From positions 1-44,241 of the forward strand of contig JANLGW010000107.1 of NCBI GenBank assembly GCA_024653965.1: a stretch of 44,241 nucleotides of DNA, in the 5' to 3' direction. Numbering within the stretch: position 1 is the stretch's first letter; every line of letters starts with the position of its first letter. Below the pieces are notes generated by a model. It did not search any database, was not told the DNA's origin, and saw only the letters and a program-made list of their open reading frames with translations. Both the position numbers and the translations under genes were made by a program. Shown here in pieces: positions 1 to 44,241 of this stretch. Origin of the DNA: Rhodospirillales bacterium (GTDB lineage: Bacteria; Pseudomonadota; Alphaproteobacteria; Rhodospirillales; Magnetovibrionaceae).

Positions 1-540
1 GTCGAAGTTGTCGCCTGGACCGTATAGATTGGTCGGCATGGCGGAGATAAAATCTTTGCCGTACTGTTTGCGATAAGCCGCGCACAGTTTAATGCCCGCA
101 ATTTTAGCCACCGCGTACCACTCGTTGGTCGGTTCCAGTGGACCACTGAGAAGCGCGTCTTCAGACATAGGTTGGGGTGCAAGTTTAGGGTAGATGCACG
201 ATGAGCCCAGAAATAAGAGCTTTTGCACCCCGCTGAGGTGCGCAGCGTGAATGATATTCGTTTCAATCATGAGGTTTTGATAAATGAAATCTGCAGGCTG
301 CGTGTCGTTCGCGTAGATGCCGCCGACCTTAGCGGCCGCGAGGAATACTGCGTCGGGACGCGTGTCTGCCATCCATGTTTCAACCTCGTGCTGGCGCAAG
401 AGATTGACCTCATCGCGTCCGGCTGTGATGATTTTGCAATCTTCCGCAGCAAGACGCCGTACCAAGGCAGAGCCAACCATGCCGCGGTGTCCCGCAACCC
501 AGATACGCTTGCCTTTTAGGGAATAGAGCTTATCAGTCAT
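1..540 (-). CDS. fcl: GDP-L-fucose synthase, partial (C-terminus beyond left edge)
   Basis: This is the epimerase/reductase that converts GDP-4-keto-6-deoxy-mannose to GDP-L-fucose in the cytoplasm. The frame opens at ATG 538-540 and stays open for 180 codons to the window edge; full family members are about 310-320 residues, so the C-terminal part is missing only because the window ends. Visible family marks are the N-terminal nucleotide-binding stretch [11 protein letters not shown], the serine motif LGSSCIYP and the catalytic YxxxK as YAVAK, followed by [10 protein letters not shown]. The start lies inside the end of gmd (8-bp overlap), so the two are probably translationally coupled. The identification is firm because both the motifs and the neighbour agree. 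Confidence 0.95.
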
Positions 541-1600
541 GACGGCTTTGGCGGCCCACTTCCTGTTTGACGCATTTAAGATCGTATTCGACCATTTCAC
601 GCACCAACTCGGTGAATGGCGTGGTGTATTTCCAGCCCAAAACGTTGCGTGCTTTCGTGGCGTCGCCGAGTAGGTATTCTACCTCTGTTGGGCGGAAATA
701 ACGCGGGTCTATTTCCACCAAAATATCGCCGGTGTCTGCATCGACCCCCTTTTGTTCGACGCCTTCGCCCCGCCACTTAATGGTGCGTCCAATGTGGGAA
801 AATGCGAGTTCAACAAATTCACGTACAGAATGGGTTTCTTCGGTGCACAGCACGAAGTCATCGGGCACATCGTGTTGGACGATCCGCCACATGCCTTCGA
901 CATAATCACGTGCATGGCCCCAGTCACGGCAGGCATCAAGGTTGCCCAGGTAAATGCGATTCTGCAGGCCATGTTTAATGGCAGCCACGGCGCGGGTGAT
1001 TTTTCGAGTTACGAAAGTTTCCCCACGGGTTGGGCCTTCATGGTTGAAGAGAATGCCATTGGTGGCGTGTATATCGTAGGCTTCGCGGTAATTGCGTACG
1101 ATCCAGTAAGCATAGAGTTTGGCCGCCGCATACGGACTGCGAGGCTCAAAAGGCGTTGTTTCGCTTTGCGGCGAGGGCGCATTGCCAAAAAGCTCGGACG
1201 TTGAGGCCTGATAAAAACGCGTGGTTTTTTCAAGACCCAGAATGCGGATCGCTTCCAACATGCGCAGTGTGCCCAAAGCATCCGCGTTGGCGGTATATTC
1301 AGGCGTGTCAAAACTCACCTGAACATGGCTTTGTGCCGCCAGATTGTAGACTTCATCGGGCTGTGTTTCCTGAATGAGGCGGATCAGGTTGGTGGCGTCG
1401 GTCATATCACCGTAATGCATGAAAAAGCGGACATTTTTTTCATGAGGATCATGGTACAGGTGATCGACCCGCCCAGTATTAAATGAAGACGAGCGGCGCT
1501 TGATGCCATGGACCGTATAACCCTTCGACAAAAGAAGTTCCGCGAGAAGAGCGCCATCTTGGCCGGTGATGCCGGTGATGAGAGCAGTTTTACCTGACAT
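533..1600 (-). CDS. gmd: GDP-mannose 4,6-dehydratase
   Basis: This enzyme removes water from GDP-D-mannose to give GDP-4-keto-6-deoxy-mannose, the first committed step to GDP-L-fucose. The 355-residue protein has the usual family length. It starts with the Rossmann motif [14 protein letters not shown] and continues with the Gmd-typical [16 protein letters not shown]. The catalytic YxxxK is YAAAK within [12 protein letters not shown], and the [16 protein letters not shown] segment is characteristic of Gmd rather than of other short-chain dehydrogenases. It is followed with an 8-bp overlap by fcl. Upstream is a 30-bp gap with only a weak ribosome site (CGGAAA), so it is probably co-transcribed with the glycosyltransferase before it. 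Confidence 0.97.
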
Positions 1601-1630
1601 TGATTATTTCCGTTGAGTTGCTGAAATGAA

Positions 1631-2518
1631 TTAGGTCGGCGCTCCGGATTCCTGCCCAACGCGGGCGGAATGGGAAAAAGGAAGAAGGTTCTGGAAAATT
1701 TTCACAAACAGTGCGTTTGGTATAAACATATGAAGAAATAACCAACCGAAATAAAGGGGCAATGGGTATGTGGAAGGTTTGCTGCGCCACATCCACCATG
1801 TTTTGACAAGGCGAACCAGGGAATAAGCATTGGGGTTCTTTTTTTGAATGGTGCGCCATAACTGCCCATGTTTATGCCGTGAGATACTTTTCAGCATGCC
1901 ACGTTGGCTGACGCGGTAATGAAACAGGGGGGTATCCATTGGCACGCCGAAGTAGCCGTGACGCCCCAGACGAATATTGAATTCCCAGTCCTCGTAACCC
2001 TGGCGCATGCTTTCGTCATAGCCGCCTAAAGTTTGCCAAGCCGATTTGGGCATTAACAGACAATAGGGCAACTGGTTCAGAAACAACTGTTCGAAAAAAT
2101 TGTAGTTCTTGCGCAACACTCCATGCACGTCGCCAAAGACATTGAGGTGGCTAAACACCACCGTTTGCGCGGGTTGATTTTTTATAACGTCATATGCGCA
2201 TTGCAGATAATTGGGTTCTAGCCAGTCGTCGCAGTCGAGGGGCAGTACATAATGGCCGCGTGCATGGCGGAATGCCGTATTGCGTGCCGCCGGCAGCCCC
2301 ATATTGATCTGACGGACTATCCGCACATCGTCTGACAAAGCGTCGAGATAGGTGATTGTATCAGGATCACTTGACCCATCATCCACAAGGACAATTTCAA
2401 AATCGGTAAAGGTTTGTGCGCGCAAACTGTCCAGCGTCTCTTGTAGGTAGAGATGGCTGTTGTAGCAAGGCAAAATGACCGAAATTTTCGGTGCGGTGCT
2501 ATCGTGTGGTTTGAGCAT
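1631..2518 (-). CDS. Family 2 glycosyltransferase
   Basis: This is a 295-residue cytoplasmic GT-A enzyme that transfers a sugar from a nucleotide donor. The N-terminus shows ISVILPCYNSHLYLQETLDS, then VLVDDGSSD for nucleotide binding, and LDCDDW as the DxD-type metal site near residue 100. The acceptor-side motif GYEDWEF follows. The C-terminal 60 residues are aromatic and hydrophobic (about residues 235-285) and may lie on the membrane. It is the first gene of the leftmost minus-strand group and is divergent from the plus-strand island. No clear Shine-Dalgarno sequence precedes the ATG. Donor and acceptor cannot be read from the sequence; fucose is possible only because gmd/fcl follow. Confidence 0.9.
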   Translation of the reverse strand: MLKPHDSTAPKISVILPCYNSHLYLQETLDSLRAQTFTDFEIVLVDDGSSDPDTITYLDALSDDVRIVRQINMGLPAARNTAFRHARGHYVLPLDCDDWLEPNYLQCAYDVIKNQPAQTVVFSHLNVFGDVHGVLRKNYNFFEQLFLNQLPYCLLMPKSAWQTLGGYDESMRQGYEDWEFNIRLGRHGYFGVPMDTPLFHYRVSQRGMLKSISRHKHGQLWRTIQKKNPNAYSLVRLVKTWWMWRSKPSTYPLPLYFGWLFLHMFIPNALFVKIFQNLLPFSHSARVGQESGAPT

Positions 2519-2671
2519 AAGTAATTCGGCGCATTCTGATAAGTGAAAAGGTGTCGGATTATAAACATTCTCGGGGGGGTGTGGGAAAAAAATTAGCCAT
2601 AATATCAGGTTTTTGGCTGAGATGGTTTGCCCTAAAATACAAAACCAACACCTCTAAGAGAGTGGTTCCAC
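2519..2671. promoter_or_regulatory. Divergent intergenic region with candidate minus-strand promoter
   Basis: This 153-bp region separates the divergent genes starting at 2518 (minus) and 2672 (plus), so promoters in both directions are expected. On the minus strand a perfect TATAAT lies at 2563-2558, with a poor -35 match (TTCCCA, 2587-2582) 18 bp upstream. A run of seven G (2573-2579 on plus) falls inside that spacer. No convincing -35/-10 pair was found for the plus direction: TTGGCT (2613-2618) and TAAAAT (2633-2638) are only 14 bp apart. AAGAGAG at 2656-2662 is a plausible ribosome site for the TTG start at 2672. Confidence 0.4.
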
Positions 2672-3805
2672 TTGCGATCAAGATATGTAATGAATGAGGC
2701 AATGTTACGGGATTCTATACTCAAAAAAATCCTCCGCTGGGGCTGGTCCGTTGCCCTGGCCTTTCACGCTGTCTTGAACGTGCTTTTTCCCTTCTGCGCC
2801 AGTCATATTCGCGTGTTTTATGGGGGGGCACGGCCTGGCGATGTCGGCGGACCGCTGGTCAAGGTTAAGCGCCTTCGCACATTGTTTCCAGAGCAACTTT
2901 GGGGATTTAACGTCGTCTACGTGTTGTCGAATACCCCATATCTACCGGACATGGCCATAGCGCTGTTGAAGGCGCGTGGCATCCCCATCGTACACAACCA
3001 AAATGGTGTATTTTATCCGGGGTGGTATGCGGGGGACTGGGAAGCGCAAAACCAACGCATGGCGCGCACCTTCCACAAAGCCGATTACGTCTTCTTTCAA
3101 AGCGAATTTTGTAAGCATTCCGCAGAGCGTTACTTGGGTGCGCGCGAGGGCGCTGGGGAAATTCTTTATAACGCCGTAGATACCGAGTTTTATCGTCCGT
3201 CTGAGACACAGGCACCGCGCGCGGGGCGGGCATATCGATTTTTGCTTACCGGCAAGATTGACAACCACTTATTCTACCGTATTGCAAGTTCACTGCAGGG
3301 GTTAGCGGAGGCCGTGAGGCTGGGGCTGGATGCTGTGCTGGTCATCGCCGGCAGGGTGGCGCCGGACGCACAAGCCAGAACCAAGGCCCTGGCCGATGAG
3401 CTTGGCATTGCGGACCGAGTGCGTTTGACGGGGCCCTACACCCAAGAACAAGCGCCCACTATTTATCAAGGTGCAGATGCCTACGTGATGACTAAGCACA
3501 ATGACCCTTGTCCCAATACCGTGCTTGAAGCCCTGTCCACGGGGTTGCCGGTATTGTATTCGGATACGGGCGGAGTTGGCGAATTGGTTGGCGATGCGGG
3601 GATCGGCCTCATCTGCGCTCAGGGTTGGGACGAACCGCAGGTGCCGGATGCTAAGGCCATCGCTCAGGGCATGCTGGACATTGTGGCTGGGCACGATATG
3701 TTCAGCCACACGGCACGGGTGCGTGCGGTTGAACGGTTCGACCTGCGCCATTGGGAACAGCGCCACGGAGAGGTGTTCACCCGCTTGATCGAAGAAAGAA
3801 ACTGA
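2672..3805 (+). CDS. Family 4 (group 1) glycosyltransferase
   Basis: This is a 377-residue retaining GT-B glycosyltransferase. The C-terminal Rossmann half carries the family signature: LYNAVD (about 165-170), an LLTGKI strand, and the donor-site stretch NDPCPNTVLEALSTGLPV with the EX7E-type glutamate near residue 286. The N-terminus has a hydrophobic stretch (about 22-45) that could touch the membrane. The TTG start at 2672 is supported by AAGAGAG nine bases upstream; ATG codons at 2690 and 2702 are alternatives with worse spacing. It heads the three-gene plus-strand island and is followed after 6 bp by a methyltransferase. Sugar specificity is unknown. Confidence 0.88.
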   Translation: MRSRYVMNEAMLRDSILKKILRWGWSVALAFHAVLNVLFPFCASHIRVFYGGARPGDVGGPLVKVKRLRTLFPEQLWGFNVVYVLSNTPYLPDMAIALLKARGIPIVHNQNGVFYPGWYAGDWEAQNQRMARTFHKADYVFFQSEFCKHSAERYLGAREGAGEILYNAVDTEFYRPSETQAPRAGRAYRFLLTGKIDNHLFYRIASSLQGLAEAVRLGLDAVLVIAGRVAPDAQARTKALADELGIADRVRLTGPYTQEQAPTIYQGADAYVMTKHNDPCPNTVLEALSTGLPVLYSDTGGVGELVGDAGIGLICAQGWDEPQVPDAKAIAQGMLDIVAGHDMFSHTARVRAVERFDLRHWEQRHGEVFTRLIEERN

Positions 3806-3811
3806 AGTCGC

Positions 3812-4612
3812 ATGAGAACCCTTTTGCTCGCCAGTATCCGCATTTTGTCATGGCCGTTTTATCTAATTCCTGCGCGGGTGCGCTTGGGGCTGATCAAGGG
3901 GCTGATGGTTTTGGATTCCCGCATCGGGCAGCCAAAGGACGCTTTGCAGCGCCAGTTTCAAGTGCTCGATATGGCCGACAAGGTTATTTCCGAACGCGCC
4001 ATGGCCTATGGCGATGGCGTCCATCCTAAGCATCGCTTGACGCGGTATCATGACTTTTTTGTCGATAATATATCGCCCAAAAGCAGGGTTTTGGATGTGG
4101 GCTGCGGTTATGGGGCTTTGGCACGCTCCATTGCCACACGGGTCGAGGGCACCCACGTCACCGGCATTGATAGCGACGTGCCGCGTCTGACCCAGGCTCG
4201 TAAAGCGGACAACCCCGATAACTTGGAATTTGTCTTGGGCGATGCGTTGCACGACCTGCCGTCCGCCCGTTGGGACGTGATGGTGCTGTCCAATGTGTGG
4301 GAACACATCGAACATCGGGTTGAATTTATGCGAGGATTGTTGAACAAGGTTCAGCCGGAAAAAGTCTTGATCCGGGTGCCGGTGTTTGAGCGCTCCTGGC
4401 ACCTGCCTATGCGCAAAGAGCTGGGCATCGGTTATTTTTCGGACTCTACCCACTTCATCGAACACACCTTGGCTGAATTTGCCGACGAAACCGCCCGTGC
4501 GGGGCTCATGGTGAAAAGCCAAGACATACGTTGGGGGGAGATTTGGGCTGTTTGTGTGCCCCTGAATATTCCGGGGAATGTTCCTGGGGATGTTCCCAGC
4601 GCTGACGCTTAA
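3812..4612 (+). CDS. Class I SAM-dependent methyltransferase
   Basis: This 266-residue protein has a Rossmann methyltransferase core preceded by about 90 residues. Motif I is RVLDVGCGYGALA, the acidic end of strand 2 is GIDSDVPR, and motif IV is VMVLSNVWEHIEH. It presumably methylates a glycan or a nucleotide-sugar intermediate; the substrate is not evident. It starts 6 bp after the glycosyltransferase stop and is 12 bp from the next methyltransferase, so the three genes form an operon. The last 15 or so residues are an odd repetitive tail (LNIP-GNVP-GDVP), which looks like a small tandem expansion added after the natural end of the domain. Confidence 0.85.
   Translation: MRTLLLASIRILSWPFYLIPARVRLGLIKGLMVLDSRIGQPKDALQRQFQVLDMADKVISERAMAYGDGVHPKHRLTRYHDFFVDNISPKSRVLDVGCGYGALARSIATRVEGTHVTGIDSDVPRLTQARKADNPDNLEFVLGDALHDLPSARWDVMVLSNVWEHIEHRVEFMRGLLNKVQPEKVLIRVPVFERSWHLPMRKELGIGYFSDSTHFIEHTLAEFADETARAGLMVKSQDIRWGEIWAVCVPLNIPGNVPGDVPSADA
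4562..4597 (+). repeat. Three imperfect 12-bp tandem repeats in a C-terminal tail
   Basis: Three consecutive 12-bp units (4562-4573, 4574-4585, 4586-4597) encode LNIP, GNVP and GDVP at the very end of the methyltransferase. The two later units differ by few bases and each is nearly self-complementary (for example GGAATGTTCC). Copy number can change by slippage without breaking the frame, which would only lengthen or shorten the tail. Confidence 0.6.
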
Positions 4613-4624
4613 AGGGATTGGATC

Positions 4625-5290
4625 ATGAGACAGGGCGAGCGCACGGTACTGGACCATCCGGCGACATCCATTACGGATGCTCATGTCTTGATTGTCGAGA
4701 TGGCCAAAGGGCTGCGCGTTTTGAATGTCGGCGCAGCCGGAAACGCCGCCTATTACCGGGACAACGGCATGGATGGGTGGCTCCATGCGCGTCTGGTTCA
4801 ATCGGCTGAAACGCTGGCGGGGCTAGATCTGGATGGCGATGAGGCTCAAGCCGCGTCTGGGCAGGGTTTCAATATCCAGGTCGGCAATTGTGAACATGCT
4901 GATCTTGGCGAGACGTTCGACCTGATCGTTTTAGCTGATGTGTTGGAGCATGTGGACAATCCAGCCTTGGCCATGGCGAACATGATATGTCACTTAAGCC
5001 CCGGCGGAAAAATCGTACTGACCACGCCCAATGCGACCTTTTTTGGCAACGTTGTTAATGCACTGATGCGTCGGGGGCCGAACGTGTACTGGGACCATGT
5101 GAACCTGTACACACCGGAAAACATTCAGGCGCTATGTGACCGCCATGGCTGGACGCTGTTGCAGACCCGCATGTACTCATTGACGGATCGGCGAGACGTG
5201 TCTGTGCGTGTGAAAAGTGCCGTGATTGCTTTGGTGGGAAAGCTTTTTCCCCGCCTACACAGTGCGTTTATGTGTGTGATCACGCCCTAG
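4625..5290 (+). CDS. Class I SAM-dependent methyltransferase
   Basis: This is a 221-residue methyltransferase of the Methyltransf_11/23 type. Motif I is degenerate (VLNVGAAGNAAYY), the acidic residue after strand 2 is in GLDLDGD, and FDLIVLADVLEHVDNP is the family-typical motif IV. The stretch LSPGGKIVLTTPNA is also diagnostic. ATG 4625 is supported by AAAGGGA just upstream, overlapping the preceding stop codon region. It is the last gene of the plus-strand island and ends in a TAG that overlaps the stop of the opposite-strand gene. The substrate is unknown; association with glycosyltransferases suggests sugar O- or N-methylation. Confidence 0.85.
   Translation: MRQGERTVLDHPATSITDAHVLIVEMAKGLRVLNVGAAGNAAYYRDNGMDGWLHARLVQSAETLAGLDLDGDEAQAASGQGFNIQVGNCEHADLGETFDLIVLADVLEHVDNPALAMANMICHLSPGGKIVLTTPNATFFGNVVNALMRRGPNVYWDHVNLYTPENIQALCDRHGWTLLQTRMYSLTDRRDVSVRVKSAVIALVGKLFPRLHSAFMCVITP
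5287..5290. other. CTAG shared by two convergent stop codons
   Basis: The palindrome CTAG supplies TAG (5288-5290) to the plus-strand methyltransferase and TAG (5289-5287) to the minus-strand glycosyltransferase. The two convergent operons therefore overlap by four bases and no intergenic terminator can exist between them. Confidence 0.97.
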
Positions 5291-6441
5291 AAATCGTATC
5301 TTTGACTGTACACCCGGCGATAGAGGTCTTCGTAACGGCGCACCATAGTCGTTAGGGGAAAATGGTGTTTGATGCGCAGCCGGGCGGCTTGTCCTTTGGC
5401 TTTGCGGGTGTCACAGGAGTCCTGGGATAGGCTCACCACGGCATCTGCGAGGGCATGGGCATTGCGTGCCGGGACAATCAGGCCGGTATCATCAATAAGA
5501 TAGGCGCTGTCGCCGACATCGGTTGCCACGCACGGGACTTCTGCGGACATGGCTTCGCCGATGACGTTGGGCGCGCCTTCGCCGTATGCGGAACTCAGGA
5601 CCAGGATGTCTATGGCAGAGTAAAAAGGGTTGATATCCTTTAAGGTGCCCAAAATGTGGACACGTTCTGACAGTCCTTGCTCCTTGATTATGGAAGATAA
5701 TTCCTGATTTTCAGAGGTGATGGAATCACCGCACAAAACGAAGTGGGCATTGGGGACTTTTTGCGCAACGCGTGCGGCAGCCTGAAGGAACATACGGTGA
5801 TCTTTTTGGGGATCATAACGGGATGGATTGCCGATCAGTATGGTGTCTTCAGTGATGCCCAACTTGGCTCTGAATGCCGCGCGTTGTTCGGGACTGTGGC
5901 TGTATACGTTCGTGTCGAAGCCGTTATTGAGGACCACCATGTTGGCTGCATCGTAACCCAGTTCAGTGTGGACACGGCACGCGGAGTGAGATCCGCAAAC
6001 GATGGCGCTGGGCAGCGAGGACGACAAGCGTGCGCAAGCCATGGCCGTGCGGATGGTGCTTTTTTTACTGTGCGTTTCGTCGAGCGTGCTTTGGCGCAAG
6101 TTCCATAACACCGGGGCGCTTGTGGTCAGGCGTGCGGCGATGCCGCCGATTAAATCCGCGTGGTACATCCAGGTTTGTACGAGGTCTGGTTTTTGCGAGC
6201 GTAGCTCTGCGCCCAGATGCGCAACGGGCATGACATTAACGTTGCCTTTAAGAAAATTCATAGCCGATACAATTGTGCCAGTAGCAATCATCGACTCGCT
6301 GAGTGCACCCATATCCGTGAGCGATATCACATTGTTTTCAAACCCATTCGTATCCATCTCGCGCAACAGGCGCAAGAGCACCTTTTCGGCGCCGCCGATG
6401 GATAGACCTGTGATGACGTGTGTGATGCGGATGGGCTTCAC
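5287..6441 (-). CDS. Family 4 glycosyltransferase
   Basis: This 384-residue GT-B enzyme has the classic N-terminal ITGLSIGGAEKVLLRLL loop of GT4 enzymes and the C-terminal donor site SSAYGEGAPNVIGEAMSAEV, where the EX7E-type glutamates sit. LNNGFDTNVY and IGNPSRYDPQKDH are further GT4 marks. The start is GTG at 6441, sharing GTGA with the stop of the upstream flippase gene, so translation is coupled. It is the last gene of the long minus-strand operon. Donor sugar and acceptor are not evident. Confidence 0.9.
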   Translation of the reverse strand: MKPIRITHVITGLSIGGAEKVLLRLLREMDTNGFENNVISLTDMGALSESMIATGTIVSAMNFLKGNVNVMPVAHLGAELRSQKPDLVQTWMYHADLIGGIAARLTTSAPVLWNLRQSTLDETHSKKSTIRTAMACARLSSSLPSAIVCGSHSACRVHTELGYDAANMVVLNNGFDTNVYSHSPEQRAAFRAKLGITEDTILIGNPSRYDPQKDHRMFLQAAARVAQKVPNAHFVLCGDSITSENQELSSIIKEQGLSERVHILGTLKDINPFYSAIDILVLSSAYGEGAPNVIGEAMSAEVPCVATDVGDSAYLIDDTGLIVPARNAHALADAVVSLSQDSCDTRKAKGQAARLRIKHHFPLTTMVRRYEDLYRRVYSQRYDF

Positions 6442-7790
6442 GCGGTCTCGCTTTCGGGGGTGCTCATGCTCTGACGGTATAAACGTTGGTAAAGATATGC
6501 CACGCCTAACAGATGCACGACGTTAACTGCTATCAAGGGTGCATATAACCCCAGTGCAGGAAAGAGCGCAAACAACAATATGACTTTGCCGACAGTTTCT
6601 ACGGCCGTTACGAATACCAGGGGAGATAAACGTACGGTCGAAAAGGCATAAATGGCAGGTAGGCGGGCGATCACCATCCAAAACATTGCTCCGCCGGCAA
6701 GGGGGTAGGCCCATGGTAGATTCGGAGTATGCTCCCAACCAACCCAAAGTGCGACCACACTCTGGCCGAACATGCCAAACCCTATGGCAGCAGCTGTAGC
6801 GAGAATGAGCATCCCCTTTTGAGCGCTGGCGTAGATGGTGCGCATACGTTCGTGTTCCCCACGAGCATCCATTTGAATCAGATAAGGAACCAGAGATTCC
6901 GGCAGTCGCCACAAGGCTTGCATGGTGACGTCGGCAATTTTCCAAACCAAGATGAAATCGGCCACCAGCAGTGGACCGCCCAGAACGCCAAGGATCAGCG
7001 TATCTGCCTGCAACAGCGTCAGCAATAAGGCCCCGTACACGGCGTAGCCCATTCCCATGGGGCCGATCAGGCGGCTTAAAATGGTGCGCCCGTGTGCTCC
7101 GGGCCAGCGGAGGTGTAAGCCTTGGCGTTGCATCAGAAGAAATGAGACAATTCGGGCGACCAGCACACCGCACAATAGGGCCGCAATGACGCCCATCAGC
7201 CCGCCCTCGCCGGATAAAATGGGCATAACGGCGAGCGCGAAGACCACCAGACTGATGACGCTCAGCAGGTTAGCCCAGGCTTGTTTGCCGATGGAAATGA
7301 GAACCAACCGATCCACATTCAAATCGTAAAGGGCTATGACGTATACGACACCCAATGCCACCATGCTCACGGTTTGCGCCCCAAGGGCCGGGGTGTCTGG
7401 GAACAATTGGCCCCTAAAAGCCCACACGACGGCAAAAGCCAGACTTGAAGTCAATGTAGCGTATACAAAAAAGATGATTTTGCTCAGGCCGTAGGTGCGT
7501 TCAAGCGCCTCATGATTATTATGAGCCGCGAGTTCGCCCATGATCCGTTGCGCGCCAGACGACATCCATCCGATCCCTAAGCCAAGATAGTTGACCGCCG
7601 CCAGCATGATCATCAGCACCCCGAATTCGGCTTTTCCGAGGTGGTGCAGATACAGCGGCACTAGCAATATCTGGACGATGATGTTGAGGCCGATATGGGC
7701 GTAGCTGCTGGCGACGCTCCAGCCATAATCAGGGTTGTTGGCAATGCGGCGTTTGATGTCGTGAAAGGCTTCGGTTACGCGGGCAGGCAT
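6438..7790 (-). CDS. Polysaccharide flippase, Wzx-like (MOP/PST family)
   Basis: This integral membrane protein is likely to flip undecaprenyl-diphosphate-linked repeat units across the inner membrane. It has about 12 hydrophobic segments spread over its length with an N-terminal SYAHIGLNIIVQILLVPLYL helix and LGKAEFGVLMIMLA, both typical of Wzx/RfbX-like proteins. The preferred start is ATG 7790, which forms TAATG with the stop of the upstream amidotransferase and gives 450 residues; an in-frame GTG at 7799 would add three residues. It overlaps the downstream GT4 by four bases. With the polymerase-like gene at 10610-13090 it argues for Wzx/Wzy-type assembly. Confidence 0.88.
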   Translation of the reverse strand: MPARVTEAFHDIKRRIANNPDYGWSVASSYAHIGLNIIVQILLVPLYLHHLGKAEFGVLMIMLAAVNYLGLGIGWMSSGAQRIMGELAAHNNHEALERTYGLSKIIFFVYATLTSSLAFAVVWAFRGQLFPDTPALGAQTVSMVALGVVYVIALYDLNVDRLVLISIGKQAWANLLSVISLVVFALAVMPILSGEGGLMGVIAALLCGVLVARIVSFLLMQRQGLHLRWPGAHGRTILSRLIGPMGMGYAVYGALLLTLLQADTLILGVLGGPLLVADFILVWKIADVTMQALWRLPESLVPYLIQMDARGEHERMRTIYASAQKGMLILATAAAIGFGMFGQSVVALWVGWEHTPNLPWAYPLAGGAMFWMVIARLPAIYAFSTVRLSPLVFVTAVETVGKVILLFALFPALGLYAPLIAVNVVHLLGVAYLYQRLYRQSMSTPESETA

Positions 7791-9664
7791 TAGGTGCACC
7801 CCCGTCCGGCTTGGAAACGTTGCAGCGCGTATAGCTTGGCGATCAAGATCGCAGGGACGTCGGGGCTGTTTTGGTCAAAGCGGCTTTTTAGCGTGTGCAG
7901 CGCATCGACATTGAATAGGCCACCAAAATCGTCCGGTGCTAAGAATGCTTCATCGAGGCGCGTTTTCCACGGCCCGCGCAGAACGGCCTCTTCCTGGACG
8001 AAATAGCCGAACCCGCGCTTGTGGGCTTTGAGGATGTCTTCAGGCAATCGCTCCCTTAAAGCGCATTTCAAAATCTGCTTGCCGCCACTGAAGTTTCGGG
8101 TTCGTTTCACCTTATCTGCGTAGGGGATGGTGAGCGCTAGTTCGATCAGGTCTTGGTCCATGAACGGGCATCGGACCTCAACTCCGTGAGCCATGGCGGG
8201 CAGGTCGCCCGCTATGGTGATGGCGTGGGCGTTTTCCTGCATCAGGCCCAAGAACGCAGCCTCATCTATGTAGCTTGTCGGCGCAGTCTCTTCGAACCAA
8301 GGCCCGGACCAAGCCTGAACCGCGTTAAAGTCCGGCGGCGTTTGAAACAGGTATGGCCAGAGGCTTCTGGCCTCGAAATTATAGAGGGCTGTTTTTCGCT
8401 GTCCCGGTGTGTGGGAGAGGACGCGTAGAGCATCACCCAATCGCCCAGTACTAAAGAAGTGGGACATGGCGCTTGCCAGAGGACGCATTAGCGATCCGGG
8501 CAGGGCGTCGTCCAGCCGTGACAGGCTGGCAAGACTCCGCGCCCCATCGTACCCATAAAACACTTCGTCCGCGCCGTGTCCGGCCATCACCACCTTAAGG
8601 CCATCAGCCTGAACGGCCTCGAATAGCATCATGGCATGGGTCAGCGGTAACGCCATGATCGGCTGGCCGTGAATGCCGAGCAACTTGTCGAACAGATCAT
8701 GCTGGCGGTCTGCGTCGAAATAAATTTCTTGATGGCGTGAGCCCAACATTTTGGACGCCCTCCGTGCGCGGACCAGTTCCTCGTCATCTACATTCAGTCC
8801 GAAGGCATAGGTGCGAATGCCTTTAATGCCTTGGCGGTTGAGGCAGTCAACGATGGCGGTTGAATCTACGCCACCAGATAATAACGCACCGATCTCCACA
8901 TCGGCCATACGCCGTCGATCCACGGCATGGTCGAGAGCCTCCAGCACATCGTCAGGGGACGTGGCTTGTGGGCTGAGGCTGGGCCTCCAGTAGCGTTCTA
9001 CATGCGCGACCCGCCCCTTTGCGATCCGCATTGTATGACCCGGAGGAAGTGAGCGGATGCCTTTGTAAATCGTCCAGGGATCGGGAATGTGGCGTACGTT
9101 GCGCAGAAGAAACAGGCCTATAGCATCGGCATCCATATTGAGGTCGATGTCCGGGACTTCAAACAGGGCGGGGATTTCAGACGCCAATGCGACACCTCGC
9201 CCAGATACTCCATAAAACAAGGGCTTTTTGCCCAAGGGATCTCGGGCGCAGAACAGATCGCCAGTGAGCGTATCTAAAATGGCAAAGGCAAACATGCCCT
9301 TAAGTTTGTGCACCACGTTCGCACCGATCTCTTCATAGAGGTGCATGATGACTTCGCTGTCGCTGTGGGACGAGAAGTGATGGCCTTTGGCTTCCAATTC
9401 TTGGCGCAGGTCTTGGTAATTGTAAATTTCACCGTTACACACCAGCGCCAAGGCTCCGTCTTCGCTGAATAAAGGCTGGCGGGCTTGTGCGCTCAGATCA
9501 ATGATGGAAAGGCGGCGGTGGGCGACGCCCGCATTTCCGTTCGCCAAAACAAACTGGCCGTGATCGTCCGGCCCCCGATGGATGAGGCGCTTTGACATGG
9601 CGGCCAAAACCGCTTCGGCGTCGCCGGACCTAGTATGGTAGCTCACACCTGTAATGCCGCACAT
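7790..9664 (-). CDS. asnB: Asparagine synthase-like glutamine amidotransferase (copy 1, divergent)
   Basis: This 624-residue protein has a class II glutaminase domain (about 1-200) and an ATP-pyrophosphatase synthetase domain (about 235-624). ATG 9664 is the right start because it places Cys at position 2 (MCGITG), the N-terminal nucleophile after Met removal, and follows an AGGGGAAG ribosome site; a longer frame to 9736 would bury that Cys. NGEIYNY, the SDSEV stretch and the PP-loop SGGVDST (263-269) are present. The usual SGDGGDE is replaced by AGHGADE (361-367) and the DEPxADSS region by HGQPIMALP. The substrate is therefore probably not aspartate. In glycan loci such enzymes can convert sugar carboxylates to amides; that role here is inference. 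Confidence 0.88.
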   Translation of the reverse strand: MCGITGVSYHTRSGDAEAVLAAMSKRLIHRGPDDHGQFVLANGNAGVAHRRLSIIDLSAQARQPLFSEDGALALVCNGEIYNYQDLRQELEAKGHHFSSHSDSEVIMHLYEEIGANVVHKLKGMFAFAILDTLTGDLFCARDPLGKKPLFYGVSGRGVALASEIPALFEVPDIDLNMDADAIGLFLLRNVRHIPDPWTIYKGIRSLPPGHTMRIAKGRVAHVERYWRPSLSPQATSPDDVLEALDHAVDRRRMADVEIGALLSGGVDSTAIVDCLNRQGIKGIRTYAFGLNVDDEELVRARRASKMLGSRHQEIYFDADRQHDLFDKLLGIHGQPIMALPLTHAMMLFEAVQADGLKVVMAGHGADEVFYGYDGARSLASLSRLDDALPGSLMRPLASAMSHFFSTGRLGDALRVLSHTPGQRKTALYNFEARSLWPYLFQTPPDFNAVQAWSGPWFEETAPTSYIDEAAFLGLMQENAHAITIAGDLPAMAHGVEVRCPFMDQDLIELALTIPYADKVKRTRNFSGGKQILKCALRERLPEDILKAHKRGFGYFVQEEAVLRGPWKTRLDEAFLAPDDFGGLFNVDALHTLKSRFDQNSPDVPAILIAKLYALQRFQAGRGCT

Positions 9665-9674
9665 GGCGCTTCCC

Positions 9675-10613
9675 CTAGCCGTAACGCCGCAGGATGCGGG
9701 CCTTTTTAGCTGTACCAACAAGCACGTTGATCGCACCGGGACCCAGCGTGATCATGAGTAAGGCGGCTATAGTCTCCAAGGGAGCGGTCCAGCGTGCACC
9801 AATTTTCCACAGCGACCAAGCCCGCGCGCGCTGGCCTGCGATGGCGGCGAAGACGGCCTGGCGTAGACGTCGTCTACCTAAGTTCTGGGGAGCGTAGGTG
9901 CGGTATGCGGGTTCGAAGTCTTTGAAGACAAAGTCATAACAGCGCACCACCCGGTTCGCCGTTTGCGGGCTGCACATGCTTGAGGTCATGGAGCCTGGGC
10001 GGTCGGTGTGATAGATGCGTAAGACTTCGGCGCTGACCCACAGGTCTGCGTGTTCGGCAAAACTCAAATAGGTCCACAGTTCACACCCGTAGGGCTCGCC
10101 TGGGTCGCGGTAGCCTTGGCTGACACGAAGGGCATCGCCGCGAAATATTGGCAGGTATTCCCCCATGTGCCGTTCATTGAGCATATCGTCGAAACTGAGG
10201 CGGCCAGTGTAGTCAGGATCGGCGACGGTGCTGTCGCCCGTTTGCGTTTCGCAGGCGCTGAAGCACAGCGGCGCATCAATGGGCCAAGTTTTAAGAATGC
10301 GTGCCAAGCGTGACTGCCAATCGGTAACCAAGGTATCGTCGGCATCCAACAAAATGATGATCTCGCCATGGGAGTTGGCAATGCCCAAATTCATTGCGGC
10401 GCACTTGCCCTGGTTGGGTTCGTGACTGAGATAGTGAACTCCAGCAAAACCGTCGACGACCGATTTTTGAGCCGCGTGATCGGGACTGCCATCATTGGCG
10501 ACGATGACCTCTAATTGCCAGCCTTTGAGCAAGGAGGGCGCAAACACCGACGCCAAGGTTTCACCAAGCGTCGCACTCGCCTTATAGGCGGGGATGACAA
10601 TGGAGACGATCAC
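9675..10613 (-). CDS. Family 2 glycosyltransferase
   Basis: This 312-residue inverting GT-A enzyme starts with VSIVIPAYKASATLGETLAS and shows VIVANDGSPD for nucleotide binding and ILLDADDTL as the DxD metal site (near residue 95). A hydrophobic C-terminal segment (about 275-300) may anchor it to the membrane. The start is GTG 10613, overlapping the stop of the polymerase fusion (GTGA). The gene ends 10 bp before the amidotransferase, whose ribosome site overlaps this stop. The position between a polymerase and an amidotransferase suggests that it acts on the same repeat unit; specificity is unknown. Confidence 0.88.
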   Translation of the reverse strand: MIVSIVIPAYKASATLGETLASVFAPSLLKGWQLEVIVANDGSPDHAAQKSVVDGFAGVHYLSHEPNQGKCAAMNLGIANSHGEIIILLDADDTLVTDWQSRLARILKTWPIDAPLCFSACETQTGDSTVADPDYTGRLSFDDMLNERHMGEYLPIFRGDALRVSQGYRDPGEPYGCELWTYLSFAEHADLWVSAEVLRIYHTDRPGSMTSSMCSPQTANRVVRCYDFVFKDFEPAYRTYAPQNLGRRRLRQAVFAAIAGQRARAWSLWKIGARWTAPLETIAALLMITLGPGAINVLVGTAKKARILRRYG

Positions 10614-13090
10614 GATGTCCCCGCAAATTTTGTGCGGACCAAATTTAGGCTAGCGGCACTGGCCCTGGTGCGGAACTCCGGGTCACGGGCCATTTTGAGC
10701 ATAGCCTCTGTCAAGGCATCTTCAAATTTTGAAGTATCAGCGATCCGCGCCAAGTCTCTAACTTTAGTCGTATCCGAAAATAACGGGCTAGGTTCAGTTC
10801 CCGACCAGATCGATAGAGGGGCTTCCAAAAGCAAGCCGTTGATTTGGTCTTCAACCATCTCTTTAAGCGCATAGACATCGGTGGCGATCACAGGCAAACC
10901 GTGGGCGAGGGCTTCGAGAACCACCATACCGAAGGAATCAAAATAGGTGGGATGGACCAGAACGTCGGCGGTGGATAAAAACCGTTCGGAAATCTCTTCA
11001 CGCGTCAGGCTTGCCGGGTGTAAGCGCACATTGGCGATGTTTGCATCAACGCCTTCAGACAAGTGCGTGACCAAGTCTAGCTCGGCCCCCGGAAATTCAG
11101 CAACAACCCGCTTAAAAGCCCGAAGCAAAGCCGCGCCGCCTTTGATCTCAAATTGGGTGGAGACGAATAAAAAGCGACAGATGTCGGCGGATTGCGTGCG
11201 CGGTTCCGTCACTTTCACAGTGATCTTCGGGTACGTAACAACGGCCTTGGACGCAGCGAGCTCACCATATTCCCGGTACACGCCGTCTAGGCACGCTTGG
11301 CTCAGACAGCGAATTTGTAAGCAGCGGGTGCTTTCCAGGAATGCCTGGATAATCGGACGGTAAAGCCTCACCGCTAAGGTGTTGTACCCGGTGAAGGCAT
11401 AGGGGTTGTCGATGTCGATGATGAACGGTCCCTTGGTGATCAGTCCACCCCACACATAAATTACGGCGTTTTTGGGTGCATCTTTGGGGCGGCGTTTGAG
11501 GTTGATCAGCGGCAATATGGATTTCCACGAGGATCGGGATGGAGTCAGAGCCTGATCGCGACTGACCTGAGCGCCGGAACGCCGTGTGGAGATGTTGGTG
11601 TTGACAGCTTCACTTGCAGGCCAATTGCGAACAGTGTCCAATTGACGATCTCGCAGATAGGCATGGGGGTAGAAGTAAACGCGAGATGTTCCCCACCATT
11701 TTCCTCCAACCAAGCCAACCGTTTCCCCAGCTAGGCCGAAGGCGGCATGAAGGACCGGACGCAACCCGAACATCAAGGCTGCGGGGATAGAAAACAGCAT
11801 CACGCTTTGGACGATAATGGTTCCACCACGGACCCAATTGAACATGTAGATGAAAATGAACAGAGATAGCGCCACTTGGGCTGGGTGGGAAGCTTCATCC
11901 CAGAAAGTGCGTTCTGCAGCACCGAGTAGCCGTCCAAACGCATACGCTATGACTAGGGCGAATGGTAGCCCGAACCCAAACGAGAAATCTACGGCGAAGG
12001 ACATGGGGATGGTGGCGTCGGCAAAGTTACCCTTGAATATTTCAGGGTATAGCCAGTGGAATTGTTCCATACCGCCGTATATGACGGGTTTATTCACCCA
12101 AATTACACGAGGGATAAGGCCGAAGCCAAAATTGAATAGCCAGGATAAGCCTTGATCCACCCCGATCAGCAATTCGATCCAATTGGCTCTTTCAAACAAC
12201 CTTACAAGGTGTTCAATCCCCTCGAATGACGAATGAATTAAAAGAAACGGACCATCGAAGATTTGTATTGATAGGGATAATATTTCTTGGCTTGTGTGCC
12301 CTTCGGATATAAACAGGAAAATGTTGCGCACGAGTTCTAGGCCACCAGCGGCAAATACTGTGGCAATGATGGCTAATATAGAAAATGGCCACATACGTTT
12401 GTCGCGCGTGACCAGCAAAACGATCAATGCCAACGCTGCGCCAGCCATGAGCCGCCGCGTAAAAAGCATTCCCGATGCCCAGAATGTAATGCCGACCATG
12501 ATGGCAAGTAGAAGATAGATGGGCGGATTTAGGGGTTTGTCGGAGTGCACAATGATCCAGCCGATTAGTGCGAGTGTTCCGTATAGTGTAAACTCAGGGA
12601 GCAGCCATAGAGGCCCGTTCCCCATGCGACTGGCTTGGTAGAAGGCGCCGTCGAAGTCCCCTAAAGTTTTTCTGCCGAGTATGAATAAGCCTATGGTTGT
12701 TACACATATGATCAAAGAAAGTCCCGTTGATATTCTTGTGAATGATGGCGATGCCGTGGGGTTTCTGGGCTTGAGGTTTTCGATATCTATCGGTGCGACG
12801 GTGGCTTGTTCCCGTCCCCACATAGCCGATGTCCACAAAAGGGCTGAAAAGAGAACAGCTAAAGACAGAACCATTTCATCAAAATGGTACCCTCTGTCTA
12901 TTGGGATGGTTTGTAAATTTATGAGTTGCTGGCTGACAAAATATGCACGTACGGGAAAGGCAATAATAAATAGGAATGTGAAATACCAAAAAGGTGAAAG
13001 CGCTAATTGATGCGCAGGTTTGATGCGGATATCTCGCGCCAATGCCCAAAAAGGCAGGGCAATGCTTAGTATGATTGCAGATTCAATCAT
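10610..13090 (-). CDS. Wzy-like polymerase fused to family 4 glycosyltransferase
   Basis: This single 826-codon frame combines two modules. Residues 1-445 contain about ten hydrophobic segments and a large loop with [10 protein letters not shown] (326-335), a pattern typical of Wzy-type repeat-unit polymerases, followed by an [14 protein letters not shown] helix. Residues 446-540 form a linker that includes [20 protein letters not shown], which looks like the original N-terminus of a separate glycosyltransferase. Residues about 541-826 are a GT4 domain with [11 protein letters not shown] and the donor-site stretch [20 protein letters not shown] 13090 shares ATGA with the upstream amidotransferase stop. 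A cytoplasmic glycosyltransferase tethered to a periplasmic polymerase is unusual. The module boundaries are visual; the polymerase role is inferred from topology and motif. Confidence 0.8.
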
Positions 13091-15027
13091 GACGGAGCAC
13101 CGTGATCACGCCACCCTTGGAACATTAACACCGTCCACAGGGCGTACTGCCAGTTACGGTGGCCAGATAGGTGTTCTGACCATAGCCCGCGCACGACTGA
13201 GACGTTGAGGTAGCCGTCATTGCTGAGACGCTGCTCAGATAGAAGGTCTTCCGCCCATTCGCGCAGATCCCCCCGCAGCCAGTCGCCGATGGGCACACCG
13301 AAGCCCATCTTGGGGCGCTCCATGAGTTTCTGTGGCACATGGCGGTACAAAACGTCGCGTAAGACAGCCTTGCCTTTGCCGTCGCGTACCATGAAGTCAC
13401 GCGGCAGGGTCCAGGCGAATTCCACTACCCGGTGGTCAAGCAATGGCACACGCGCTTCTAATGACGCGGCCATGGAGGCCCTGTCCACCTTGGTCAGGAT
13501 GTCGTCGGGTAGGTAGGTGAGCATGTCCAGCATCTGCATGCGTCCTGTGGGGTCAGGACGGTCTTGGGCGGTGGTTTTATCCCACAGCACACCTTTGTAC
13601 TCGGTGCCAGCCAGAATGGCCGAGGACGGGTCTGGCCATTGGCTAACTAGGCGTCGATAGACTTGATCAATGCTGTCCGCGCCCAATACCCCGGCAATTT
13701 TATGCAGTTTATCGCCAAATTGTGGGGGGATGCACTTGGACGGGATCATACTCGCCAGTCCGTCCCATCCTACGGGTGGTACGCATTTGATAATCCTTGC
13801 CGCCAGAGACCGTGCAAAGCCGGGCACGAGTTCTGCTTTATCCCAGATACGCGTGGCCCAGAAATAGCGGTTGTAGCCCGCAAACACTTCGTCCCCGCCA
13901 TCGCCTGAAAGCGCCACGGTGACATGGTCGCGGGTGAGGCGCGACAGTAACAAGGTGGGGATCTGTGAACTATCGGCAAACGGTTCGTCATACCAGCGCG
14001 GTAGTTCAGGAATAACCTTCAGCGCATCTTGGGGGGTGACAAACAGTTCAGTGTGATCTGTTTTTAAGTAATTGGCTATGGCCTTGGCGTGGGCGGACTC
14101 ATCGAACGTATTTTCATGAAAGCCAATGGAAAAACTTTTCACCGGTCGGTCGCTGGCTGCTTGCATCAAGGCAACGACGGTGGATGAGTCAATGCCGCCA
14201 GACAAAAATGCCCCCAAAGGCACGTCGGCGGCCATGTGCGTTTGGACGGCATCCATGAGATGTTGTTCCAGTTCCGTCACGGCTTGTTCATAGGAGCCTC
14301 TAAACGGGGTTTTATATCCAGCTCGTGCGATGGTGCGCACATCCCAGTAGTGATGCAGGGACGGCTCTGCCCCCACGCGGGTGGTGAGAATATGACCCGG
14401 CGGTAGTTTGTAGACATTTTTGAAGATGGAATGGGGCGCGGGTACATAGGCATGGCGCAGGTAACTGGCCAACGCATTTCTATCGATGTCTTCGTCAATT
14501 AGGTTTGTTGCACGGATCGCCTTGAGTTCCGATGCAAACAGATACGTATCATCGGCTTTCGCCCAATATAGCGGTTTGATGCCAAGACGATCACGCGCCA
14601 GTGTGAGCGTGCGAGACTCAATATCCCACAGGGCGAAAGCAAACATTCCGACGCATTTCTGTAAGGTTTTTTCTACCCCCCAAGTGGCGCACGCCTCTAA
14701 AAGCACGGCGGTGTCCGAACCGCCTTTAATGAGGTGGCCAGCCTTAGTCAGCTCCTTGGCAATGTCAGAGTAATTGTAGATTTCGCCATTATAGGACAGG
14801 ACAAAACGCCCACTGGCTGAGACCATGGGCTGGTGTCCGCCGGGGCTGCAATCGATAATAGCGAGGCGGCGGTGGCTAAGGGCAACGCCAGCGTCTTGGT
14901 CGCACCATACGCCGTGGTCATCGGGGCCGCGGTGTTCAAGTGTATCGCTCATGCGCACAGCCAAGGACTTAAGACCGAGTCTTTGAGTTTTGGCATTTTG
15001 CGTAAAAAGGCCTGCGATGCCACACAT
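13087..15027 (-). CDS. asnB: Asparagine synthase (glutamine-hydrolysing)-like amidotransferase (copy 2)
   Basis: This 646-residue two-domain enzyme hydrolyses glutamine and uses the ammonia to amidate an ATP-activated carboxylate. It starts MCGIAG with Cys2 as nucleophile, followed by RRLAIID, NGEIYNY and [10 protein letters not shown] of the glutaminase domain. The synthetase domain has SGGIDSS (276-282), DEPFADSS and SGDGGDE, all canonical. GGGGAAA about ten bases upstream is a possible ribosome site. It overlaps the downstream polymerase fusion by four bases. Canonical residues would allow ordinary asparagine synthesis, but placement between glycan genes suggests amidation of a uronic acid or related sugar acid. 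Copies 2 and 3 look closer to each other than to copy 1. Confidence 0.9.
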
Positions 15028-15054
15028 GCTGTTCTTGTTTCCCCAGACGACGCG

Positions 15055-16356
15055 TCAGCGCCGCCGTGTTCCCCTGCAAAAGACAATCAACATGGATAAG
15101 GCGAATAACGCCCCTGAGACAAGTGCCGTGAAAAAGCTGAGCGGACGCAGCCAATGATAACTGGTGAAAGGGGTATAGCCGAAATACTGCTGAGGCTGGG
15201 CGATAAATCGCCAGAGTTTATAGGCGTAGCGGGTCATATCCGGCGCATCTATTTGATAACGACCGTCATACCCGCCAATATAGATGATGAAATTTTCCCG
15301 ATGCATAAACGCCACCACGTCAGCGGAAACATCCCGAAAGGACTTCATGCGGACTGCAGGCCCGATCATGCGTGCCTGAATGTCATCTAAGTTGTCGGAT
15401 ATTGCGGCCATGTAGACGTCGGCACCGCTGAGCACATGACCGTTGTGGTATTGCAGATAAGAAATGTCATTGGTGGGGTCTACATAGGCCCAGCGTCCTT
15501 CATCGGCCAGATAGCTTTCGGAAAAGGCATGGGAACCCAAATCCACTGTGCCCATGGCTCCGCCAGTAAATAGATTGCGCGTGGGAATCCCAACGGCATT
15601 GGCAAAGTATCCATAGACCAAAGACCATTGACGGCAAAAGAACTTGGCGCGTCCAGCTTCGCCTTCCGTGAATAATGTGTACGGCGTCAGGCTGTTCAGT
15701 CGTTCGTCTGGAGTGCCATCGGGCATATGATCCCGCACAAAGGTGGTGATGAAGGTAATCTGTTCGCGCAATGGCGCGGTGGCATCGAATCCAGCGTTCA
15801 GCAAAACTTGTTTAGCGGCTTGAGCCTCAGGACCTGTGCGGGTTTCGACGTCTGGAATCCAGCGCGCAAAATCTTGGGGCGGTTCCATCAGGACTGGGAT
15901 GTTGGCACGATTAAGCTGGATCTGATCGTTGGCGACGTTTTGCACACCAAATGTTTCTTTGGGTGCGAAGAAAATGTTGAGGCGCACGGCATCGATGGCG
16001 GGTGATGCGATAGAACAGTTCTGCGGAGTTAGCGTGTAATCAAAGGTCCCCATTTGCAAAGGGAGGGTGGGCGATGCACCCTTGATTATGGCGCTTTCTT
16101 TGCTGTTAATTTTTACGATCCAATCCGTGCAGAGGGAATTTCCACTGAAGATTATTTTTACAGCTTGAGGCTTTGGATTGAGCCCGGCGATGGCAAACGT
16201 GGATGTATTTACTGGGTAAAGTTCACCTAGGGAAGCGGGAATGATTTCGGTTTTGGCATAGAGGTCGGCTCGCGCTTTGTAGAGGTACAAAAAACCGCCT
16301 CCGGAGCCTACACATAGGACAAGCAAAGCCCGAAGGATGATATGATTAAAACTCAT
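15055..16356 (-). CDS. Membrane-anchored transglutaminase-like protein
   Basis: This 433-residue protein has an N-terminal anchor (about 8-27) and a C-terminal membrane segment (about 405-427). Between them is a periplasmic-looking region with a transglutaminase-like core: Cys241 in FFCRQWSLVYGYFANAVGIP, His276 in GSHAFSESYL and Asp293 in YVDPTND. This Cys-His-Asp order and spacing match the transglutaminase/cysteine-protease-like superfamily. Residues 40-160 could form a beta-rich domain. It overlaps the upstream methyltransferase by ATGA and lies 27 bp before amidotransferase copy 2. Family members act as peptidases, amidases or acyl transferases; which applies here is not visible. Association with carboxamide-making enzymes makes an acyl transfer to or from the glycan conceivable, but this is speculative. 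Confidence 0.75.
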   Translation of the reverse strand: MSFNHIILRALLVLCVGSGGGFLYLYKARADLYAKTEIIPASLGELYPVNTSTFAIAGLNPKPQAVKIIFSGNSLCTDWIVKINSKESAIIKGASPTLPLQMGTFDYTLTPQNCSIASPAIDAVRLNIFFAPKETFGVQNVANDQIQLNRANIPVLMEPPQDFARWIPDVETRTGPEAQAAKQVLLNAGFDATAPLREQITFITTFVRDHMPDGTPDERLNSLTPYTLFTEGEAGRAKFFCRQWSLVYGYFANAVGIPTRNLFTGGAMGTVDLGSHAFSESYLADEGRWAYVDPTNDISYLQYHNGHVLSGADVYMAAISDNLDDIQARMIGPAVRMKSFRDVSADVVAFMHRENFIIYIGGYDGRYQIDAPDMTRYAYKLWRFIAQPQQYFGYTPFTSYHWLRPLSFFTALVSGALFALSMLIVFCRGTRRR

Positions 16357-17189
16357 GTATTAGACCTATCCGGGCGCTGACATACTGCTAAAAACGGTGC
16401 ACCAAAGGGGAGGAATCTGTCCATATGTAACGCTGCATCCAATAATAAGCCATATACATTGGGAAACCATTTTCGAAAAGGAATATGCAGTATGACTTCA
16501 CTTAGGGTGATGCAAATAAAATGAAGGAGGAAACTAGCAATTCCACCCATTTTATATACAAGCGTTCTGTCCGGGCACACTCTCTTCGAAATACTACACA
16601 GTGTATATTGCCGCCAGCCATGCCACAAATAAAGCGGAAGTGACCAAGACCCTGGAACCAAATGAACTTGCATTCCCTCTTGCGATGTCATCCGGCCCAG
16701 CTTCTCAACGAGTGCAACATCGTTTTCAATATGTTCTAAAGCAGATGAGGATAAGATCAGGTCGAATGACTGATCTTCAGGCAGATTATGCGCATCACCG
16801 AGAATAAAGATACGTTTAAAGGCGTTTGATATGTTGGTGCTGTGTGTAAATCGGTCCTCAATATCAATGCCTGTATAGGAACCAGTGAAACCAGCTTGTG
16901 CCAAAAGCTCACTCATCTGCCCTGAACCACAACCGATGTCGAGGACCTTAATCGGGCCGGGTGCTAGAAATTTTGGCACTTGTTTTACGAAAAATGCCTC
17001 CGTCAAAACCCGGTTGGGAGATGCGCCTCGTGATGTACTACCTAGACGTTGAGAAAAGAAGTTATGGCTGGGTAAGCGATTTGAGCAAAAGGCAATGTTT
17101 TTCCAAAAGTTTTGCGCAAGATAGAGAAGGCGTTTGCCTAGTGAAAGGGTATCGTCACCGTTGATTTCCGTGTTGAATTTCACAGACAT
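16353..17189 (-). CDS. Class I SAM-dependent methyltransferase
   Basis: This 278-residue protein has a methyltransferase core beginning about residue 80 with KVLDIGCGSGQMSELLAQAG, an acidic GIDIEDR after strand 2 and FDLILSSSALEHIEND as motif IV. The C-terminal part (about 205-265) is aromatic and hydrophobic and may rest on the membrane. It is the first gene after the 474-bp gap and probably the promoter-proximal gene of the operon running down to 5287. Base composition is more AT-rich than in the downstream amidotransferase genes. The substrate is unknown. Confidence 0.85.
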   Translation of the reverse strand: MSVKFNTEINGDDTLSLGKRLLYLAQNFWKNIAFCSNRLPSHNFFSQRLGSTSRGASPNRVLTEAFFVKQVPKFLAPGPIKVLDIGCGSGQMSELLAQAGFTGSYTGIDIEDRFTHSTNISNAFKRIFILGDAHNLPEDQSFDLILSSSALEHIENDVALVEKLGRMTSQEGMQVHLVPGSWSLPLYLWHGWRQYTLCSISKRVCPDRTLVYKMGGIASFLLHFICITLSEVILHIPFRKWFPNVYGLLLDAALHMDRFLPFGAPFLAVCQRPDRSNT

Positions 17190-17663
17190 TTCTCACTTGT
17201 AATAGGTCTTATGAGGAACTCGTTGCGGTTTAAAACATTAGGGTAATTATAGCAAACATATTTGGTCGAGGTGGATACAGTACCCGACGTAACGTGATAA
17301 CCATTGGAGAAATTTATATAATAAGATTCTCTGTCTAAGGAATGTTTCAGAGCATGCAAAAATAGTTGACCATTTGTGCGGGTCGTTTTTTAGAAGGCCA
17401 TATTTTCTTATGGCGCACAAGGCGAGAAACACTCACATAGCTCGTCATGCGTATCATCCAAATGGGCACAGTCGGCCTTTGGCGTCTTGCAAGATTTGTT
17501 GACACAAACGCGCAATCGTTATCAATTTGTCGCCATTTTTCGCATTCTTCTCAATATGACCACCTGATTATTTGCATCCGCAATGTCTTGAGTCTTTCCT
17601 TGTGCGTTGATATGGCCGTTGAATATGTTACGTCCGTGGTGGATAAGTTGAACAGCTTGCTTT
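17190..17663 (-). other. 474-bp intergenic region without a supported gene
   Basis: This is the only gene-free stretch over 300 bp. It lies between the end of the GT9-like gene and the start of the methyltransferase, both on minus. Two short frames (minus 17247-17432, 61 codons; plus 17447-17671, 74 codons) show no recognisable domain or convincing ribosome site and are not called. The region is AT-rich with a candidate -10 element, and no strong hairpin plus T-run terminator was seen. It could be a promoter region, a decayed gene or a recombination junction. Confidence 0.6.
17246..17251 (-). promoter_or_regulatory. Candidate -10 element for the 17189-to-5287 operon
   Basis: The minus strand reads TATAAT here, 57 bases before the methyltransferase ATG. 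The best -35 candidate, TCCACC 18 bases upstream, matches the consensus at only three positions. The call rests on the perfect -10 and on position at the head of a long operon. Confidence 0.35.
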
Positions 17664-18677
17664 CTATTTAATTAATGCGAGGGCAGCTTCCGTAACATCC
17701 TCAATAGATATGCCGTTCATGCATTTGTGCGATTGTTCGCACCACCCCGCATTTCCGCAAGGCGCACAGTTAACGTATTTGCAGAGCGTGGTTTGATGCT
17801 CTGGATAGCCGATGAATTCTGGGAGCGTAATCCCTCCCCACAGAATAAGTGCCTTTGCATTAACGGCACGAGCCGCATGCATCAGCCCCCCTTCGGTCCC
17901 CATGAAAAGGGTTGCTTGTTTTATGACAAGAGCAGCTTCACGGAAACTGGTCTTGTTGGTTAGGTCAATGCACCCTTTGAGGGTTCCCAACCGACCAAGT
18001 CCGATCTGCACGATCGGGATGTCTGGATGATACTCTTTAATGGTATCGCATACGGCTTGCCACCGTTGGAAGGGCCATGCCCGGAGCTCTCCAAACCAGT
18101 CGCAGTTGGTATCAGGTTCGACAACGATAAAAGGGCCATTCAAGCTTGCCGTAGCAAGCAAGTTCTGTACGTGCTCATGTTCAGTTTGATCAAAATACAA
18201 TTTTGGGGTAGCGGGAGTGTCCTTAACACCGAAGTGTTTGGCCATAGCATGTTCTGCGCGTCCTGTTTTCCAAAAGGTTTTCCGGCGTGTTTGGTGTGAA
18301 GCATATGAGTGGCATTGCATATCAATATGCACGAAGTGCTGTCCAGCATTCGCGTGGACCAGTTCAGACTTTTTAAAAATATAACTTTCGTACATTTGCC
18401 GCCAAGCGGGCACTTTTAAAAAGACTTTCAAACCATTGTCTAATATGCGGTCCATTTTTGTTTTGTTTGATATCGGCAAAAAGTGGATATCAGGATTGCC
18501 TTGAAAGACAACATCATGTTCACAACTTTGTGAGCGATCATAGAGGTAGCCAGCCATCAAGTCAGATATTCCCGGAAGAAAGCAGGCAACAGGTTTGGCA
18601 TTATCATGCTTACGTATAGCAGATAAAACAGATGTCCAAATAAGGTTTCCTCCGTATCCCATTATGTTGTCTTTCAT
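17664..18677 (-). CDS. Family 9 glycosyltransferase-like (heptosyltransferase fold)
   Basis: This 337-residue protein resembles GT9 / ADP-heptose:LPS heptosyltransferase-type enzymes. The first residues MKDNIMGYGGNLIWTSVL resemble the GDxxL/VT start of that fold, and FMGTEGGLMHAARAVNAKAL near residue 275 matches the C-terminal GxxGxxHxA donor motif. A Cys-rich end (CAPCGNAGWCEQSHKC) could bind metal. ATG 18677 is chosen because it lies 14 bases past the upstream stop; an open frame to 18788 would overlap the previous gene by nearly 100 bases with no family residues. No clear ribosome site is seen. The sugar may not be heptose. Confidence 0.72.
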   Translation of the reverse strand: MKDNIMGYGGNLIWTSVLSAIRKHDNAKPVACFLPGISDLMAGYLYDRSQSCEHDVVFQGNPDIHFLPISNKTKMDRILDNGLKVFLKVPAWRQMYESYIFKKSELVHANAGQHFVHIDMQCHSYASHQTRRKTFWKTGRAEHAMAKHFGVKDTPATPKLYFDQTEHEHVQNLLATASLNGPFIVVEPDTNCDWFGELRAWPFQRWQAVCDTIKEYHPDIPIVQIGLGRLGTLKGCIDLTNKTSFREAALVIKQATLFMGTEGGLMHAARAVNAKALILWGGITLPEFIGYPEHQTTLCKYVNCAPCGNAGWCEQSHKCMNGISIEDVTEAALALIK

Positions 18678-18690
18678 AAATTGTAAATGA

Positions 18691-19623
18691 TCAGTAATCC
18701 CACGGCACAGGGGTATCGATAAATTTGATGGGGGCGTTGTTTTCGATGAGCATTCTATTTGCGCCAGCCCAAGGAAGCCCCGCTGCAAAAGCTGCCCAGC
18801 GGGAAAACGTGCTCGTTGACGGGCCTATCAGGCGGTCACAAGACATCATTGCGCACAAATCATCCATTTGGTCACCTTCGTTGATGTAGGCATTTAGGCC
18901 ATGAAAGGCGTCTTTAATCTCTTGATAACGTGCATTACTTCTAAATGATTCGTCTGAAAATATAACAAATACGGTTGTCGTGGAGTCGAAGTCGAGATTG
19001 TTTTTGATGTATTCTGCAAACAAGTGTGGAGGAATAAAATTATTGTTTTTTGGCTTACCGCTACTAGCTGCTTGATTGAAATCGCTTAAGCGGCTGTGGA
19101 CGCCTATAACGAGAGAAAATTTGCTCTTCCAAGACTGACGAACGATGGACCACTTTTCACTTAAACTCTGGGGTAGTTCAAAGAACTTAGTTATTTCTGT
19201 TCGATGCTTCAGTACCCATTCTGGACAGCGCATTTTAAAGCCATTTAAGATTATGGTTGCGTGGCTGTCGTTAAAAATACGGAAGTCGTTTGTGTCGAGC
19301 CGGGCGATATCAGGATCCCCACTGCCCCAGTTCTGACACCAAAAATTACCAAGAGTCCCTGTGTTTCGTGGGCGTGTTTTATGCAGAAGTTTGAGAACCA
19401 TGGGGTTGGCAAGAAAGGACTCTGGGAGTGGCGGCATAGAGCCGTCTTCACGTAATGGATAGGTGGGAAGAGGCGTATTGGCGAGCCGTGGAAATTTGGC
19501 GGCAACATCAAGCAGTCCCCAGTCCACGACGGTTTCCCCATACTCAAGGGCAGCGGCATAAACATGGGCACGCGAAAACAGTCTGTTTCCAAGCTGACCG
19601 TTACGATTAATATTAAACCACAT
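18691..19623 (-). CDS. Fucosyltransferase-like protein (GT11-like)
   Basis: This 310-residue protein resembles alpha-1,2-fucosyltransferases of family GT11. NRNGQLGNRLFSRAHVYAAA matches the N-terminal GGLGNQLFQYA pattern, VIGVHSRLSDF matches the HxRRxD donor-binding region with some divergence, and GPSTSTFSRWAAFAAG matches the C-terminal STFSWW pattern. An AAGGA ribosome site lies 6 bases before the ATG. GDP-L-fucose genes (gmd, fcl) at the left end of the window could supply the donor. The HSRLSD sequence lacks the second Arg of HxRRxD, so donor use may differ. The family call is by motif recognition only. Confidence 0.68.
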   Translation of the reverse strand: MWFNINRNGQLGNRLFSRAHVYAAALEYGETVVDWGLLDVAAKFPRLANTPLPTYPLREDGSMPPLPESFLANPMVLKLLHKTRPRNTGTLGNFWCQNWGSGDPDIARLDTNDFRIFNDSHATIILNGFKMRCPEWVLKHRTEITKFFELPQSLSEKWSIVRQSWKSKFSLVIGVHSRLSDFNQAASSGKPKNNNFIPPHLFAEYIKNNLDFDSTTTVFVIFSDESFRSNARYQEIKDAFHGLNAYINEGDQMDDLCAMMSCDRLIGPSTSTFSRWAAFAAGLPWAGANRMLIENNAPIKFIDTPVPWDY

Positions 19624-19642
19624 GCTGAATCCTTAATGAGAT

Positions 19643-19660
19643 CAACTTTAAATAAAGTTG
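19643..19660. repeat. Perfect 8-bp inverted repeat between two genes
   Basis: CAACTTTA (19643-19650) and TAAAGTTG (19653-19660) are separated by two bases. The palindrome lies 4 bases after the stop of the methyltransferase and 19 bases before the ATG of the fucosyltransferase-like gene. There is no T-run, so it is not a normal terminator. It could be a protein-binding site or chance in AT-rich DNA. Confidence 0.5.
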
Positions 19661-19664
19661 GAAA

Positions 19665-20408
19665 CTATAGGTTTTGGTCCAGTAAAGCCCGTACGGCATC
19701 AAAGTTAGGTTTACGAGCCTCAATGTACATATAAAAGCTCAGGTGTCGAAATGGGAATGGAAATCTCTTGATCGTTACATCATTAAATAAGTACTTAATA
19801 AGCGTCACGATTTCATCGCTTGTGTTGATGTGCTCGTGCCGCATGACGGGGGCGTAGTCGAGGTGGTGGCGAAGATAAAAGGCAAGTCCTGAGACGTATC
19901 TCCAGCCAAGATACCAAGCCAGCTCCCCTTCGCATGGAATTCCAGCTTGAAACGTGCCGCCATCCCTTAAGTGAGTACATAAAACGGATAGATCCCTTGG
20001 CAGGTTGAGCATGTGTTCAAGGACCGCGATAGAGATTATTCTGTCATAGCTGGTGTCAGGCTCAATATCTCGGATTTCAGTGTAAACCTTGCGTACCAAA
20101 TGTATGTTTTGGCCTTCGTTGAGTAGAAACTCAGATGGTTCGATAACATCATAAGGATTTGATAGATTTTCATAAGACAGATGGTTGAGAGTACCGGCAC
20201 CAACTTCCAAGATTGGCCCCGAGCTTTGATACGTAGCCACTCTTTTATGCATCCAAGATTCGAGCTTTTGCGTCAGGGAAGAAACCGTGTTAGTGCCCTC
20301 TCTATTTGCAATGTATTCAGTCTCGAATATTTTTTTGTAGGCATCTGCCAAAGGCGGCCTAGTTTTGGGAAAGGACTGTAAAATGCGATTGATGTTGTCA
20401 TTGCTCAT
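19665..20408 (-). CDS. Class I SAM-dependent methyltransferase
   Basis: This 247-residue protein has motif I as GPILEVGAGTLNHLSYENL (near residue 65), an acidic residue in VIEPSEFLL and motif IV as YDRIISIAVLEHMLNLP. The LRDGGTFQAGIPCEGELAWY segment follows where these enzymes place motif post-I/VI. It sits between the GT-C enzyme and the fucosyltransferase-like gene with short gaps (48 and 41 bp). It is AT-rich, like its neighbours. The methyl acceptor is unknown, most likely a sugar hydroxyl or amine of the glycan. Confidence 0.82.
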   Translation of the reverse strand: MSNDNINRILQSFPKTRPPLADAYKKIFETEYIANREGTNTVSSLTQKLESWMHKRVATYQSSGPILEVGAGTLNHLSYENLSNPYDVIEPSEFLLNEGQNIHLVRKVYTEIRDIEPDTSYDRIISIAVLEHMLNLPRDLSVLCTHLRDGGTFQAGIPCEGELAWYLGWRYVSGLAFYLRHHLDYAPVMRHEHINTSDEIVTLIKYLFNDVTIKRFPFPFRHLSFYMYIEARKPNFDAVRALLDQNL

Positions 20409-20456
20409 ATTGTCAGCCCATTGTCATCATACTTAAATTTCAGTGGATTTATGATC

Positions 20457-22184
20457 TTAACAGCCAATGGATAGCCCGGGTTGAGCGCGCGTGAAAGTGC
20501 CGTCAAATCCATTCCAAACCCACAAGGGGGCGCCAACTCTTGATTCAATAACGGTTTTGGGGGCTTCACACGATGCGTAGGTAGCGATCTGCCCATCCCA
20601 CTTCACCAAGAGTTTTGTTGGGCGGGAAACGAACCAGCGGGTATTCCATTCCTTAATCGTCAGTTTGTCTGACTCAGAAACAGCCTGGCCCCAAAAAGCA
20701 GACATAGCAAAAGGGCCCATTTGCATATTGGTTTCGATGGCCGGAACCCAACCGTCTTGTTCTGGCCCTATGTATAGGTATAGTGCTTGATCTCCAAGCT
20801 CTCCAAATTCAATTTTAGGCGCATTGTCATGGGCTTGCTGCTGAATGCTCCAGGCGTTGTGCCATTCAGCTCCGCGAAATACAGTACCCATGAGTAAGGT
20901 GCCCCATAAAAGAGTGCCCAGTGTCTTGGTAAGTTTGGGGCTTATGCCTGTCTCAAGAATGGTGGCCGTACATAAGGCAATCAGCATGGCAATCCAGATG
21001 TTTATAACAATCAGCACACGACCGCCAATGCCGGTAGACCACATAACGTAGTGACCTGCGGCATAAGCTACCCCTCCCAAACACAAGCCGATGAGGCAAA
21101 GGACGATGGCCATCAAGACAAAATGCTTGTAGTGGTCTTTGGCGGCATTCAAGGCGAACCCAGAAAATATTAAAAGCGTGACAATCAGTGGTAGTGTTAA
21201 GACGGCAGTTTCCAAAAATGCCATGGGAAGCGGCAATGTGACGGCAATCGCACATGTGATCAAAGCGGCCCAAAACAATACCGTGCCGATTAGCTTGTAT
21301 GGATTTGTTGACTGAGGTTTTTTTAGAATGAACTTTGCAAAAATAAAAATGGAGAGGCTAAAGGCAATAAAAACACAGACTGTTACAGCCGAAGTTGTCA
21401 ACCATGATATGCCCAGGTTACGTGCGCCAAAACCGAACCAGTGAAAAAAGGTTTCGATGAAATCAGCGTTGAAGGCCCGTGAGCCCTCTGCTCCGGTGGC
21501 TCTCATATATCGGTTGAACCCCAAGGCAGAAATTTGAGCCATTCCAGCAGAGGCCATCCAAAAAAGGGTGTGGATATTGTTCCAGCCAAGGCGCCAAGCG
21601 GTAAATGCAATGATCAGAAAAATTTGCAAGTATATCGCTTCGTAGTTCAAATAGCCGATCAAGTTGAAGAAAAATACGCTGATGTAGGGCCAGGGTGAAT
21701 TTGTGGTCCATTTTTCGATCATAATCTGGCCGGATAGGCACAGAGCGATAATTGAAATTAAAGCGATTGTACCGGTCGGCCAGAAGTTGATGGGGGCACC
21801 CCATGGAAAAACAAGCCAGAAAACTCCGGCGACAGAGGCCGCCCATGTGCTTGTTTTGGGTGTAAAAACAAGGCGCAACAAGCTGGAACAGAAGTGGTAT
21901 AGCGCAATGGAAGTGGCGAAGACGATTGCAATGACGTACAGGTGCCAGACCATCGGCGAGGGCGGTAAAATTGATCCCAGCAGAAATCCGGCGAAGCGAA
22001 ATACGGGTCTGTTTTGTGCAAGTTCAAGGGCTGCCCAACGCTCAGCAGAAAAGGCGGGTGTTGTCAGGTCTGGCACCAACAGGAAAAACCAATCGTCAAC
22101 ATAAAAGCCGAGAACGAACGGGTGCCAAGCGAGTGCTGCCAGTGATGCCAAAGCCCAGAAAATATAAACACGTCTATCGACCAT
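20457..22184 (-). CDS. Multi-spanning membrane protein, probable GT-C glycosyltransferase
   Basis: This 575-residue protein has roughly eleven membrane segments up to about residue 440 and a soluble C-terminal part (about 445-575), probably periplasmic. The first loop after helix 1 contains FYVDDWFFL, an acidic pair where GT-C enzymes keep their catalytic Asp. That topology is typical of polyprenyl-phosphate-sugar-dependent transferases such as O-antigen-modifying enzymes. A GtrB/DPM-type polyprenyl-phosphate glycosyltransferase two genes upstream (24144-25157) could make the donor. It starts one base after the amidotransferase 3 stop. No family name is certain. Confidence 0.7.
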   Translation of the reverse strand: MVDRRVYIFWALASLAALAWHPFVLGFYVDDWFFLLVPDLTTPAFSAERWAALELAQNRPVFRFAGFLLGSILPPSPMVWHLYVIAIVFATSIALYHFCSSLLRLVFTPKTSTWAASVAGVFWLVFPWGAPINFWPTGTIALISIIALCLSGQIMIEKWTTNSPWPYISVFFFNLIGYLNYEAIYLQIFLIIAFTAWRLGWNNIHTLFWMASAGMAQISALGFNRYMRATGAEGSRAFNADFIETFFHWFGFGARNLGISWLTTSAVTVCVFIAFSLSIFIFAKFILKKPQSTNPYKLIGTVLFWAALITCAIAVTLPLPMAFLETAVLTLPLIVTLLIFSGFALNAAKDHYKHFVLMAIVLCLIGLCLGGVAYAAGHYVMWSTGIGGRVLIVINIWIAMLIALCTATILETGISPKLTKTLGTLLWGTLLMGTVFRGAEWHNAWSIQQQAHDNAPKIEFGELGDQALYLYIGPEQDGWVPAIETNMQMGPFAMSAFWGQAVSESDKLTIKEWNTRWFVSRPTKLLVKWDGQIATYASCEAPKTVIESRVGAPLWVWNGFDGTFTRAQPGLSIGC

Positions 22185-22185
22185 C

Positions 22186-24108
22186 TTAAAAAACTACTCT
22201 TTGCAGGTCCGTCAGTGGCGGATGAGGGTTCTTGCGTAAAATCCGTGCGTGATACCAAGCGACCAATGTCATAAGGCCCCACAACTCAAAACCCAACTGG
22301 GCTTTACCAGACATGTGTAGGTCTTTTGCTTTGATGACCTCGGCAGCATTTAAAAAGGATAGGTCCTTTAGCCGCGTTGGCGACAAGAGGTCTTCCGCCA
22401 AGTGGCGGGCCTCATCGCGGAGCCAGCGGTGAATGGGAATGCTAAACCCTTGCTTCTTGGCTTCGCTGACGTGGTGCCCGAGTTTGCGCTCGGCTAGTTT
22501 CCTGAGGGCATGCTTTGGCTTGCCGAACAGGGGTGTTTTCAGATGATCAGGGAGCGCCAATGCAAATTCAGCCAGCGGAGGGAAGAGGAAGGGTGCTCGT
22601 GCCTCTAAGCCAAATGCCATGGTCATGCGGTCGGTTTTGGTCAAGATATCATTGGGGAGGTAATCGGCAATATCAGCCTTCTGCAAATCGAGAAGGCTGG
22701 GGTAGGGGGCAAGGTTGTGCCGAGAGGTCAATAGTTTAAGTGCATCTTGTGCGGCTTTCTTGGCGGCATCGTCAAAAACAAAGTTCTTGGCATCATGGGG
22801 TAGCCAAGTGCCGTTCCAGGAAAAATGTGCTTGAGCGGAATTCAGGTTTGCCGCACGCAAAAAACGCGATGCTTTGTAACTGGTGCTGACTTTTGTCGGA
22901 GATACGGGGATCATCTTTGCTAACCCGCTCAGTGCATTACGAATGGGTTGGGGCAAGAAGCGCATCGTTGAGCGGTGAATGGCGGTCGCTTGGTATGTTA
23001 AATAGCCGCCGAATAGTTCATCGCCACCATCGCCGCTGAGCGCGACTTTATAATCCTTTGCAACTTCCCGCGCCAAAGTCCACACGGCAAGTGCCGAGGA
23101 ATCGGCAAGCGGGTCATCCAGCCGTTCAACGATGGATACAAAATCCTCTAAGGCATCGCTGGTTAAAGTCACGCGGCGTATTTTTAGGCCGAGGGATTGA
23201 GCGACCCGTTTTGCATTGCTAAATTCGCTATACGTTGGAACATCAAAATCAAGACAGTAAGCGTCCTTGATGTCACTCTGACGAACAGCACTCTCGGCAA
23301 CCAAGGATGAATCAATTCCTCCGGACAAAAAAATGGTGACAGGGACATCGCTACGCAAAGCCATGCTGACGGCGTTGTCCACGAGATTTTCTAATTGACC
23401 AAGAGCTTCTTCTAAGTTGGCGTTGATATTGGGATGTTCGGGAGGAGTCCAATAACGATCTTCTGTAATACCATTGATGCTGTATCTCCTCCATGTGGCG
23501 GGAGGGAGACGTCTAATGCCTTTTGCCAAGGTGCGATTCCCTGGCACATAGTTGAGGCACAAATATCCTCCTAATGCTTCAAGATCGATGTCGGCATGAA
23601 AATCTTTAAGACGGAAAAATGCGCCGAGTTCTGAAGAAAATGTTACACCGCCATTCTCTTCAAAAAGAAACAAAGGTTTTTCGCCGAAACGGTCACGTGC
23701 GACAAATAAGTCTCCGTTGGTGAGGTCAGAGATTGCAAAGGCAAACATGCCCTGTAACTTCAGACATACATCTGCACCCCACTTGCGATAGCCTTCAATA
23801 ATGACTTCTGTATCGGAGTTGGTTATGAAGGTGTGGCCATAAGATTGTAACTCAGACTTTAGCTCCAGATAATTATAGATTTCACCATTGAACACAATCA
23901 CATATTGGCGGTCATGGCTGCTCATAGGCTGCAGACCATTCGCAATATCAATGATGGACAGTCTGCGATGACCGAAAAAAAAGTAATCTTCCGACCACCA
24001 TGCACCACTGTCCGGACCTCTATGTTTTAGGTCATTGGTCGCGGCGCACAGGTGTTGGAGATCACCGAGGTTGCGATCAGGAGCGTATCGACCAAACATA
24101 CCGCACAT
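22186..24108 (-). CDS. asnB: Asparagine synthase (glutamine-hydrolysing)-like amidotransferase (copy 3)
   Basis: This 640-residue enzyme begins MCGMFG with Cys2 as glutaminase nucleophile and has RRLSIIDIANGLQPM, NGEIYNY (74-80) and NSDTEVIIEGY. The synthetase domain shows SGGIDSS (262-268), DDPLADSS and SGDGGDE, close to canonical. The C-terminal basic segment AKKQGFSIPIHRWLRDE is usual for the family. It is tightly followed by the GT-C gene. Three such genes in one glycan locus make carboxylate amidation of sugar acids more likely than housekeeping asparagine synthesis. Its AT-rich sequence differs from copies 1 and 2, suggesting separate acquisition. Confidence 0.9.
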   Translation of the reverse strand: MCGMFGRYAPDRNLGDLQHLCAATNDLKHRGPDSGAWWSEDYFFFGHRRLSIIDIANGLQPMSSHDRQYVIVFNGEIYNYLELKSELQSYGHTFITNSDTEVIIEGYRKWGADVCLKLQGMFAFAISDLTNGDLFVARDRFGEKPLFLFEENGGVTFSSELGAFFRLKDFHADIDLEALGGYLCLNYVPGNRTLAKGIRRLPPATWRRYSINGITEDRYWTPPEHPNINANLEEALGQLENLVDNAVSMALRSDVPVTIFLSGGIDSSLVAESAVRQSDIKDAYCLDFDVPTYSEFSNAKRVAQSLGLKIRRVTLTSDALEDFVSIVERLDDPLADSSALAVWTLAREVAKDYKVALSGDGGDELFGGYLTYQATAIHRSTMRFLPQPIRNALSGLAKMIPVSPTKVSTSYKASRFLRAANLNSAQAHFSWNGTWLPHDAKNFVFDDAAKKAAQDALKLLTSRHNLAPYPSLLDLQKADIADYLPNDILTKTDRMTMAFGLEARAPFLFPPLAEFALALPDHLKTPLFGKPKHALRKLAERKLGHHVSEAKKQGFSIPIHRWLRDEARHLAEDLLSPTRLKDLSFLNAAEVIKAKDLHMSGKAQLGFELWGLMTLVAWYHARILRKNPHPPLTDLQRVVF

Positions 24109-24143
24109 GAGCTTCTATTCTTATTTCATTCTGATCGAGGATG

Positions 24144-25157
24144 TTACTCGTCAGCGTTCTGAATGTTGCTGGTGGTCCACTCATTTCGGATTTTATAGGG
24201 CGTGCGGCCACCAGCGGTGAAATACATGCGCGCAGTTAACTCACTCAGAATACCTGCTATGATAAACTGTAGTGAAGCAAGATACATGACTGCGCAGATC
24301 ACAAACAATCCACTATGGACCCGCACGACAGGTAGCCCTGTCATTATAAAAATGTACAGCAGGTAGAGTGCAATCAGGGATGCACTGCCAAAGGTCAGAA
24401 TAGCTATTTTGCCAAAAATTCGGATCGGACGATCTAAGTATCTTGTGTAGAAATATAGAAAAAATAGATCAATAAAAACGTTCAGCGTGCGGCTGATACC
24501 GTAATTTGATTCCCCATGTGGGCGCTCAATGTTTTGGATTGGCACTTCTTCAATACGTGCCCCGGCAACCTTTGCAAAAACGGGGACAAAGCGATGGTTT
24601 TCACCGAGCAATAGAATGTCGTCTAGGATATCTTTACGGTAGGCCCGAAAGGTTGTCCCAATATCGTGAATGACGAGGCCAGACACTTTACGAATAAGCA
24701 TGTTGGCGACGCGAGACGGCCAGCGACGAACGATGCCTTCTTGACGGTCATGGCGCCAGCCACACGCCACGTCCACGCCACTCTCAATTTTTTCGAGAAA
24801 TAGCGGAATGTCTTCAGGGAAATGCTGGAGATCAGCATCGAGGGAGATAATAATTTCCCCCCTTGCAGCATCAAAACCTGCCTGCAATGCGGCCGTTTGC
24901 CCAAAATTACTACGCAGTTCGATAACCCGTAGCCGGGGCTCTTTTTGGGCGAGCTTAAGGGCGACTTTAAGACTGTTATCCTGGCTGCCATCGTCAATGA
25001 AAATTAATTCAAAAGTATAGCCAGTGACTTTCTGATCAATCACAGCCTGTAGGCGTTCCAACAGAATCGGCAGAGCATCTTGTTCGTTGAAAACAGGTAT
25101 AACAATGCTGACCAGTTCTGCAGCACCTTTATGTGACTGACTGTTTGTAACGTTCAT
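24144..25157 (-). CDS. Polyprenyl-phosphate glycosyltransferase, DPM/GtrB/ArnC-like
   Basis: This 337-residue GT2 protein has the DPM1-like arrangement: VSIVIPVFNEQDALPILLER, FIDDGSQDNS, SNFGQTAALQAGFDAA, the DAD metal site in ISLDADLQHFPEDIP, and DIGTTFRAYRKD. Two hydrophobic hairpin segments follow at about 245-275 and 285-310, as in GtrB. It probably moves a sugar from a nucleotide donor onto undecaprenyl phosphate at the cytoplasmic face. The GT-C enzyme encoded two genes downstream is a natural user of the product. It overlaps the upstream methyltransferase by ATGA. No GtrA-type flippase is seen nearby. Confidence 0.88.
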   Translation of the reverse strand: MNVTNSQSHKGAAELVSIVIPVFNEQDALPILLERLQAVIDQKVTGYTFELIFIDDGSQDNSLKVALKLAQKEPRLRVIELRSNFGQTAALQAGFDAARGEIIISLDADLQHFPEDIPLFLEKIESGVDVACGWRHDRQEGIVRRWPSRVANMLIRKVSGLVIHDIGTTFRAYRKDILDDILLLGENHRFVPVFAKVAGARIEEVPIQNIERPHGESNYGISRTLNVFIDLFFLYFYTRYLDRPIRIFGKIAILTFGSASLIALYLLYIFIMTGLPVVRVHSGLFVICAVMYLASLQFIIAGILSELTARMYFTAGGRTPYKIRNEWTTSNIQNADE

Positions 25158-25984
25158 GTGCCTAGGTCCTTTGGCTTTACTCCGATAGCAACCCAGCTAT
25201 AGCCCATCCGGTCATGGATTTCGACTGAAAAAGGGGCTAGGTGAAGAAGGGCGGATGCTTCGTCACGCGTATAATATTTTGCATAAGCGGGTTTGAGTTG
25301 ATCGTAGATGACGAGACGGCGCTTGTCTTTGGGGATTTTATCGAGAACGCCTGTCATGTACGCCTTAAGGGGTAAGGACCAGGGCCATCTTTTAGCCACT
25401 TGGATGTAGCCCCATAAGGGAAATTCCAGAAGCCATGCTAGGCCCGCCACCATTTTTGAAGTCATGCACCTGGAGATAAGGCGCAGGGGAAGCGCTAGCG
25501 CAAGATAGGCCCGACTGCCTTCTTTGCCATAAAGCCAAACAATGAATTGGCCACCGGGTTTTAATGCCTCATAAGCCGCCTTAATGACAGGTTCAGGTGT
25601 GGGGATATGGTGCACGACGCCAATGCTTATGATGAAATCTAAGTTGAGGTCCCGTGGCAAAGCCGCCCCCTGAATGTTGAGAGCCGTTATACGGGGGTCA
25701 CCCTCAAACCGATTTTCAATGACAGAAATGGCCTGTGAGGGCTCAACCGCATAAACGTGTTTTGCTCCCATTTCCAATAAACCGGCGGCAAATCGACCGG
25801 TTCCTGAGCCTATATCGGCGACCCTGGCGTTGGTGAAGTGCGAGGTGTCAAAAGGTTTGATGAAGTCGGCGAGCAGTTCGGCGGAGCCAAAGTATCCATC
25901 CGTATTGTCATAGGTTGTCCACTGTGTCCCAAAGTCATTGATGGTTCTTTGGGAGAGGGGAGATTGGTCACTTTGATCGGTCAT
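25154..25984 (-). CDS. Class I SAM-dependent methyltransferase
   Basis: This 276-residue protein opens with NDFGTQWTTYDNTDGYFGS, a start common in glycan-locus methyltransferases. Motif I is VADIGSGTGRFAAGLLEMGA, the acidic residue is in AVEPSQAI and motif IV is FIISIGVVHHIPTPE, with the LKPGGQFIVWLYGKEG stretch after it. The middle section (about 165-215) has amphipathic or hydrophobic helices. It overlaps the SGNH gene upstream and the GtrB-like gene downstream by four bases each, so the three products should be made together. The substrate is not evident. Confidence 0.85.
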   Translation of the reverse strand: MTDQSDQSPLSQRTINDFGTQWTTYDNTDGYFGSAELLADFIKPFDTSHFTNARVADIGSGTGRFAAGLLEMGAKHVYAVEPSQAISVIENRFEGDPRITALNIQGAALPRDLNLDFIISIGVVHHIPTPEPVIKAAYEALKPGGQFIVWLYGKEGSRAYLALALPLRLISRCMTSKMVAGLAWLLEFPLWGYIQVAKRWPWSLPLKAYMTGVLDKIPKDKRRLVIYDQLKPAYAKYYTRDEASALLHLAPFSVEIHDRMGYSWVAIGVKPKDLGT

Positions 25985-27183
25985 TTGTTTTCCAAGTGGA
26001 TGCCTTGCTTGCGAGCGATCCTATCAATGTCATCTGAGTCCCGCTTGAACGCGGCTTTCCAGTTTGCAAGGCCAACGCGTTGGCGTTGTAGGTGAGGTTC
26101 TAAGTTGTCCTGCGTCAAAAGGAGGCCAAAAGGTTCCTTTTGACCCGCCATACGATTGAGAACTTTTTTGCCAAGGGCATCGCTAAAATGGATTTGATCT
26201 CGGTACCATGTCATTCTAGAGGGGTCGCCGGGGCCGGGGACATCGGATAACGCATATTCATGAAACCCACTGAAATCCCAGACGTTCATGTTTTTGTGTT
26301 GTGTTGATAGATCGGTTAAGTCACGCTTCCAAGCTTCAAAAGTAGGCCATAGACCTGCGGCGTTAATGATGCCTAGTGAGCGCGCATGAGATGGTGAGAT
26401 GATCACATCAAGTTTAATGCCATGTTCTTCGGCATGCTTAGCTAACATGCGAAAATAGTCAAAAGGAGACGGTGCTCCCTCAACTTGATCTAGGCTGAAT
26501 TTTCTGTTGGGTTGTGGCAACAGGACACGGTCCAGTTGGTGCCGATCGATATTGTTGAAGACCGTATAGAGTTCCTGTGAATTGTCCTCTCGCTGGAAGA
26601 GTTTTGTATCCCTGTTGACTGATGGGCGTCCGTCCTCTTGCGCAACAACGGTCTTGATTGCATCTCTAAATGTATCAATAGAAACTACGTTGGACAGGCG
26701 TCGTAGGGGGGCCATGGGGTTCGGCTGTCCATGGATATCTACATCAAGAATGTCCTCTCGAAAATCGGTAGTTGGTGTACGGTAGGCATTGAAGCTATAG
26801 AAATTCAAAACAGCGACGACATATTTTATGTTATTGTTTGCAAATGCGTGTTGGTAATAACGCAGGAGTTCATAGCTGTTGGCCCCGCCGATTGCGAGAC
26901 GATAAACTTCGGAACTCGCATAATATGGATGCTGGGTCGGTAGCCCTTCGGCGGTGCTTGCACCTAATACTAAAACTTCAAAAGCGTGATTGATAACATC
27001 AGAAGCTAAGTACAGTCGTGCGTTGCGACTAAGTACGGGTTTTTGAATATTCAGCCCCATAATCTTTGGGCTGTTTTTGTGAACCATGTAGGGGTCAATT
27101 CCCCAATTTATGGCCGAAATAGCGGCCAGGATTGCGATGGAGAGAAGGGTTAGTCTCCTGAGATATCGGGGATAAATTTTCAT
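25981..27183 (-). CDS. SGNH/AlgJ-like acetyltransferase partner of MBOAT
   Basis: This 400-residue protein has an N-terminal signal anchor (about 9-27) and a periplasmic SGNH-fold-like region. The nucleophile is probably Ser76 in LVLGASTAEG, and the Asp-His pair is D329-H332 in RDQIHFSD, matching the DxxH of block V. GGANSYELLRYY would supply the Gly of block II. Only 1 bp separates it from the MBOAT gene, and such pairs (AlgI with AlgJ/AlgX, PatA with PatB) move acetyl groups across the membrane and onto a polysaccharide or peptidoglycan. Acetylation of this locus's glycan is the expected role; similarity to a named family is by motif only. Confidence 0.75.
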   Translation of the reverse strand: MKIYPRYLRRLTLLSIAILAAISAINWGIDPYMVHKNSPKIMGLNIQKPVLSRNARLYLASDVINHAFEVLVLGASTAEGLPTQHPYYASSEVYRLAIGGANSYELLRYYQHAFANNNIKYVVAVLNFYSFNAYRTPTTDFREDILDVDIHGQPNPMAPLRRLSNVVSIDTFRDAIKTVVAQEDGRPSVNRDTKLFQREDNSQELYTVFNNIDRHQLDRVLLPQPNRKFSLDQVEGAPSPFDYFRMLAKHAEEHGIKLDVIISPSHARSLGIINAAGLWPTFEAWKRDLTDLSTQHKNMNVWDFSGFHEYALSDVPGPGDPSRMTWYRDQIHFSDALGKKVLNRMAGQKEPFGLLLTQDNLEPHLQRQRVGLANWKAAFKRDSDDIDRIARKQGIHLENK

Positions 27184-27184
27184 G

Positions 27185-28747
27185 TTAAAATCTGAAATAT
27201 ATAAATTCGCTGACGCGATTGAGGCTCAGCATACAAACCACGGTTAAGGTGGCCAAATAGACCATCCACATAAAATTCGGAGTCCACGCAAGACGACTGC
27301 GCGGCAAATTTTTCTGGTCATTTGCGTAAACGGGCAAAGCAGGTTTGTAGCGCGCAAATATTTGTTGGGTGTTGGGGGCGAAAAAACTGATGGTGGCGGC
27401 GAGTACAATTACCGGGATGCCAAACTCACGCCAATCTTCAAGAGATACAATGTTCGCCCCACTGAACGTCACGCCAAATTGTTTAAAGGTATCGGCAAAA
27501 GTACCGAGCCTTAATTCTGCAATGGCGGGGAAGGTAAACCCGTGAAATCCTGACATGGTGTTTAGTATGGCAAAGGCTGTATCTAAGTTTTCTGCACGGA
27601 AAATGACCCACCCAACACAAATGGATATAAATGTGATGGGCCAGGACAAAATGGTGGTAGCTGACATGATGCTCGAGAGTGGACCGGTGGCTCGGTCTTG
27701 TGCAAAGCGCCAACCATGATTGATGATGAGGTATCCGCCATGAAGGCCCCCCCATAAAATAAAGGTCCAACCGGCTCCGTGCCACAGTCCTCCCAAAAGC
27801 ATTGTGGCCAATAGCGCTAAGAGCATGCGTGGGGCACCATGGCGGTTTCCCCCTAAAGGGATGTAAAGATATTCAAGAAGAAAACGGGACAAAGTCATAT
27901 GCCAGCGCCGCCAGAACTCAATAATGCTCCGAGACTTATAGGGTGAGCTGAAGTTAATTGGCATTTTAATACCAAACATCAATGAGAGCCCAATCGCCAT
28001 GTCAGAATAGGCGGAAAAGTCGAAATAGAGCTGAAACGTATAAGCGAGCGCGCTTGTCCAAGACTCAAAGAAAGTGATGGTTTGACCTTGATATACGGCA
28101 TCAAACACGGGGTTTGCCATTAAGGCTAAATTGTCTGCGATGAGAACCTTCTTGGCCAATCCGATAATTAAAATTGATAGCCCGATAGAGATGTTACGAG
28201 CATTCATGCCCCTGTGGCCTTTGGCGAACTGGGGTAACATTTCTGAATGGTGAATAATCGGGCCCGCGATCAAGTGCGGGAAAAAAGTTACAAACAAGGT
28301 ATAGCGTGAAAAATTCACTTCTCGGGTTTGGTGGCGATAGGAATCAACCAAAAAAGCAATTTGTGTGAAGGTATAAAATGAAATTCCAGCAGGTAGTGTT
28401 ACGTCGGTGCTTAGTAGTGGCAGTCCAGTAAGAGTCTGGATGTTCTCGGTTACAAAATTTGCGTATTTGAAGTAGCCGAGCAAGGCTAGGTTTGTGGCTA
28501 TTGCAGCAAACAACAGACGAGGATGTGGTTCACAAGAGGCAAGACGGACACCTACACTGAAATTGAACGCAATGGACGGTAAAATAATAAGAAGGTGCCA
28601 AGGTTCCGCAATGCCATAAAAAATCAGTGATATAAAGGCTAGCCAGCCAATCCCTGCTGGCCGACCTCCCAACCGTTCCATAGCCCAGTAGCCAATCATG
28701 GCAGTCGGTAGGAAGAGAAGCAAAAAGGGATATGAGTTGAAAAGCAT
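27185..28747 (-). CDS. MBOAT family O-acyltransferase (AlgI-like)
   Basis: This 520-residue integral membrane protein belongs to the AlgI/DltB/PatA group. It has about eleven hydrophobic segments, FFPHLIAGPIIHHSEMLPQF, the signature FWRRWHMTLSRFL (His283) and the catalytic His323 in GGLWHGAGWTFILWGGLHG. It would accept acetyl groups from a cytoplasmic donor and hand them to the periplasmic partner encoded immediately downstream. Length and motif order match alginate O-acetylase AlgI closely. No alginate backbone genes are present, so the target is likely the heteropolysaccharide of this locus. Confidence 0.93.
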   Translation of the reverse strand: MLFNSYPFLLLFLPTAMIGYWAMERLGGRPAGIGWLAFISLIFYGIAEPWHLLIILPSIAFNFSVGVRLASCEPHPRLLFAAIATNLALLGYFKYANFVTENIQTLTGLPLLSTDVTLPAGISFYTFTQIAFLVDSYRHQTREVNFSRYTLFVTFFPHLIAGPIIHHSEMLPQFAKGHRGMNARNISIGLSILIIGLAKKVLIADNLALMANPVFDAVYQGQTITFFESWTSALAYTFQLYFDFSAYSDMAIGLSLMFGIKMPINFSSPYKSRSIIEFWRRWHMTLSRFLLEYLYIPLGGNRHGAPRMLLALLATMLLGGLWHGAGWTFILWGGLHGGYLIINHGWRFAQDRATGPLSSIMSATTILSWPITFISICVGWVIFRAENLDTAFAILNTMSGFHGFTFPAIAELRLGTFADTFKQFGVTFSGANIVSLEDWREFGIPVIVLAATISFFAPNTQQIFARYKPALPVYANDQKNLPRSRLAWTPNFMWMVYLATLTVVCMLSLNRVSEFIYFRF

Positions 28748-28777
28748 TTTGTCAGACAGAACCTTGAATCGTTTTGT

Positions 28778-29596
28778 TTACGACTTGTCCAAAATGGGTT
28801 TTCGAGCAACAGCCATCAGCATATGACCGCAAAGTCCGCGTGGTAAAATAGAGCCAAGAACAAGCCCCGTATATCGAGCAAATCGGCCATTGTAGTCCAG
28901 CCCAAAACCGTGATGCAGCATCCTAACAATGGTTTGTCGTCTGTGTATCGGTTGTAATTTGACCACGTCTAAGCCGCCTAGTGTTAGTTCCGTAGCCAGT
29001 TCTTGGCGCGACAGACGCCATTGATAAAAGCGCTTAGAATTACGAGCGGATGTTTGGGAAGGCGTTTTAAATATCTGTGCGAATGAAAGCCCAAAACTAT
29101 CAAATGGCACCGTCATGAACAGGTATCCACCTGGTTTGAGAACCCGATAGGCTTCGCTTATGCAGGGTTGAAGGCCAGCTTCAAAGTGTTCAAACGTACC
29201 CCAGGAAAAATAGCCATCAAAACTTTCATCAGGAAAATTCATATTCCGGATGTCACCTGCCTGAAAGGCATCATCAGGAAATAGCTCTTGAAGCTTTTCA
29301 ATCGTTTCACGACTGATGTCGACACCAGTGACGGAATAGCCCTGATTATTGAGGTGGCGACACCACTCACCTGTGCCGCAACCCCCATCCAACAGTCGGT
29401 GATGTGAAGTGGGGGATATATATTTTCTCAACAAGCGCCATTCTGATTTAAGTGCAAAACGATCAAAGGACGAAATATAGCGATTGAGGCGGTTCTCAAC
29501 CCCGCCCGTGTTTTTCCAATTGTCAGTCCAGAAGCGTTCAATGAAGCCTGATTCTGAATCATCTATGGATGTATCGGAAATATAATCTTTGCGCAT
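28778..29596 (-). CDS. Class I SAM-dependent methyltransferase
   Basis: This 272-residue protein shows RLLDGGCGTGEWCRHLNNQG as motif I, GVDISRETI after strand 2, FDGYFSWGTFEHFE as motif IV and LKPGGYLFMTVPFDSFG. ATG 29596 (MRKDYISD) is preferred over an in-frame TTG at 29665 because the latter would overlap the preceding glycosyltransferase by about 45 bases; the ATG leaves a 23-base gap. The N-terminal 80 residues are variable and charged. It precedes the MBOAT gene by 30 bp. The acceptor is unknown. Confidence 0.84.
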   Translation of the reverse strand: MRKDYISDTSIDDSESGFIERFWTDNWKNTGGVENRLNRYISSFDRFALKSEWRLLRKYISPTSHHRLLDGGCGTGEWCRHLNNQGYSVTGVDISRETIEKLQELFPDDAFQAGDIRNMNFPDESFDGYFSWGTFEHFEAGLQPCISEAYRVLKPGGYLFMTVPFDSFGLSFAQIFKTPSQTSARNSKRFYQWRLSRQELATELTLGGLDVVKLQPIHRRQTIVRMLHHGFGLDYNGRFARYTGLVLGSILPRGLCGHMLMAVARKPILDKS

Positions 29597-29619
29597 GTTT
29601 AGGCTTTTAAAACTCGCTG

Positions 29620-30648
29620 TCAAAAAGGAATTTGGTTGAGGGCGAAGAGGAGTGGGTTTCTCCAAATCCGGCGTTGGGATACAATTTGCGGGCGCTTTTT
29701 ATCCAAATCGTCAAAAAGCTTTTGATATTCATCGACCATTTTACGCTCTGTGAAATGATATGAATCAAGAGACTTGTACCATTGATTGTATTCTTTGCGC
29801 ATTGTTTTGATAGTTTGTTCAATGTCGTCTACGCCTTCAAAGGACAGCCCATATCCTGCGCAATATTCCGGTAAGGCTCCAGAATTTCGGAAGATGATAG
29901 GCAAACCGCATAAGGCCCCTTCTATGTGATGTAGGCCTGCAGGCTCATTTATAGAGGCCGTAATATATGCATCATGACTGCGCAAGACATCCGCAAGCGC
30001 ATCGCCAGATCGTGGGGGGAGATGGGTTGCGTTCTTAAAGGAAAAGCCTTGGGGGACATTTCCGACATATGTGAAACTAAACACGTCCTGCCATTTTGGG
30101 TTGGCAAGAAGATTGTCCATATGCTGGTAAACATCAAACCCTTTCATCCAGTTTCCACCCCAGTGATGGGTAATTAGCTTTAGCGGCCCCTTAGCATCCC
30201 AGGGCTTATGGCCTTTGCGATTAAAAATGCTCGTTTCACCACCGTTGAGAATTGCGGTAAAATGATCTTTGTGTTCAGGCCGTATCACATTTAAGTCTAA
30301 CATCCATGATCCAACGCACACCGTATGGTCAGCAGCGTAGTTTGCAATGCGCTGACGTAAGTTCATGGTTCTGGTATGTTTGCGTTCGTCACAATCATGT
30401 ATTTGCTGAATGACAATGGCCTTCGGATTGCGGAAGGCTTGATATAAAACGCTGGCACCTGCTGAAAAAGGGATATTGGGGCTTCTTAATCTTGGATCGA
30501 CAAGAACGATGATGTCGATGTCATCGTCAACTAATGACCAGACAATGGTGTGGCCAGCATCAGCTAACAATCCCGACATGGAGCGGATAACACTGTTTCC
30601 ACCGCCATATGGACCATCTTCCATCTTGTAACCAAATGCAATTTTCAT
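29620..30648 (-). CDS. Family 4-like glycosyltransferase
   Basis: This 342-residue protein looks like a GT-B enzyme: an N-terminal DGPYGGGNSVIRSMSGLLAD loop, VCVGSWMLDL and ILNGGET in the middle, KLITHHWGGNWMKGFDVY as the start of the donor half, and SINEPAGLHHIEGALCGLPI as the donor-binding glutamate region. The C-terminus is basic (KKRPQIVSQRR). It follows the next GT4 gene by 16 bp and precedes the methyltransferase by 23 bp. The EX7E pattern is less standard than in the other GT4 genes of the window (E-P-A-G with E eight residues later), but the fold call is reasonable. Confidence 0.78.
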   Translation of the reverse strand: MKIAFGYKMEDGPYGGGNSVIRSMSGLLADAGHTIVWSLVDDDIDIIVLVDPRLRSPNIPFSAGASVLYQAFRNPKAIVIQQIHDCDERKHTRTMNLRQRIANYAADHTVCVGSWMLDLNVIRPEHKDHFTAILNGGETSIFNRKGHKPWDAKGPLKLITHHWGGNWMKGFDVYQHMDNLLANPKWQDVFSFTYVGNVPQGFSFKNATHLPPRSGDALADVLRSHDAYITASINEPAGLHHIEGALCGLPIIFRNSGALPEYCAGYGLSFEGVDDIEQTIKTMRKEYNQWYKSLDSYHFTERKMVDEYQKLFDDLDKKRPQIVSQRRIWRNPLLFALNQIPF

Positions 30649-30664
30649 GTTTAGATTTCTGAGG

Positions 30665-31852
30665 TCAACGATGAATGCGATTGATAACGGACATCAAGCT
30701 CTCGTTCATGTGCGAGAGGGTGAAATGGTCTTCTACTGATTGTCTTGCGCGTTGGCCAATTTGGGCGCTAAGACTTGGGCTATCTTTGAGGCGCTTCACA
30801 GCTTGTTCAAGCGCTATAGGGCTTCCTGGAGGGACCAAGAGGCAGTTTTGCCCATTTATCAACAATTGCGGTGACCAGTTTCCCTTTATATTGCTAAAGA
30901 TAACGGGCTTTCCACAGGCCATGGCCTGCAAGGTAACACTTTGTCCCGTAGGTTGGTATACATCGCGTAATGGAATAATAATTGCGTCGGCATCCCAATA
31001 GAGTTGCCGCAACCCGATATCGGTAAGTTGAGTATCCCAAAATGTACCCTGGGTAATGGTTACGTTCGGCTTTCCACGGGCCAGTTCTGTGATGGGAAGA
31101 CGAGTGATGATATTGAGGTCGGCATTGAGGTCCGCGTTGAGCAGCGTTTCATAATCTCGGTTCGGATCAGATCCAACGGACAGCAACTGATGCCGCTCGT
31201 TCGCGGTCTGCGATAATTCTCCAGGAAGAGGGGGGCGCCAGAAGTCAGTATCGACACCAAAGGTCATCTGGCTGGAGTGCTTGTCAAGCAGGTCGTAGCG
31301 CCTTCGGGCTTCATTGAGGTCGCCGGGCCCTAAAAAACAAAGCGCATCCAAACCTTTTAGGCAGCTACGAATATAACGGTCCGCGTAAGCGCTGCCGATC
31401 GGTGTCAGATGTGAGCTAAAATCACATAAGCCATGAAACACACCTACCGTTTTAGGGCGGTTCGTGTGAGATTTAAAATAATCACCTAAAGTAAGGCTGA
31501 AATGATCGGTGTAGCTGACAATGACATCCGCATTTTGCCAAGCACCGGAAACCACATTTAAGTAATGGTGACGTTGGCTGATGCCGCTCAATCGAGACCA
31601 TACGCGTTCTCTCAATCGTGCCAGATAACCGTCAACGCCGGTGTAAGGCGCAGAGGTATTCATTATTCTGGCGTCATATCCTTTTTCGACCAAATCGAAG
31701 AAATTATAGAAAAACTCGCGCGGTGCTTGGCCGTGGCTGACATCATCGACCCGTTCAGCCAATCCGGACTTGGTCATTAAGAGAAATTTTGCCGGAGCCG
31801 GCCCAAGCCGTTCTTTGATTTTTTGGCAAAGCAATTGTGAAGCGAAGGCCAT
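30665..31852 (-). CDS. Family 4-like glycosyltransferase
   Basis: This 395-residue GT-B enzyme has MTFGVDTDFWRPP and LLSVGSDPNRDYETLL at the start of its donor half and PLRDVYQPTGQSVTLQAMAC as the donor site, where Gln replaces the usual second Glu of EX7E-type motifs. FHGLCDFSSH lies in the acceptor half. The coding sequence contains a 12-bp duplication that gives NADLNADL. It is preceded by a 110-bp gap after the radical SAM gene, the second-largest spacing in this part of the locus, with no clear promoter. Sugar specificity is unknown. Confidence 0.8.
   Translation of the reverse strand: MAFASQLLCQKIKERLGPAPAKFLLMTKSGLAERVDDVSHGQAPREFFYNFFDLVEKGYDARIMNTSAPYTGVDGYLARLRERVWSRLSGISQRHHYLNVVSGAWQNADVIVSYTDHFSLTLGDYFKSHTNRPKTVGVFHGLCDFSSHLTPIGSAYADRYIRSCLKGLDALCFLGPGDLNEARRRYDLLDKHSSQMTFGVDTDFWRPPLPGELSQTANERHQLLSVGSDPNRDYETLLNADLNADLNIITRLPITELARGKPNVTITQGTFWDTQLTDIGLRQLYWDADAIIIPLRDVYQPTGQSVTLQAMACGKPVIFSNIKGNWSPQLLINGQNCLLVPPGSPIALEQAVKRLKDSPSLSAQIGQRARQSVEDHFTLSHMNESLMSVINRIHR
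31113..31136 (-). repeat. 12-bp tandem duplication inside a glycosyltransferase gene
   Basis: The units 31113-31124 and 31125-31136 on the plus strand (TTGAGGTCGGCA and TTGAGGTCCGCG) differ at two positions and encode the repeated NADL in the donor half of the enzyme. It is in frame and probably harmless. Confidence 0.6.
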
Positions 31853-31962
31853 GTGTTTGTTCTTCGAGGAAAATTACGGGAGGCGCATCAAAAAGCTGCC
31901 ACAAACAGACTAAGTTTATGGGTTAAATAATTTTTCCGGTTACGGAATGACAGAAATTAGGT

Positions 31963-32958
31963 CTATTCTGCCACCAAGTGGACTAAGTGGTCAGGGTGGT
32001 TGTTTGGCTGGTCGACTCGCCTATTTTTATTACTGGCATATACCAGGGCATCGCCGCGATCATAAGTTTGGTCGCAGCCTTTACATGGCAGGTCGCAGCT
32101 ATCGAAACTTAGCGAATTGTGAACTTCACGTACGTACTTCATTTTGTCGCTACTCAATATGTCAATCAGTGGCTTTTCATTGAGGTTTCCGACGACGAGT
32201 TGGTGATTGTAGTCGAAGCAACATACAGAAACATCCCCGTTGGTGCGAACAAATGGATTGCCTTTAAAAGGCCGCCCGCAAGTATGTTGCTTATCTTTTT
32301 CTTGTCTAGCGGAACTACGGAATGCAACTTTTTCAGTGCTCTCGTCACCACCGTAGTTGTGGGGGCGCCAGATCGCAATTTCATCTGCAAGTGGTTCCCA
32401 ATATTCGCGCCATTGCTCCGTTTCATGCTCATTTTCTGGCAAAATCAGAAAGCTAACCATAACGTAGGGGCGTTCAGTTTTAGGCAGTGCTAAAAGACGG
32501 TGAATGTTTTTTTGGACTTGCTCGAATTTTAAGCCTCCGCCATGTACGGCTTCATAGCTTTTCTTAGAAAAACCATAATTGCTAATGCGAATCGTATCTA
32601 AGTATTTACAGGCAAGGTCGAAATTTTTGCCTTGAAGGGCATGTCCTGTGGTGCTGGTATAAGTTATGACCGAGGGGTACGCAGTTTTAACATACTCAAG
32701 TTTCTCGGCATATTTAGGGTCAAGAAAGGGGTCCCCGAATCCGCATAGGTCTAAAGACGTTACGCCCAGAGAGACACTCTGATCAATGACTGAGCGGAAC
32801 AATGCGTTGTCCATATGGCTCCATTTGAATTGATAATCATCCCTGGGACACATGACGCAATCGGCACCGCAATGGGTGGTGTTTTCAACGGTTAACTCTC
32901 GAGAGTTAATAACCCAGCCTGTAGGTGATTCTGCGGGGTTTTTAGCTTGCCGGATCAT
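31963..32958 (-). CDS. Radical SAM enzyme with SPASM-type C-terminus
   Basis: This 331-residue enzyme has the cluster motif CX3CX2C at Cys30-Cys34-Cys37 (THCGADCVMC), which binds the [4Fe-4S] cluster that cleaves SAM. LDLCGFGDPFLDP is the GGE-like SAM contact region. The C-terminal third has further cysteines in HTCGRPFKG, GDVSVCCFDYN and SCDLPCKGC, the spacing of a SPASM or twitch auxiliary-cluster domain. Such proteins modify peptides, or deaminate, dehydrogenate or epimerise sugars and alcohols. No peptide substrate gene was found nearby and no B12 domain is visible, so a sugar substrate is the simplest inference. It overlaps the capsule-type glycosyltransferase by ATGA. Confidence 0.85.
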   Translation of the reverse strand: MIRQAKNPAESPTGWVINSRELTVENTTHCGADCVMCPRDDYQFKWSHMDNALFRSVIDQSVSLGVTSLDLCGFGDPFLDPKYAEKLEYVKTAYPSVITYTSTTGHALQGKNFDLACKYLDTIRISNYGFSKKSYEAVHGGGLKFEQVQKNIHRLLALPKTERPYVMVSFLILPENEHETEQWREYWEPLADEIAIWRPHNYGGDESTEKVAFRSSARQEKDKQHTCGRPFKGNPFVRTNGDVSVCCFDYNHQLVVGNLNEKPLIDILSSDKMKYVREVHNSLSFDSCDLPCKGCDQTYDRGDALVYASNKNRRVDQPNNHPDHLVHLVAE

Positions 32959-34346
32959 AGGGTTGCCTTTGCGTCTTGTGGGTAATTAGCAATGTTTTCG
33001 ATGACCTCCGTGAGAGCTATATGGTAGGGCTCTCCTGGGGTTTCAACAAAAAATTTCATATCATTGAGTATGGTTGTTTTGAACTCTGGATCATCTGACT
33101 TTGCAATGAGGTCACGAATGCATTCGATGAGATCATCATCTTGATAGGCTTCTGATATGGTTGCTAGAGAAAACATTTCTTGAAAATGAATGAGGTCTTT
33201 CCTTACTTCGATACTTTTTGATTTGCTAGTCATAAGGCACATGACAGGTTTCCCATGAAGTGCGCCTTCAAGAATAATTGTTGAAAATGGTGAAATTAAA
33301 ACATCAATAGCAGATAGAATGTCATGGGTGCGTTTGTAATCGGCGGTATCCGGGGTTTTGTCACCTTTGCTCAGGCGAGTCAGATATTCTCTCATACTGT
33401 TTTCAATAACAATATTTTTCCATTGGACGTTAATTATCTCAGCCCCGCCTGGTCCACCGCCATTCCCCCAGGGGTGAGGGCGGTAAACTATGGAAATGTT
33501 ACTTATTTCTCCGCGCGCTATGCGCTCATCCAAGATCTTCAGTTCCGCCAGTTCGTTTGTGTTACGGCTGCTGCCAGCATAAAGAACAATCTTATTTCTC
33601 AAATCAATACCGTGTTCCATGCAAAATTGTTCGCGGGTAATGCGTGGCGGGTTCCGAAACACTTCAAATTGTGCGGCGCCAAGCTTAATAATACGATCTA
33701 GCGGAGTCTTCATGAAGTGATGTGTATGCTGCTTCGTTTGTTCTCCCCAAACAGTGATCCAGTCAGGCACCCCCGCCATAGAACGCTTTAAACTAGGATT
33801 GTCCCAGGAGTTCATGAGAATCACCGTTGGAATTGATCTCCTCTTTCCTTCGATGATGAGATCACTAATGTAACAGCCATCAAAAGTACTCGGATGAATA
33901 TTGATGTCCGGTTGCTCTTGATCAAGGATATTAGTCAGTTCCGTGCAGGGGCTCTCAGCCAATCTTTTTTGAACGTATCGCTTGAACAATGTTTTGAGAA
34001 TTGGTAGCTGGGCCAGGGTAAATAATAGGGCAGCCTTAGAGCCGGCTGCGTATACATACATGCTCCGACGTTTTCTTAGAGATTTGTTGAATGTAAGACG
34101 CATTTGGTCAGCAAGAAACAACCAAACCCACATCAGAACTCGGTCTTCAGGAATATCGACGCGATGTATGGGGGCTTTAAAGACATCTGGGGGAGTGGCG
34201 ACGGTGAAGCGTTTATACTCTGGTGAGGGCATTACATAACGTACGTCATGTTTCTCAATCAGGTTATCAAATGCACCAGCCTTCAAAAAATTCCGAATAA
34301 CGAAATCTGATTCGATGAAGATTAGAATTTTGAGTTTTTGCTTCAT
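32955..34346 (-). CDS. Capsule-type GT-B glycosyltransferase
   Basis: This 463-residue protein resembles capsule polysaccharide/CDP-glycerol phosphotransferase-like GT-B proteins. The signs are NIHPSTFDGCYISDL and TVILMNSWDN in the N-terminal half, IVLYAGSSRNT starting the C-terminal domain, SIVYRPHPWG (the RPHP element) and DVLISPFSTIILEGALHGKP as the nucleotide-sugar site. A basic hydrophobic stretch (about 100-125) may contact the membrane. It is coupled by ATGA overlap to both the cytidylyltransferase upstream and the radical SAM gene downstream. Being directly behind the CMP-sugar synthetase, it is a candidate nonulosonate transferase, but this is inference from position. Confidence 0.72.
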   Translation of the reverse strand: MKQKLKILIFIESDFVIRNFLKAGAFDNLIEKHDVRYVMPSPEYKRFTVATPPDVFKAPIHRVDIPEDRVLMWVWLFLADQMRLTFNKSLRKRRSMYVYAAGSKAALLFTLAQLPILKTLFKRYVQKRLAESPCTELTNILDQEQPDINIHPSTFDGCYISDLIIEGKRRSIPTVILMNSWDNPSLKRSMAGVPDWITVWGEQTKQHTHHFMKTPLDRIIKLGAAQFEVFRNPPRITREQFCMEHGIDLRNKIVLYAGSSRNTNELAELKILDERIARGEISNISIVYRPHPWGNGGGPGGAEIINVQWKNIVIENSMREYLTRLSKGDKTPDTADYKRTHDILSAIDVLISPFSTIILEGALHGKPVMCLMTSKSKSIEVRKDLIHFQEMFSLATISEAYQDDDLIECIRDLIAKSDDPEFKTTILNDMKFFVETPGEPYHIALTEVIENIANYPQDAKATL

Positions 34347-35080
34347 TGATTGTTTTTTTCATATGTGTTTTGAAGTTGATTTTGTGACAGCAAGTAGTTG
34401 ACGAATTGGAGATCCCACTCCGTATCAATGCTGACATGGTGGCCGTCTATGATCAGTGCGCCGGTCCGCTTTCCTTTGATCGTATTTTGCTCTAAAAGGC
34501 AGTCTCGCGTGATTGCGTAGGCGATGCCATTGCGGTGGTATACAGGCTTAAGCTGCTGGCGAGCAATGATGTGACTTCCCTTCGGGTCGTAGTAGTCCAT
34601 GGTATTGTCTTCCTTTAGGACCAATTGTTTGAGAGGGTGGCTTTTGCCATCGGTTTCGGACACGGTCCACACCGCATCCCAGCTGCCATCGACGAGCATG
34701 TGTATCGTGTTGCTGACGTTTTCAGGTGTTCGCATTGGAGAGGTCGGCTGCAGCATCACCACAATGTCGTAGCGGGTGTTGTCGAGTTTTTCCATTTCAA
34801 CAAGTGCATGGCTCAGGACATCCCAGTCACCGATGCGATCTCCAGCAATCGCTTCGGGGCGGCGGAATGGAGCCGCCAGACCAGATTCTTCCGCAACGCG
34901 TGCGATTTCTTCGTGGTCCGTGGAAACCACTGCACGCGTGATTTCTGGTACTTTTGCGCAAAGATGACCCACCAGTGCAACAAGCGGAATGCCCTGCACA
35001 GGGCGGAGATTCTTAAGGGGGATGCCTTTGCTTCCGCCTCTGGCGGGAACAACGGTAAGAACACGTTTGTTTCCAATCAT
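34343..35080 (-). CDS. neuA: CMP-nonulosonate (acylneuraminate) cytidylyltransferase
   Basis: This enzyme activates a nine-carbon acid sugar with CTP to the CMP-sugar. The 245-residue protein begins VLTVVPARGGSKGIPLKNL, the pyrophosphorylase signature of NeuA/PseF/LegF/KdsB-like enzymes. It continues with VVSTDHEEIARVA, VVMLQPTSPMRTP and GIAYAITRDCLL, and ends with HHVSIDTEWDLQFVNYLL, the metal-binding Asp region of the family. Given LegB, PtmE and NeuC-type genes upstream, the most likely product is CMP-legionaminate or a derivative (LegF/PtmB role); specificity versus CMP-Neu5Ac cannot be seen. It lies 21 bp after a methyltransferase gene. Confidence 0.92.
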   Translation of the reverse strand: MIGNKRVLTVVPARGGSKGIPLKNLRPVQGIPLVALVGHLCAKVPEITRAVVSTDHEEIARVAEESGLAAPFRRPEAIAGDRIGDWDVLSHALVEMEKLDNTRYDIVVMLQPTSPMRTPENVSNTIHMLVDGSWDAVWTVSETDGKSHPLKQLVLKEDNTMDYYDPKGSHIIARQQLKPVYHRNGIAYAITRDCLLEQNTIKGKRTGALIIDGHHVSIDTEWDLQFVNYLLSQNQLQNTYEKNNQ

Positions 35081-35101
35081 TGATCTGTTCGCTTTATCTG
35101 T

Positions 35102-36001
35102 TCAGAGGCAAGGCTTGGGGCGCAAGGCCATGAATAGGCAATCACTTGTACCGGACTTTTCGAGGTATCCCTTCCAGTACATGTCTGTCCCATGATCCAA
35201 ACCATTCATAGCTGAGTTTCCCGTCGGGCGGCAATCACGTAGCCAACGCATTGCATTTCCCATGGAATAACGGTGAACAAAATGTGTATCGACAACTTCG
35301 TAACCGGCTAGCCGGGCGCATTGGGCAAGGCTGTCGGCATTAAAATACCAACGGTGAACGACCCTGTAGAAAAAGCTTGGGTAATCGTCTGGCAACAGTG
35401 ACATCAAGACGTCATTGCGGTTTGGCGTGCTGAGGTAAAGCAAACCATCGGGTTTGAGCATCGGTCGGATGTCGGCCAAGAATTGGCGGGGGTTGTCAGT
35501 GTGTTCGATGACCTGGAAACTGGTTGCAAAATCGATGGTGCCAATATTTTGAGACGCTGCCTTATCCGCGAAAGGATAAACCTCATAACCCCGGGACGTG
35601 AGGCTTTCGTGGTATTCAGAAAACGGTTCGATTGCGATGATACGATTTGCAAGACCGCGCACATGATCCAAAAAGCTGCCGCCAGCACACCCCACATCCG
35701 CAACATTTTTTCCGCGCATTGCCGGAAGGGGCAGGGTTTGCAAGGCAAAAATCTGAAGGTTGTCATGACCTTGGAAATAGGACGACGCGTTTAACTCTTG
35801 GCGCAGTTTGGTTCTGTATTCTCCCGTTTCATAATGGGATTCTGGGAGGCACCATTCCTCACCAAGTCGCTCAGCGCCGCAGCCGGAGCATTTGGCGACG
35901 ATGGCATTTTCGCGAATAGATCCAAACGTTCCATCTCGGATGGTGCCGTTATAAGCCTGTTTCCATTCGTGTGCGCCGCAGATTTCACATGTTTCGAACA
36001 T
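35102..36001 (-). CDS. SAM-dependent methyltransferase with N-terminal zinc ribbon
   Basis: This 299-residue protein has two CxxC pairs at its N-terminus (Cys5-Cys8 and Cys38-Cys41), suggesting a zinc ribbon. The methyltransferase core follows with VADVGCAGGSFLDHVRGLAN, AIEPFSEYHESL, FATSFQVIEHTDNPR and LKPDGLLYLSTPNRNDV. Zinc-ribbon methyltransferases of nucleotide-sugar C-methylation have a similar start but are usually longer (about 400 residues with a third domain), so this may be a shorter O- or N-methyltransferase. It lies between the HAD phosphatase (4-bp gap) and the cytidylyltransferase, which suggests action on the nonulosonic acid or its acceptor. Confidence 0.84.
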   Translation of the reverse strand: MFETCEICGAHEWKQAYNGTIRDGTFGSIRENAIVAKCSGCGAERLGEEWCLPESHYETGEYRTKLRQELNASSYFQGHDNLQIFALQTLPLPAMRGKNVADVGCAGGSFLDHVRGLANRIIAIEPFSEYHESLTSRGYEVYPFADKAASQNIGTIDFATSFQVIEHTDNPRQFLADIRPMLKPDGLLYLSTPNRNDVLMSLLPDDYPSFFYRVVHRWYFNADSLAQCARLAGYEVVDTHFVHRYSMGNAMRWLRDCRPTGNSAMNGLDHGTDMYWKGYLEKSGTSDCLFMALRPKPCL

Positions 36002-36005
36002 TATA

Positions 36006-36695
36006 TTATTCCTGTTGGGCGAGAGTGTTCTGGTCGCGTATGGGCCAAGTCGTTTCGATGAAATCTTTGAGGGTCTTTAATGATGTGACAAAAAAATCTG
36101 GCTTGGTGATGAAATCGCTGTCGGGACGAATCAATCCGATAAAATTGCACTTTGCCCCTTTTGCGCCCTCGCGATCCGTTTCGCGGTCGCCCACCATGAT
36201 GATAGAAGAGGGGGCAAGGTTCATGCGTTGGGCTAAAGACGATATATTGTCAGATTTCAGTTGTGGCGCGCCAAGAATGAACTCGAACCAGTGTTCCCAG
36301 CCCCGTAAGTGTGCAATTTCGACCAGTATATCCTTGGGTGTGCCTGAATTGAGAGCCAGGGTATAGCCGTCATTTTTGAGCGCGTCGAGCAGATCTTCCG
36401 CCCCATCAATTTGGGGGCATTCAACCACCATACGGGTTGTGATTTCACCATATTTAACAACACAATCTTGAGCATGCCGACGGGCGGTTTCTTTATCAGA
36501 GTGGTAGCGATTCATAACGTTGGCGAGAATGTATTGACGAGTTGCGGTATAATCGGTTTCAAGCACCTCATCTAAAATTGCGTTGAATTTTGCATCGCCG
36601 GGAAGAAGTTCATAAAATGCTTTCCGTTTGATTGCGTTTGAATCAACGAGCGTACCATCAAAATCAAATATGATGAGGTCAATCGGTTTGGCCAT
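36006..36695 (-). CDS. HAD-superfamily phosphatase
   Basis: This 229-residue HAD hydrolase shows motif I LIIFDFDGTLVDSN (nucleophile first Asp), motif II ALNSGTPKDIL, a conserved Lys in the KSDNI region and motif IV IIMVGDRETDREGAK. The helical cap between motifs I and II fits phosphoglycolate-phosphatase-like enzymes. It is 4 bp from genes on both sides, within the nonulosonate module. The GDP-linked legionaminate route does not obviously require a phosphatase, so it could act on a sugar phosphate supplied to the pathway, on a phosphorylated nonulosonate or as a housekeeping repair enzyme. Confidence 0.88.
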   Translation of the reverse strand: MAKPIDLIIFDFDGTLVDSNAIKRKAFYELLPGDAKFNAILDEVLETDYTATRQYILANVMNRYHSDKETARRHAQDCVVKYGEITTRMVVECPQIDGAEDLLDALKNDGYTLALNSGTPKDILVEIAHLRGWEHWFEFILGAPQLKSDNISSLAQRMNLAPSSIIMVGDRETDREGAKGAKCNFIGLIRPDSDFITKPDFFVTSLKTLKDFIETTWPIRDQNTLAQQE

Positions 36696-36699
36696 TCGT

Positions 36700-37638
36700 C
36701 TACTTTTTTATAACTTTGCCGATAAAGACCGTGTCCTTAAATGATGGTTTCAATGGTAGGCAATCTAAATAGTTCAGCATCTCAAACCCGGCCTTTTCAA
36801 AAACGGAGGTCTTGGCACGGAAATAATTTCCAGCCGTGAGGTAGCGACGCCCGAGAAAATCGTTTTTGTCCCAGAAGGGTTCGCAGAAGATTACATACTT
36901 GCTTGTGACGCGATGGATTTCCGCTAAAACTTCAGGAAGGATGTGCGCCATCTGTTCCAGCGCGGAAACAGTGTAAACGACCTCAAAAGCGTTATCCTTG
37001 ATGTTTGACAGGTCGCAGGCATTGCCAACTTGGAAGTCAATGGTGCGGACAGCGTTGCGTTCTTGTTCGGAAAGCGCTCCGGGTTTTTCAGGCAGGTGGA
37101 GGTCAATCGTGTCGCATTGCTGCGTGCGCTTTGCAAGGTCTATGGCATTACTACTGAAGTCAATGCCGGTGAATTGTGTGCCGGGAAATTTATGTCCGAA
37201 GTAGAAAACGTGGCGTCCCTTACCGCAACCAATCTCACACATTGTCTTAGGCTGGATAATGTTGATGGCTTTTTCGATGACATGAGATTTTGAACGGTAA
37301 TTTCCCATGCTAACCATTTTATGAACTTGATCACCATACAGATAGGTAACGTTTCGCCCCTGGCAGTTGTATCCATCAAATTCTGATGTTGCGTAAGCGG
37401 TGTTGTAAAGGTTCTGAACCAGCTCACCAGTTTTCGCTCTCCGCCCCAATTTTAATTGTTTGATATAAAACAAGGCGATCATGTGCAGTAGATTTTTGAA
37501 TCTCTGGCGGATCAATAGGCGGCCATCCGCACTGTCCTTTGAGACAGAAGAAGAGATGTAAGGTGCAAGACGCTCTAACATTTCTTGTTTGTCGATCGAC
37601 AGCCCAACGAGGGCCTGCTTGGCTTCTTCGTCAGTCAT
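36700..37638 (-). CDS. Class I SAM-dependent methyltransferase
   Basis: This 312-residue protein has about 130 extra N-terminal residues before the core: MCEIGCGKGRHVFYFGHKFP (motif I), GIDFSSNAIDLA, and VVYTVSALEQMAHILPE (motif IV). VIFCEPFWDKNDFLGRRYL follows. ATG 37638 is chosen; an in-frame TTG at 37659 has no ribosome site. It lies directly after the NeuB-cupin gene with a 45-bp gap. Methyltransferases next to nonulosonate synthase genes are also found in the Campylobacter ptm region (recollection, not tested). Methylation of the legionaminic-type sugar is possible. Confidence 0.83.
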   Translation of the reverse strand: MTDEEAKQALVGLSIDKQEMLERLAPYISSSVSKDSADGRLLIRQRFKNLLHMIALFYIKQLKLGRRAKTGELVQNLYNTAYATSEFDGYNCQGRNVTYLYGDQVHKMVSMGNYRSKSHVIEKAINIIQPKTMCEIGCGKGRHVFYFGHKFPGTQFTGIDFSSNAIDLAKRTQQCDTIDLHLPEKPGALSEQERNAVRTIDFQVGNACDLSNIKDNAFEVVYTVSALEQMAHILPEVLAEIHRVTSKYVIFCEPFWDKNDFLGRRYLTAGNYFRAKTSVFEKAGFEMLNYLDCLPLKPSFKDTVFIGKVIKK

Positions 37639-37683
37639 TATATCTGATTGTCCCGACAATGATGAACTGGGTGGCTTTGGTGT

Positions 37684-39219
37684 TTAAGCGCGGTGGTCGT
37701 CAACTTGGAAGCGGCCCCAGTGATCGACGATGGTTTTGCGTTCATGGCGTTCAAGGTTTTCGATTGCAGGATCCCGATAAACGGAATCGTTGTTAAAATG
37801 CGTCGTTGAAACTTCTTCAAAAACGCACCCGGTATCGCTCCAGAAACGGTGCCAAACACCAGGCATGACCAATTGAGTGTCGCCGGGGTATAGGGTTTTC
37901 TTGCGGCCATCCAATTCGGTGTGCAGTTCTCCCCAAAGGACTTGGAAGGTTTCTTCTTTGCGCTTGTGGAAATGCATTGGGTGAGCTTGCCCTGCCAATT
38001 GAACAAGAATTTTTTTGCAGTATTCTCGATTGATGCAGTTGATGATGACAACGCCCGTTTCAGGGAATTTTTTGAAACCGTAGTGGTGCGAGTACTCAAC
38101 CTCAAATTCGCTGTTCAGAGGAATGCGGGCCACATTCAACAAGGCTTTTACCTCATGTACAGCCGATTTGAGAGCCTGAACATCCTGAGGTTCTGGAACC
38201 TTAACGTTTGTGTTCGTCACCTGGGCGTTGGTCTTGATATCTGCAGTCGCGACAATGCCGTTTTTCCAATCCCCACTGGACAGCTGCCCCGGCGTGTATG
38301 GCATGGCGAAAAAAACCATATCGCGGGTTAGTTCCGAGCCTTTTTTGATGGTAGTTTTGGTAAACACGCCGCGTTTCAGGCTTTCAATAGATTCAACTTC
38401 GACATCAGCCGGTGCGGGCCGCTCAGCCTGACCCATAAGGGTTTTTGCCTTTAGGCAAGCGCCAATCCAGGCGTTGATTTGGCCTGCAGTTGACGAATAG
38501 GCGTTGAGTTTAATGGTGTCCGTTTCCAGACCCACATGACGTTCAAACATAGCAGCACCCTGACCAACGGCGACCATCACCGGGGCTGTGTCGTTTGGGT
38601 CTTCATGGGTCGACCAGCCGATCACGCGATCAGGATAGCGATTTCGGAGTGTTGTGATGTTGGCCAAGTTGCACAATTCATCCGGCGTCGGATAAATCGA
38701 AACACAGTGCATGATGGCGTAGCTGCAAGCCCGGTGATCAAAGAAGCTGACCAAGTCGTCGATTTGTGAAATCGTCAGACCGCCAGTGGAGAAGATTACC
38801 GGCAGATTTGTTTTCGCCACACGTTCCAGCAGCGGCCAATCGCGTGCTGAGCAGCTGGCAATTTTGATGACATCAAACCCAAACTCTTCAATGACGTCGA
38901 CGGATTCTTCATCAAAGGGGGTGCAGATCGCCAACATGCCCTGGTTACGGACTTCTTTAATCAAAGTTTTGTAATCGTCAACCTGAAGCCATGTCGACAT
39001 GAAACGGGGGATGTGTTTGTTGTCGCTGCCTTTATGGTGGTCTGGATGAATAAACGTGTTCATCTGCCTAAATTGAAATTTTATGGCTGCGCGCGCTTTG
39101 TGCTTTTGTATGGCATCTCCCATAGAACGGATTATGTTTAGTCCATGTTCAACACTGCCCTGATGGTTGTTGGCTAGGTCTAAGACAAAGAGATCACGGA
39201 AGTTAAAAGTGTCGTTCAT
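37684..39219 (-). CDS. neuB: Nonulosonate synthase, NeuB-SAF-cupin fusion
   Basis: This enzyme condenses a six-carbon N-acyl sugar with phosphoenolpyruvate to a nine-carbon acid sugar. Residues about 8-262 form the NeuB barrel (DLANNHQGSVEHGLNII, AAIKFQF, VIKIASCSARDWPLLE, FSTGGLT, GWSTHE). Residues about 275-345 are the antifreeze-like SAF domain (LKRGVFTKTTIKKGSELTRD). A third module, about 360-511, is a cupin with putative metal ligands His416, His418, Glu422/423 and His457 in HPMHFHKRKEETF and GVWHRF. Ordinary NeuB proteins end after SAF at about 340-350 residues, so the cupin is an addition. With PtmE, LegB and NeuC homologues upstream, the product is probably legionaminic-type (LegI/PtmC role). 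Confidence 0.92.
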   Translation of the reverse strand: MNDTFNFRDLFVLDLANNHQGSVEHGLNIIRSMGDAIQKHKARAAIKFQFRQMNTFIHPDHHKGSDNKHIPRFMSTWLQVDDYKTLIKEVRNQGMLAICTPFDEESVDVIEEFGFDVIKIASCSARDWPLLERVAKTNLPVIFSTGGLTISQIDDLVSFFDHRACSYAIMHCVSIYPTPDELCNLANITTLRNRYPDRVIGWSTHEDPNDTAPVMVAVGQGAAMFERHVGLETDTIKLNAYSSTAGQINAWIGACLKAKTLMGQAERPAPADVEVESIESLKRGVFTKTTIKKGSELTRDMVFFAMPYTPGQLSSGDWKNGIVATADIKTNAQVTNTNVKVPEPQDVQALKSAVHEVKALLNVARIPLNSEFEVEYSHHYGFKKFPETGVVIINCINREYCKKILVQLAGQAHPMHFHKRKEETFQVLWGELHTELDGRKKTLYPGDTQLVMPGVWHRFWSDTGCVFEEVSTTHFNNDSVYRDPAIENLERHERKTIVDHWGRFQVDDHRA

Positions 39220-39251
39220 GTCGGCCTCATATATATAAAATGTCTGAGAAA

Positions 39252-40352
39252 TTACGCGAATTTCAAGGCGGCAGGGGTATATCCCATAGAATAGTCGATA
39301 CGAACGGTACGCTTTTCGCGGGCAGAAAGGTGTGCGGCGGCGACCACCAGCATCGTGTCCAGTCCGCGTTCAAGCGAAATAGGGGAGTCCTGGACGGTCC
39401 CTTCTAAAACGTTTTTGATATGGGTGAGTTCCATGATGAAATCTTGTGGGCGGGTCTTCTCGACATCCTTGATGTTGGTGCCCGCATCGCCGCTTTTCCA
39501 ACTTACTCGATCAACCCCCGCTTTTACGCCACATTGCCATTCGACGTAGCCGTTGGAGCCTTGGATGCGGCCCCATTTCCGCGGCGGGTTGGTGACGACA
39601 TCCTGGACTATACGTCCAATCATGCCGTTTTCCGTAACCACGTTGAGAACACACAATTTGTCATAATTGACATTGCCATCATTAATGTAATCCAGCATCG
39701 CGCTGACCTCGACGATCCGGCCGACGCCGACGGAATGAGCAAAGTGCTGCCACAGGTTAATTGCGTGGGAGTGTTCGCCGCTGGAACCCCCGCCACGTTG
39801 CCAGTAACCCAGATAGGTATCCTCCGGACCATTAAGCCATGGGTGAGCCGCGAAGATACCACCCCAATGCTCGCGAAACTCAACATCAATGGTTTCGATG
39901 TCGCCAATGCCAATCGCTTGCGGTTTGGTGCTAGCTTCGACGCTTGCTGAACCGACGACGTGGTCATAGCCAACAAATATCTGCACATTTTTGGCCTTTG
40001 CAGCTTCCGCAAGCTCCTGTGCGCCTTCTAACCCAGGGCCGCATAAGGGCTTCTCAACCAAAATTGCTTTTGGGGCTTCTTCAATGGCGGCTAGGGCCAG
40101 GGACATATGACTATCAGGGGGGGTGCCCACGAAAATCAGATCGTAACCACCTTTCGGCGCATCGTCATTTTGGTACAGGGAGATACTTTCATCCCAGGCA
40201 CCGTAACGCTGGGGATAGATCTCGGTTTTGGTGCGTTCTAGGGCAGCGGGATCAAGATCGCATAAATCAACTGACCAGCCCATGGTACGCGAAGCATTGG
40301 AAAGATGGTTGCCGATGGAACCGGCGCCGAAAACTTTGACTTTGTAGCTCAT
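39252..40352 (-). CDS. Gfo/Idh/MocA family NAD(P)-dependent oxidoreductase
   Basis: This 366-residue sugar oxidoreductase has the Rossmann start VKVFGAGSIGNHLSNAS, LIFVGTPPDSHM and the family signature EKPL (Glu100-Lys101-Pro102). The C-terminal substrate domain carries GGGSSGEHSHAINLWQHF, where an active-site His is expected. It lies between NeuB and LegB genes. The Campylobacter ptm cluster also carries oxidoreductase genes (PtmF, PtmA) beside neuB and ptmE, proposed to help supply the amino-sugar precursor; a comparable role here is inference. Possible alternatives are oxidation at C3 or C4 of a nucleotide sugar, or oxidation of the nonulosonate side chain. Confidence 0.88.
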   Translation of the reverse strand: MSYKVKVFGAGSIGNHLSNASRTMGWSVDLCDLDPAALERTKTEIYPQRYGAWDESISLYQNDDAPKGGYDLIFVGTPPDSHMSLALAAIEEAPKAILVEKPLCGPGLEGAQELAEAAKAKNVQIFVGYDHVVGSASVEASTKPQAIGIGDIETIDVEFREHWGGIFAAHPWLNGPEDTYLGYWQRGGGSSGEHSHAINLWQHFAHSVGVGRIVEVSAMLDYINDGNVNYDKLCVLNVVTENGMIGRIVQDVVTNPPRKWGRIQGSNGYVEWQCGVKAGVDRVSWKSGDAGTNIKDVEKTRPQDFIMELTHIKNVLEGTVQDSPISLERGLDTMLVVAAAHLSAREKRTVRIDYSMGYTPAALKFA

Positions 40353-40399
40353 AATAAGAAATCCAAAAGGGCTGGGGATGACGATGTGCTTGATAGAGT

Positions 40400-40430
40400 G
40401 CTATGCAGGTTTGAGATCATGTTGCATAGC
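40400..40430. repeat. 7-bp inverted repeat across the legB stop
   Basis: GCTATGC (40400-40406) and GCATAGC (40424-40430) flank 17 bases that include the legB stop (40417-40419). There is no T-run on either side and the loop is long, so it is not a convincing terminator. It sits in the 64-bp legB to oxidoreductase gap region. Confidence 0.4.
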
Positions 40431-41418
40431 GCTTGGTGTTAAAATGGTGAAGATTGTTACGAATCCATGCGACCGTTTCTTCCAGGCCCTCGGCAAACGA
40501 ATGACGGGGTTGCCAGTCGGTGAGTTCTTTCAAGAGGGTGTTATCGGCCAAAAGCCGGTTGACCTCACTGTTGGCGGGGCGGATACGGGCTTCGTCGCAT
40601 TCAATGGGAAGCTCGCGTCCGCAAATTTTCATGAGCATCCGCGCCGTTTGTTCGATGGACCATTCCTCACCTGTGCCGATGTTGACGGTCTTTCCAATGG
40701 CTCGGTCAGCCACGGACAGCGCAATCAGCGCTTCCGCAGTGTCGGCGACATAGTTGAAGTCGCGGGTCGGGCTTAACGCGCCTAGCGTCAATTTGTCGTG
40801 TCCATCCAGCAACTGACTGGCAATGGTGGGAATAACCGCGCGCGCTGTTTGACGGGGGCCAAAGGTGTTGAAGGGGCGCGCCGTAACAATCGGCGTGCCA
40901 AATGACAAATGATAGCTCTCGGCAAGTTTGTCGGCTCCGATTTTAGACGCGGAGTAGGGTGATTGACCGACCAGAGGATGGTCTTCTGATATGGGTACAT
41001 GTTGAGCGGTCCCGTACACCTCAGACGTGGAGGTATGTACTAAGCAGGCCAAATGGTTCGCACTGCGGACGGCTTCTAAGACGTTTAGGGCACCGACAAT
41101 GTTTGTTTCAACATACGAACGCGCCGCATCGTAGCTGTAGGGGATGCCAATGAGACTGGAGAGATGATAGACATAGTCGCAATCCAATACCGCGGTGCGG
41201 ATACGTTCGGTATCGCGAATATCACCGAAAAGAATGTCAACGTTTTCGATGATGTCGGCGTTTACATCATTCAGCCAACCGATGCTGTTCCAAGAATTGT
41301 AATAGACGAGTGCGCGCACATTAGCCCCAGCCTTGACGAGAAGCTCGACAAGATGACTGCCAATAAAGCCGTCGGCACCTGTCACAAAAACTTGTTTCCC
41401 AAGGAGTGGATGGCTCAT
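40417..41418 (-). CDS. legB: NAD-dependent 4,6-dehydratase, LegB-type
   Basis: This extended short-chain dehydrogenase of 333 residues should convert GDP-GlcNAc (GDP route) or UDP-GlcNAc to the 4-keto-6-deoxy sugar, the entry step to legionaminic acid. It has VTGADGFIGSHLVELLVKAG, the LegB-characteristic YYNSWNSIGWLND just after the Rossmann fold, HTSTSEVYGTAQ, and the catalytic Tyr155-Lys159 in SPYSASKIGADK. SPTRDFNYVADTAEA lies in the substrate domain. Its start immediately follows the PtmE stop with no gap. The NSWNS sequence and the adjacent guanylyltransferase make LegB far more likely than a generic glucose dehydratase. LegC, the aminotransferase for the next step, is not in the window. 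Confidence 0.9.
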   Translation of the reverse strand: MSHPLLGKQVFVTGADGFIGSHLVELLVKAGANVRALVYYNSWNSIGWLNDVNADIIENVDILFGDIRDTERIRTAVLDCDYVYHLSSLIGIPYSYDAARSYVETNIVGALNVLEAVRSANHLACLVHTSTSEVYGTAQHVPISEDHPLVGQSPYSASKIGADKLAESYHLSFGTPIVTARPFNTFGPRQTARAVIPTIASQLLDGHDKLTLGALSPTRDFNYVADTAEALIALSVADRAIGKTVNIGTGEEWSIEQTARMLMKICGRELPIECDEARIRPANSEVNRLLADNTLLKELTDWQPRHSFAEGLEETVAWIRNNLHHFNTKRYAT

Positions 41419-42471
41419 TTATACCTCATCAAATCTTTTTCGGGCCCGTTCCAGATCAGATGGACTGCCTATATCCGTCCAAAATTCATGAATAGGAAAC
41501 ACCGTTACCGTTTCGTTGTCCTTGATCGCGTCTTTAATCAGCTCTGTCATGTCAAAACGCATATTTACGGGAACCCCTTTTAGGGAGTCTGGCGACAATG
41601 CATATATGCCTGCATTGCACAAAAAACGTTGGGATGGTTTCTCTTCAATGCCAGTGGCGCTCGTTTTATCAATGTGGATGACGCCGAATGGAATCTGGAG
41701 GTGATATTCTACTGCGCCAATGGTGATGAAGGATTCATGTTCCGTATGAAAATTGAGAAGCTTGCCATAGTCTGATGAGGTCATGACGTCGCCATTTATG
41801 ACCAAAATGGGGCGGGTGGGCGCGCTTGGAAGAAGGGACAAGGCGCCACCCGTGCCGAGTTTTGTGTTTTCTCTGAGGTACTGGATTTTCGCACCAAACT
41901 CAGACCCATCGCCGAAGTGTTTTTCGATTAAATGACCAAGATAGTTGGTGGAAATGAAGATGCGGCGCACGCCGCTCTGAACAAGAGACCGAACTTGACG
42001 TTCCAAAAGTGGAACGCCGCCGATGGGAATCAGCGGTTTGGGCAAGTTTTCGGTCATGGGGCGCAGGCGCATGCCTTCCCCCCCCGCCATGATGACCGCA
42101 GCCTCGAATCCCGATGCGGTCCCCGCCGTGCCTTCATCCGGGACCGTATCATAGGTTTGTACGACGTGAACAAAATGTCCTTGATCGTCAACAACCGGTG
42201 CCGCAGCAACACCATGGTGGAGCAGGAAATGCATTAATTCTTCATGGTTTAACTCTGTGGTGGCGGTAATGGGGGACGTGGCCATCGCGTCACGGGCTGG
42301 GCCGTCCAGATTTTGCCCAGCCAGAATTGCCCGGCGAATATCACCATCAGAAACGGTACCCAACAAACGCCCCTCGCCATCCACCACGACGGCGATCAGG
42401 CTACGTGTTTTTTCGATGACCTCAATGGCCTGACGCAAGCTGGCGTTAAATGTAAGAATGGGTTTGTTCAT
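41419..42471 (-). CDS. ptmE: CBS-domain nucleotidyltransferase, PtmE-like glucosamine-1-P guanylyltransferase
   Basis: This 350-residue protein has two N-terminal CBS motifs (about 1-118; GTVSDGDIRRAILAG is typical) followed by a nucleotidyltransferase domain from about residue 125 with AAVIMAGGEGMRLRPMTENL and PKPLIPIGG. NGDVMTSSDYGKLL holds the metal-binding Asp, and EFWTDIGSPSDLERARKRF ends the fold. This CBS-nucleotidyltransferase layout is that of Campylobacter PtmE, which makes GDP-glucosamine for the GDP-linked legionaminate route. It overlaps the NeuC/LegG gene by ATGA and directly abuts legB. The nucleotide specificity (GTP) is inferred from the family, not visible. Confidence 0.9.
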   Translation of the reverse strand: MNKPILTFNASLRQAIEVIEKTRSLIAVVVDGEGRLLGTVSDGDIRRAILAGQNLDGPARDAMATSPITATTELNHEELMHFLLHHGVAAAPVVDDQGHFVHVVQTYDTVPDEGTAGTASGFEAAVIMAGGEGMRLRPMTENLPKPLIPIGGVPLLERQVRSLVQSGVRRIFISTNYLGHLIEKHFGDGSEFGAKIQYLRENTKLGTGGALSLLPSAPTRPILVINGDVMTSSDYGKLLNFHTEHESFITIGAVEYHLQIPFGVIHIDKTSATGIEEKPSQRFLCNAGIYALSPDSLKGVPVNMRFDMTELIKDAIKDNETVTVFPIHEFWTDIGSPSDLERARKRFDEV

Positions 42472-43694
42472 CTAAACCAACCGTTTTTTGCTTCACCAAT
42501 AAGCGTCATACCTTTACGGATAAGGTTTTGGTTGAGCGGCACATCGGCAAGAATATCGGCGATCTTCTTTCCTGCATCCCCTAATCCATATGGGTTTTGA
42601 CCCGTGCGACAATCGGCGCGGAAGGCTTTATCATTAAAACATTTGCGCACATTGTCATAAATGTTATTGGCGTCATAGTCCGCATTGAGGACGTTCACGC
42701 CGCGCAAACGACCAGCTTGGCGGCTGCCAACATCAACGGTCGGGCAGCCAAAAGCAGGTGTTTCTTTTATGCCTGATGAAGAGTTGCCAACGCAGGCTAC
42801 ACGTACAGAAGCATCTCGGGCTAAGGCAAGAACGCCGTGGTAGAGGTAACGCCCCAAAGAGCGATGCAACTGGATGTTGTTTGGATTTTCCGCCGAGAAC
42901 GTTTCCAGCGCAGAGATAATATGACGCCCCCCGGCGTCGTTGTTGGGATAGGTCAATATCACCTGAGCACCATCAGAGGCTAGGCGTTTCATCGCTTCTA
43001 GGGATGGGGCAACCTGCGTGCTCGCCTGGTTAAATTCGGTGGTGACGGAATGCTGGGTAAACAAAACAATCGGATGCTTCAAGTCCAGGGATAAGGTCTT
43101 TTCCACCTCTTGTGATGTTGCGTAGTTTCCGTCTTGGATGAGATCAATGGCGGGGAACCCAACGGTATGTACACGCCAAGGTTCTTCCCCCATTGCCATA
43201 ACACGGTTTGAGGCTTGTTGATTTGTGGTGAAGTGGAGGTGGGAAAGCTTCGTCATGGCGTGGCGGACGGAATCATCTAATGCCCCGCCCTCTGTGATAT
43301 CCCCCCCTTCGATGTGGGCTGTGGGAACGTTCATTTGCGTTCCGGCGATGACGGCCGCGAAACCTTCAAAACGGTCGGCGTAAACAACCAACATGTCAGG
43401 CTTGATTCTATCCAAGGCCTGGCTCATGGACAGCACACCCGTGCCAATCGCTTGGGCCGTGGCATAGAGGGTGTCTTCGGCCATATCAATTTTAACTTCG
43501 GCATGGATTTCGAAGCCATCATTGCGGATTTCATCCAGGGTGCGTCCAAAATTGTCGTCAAGGTGAGCCCCGGAGACAATCAGCCGGTAATCAAGCCGAG
43601 GGTGTTCCGCAATTGCCTTGAGAATGGGAAATTGAAGGCCGTATTCGGCCCGGTTTCCAGTGAATACGGCAATAATACGTTTGTTTTCACTCAT
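42468..43694 (-). CDS. neuC: Hydrolysing NDP-sugar 2-epimerase (NeuC/LegG-like)
   Basis: This 408-residue GT-B-fold epimerase starts RIIAVFTGNRAEYGLQFPIL, with RAEYG diagnostic of the hydrolysing NeuC group. HIEGGDITEGGALDDSVRHA and VACVGNSSSGIKETPAFGCP are the other conserved blocks. It should invert C2 of an NDP-activated 2,4-diamino sugar and release the free 6-deoxy-mannose-type sugar that NeuB condenses with PEP (LegG/PtmD role). It overlaps the partial SDR gene upstream and ptmE downstream by four bases each. Given legB and ptmE, the substrate is probably a GDP-diacetamido sugar rather than UDP-GlcNAc. Confidence 0.93.
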   Translation of the reverse strand: MSENKRIIAVFTGNRAEYGLQFPILKAIAEHPRLDYRLIVSGAHLDDNFGRTLDEIRNDGFEIHAEVKIDMAEDTLYATAQAIGTGVLSMSQALDRIKPDMLVVYADRFEGFAAVIAGTQMNVPTAHIEGGDITEGGALDDSVRHAMTKLSHLHFTTNQQASNRVMAMGEEPWRVHTVGFPAIDLIQDGNYATSQEVEKTLSLDLKHPIVLFTQHSVTTEFNQASTQVAPSLEAMKRLASDGAQVILTYPNNDAGGRHIISALETFSAENPNNIQLHRSLGRYLYHGVLALARDASVRVACVGNSSSGIKETPAFGCPTVDVGSRQAGRLRGVNVLNADYDANNIYDNVRKCFNDKAFRADCRTGQNPYGLGDAGKKIADILADVPLNQNLIRKGMTLIGEAKNGWFR

Positions 43695-44241
43695 GAATGC
43701 AAAAGCCGTTCGATGCCTATAGACAATGGTGTTTGGGGTTCCCAGCCGATCTTGGACGTTGTCTTACGGATGTCTAGCACCAGATTTGAAATGGTTGAGG
43801 TTGGCGAGGTCGCCATAATGGTTCGATTCGCCTGTCCTGCACAGGATAATATCGTCTGCGCCAAGCTCCGTACAGATACGCCTAGACCCGATCCAATGTT
43901 GAAGATGCCTGTTGTTTCTGTGTTGAGAATGGCAAGCACCCCTTTTGCCACGTCTTCAACCCAGACATAATCACGGATAGGGGTATCGTCCCGCACAGTG
44001 ATCGGCCCCGGAGCGTCCAATTGGGCAATAATATCTGACAACACATTTTCAGTCGACATGCCCGGGCCATATACATTGCCAATGCGCATCACGGTGCCGC
44101 CATGGTCCAAAACCAGTTGTTCGCGCAGGTGCTTTTGCTGCGCATAGGCGTTGTTAGGAGCGACTTGTTCGTTCGTGCCGTTTGGACAGGTATTCTGATC
44201 TCCATAAACGGCAGCGGATGAAGCAAATATGATCCGGCCAA
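43691..44241 (-). CDS. NAD-dependent epimerase/dehydratase, partial (N-terminus beyond right edge)
   Basis: The frame is open from the right edge to its TGA stop at 43691-43693, about 183 codons. The visible part is the C-terminal two thirds of an extended SDR: FASSAAVYGDQN, the catalytic YxxxK as YAQQK, VMRIGNVYGPG, IRDYVWVEDVAKGVLAI and FNIGSGLGVSVRSLAQ. A TTG within the frame at 44110 is not the start because conserved residues continue upstream. It resembles GalE-like 4-epimerases and WbpP/WcaG-type enzymes. It overlaps the NeuC/LegG-like gene by ATGA, so it belongs to the nonulosonate operon or its precursor supply. Exact reaction is not determined. Confidence 0.88.
   Translation of the reverse strand, partial: GRIIFASSAAVYGDQNTCPNGTNEQVAPNNAYAQQKHLREQLVLDHGGTVMRIGNVYGPGMSTENVLSDIIAQLDAPGPITVRDDTPIRDYVWVEDVAKGVLAILNTETTGIFNIGSGLGVSVRSLAQTILSCAGQANRTIMATSPTSTISNLVLDIRKTTSKIGWEPQTPLSIGIERLLHS

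Follow-up and report, generated by a model that had tools for sequence, protein, structure and literature searches.

The window, by which we mean the whole stretch of 44,241 nucleotides that was analysed, carries a cluster of surface-glycan genes, and among these is a single gene whose product begins with a polytopic membrane module and ends with a GT4 glycosyltransferase (Table 1). The open reading frame has 826 codons, starts with ATG and includes no internal stops, which agrees exactly with an earlier note on this DNA that had described one uninterrupted frame across both modules. Each end of the gene overlaps its neighbour by four bases, with the stop of the upstream AsnB-type amidotransferase gene at 13087 and the start of the downstream GT2 glycosyltransferase gene at 10613, as in a tight operon. 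A conserved in-frame internal start with a Shine-Dalgarno or ribosome site does not occur at the junction.

Table 1. Features of the fused gene and its surroundings, with positions in the window.
Feature	Position	Strand	Basis
Fused gene, putative Wzy-type membrane half and GT4 half, 826 aa	10610..13090	-	Single open frame; full-length collinear orthologues in 7 other genomes
Membrane half, residues 1-470, predicted to have about 11 TM helices and a GT-CB (WaaL/SEDS/Wzy)-like fold	11681..13090	-	AF2, Foldseek, VIA-align, hhalign
Large predicted periplasmic loop, residues 263-374, near the C-terminal end of the membrane half	11969..12304	-	9-sequence alignment, topology count
IPRxxW..KP loop motif, residues 326-335; P327, R328, W331, K334 and P335 invariant	12086..12115	-	9-sequence alignment
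Linker, residues 442-470, amphipathic, varying among orthologues, cytoplasmic by the positive-inside rule	11681..11767	-	Alignment, topology
Residues 472-491, first GT4 strand, old N-terminus of the free-standing enzyme	11618..11677	-	Comparisons of VWFYPHSVLRPRQLD, VWFYPHAQLRERQLD and VFFYRHSYMRDRQLDT
GT4 half, residues 471-826	10613..11680	-	PF13692 and PF00534 above cut-off; Foldseek GT4 matches; 58-82% identity to orthologues
GT4 catalytic segment D718-x7-E726, EX7E variant	10913..10939	-	Orthologue alignment
AsnB-type amidotransferase, conserved upstream neighbour, 4-base overlap with the fusion	13087..15027	-	
GT2 glycosyltransferase, conserved downstream neighbour, 4-base overlap with the fusion	9675..10613	-	
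Wzx-like flippase, kept in 8/8 fusion loci	6438..7799	-	NF041503 WZX_like, 2.3e-6, under the curated cut-off; synteny
CTP-transferase	34343-35080		
NeuB with cupin domain	37684-39219		
CBS and nucleotidyltransferase protein	41419-42471		
NeuC-like protein	42468-43694		

There are seven other genomes, among 60 related genomes searched, that encode the same fusion collinearly over residues 1-826 at 47-66% identity, and the alignment of these orthologues runs in an uninterrupted frame from the first residue to the last, across the junction. When the search is extended to 317 genomes of the order, it recovers the same set of fusions and one split case, in genome G589. The carriers span two bacterial families and include, among others, the isolate Magnetovibrio blakemorei MV-1, three Magnetovibrio MAGs and a Rhodospirillales MAG. 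Gene order is kept in all of the fusion loci (AsnB, fusion, GT2, AsnB, Wzx, GT4), with two genes inserted between Wzx and the last GT4 gene in M. blakemorei. The two halves differ in evolutionary speed, in that the GT4 half has kept far more identity among orthologues (58-82%) than the membrane half (34-55%). The earlier note had proposed such a search for the fusion in related genomes, and because the fusion is encoded end to end in seven other genomes with the same gene order, it is not an artefact. The idea that a missed stop or a frameshift has joined two genes in assembly or sequencing can draw on G589, in which the two genes are separate with a 4-base overlap, but the uninterrupted frame found in eight assemblies from two families, including that of the M. 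blakemorei isolate, makes this explanation negligible.

The GT4 half matches PF13692 (4e-17, 63 bits, cut-off 27) and PF00534 (9e-15, 55 bits, cut-off 26.4). Foldseek indicates a GT-B fold like that of solved GT4 enzymes in the predicted structure of this half, and the full-chain model matches GlgM, MshA, BshA, PimA and WaaG with a probability of 1.00 and E values of about 1e-7 to 1e-5. Residues K650 and E726 are invariant, and the first glutamate of the EX7E motif is an aspartate in seven of the eight fused members and a glutamate in the M. blakemorei orthologue. This domain had been described as a complete GT4. The Pfam models cover just its C-terminal Rossmann domain, but its length of 356-360 amino acids is equal to that of free-standing relatives, and it can therefore be regarded as an entire enzyme that forms its own subfamily.

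The earlier note had put the junction near 11,640; judged from residues 472-491 at 11618-11677, it lies near 11680. The suggestion that the segment at this point is the old N-terminus of a stand-alone enzyme proved correct, because free-standing GT4s begin there and because G589 encodes the halves in separate genes that lie side by side. There are two genomes that carry such free-standing GT4s and lack the fusion, namely G357 (loci L030 and L065) and Alphaproteobacteria SJ804 (L037). The proteins of L030 and L037 are 49-52% identical to the GT4 half, are equal to it in length, and have the same start segment, with YPH..LR.RQLD near the start; VWFYPHSVLRPRQLD and VWFYPHAQLRERQLD are found near the N-termini of the free-standing enzymes. 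The loci L030/L065 and L037 have the same GT2 gene downstream and AsnB genes alongside, and a Wzx-like gene is also present in G357. Thus, the GT4 enzyme has belonged to clusters of this kind without a fused membrane half. These enzymes differ from the fusion in being unfused, and the G357 cluster has a separate PF04932 protein in place of the fused membrane half.

In G589, which belongs to another family of the same order, the two halves are adjacent genes that overlap by GTGA. The wzy part ends in ...TTGTGA, and the GT4 gene can start at the overlapping GTG, which is followed by NTSHETSDVFFYRHSYMRDRQLDT; VFFYRHSYMRDRQLDT stands directly after this GTG start. This is the sole unfused N-terminal half found among the 317 genomes of the order, and among 385 genomes of the class that were searched by profile there are no distant free-standing relatives of it. 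Trees of the GT4 half and of the N-terminal half give AU p values of 0.43 to 0.51 for the alternatives in which the G589 split state is ancestral or results from later fission. It is also possible that this state is a frameshift in that single draft assembly. The two f11 loci and split G589 share an additional GT4 gene (L064:8516-9676 and L067:1129-2295), which follows AsnB and precedes the wzy part; it is not present in the window.

The membrane half is predicted to have an N-out topology with 11 transmembrane helices, inner loops rich in lysine and arginine, and a tail that places the GT4 domain inside. This positive-inside prediction is as the earlier note had proposed, and the computation supports a cytoplasmic GT4 half and a periplasmic IPRxxW..KP loop. 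Nucleotide sugars are cytoplasmic. The large loop of 112 residues carries the invariant polar residues E290, H294, D312, N320, R328, K334, Y338, Q343 and D368, and 20 of the 22 invariant polar residues in the nine-sequence alignment lie at or near the predicted outer face. Conserved residues on the outer face, combined with a long outer loop near the C-terminus, constitute the published pattern of Und-PP-sugar polymerases (PMC10920833), and the membrane half as modelled fits this pattern.

The family of this half is less readily assigned. The earlier note had raised the concern that it might match a non-polymerase membrane family, and no such match was found. However, there is no curated polymerase model at cut-off either: Pfam and NCBIfam scans of the membrane half and of the scanned orthologues give nothing meaningful, PF04932 does not match the membrane half, and TIGR04370 and PF14296 have no match in its own genome. 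The N-terminal half finds nothing when its profile is compared with the sequences of the PDB or when its model is compared with a viral structure library, and a plasmid collection yields generic GT4 matches only. We therefore call the protein Wzy-like and do not assign it to TIGR04370 or PF14296. The absence of a family model is usual for Wzy proteins, the diversity of which is too great for one family (PMC10920833).

When the nine-sequence profile of the N-terminal half is compared by hhalign with a profile of seven TIGR04370-related proteins, the probability is 96% over 263 columns, which is good rather than final evidence, given that the partner set is small and was chosen in part by the IPRxxWxxKP motif. 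The value is still 89% when the IPRxxWxxKP segment is masked, and the controls (reversed profiles, profiles with block-shuffled columns, and four membrane or membrane-associated proteins that are unrelated) range from 0.1 to 4.8%. Single sequences compared with the same N-half profile reach 0.1-18%. A similar IPRxxW..KP-type motif is found in the Wzy-like proteins L042, L044, L046, L049, L054 and L073.

The predicted fold points in the same direction. An AF2 model of the N-terminal half alone, built from nine sequences, has a pLDDT of 73 and a pTM of 0.77, with pLDDT values of 39-57 over the loop motif. In the full-length model, built from eight sequences, the membrane loop has a pLDDT of about 30, too low for reading the placement of one domain relative to the other. 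The top Foldseek match of the N-half model is the ligase WaaL (7tpg; probability 0.97, E 0.026), with the next match at a probability of 0.12. The top three VIA-align matches are FtsW, RodA and WaaL, which align over 238-248 residues with Z scores of 6.9-7.1, whereas the next match has a Z of 5.5 and covers 100 residues. For helical proteins, however, a Z near 7 is a modest value, and it falls within the range that a common helical arrangement can produce. Taken with topology, these comparisons support by computation the placement of the membrane half in the polymerase/ligase superfamily. The earlier description of it as a polymerase-like multi-helix module therefore agrees with the profile and the predicted fold, although no curated polymerase model reaches its cut-off.

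We consider the gene product most probably to be a two-sided inner-membrane enzyme, in which a cytoplasmic GT4 glycosyltransferase is joined to a divergent periplasmic Wzy-type polymerase with a WaaL/SEDS-like fold, and we assign this reading a probability of roughly 0.73. On the cytoplasmic face, the GT4 half would add one sugar to the repeat unit, carried on undecaprenyl diphosphate, from which the surface polysaccharide of the cluster is built. The neighbouring Wzx-like flippase would then move the unit across the membrane, and on the periplasmic face the N-terminal half would join units by means of its large loop. Perhaps, by analogy with WaaL, arginine and lysine residues on the outer face hold the diphosphate, whereas an acid or histidine on that face assists the acceptor. 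The substrates and the activity of both halves are inferred in this scheme. The fusion probably arose when adjacent wzy and GT4 genes were joined, the products of which would already have worked in one pathway.

Few enzymes of bacterial surface glycans are as poorly conserved and as poorly characterised as the Wzy polymerases, and how they select only finished units is an open question. Where a polymerase is naturally fused to a glycosyltransferase of the same pathway, the fusion identifies a protein physically joined to the polymerase and points to the enzyme that supplies its substrate. The tether might help to restrict polymerisation to finished units, and it could link the completion of a unit to polymerisation; control of chain length is conceivable. 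The strongest form of this proposal is that the GT4 adds the very sugar that the polymerase site of its own chain recognises, which would make this the first bifunctional Wzy, coupling completion to polymerisation and possibly setting chain length. We regard this form as tentative, and rather doubtful. It is rivalled by the view that, with both halves active, the fusion plays no part in coupling and is a neutral joining of overlapping genes that keeps the halves together and in equal amounts. The halves are separate overlapping genes in G589, so fusion is not obligatory, the linker sequence is variable, and the unequal conservation of the two halves is as for independently evolving modules. 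However, the fusion persists down to about 35% identity in the N-terminal half and across two families, with fission possibly in G589 only. Neutral joining is a real contender, although we put it somewhat short of even, and because it rivals the coupling step only, it overlaps with the confidence given to the two-sided enzyme.

Other readings concern the membrane half itself. It might be a ligase, as in Brucella WadA, such that the GT4 finishes an acceptor glycan and the membrane half transfers the finished polymer onto this acceptor. Among two-sided enzymes, only WadA is well described (PMC9938171), and the single best Foldseek match is the ligase WaaL. Several observations nevertheless render a ligase unlikely, as PF04932 finds no match, the profile similarity points to TIGR04370-type polymerases, and the gene adjoins a Wzx-like flippase in a unit-assembly cluster. 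Moreover, the only curated polymerase/ligase-family protein found in this genome is a WaaL-like one with PF04932, which is encoded separately on a different contig (L092:4528-5790; G000:C25), near mannose-nucleotide genes. By our judgement a polymerase is favoured over a WadA-like ligase by about five to one, because the cluster order that includes Wzx is conserved, the scanned genes of the window include no second polymerase candidate, and the WaaL-like protein is encoded elsewhere. The absence of a curated family match would also suit a non-catalytic anchor for the GT4, but the invariant residues with charged or polar side chains are concentrated at the predicted periplasmic face, which an anchor for a cytoplasmic enzyme would not require, and the free-standing GT4s lack any such anchor, which makes this reading very improbable.

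The earlier note had stated that Wzy and glycosyltransferases are normally separate proteins. This statement needs one qualification, in that WadA joins a GT25 domain to an O-antigen ligase (PMC9938171, PMC10920833). Its N-terminal cytoplasmic GT25 domain adds the last core sugar and its C-terminal domain is a periplasmic O-antigen ligase (PMC9938171, PMC10920833), and according to its authors it was the first bifunctional enzyme whose active sites lie on the two faces of the membrane (PMC9938171). The combination of GT25 and GT121 is found in Brucella and some other Rhizobiales (PMC9938171, PMC10920833). Like WadA, the fusion is predicted to combine in one chain a soluble cytoplasmic glycosyltransferase and a polytopic sugar-diphospholipid enzyme with a WaaL-like fold and a periplasmic loop, on opposite faces according to the predicted topology. 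However, the glycosyltransferase comes first in WadA and is a GT25, whereas the GT4 of the fusion is C-terminal, and the fusion thus lacks the WadA domain set of an N-terminal GT25 and a C-terminal GT121 ligase. In addition, WadA is a ligase that works with an ABC-exported O-antigen, whereas the fusion has a probable polymerase that lies beside a Wzx flippase and lacks PF04932. The fusion probably represents the WadA plan with reversed domains, another glycosyltransferase family and a polymerase, so that a differently built precedent is already known.

With Wzy proteins (CAZy GT122-GT135; TIGR04370) the fusion shares a polytopic fold, a long loop on the outer face, towards the C-terminus, in which arginine, lysine and tyrosine are conserved, and a Wzx neighbour in a glycan cluster, and with the TIGR04370-related proteins it also has the IPRxxW..KP motif in common. 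It differs from them in its C-terminal GT4 and in being too divergent for the curated models. WaaL (7tpg), RodA (6pl6) and FtsW (8p1u) are the best structural matches of the N-half model, but their sequence identity is 8-11%, the rmsd is about 5.5 Å over about 240 residues, and there is no sequence-profile match. A described fusion of Wzy with a glycosyltransferase was not found in the open-access literature that was searched. After WadA, the fusion would be a second, differently built enzyme that is active on either face of the inner membrane, and joining of this kind would thus seem to have happened more than once. The gene is carried by the isolate M. blakemorei MV-1, and a natural split form exists for comparison.

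Two AsnB-type amidotransferase genes flank the fusion in all of the fusion loci, and amide-bearing sugars are therefore likely in the glycan. There are three such genes in the window (7790-9736, 13087-15027 and 22186-24108), and their products resemble the XrtA/PEP-CTERM EPS amidotransferase family, under the model cut-off. A transglutaminase-like protein with hydrophobic ends and a weak PF01841 match (15055-16356) is encoded next to AsnB in several of the fusion loci. Further along is a 575-amino-acid protein (20457-22184) that has a hydrophobic N-terminal region and matches no Pfam or NCBIfam model. The glycan cluster also includes a radical SAM/SPASM protein (31963-32958), and the window has a group of genes for a nonulosonic (sialic-type) acid between 34343 and 43694.

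Follow-up and report, generated by a model that had tools for sequence, protein, structure and literature searches.

The window analysed here is a 44,241 bp stretch of a Rhodospirillales contig (JANLGW010000107.1), and its reverse strand carries, within a cluster of surface-polysaccharide genes, the gene for a membrane-anchored, transglutaminase-fold protein (TGL). The names TGL, MT, AsnB1, AsnB3 and PolGT4 are labels coined in this analysis, and the positions of these genes are given in Table 1. The MT and TGL ORFs share 4 bp, and TGL ends 27 bp before the AsnB1 ORF. By hydropathy, TGL has a hydrophobic segment at each end (residues 5–25 and 405–430). Both observations agree with the first-pass annotation of this DNA, which had proposed two membrane anchors and had placed a methyltransferase and an amidotransferase-like gene in the operon of TGL. 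The hydrophobic half of PolGT4, which is its N-terminal one and is followed by the GT4 half, we take to be polymerase-like.

Table 1. Genes and features at the TGL locus (positions are those of the window).
Feature	Position	Strand	Remarks
MT, SAM methyltransferase	16353..17189	(-)	upstream of TGL
TGL, membrane-anchored transglutaminase-fold protein	15055..16356	(-)	433 aa, ATG start
Transglut_core (PF01841) match in TGL	15475..15783	(-)	residues 192-294; six-frame search
TGL triad codon C241	15634-15636	(-)	
TGL triad codon H276	15529-15531	(-)	
TGL triad codon D293	15478-15480	(-)	
AsnB1, AsnB-like glutamine amidotransferase	13087..15027	(-)	downstream of TGL
PolGT4, hydrophobic part fused to GT4 glycosyltransferase	10610..13090	(-)	hydrophobic part: no family match
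GT2 glycosyltransferase of conserved block	9675..10613	(-)	
AsnB3, second AsnB-like gene of conserved block	7790..9736	(-)	
Wzx-like protein of conserved block	6438..7799	(-)	27 bits (cut-off 300 bits)

Between MT and the GT9-like gene upstream of it on the same strand lie 474 bp with no listed ORF of 100 aa (17190–17663), possibly the promoter region of the MT-TGL-AsnB1 unit; a consensus scan of this segment gave no more sites than expected. The GT9-like ORF itself (17664–18788, reverse strand) is listed with a TTG start, which gives it a 98 bp overlap with the next gene. Its relatives start at a motif inside the ORF, so the true start is probably further downstream. AsnB1 and AsnB3 share the cluster with a third AsnB-like gene (22186–24108, reverse strand), and AsnB1 scores 596.9 bits against the XrtA/PEP-CTERM amidotransferase model, under its cut-off of 816.9. 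A hydrophobic protein of 575 aa (20457–22184) and one of 400 aa next to the MBOAT gene (25981–27183), both on the reverse strand, have no Pfam match. The reverse-strand genes from 34343 to 43694 encode NeuB (PF03102, with cupin), a cytidylyltransferase, a UDP-GlcNAc 2-epimerase type protein, a CBS plus nucleotidyltransferase protein and Gfo/Idh proteins. This is a nonulosonic-acid pathway within the cluster of TGL, presumably of legionaminic type.

The only Pfam family matched by the TGL protein at E up to 1 is Transglut_core (residues 193–294, E 6e-4). The score of 20.5 bits is under the curated cut-off of 23 and the six-frame search of the genome gave 23.8 bits, above it, which makes for a borderline score overall. 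The TGLs of genomes G015 and G027 score 23.2 and 26.8 bits, both over the cut-off, and 9 of the 10 TGL homologues match the family at E up to 0.1. NCBIfam assigns TGL no family, and a six-frame search of its own genome (E up to 0.01) found no second Transglut_core match.

A triad of Cys241, His276 and Asp293 had been proposed from the sequence of the window, and the family alignment places it in register. As an independent test of the residues, 30 Transglut_core domains from the same taxonomic order were compared; the three triad columns hold C in 30, H in 29 and D in 30. An HMM of these domains, the E-values of which were calculated for a 10-sequence set only, puts the columns on C241, H276 and D293 of TGL. 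The first-pass annotation had made its reading depend on the conservation of Cys241: all 10 TGL homologues have C241 and H276, and D293 is found in all nine that are readable, the tenth codon being unreadable. C76 and C114 are likewise invariant (10/10), and may form a disulfide.

Structure comparison, also suggested at that stage, bore out the fold for one model and not for the other. An AlphaFold model of full-length TGL (4 sequences; mean pLDDT 53, poor) retrieved transglutaminase 3 (TG3) first in Foldseek (E 2.5e-4), followed by 3isr, a Cytophaga putative cysteine protease that is among the top rows (E 2.7e-4), and with LapG among the matches (E 3e-3). VIA-align found TG2 as the best match of this model (Z 11.4, rmsd 4.9, 194 aligned), and the comparison with mouse PNGase gave Z 10.3 (rmsd 4.3, 176 aligned). 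In the model, C241 opens a helix, H276 opens a strand and D293 closes the strand that follows. For the model of the catalytic domain only (pLDDT 65), even the best Foldseek match, to 3kd4, was not significant (E 0.51), and the fold assignment therefore rests on the full-length model together with the sequence. TGL represents a conserved and membrane-anchored line within the transglutaminase superfamily that occurs in glycan clusters, and neither Pfam nor NCBIfam has a family for it.

Searches of PDB sequences with the TGL protein, the 10-member profile, the domain profile and the G027 domain gave no usable match. The match of TGL to the PDB sequence of TG3 was discarded (E 0.35 or worse); by TG3 numbering it presumably falls outside the TG3 catalytic site. 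The phmmer match at E 5e-6 was to a designed Kelch-like repeat; no single stretch of it passes, and it was judged a repeat artefact.

TGL is rare: it is present in 6 of 60 relatives, its own genome counted, and across the order in 10 of the 317 genomes searched. Outside its own genome it was absent from the 385 class genomes and 398 phylum genomes sampled, and viral contigs and plasmids gave no match. Among named records, it was found in two Magnetovibrio MAGs and one Rhodospirillales MAG. Two types of member can be told apart. Six glycan-type TGLs are 42–69% identical to the TGL of the window, and four distant ones, from genomes of one other genus, are 26–29% identical to it. By the ORF lists, all four distant genes lie in the guaA region with no glycan gene nearby, and none of the four loci has MT, AsnB1 or PolGT4 beside TGL, so the family can do without this glycan. 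In the two of these four genomes in which it was read, a protein of 181–195 aa with a hydrophobic N-terminal start and no Pfam match is encoded downstream of TGL (L027:10825-11412 and L028:10525-11070).

Because the distant TGLs are not in glycan loci, which suggests a protein substrate, a protease reading stays in play. TGL would then be a periplasmic cysteine protease or amidase, similar to HvyA or LapG, that cuts a polymerisation or export protein and so controls the display of the glycan. LapG is indeed among the Foldseek matches given above, and the transglutaminase-like protein HvyA, from the capsule-export locus of Caulobacter, is described as restricting capsulation in a way that requires its C, H and D residues (PMC4241560). 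TGL differs from HvyA and LapG in family, as PF06035 is not matched by TGL at E up to 1 or, at E up to 0.1, by any of the 10 members, and a separate PF06035 gene lies elsewhere in the same genome (C2, 67.3 bits). HvyA is, in addition, described as soluble and anchorless, and TGL is hydrophobic at both ends. We regard this protease reading as rather unlikely, if worth keeping in view.

The genes around TGL, which the first-pass annotation had placed in a glycan operon, recur as a block that includes the GT2, PolGT4 and Wzx-like genes. The order MT-TGL-AsnB1-PolGT4-GT2-AsnB3-Wzx-like is preserved in genomes G000, G004 and G011. G027 and G051 have the same block from MT to the Wzx-like gene, with one additional gene separating AsnB1 from PolGT4. 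In G015, TGL and MT are arranged tail to tail amid transporter genes, and AsnB1-PolGT4-GT2-AsnB3 is found on another contig. AsnB1 adjoins TGL in five of the six glycan-type members and, by the ORF lists, in none of the four distant ones. In G013, AsnB1 comes immediately after MT and TGL is absent, and in G007 and G009 AsnB1-PolGT4 is present with no TGL or MT adjoining.

Of the 71 genomes tested, 9 carry AsnB1 at 1252 bits or more, and PolGT4 is present in 9 of 317, the G089 copy of PolGT4 being in two pieces (separate, overlapping ORFs at L060:2273-3748 and 3619-4599); both sets include all six glycan-type TGL genomes. MT orthologues over 400 bits occur in seven of the 317 genomes, six of which have TGL, so that MT tracks TGL more tightly than AsnB1 does. 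A glycan-type TGL thus implies MT, AsnB1 and PolGT4, and none of the three implies TGL. Co-occurrence with AsnB-like genes, which had been put forward as a check on the earlier reading, holds in one direction: AsnB1 is in 6/6 glycan-type genomes, but three of the nine AsnB1 genomes (G007, G009 and G013) lack TGL. For the glycan-type members, neither this co-occurrence nor the conservation of Cys241 speaks against the earlier reading. Plain AsnB co-occurrence was dropped as evidence because AsnB-family genes are in 53 of the 71 genomes tested, and only the pattern at the level of orthologues was retained. The gap in AsnB1 scores is partly built in, since 8 of the 9 top genomes had contributed to the A8 profile. 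Hypergeometric values for chance overlap are small for the co-distribution of TGL, and far too optimistic because the genomes share kinship. None of the 36 window proteins compared had a homologue (E 1e-5) in the roughly 1.5 kb on either side of 30 Transglut_core loci found elsewhere in the order.

MT is the tightest neighbour of TGL, adjoining it in all six glycan-type genomes, even in G015 where AsnB1 lies elsewhere, and TGL could for this reason edit a methyl ester or other group laid down by MT rather than the product of AsnB. The histories of the two genes fit this poorly. The MT of G000 is 55% identical to that of G011 and 41% to that of G004, and the TGL of G000 is 47% identical to that of G011 and 69% to that of G004, its closest. 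G000 and G011 have one type of MT, and G004, G015 and G013 another. These incongruent identities indicate that MT and TGL do not share one common history, as recombination within glycan loci would give, and that TGL tolerates different MT types. With G013, which retains MT without TGL, they also weaken the idea of a strict MT-TGL partnership. Editing of an MT product appears very improbable on balance.

The dependence of TGL on AsnB1, which runs one way, is what would be expected if a tuner depends on its writer and the writer can do without the tuner. In Bordetella, uronamides are made by an AsnB-like enzyme. The periplasmic transglutaminase-superfamily protein WbmE of Bordetella bronchiseptica deamidates the uronamides of the O-chain (King et al. 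2009, cited in PMC3507681). Together, the one-way dependence and the WbmE precedent lead us to favour, tentatively and at somewhat less than even confidence, the reading that TGL is a periplasm-facing deamidase which acts on the polysaccharide of this cluster after assembly, in the manner of WbmE. The fold assignment, the triad, its conservation, the operon and the co-distribution come from the analysis itself; the periplasmic orientation, the amide substrate and water as the acceptor are its putative elements.

In such a pathway, one or more cytoplasmic AsnB-like enzymes would convert sugar carboxylates to carboxamides ahead of export. TGL, anchored in the inner membrane and with its Cys-His-Asp site facing the periplasm, would edit the polysaccharide after flipping and polymerisation: Cys241 would attack part of the carboxamides with release of ammonia, and water would resolve the thioester to a free acid. 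AsnB1 would thus be the writer of the carboxamides and TGL their partial eraser, setting the charge of the glycan. The hydrophobic ends and the invariant C76 and C114 are sequence features that fit a periplasmic domain. Two nucleotide-sugar 6-dehydrogenase matches over cut-off are present in the genome, a non-specific observation since 13 of 14 control genomes also have them; with the NeuB-type pathway they make carboxyl sugars plausible, and no more. Counted against deamidation are the distant TGLs beside guaA, the split locus of G015, the tighter link to MT, the commonness of AsnB genes, the partly built-in score gap, the kinship of the genomes and the domain-only model that did not retrieve the fold significantly.

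The first-pass annotation had instead suggested, as speculation, that TGL attaches amines or proteins to the polysaccharide with amide groups as the acyl donors, which would be a new way of tailoring or anchoring a glycan. A transamidase would form a thioester with a glycan carboxamide (or ester) and pass the acyl group to an amine, protein or peptidoglycan, thereby decorating or anchoring the polymer. The fold and triad are as in true transglutaminases, and for TgpA, a periplasmic, membrane-tethered PF01841 protein, in vitro transglutaminase activity is described (PMC3507681). However, TGL has no candidate acceptor gene conserved with it, loci with AsnB1 and PolGT4 can do without it, and the precedent for chemistry on glycan amides is hydrolysis by WbmE. 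With three genomes having AsnB1 and no TGL, and the distant TGLs having no glycan neighbours, the idea is not of a new kind, transamidation is not the most probable chemistry, and no result points to it in particular. We consider a transamidase of this general kind distinctly unlikely. The narrower form, in which the acyl donors are carboxamides placed by AsnB1 and the exported polysaccharide is joined covalently by TGL to an amine on a protein, peptidoglycan or another chain, is given still less weight; if true, a Gram-negative surface glycan would be anchored by a route that differs from attachment through lipid or ligase.

Should TGL indeed remove amides from the assembled polymer, Bordetella would not be alone in tuning surface charge at this stage, and here the task would fall to an enzyme built differently from WbmE, with an AsnB-like opposing activity in the same operon. 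Should it transamidate, a glycan would be linked to the envelope in a new manner. To our knowledge, the products of AsnB-like genes in polysaccharide clusters are mostly unknown, and a paired eraser would offer a direct route to identifying what these enzymes make.

Searches of the open-licence literature listed no paper that, by its title, abstract or passages, deals with the TGL family or with the pairing of a transglutaminase-like gene and an amidotransferase in one glycan operon. TGL can be set beside three described proteins. Like TgpA of Pseudomonas aeruginosa, an inner-membrane protein whose periplasmic PF01841 domain is flanked by membrane segments (PMC3507681), TGL has its PF01841 domain between two hydrophobic segments. 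TgpA differs in having six helices and DUF3488, which was not found in TGL (Pfam, E up to 1), and in being critical for viability, whereas TGL is absent from most relatives. HvyA of the alphaproteobacterium Caulobacter crescentus is also a transglutaminase-like C/H/D protein of a capsule locus (PMC4241560), but is described as a soluble periplasmic member of the BTLCP family (PF06035), while TGL matches PF01841 only. WbmE, the gene of which is located in the O-antigen locus (PMC3849452), has been aligned with other C/H/D triads (PMC3507681), and by its published description it shares with TGL the superfamily, the triad and a surface-polysaccharide locus. Compared by description rather than by sequence, TGL is distinguished from WbmE by the anchors at both ends and the gene order MT-TGL-AsnB1.
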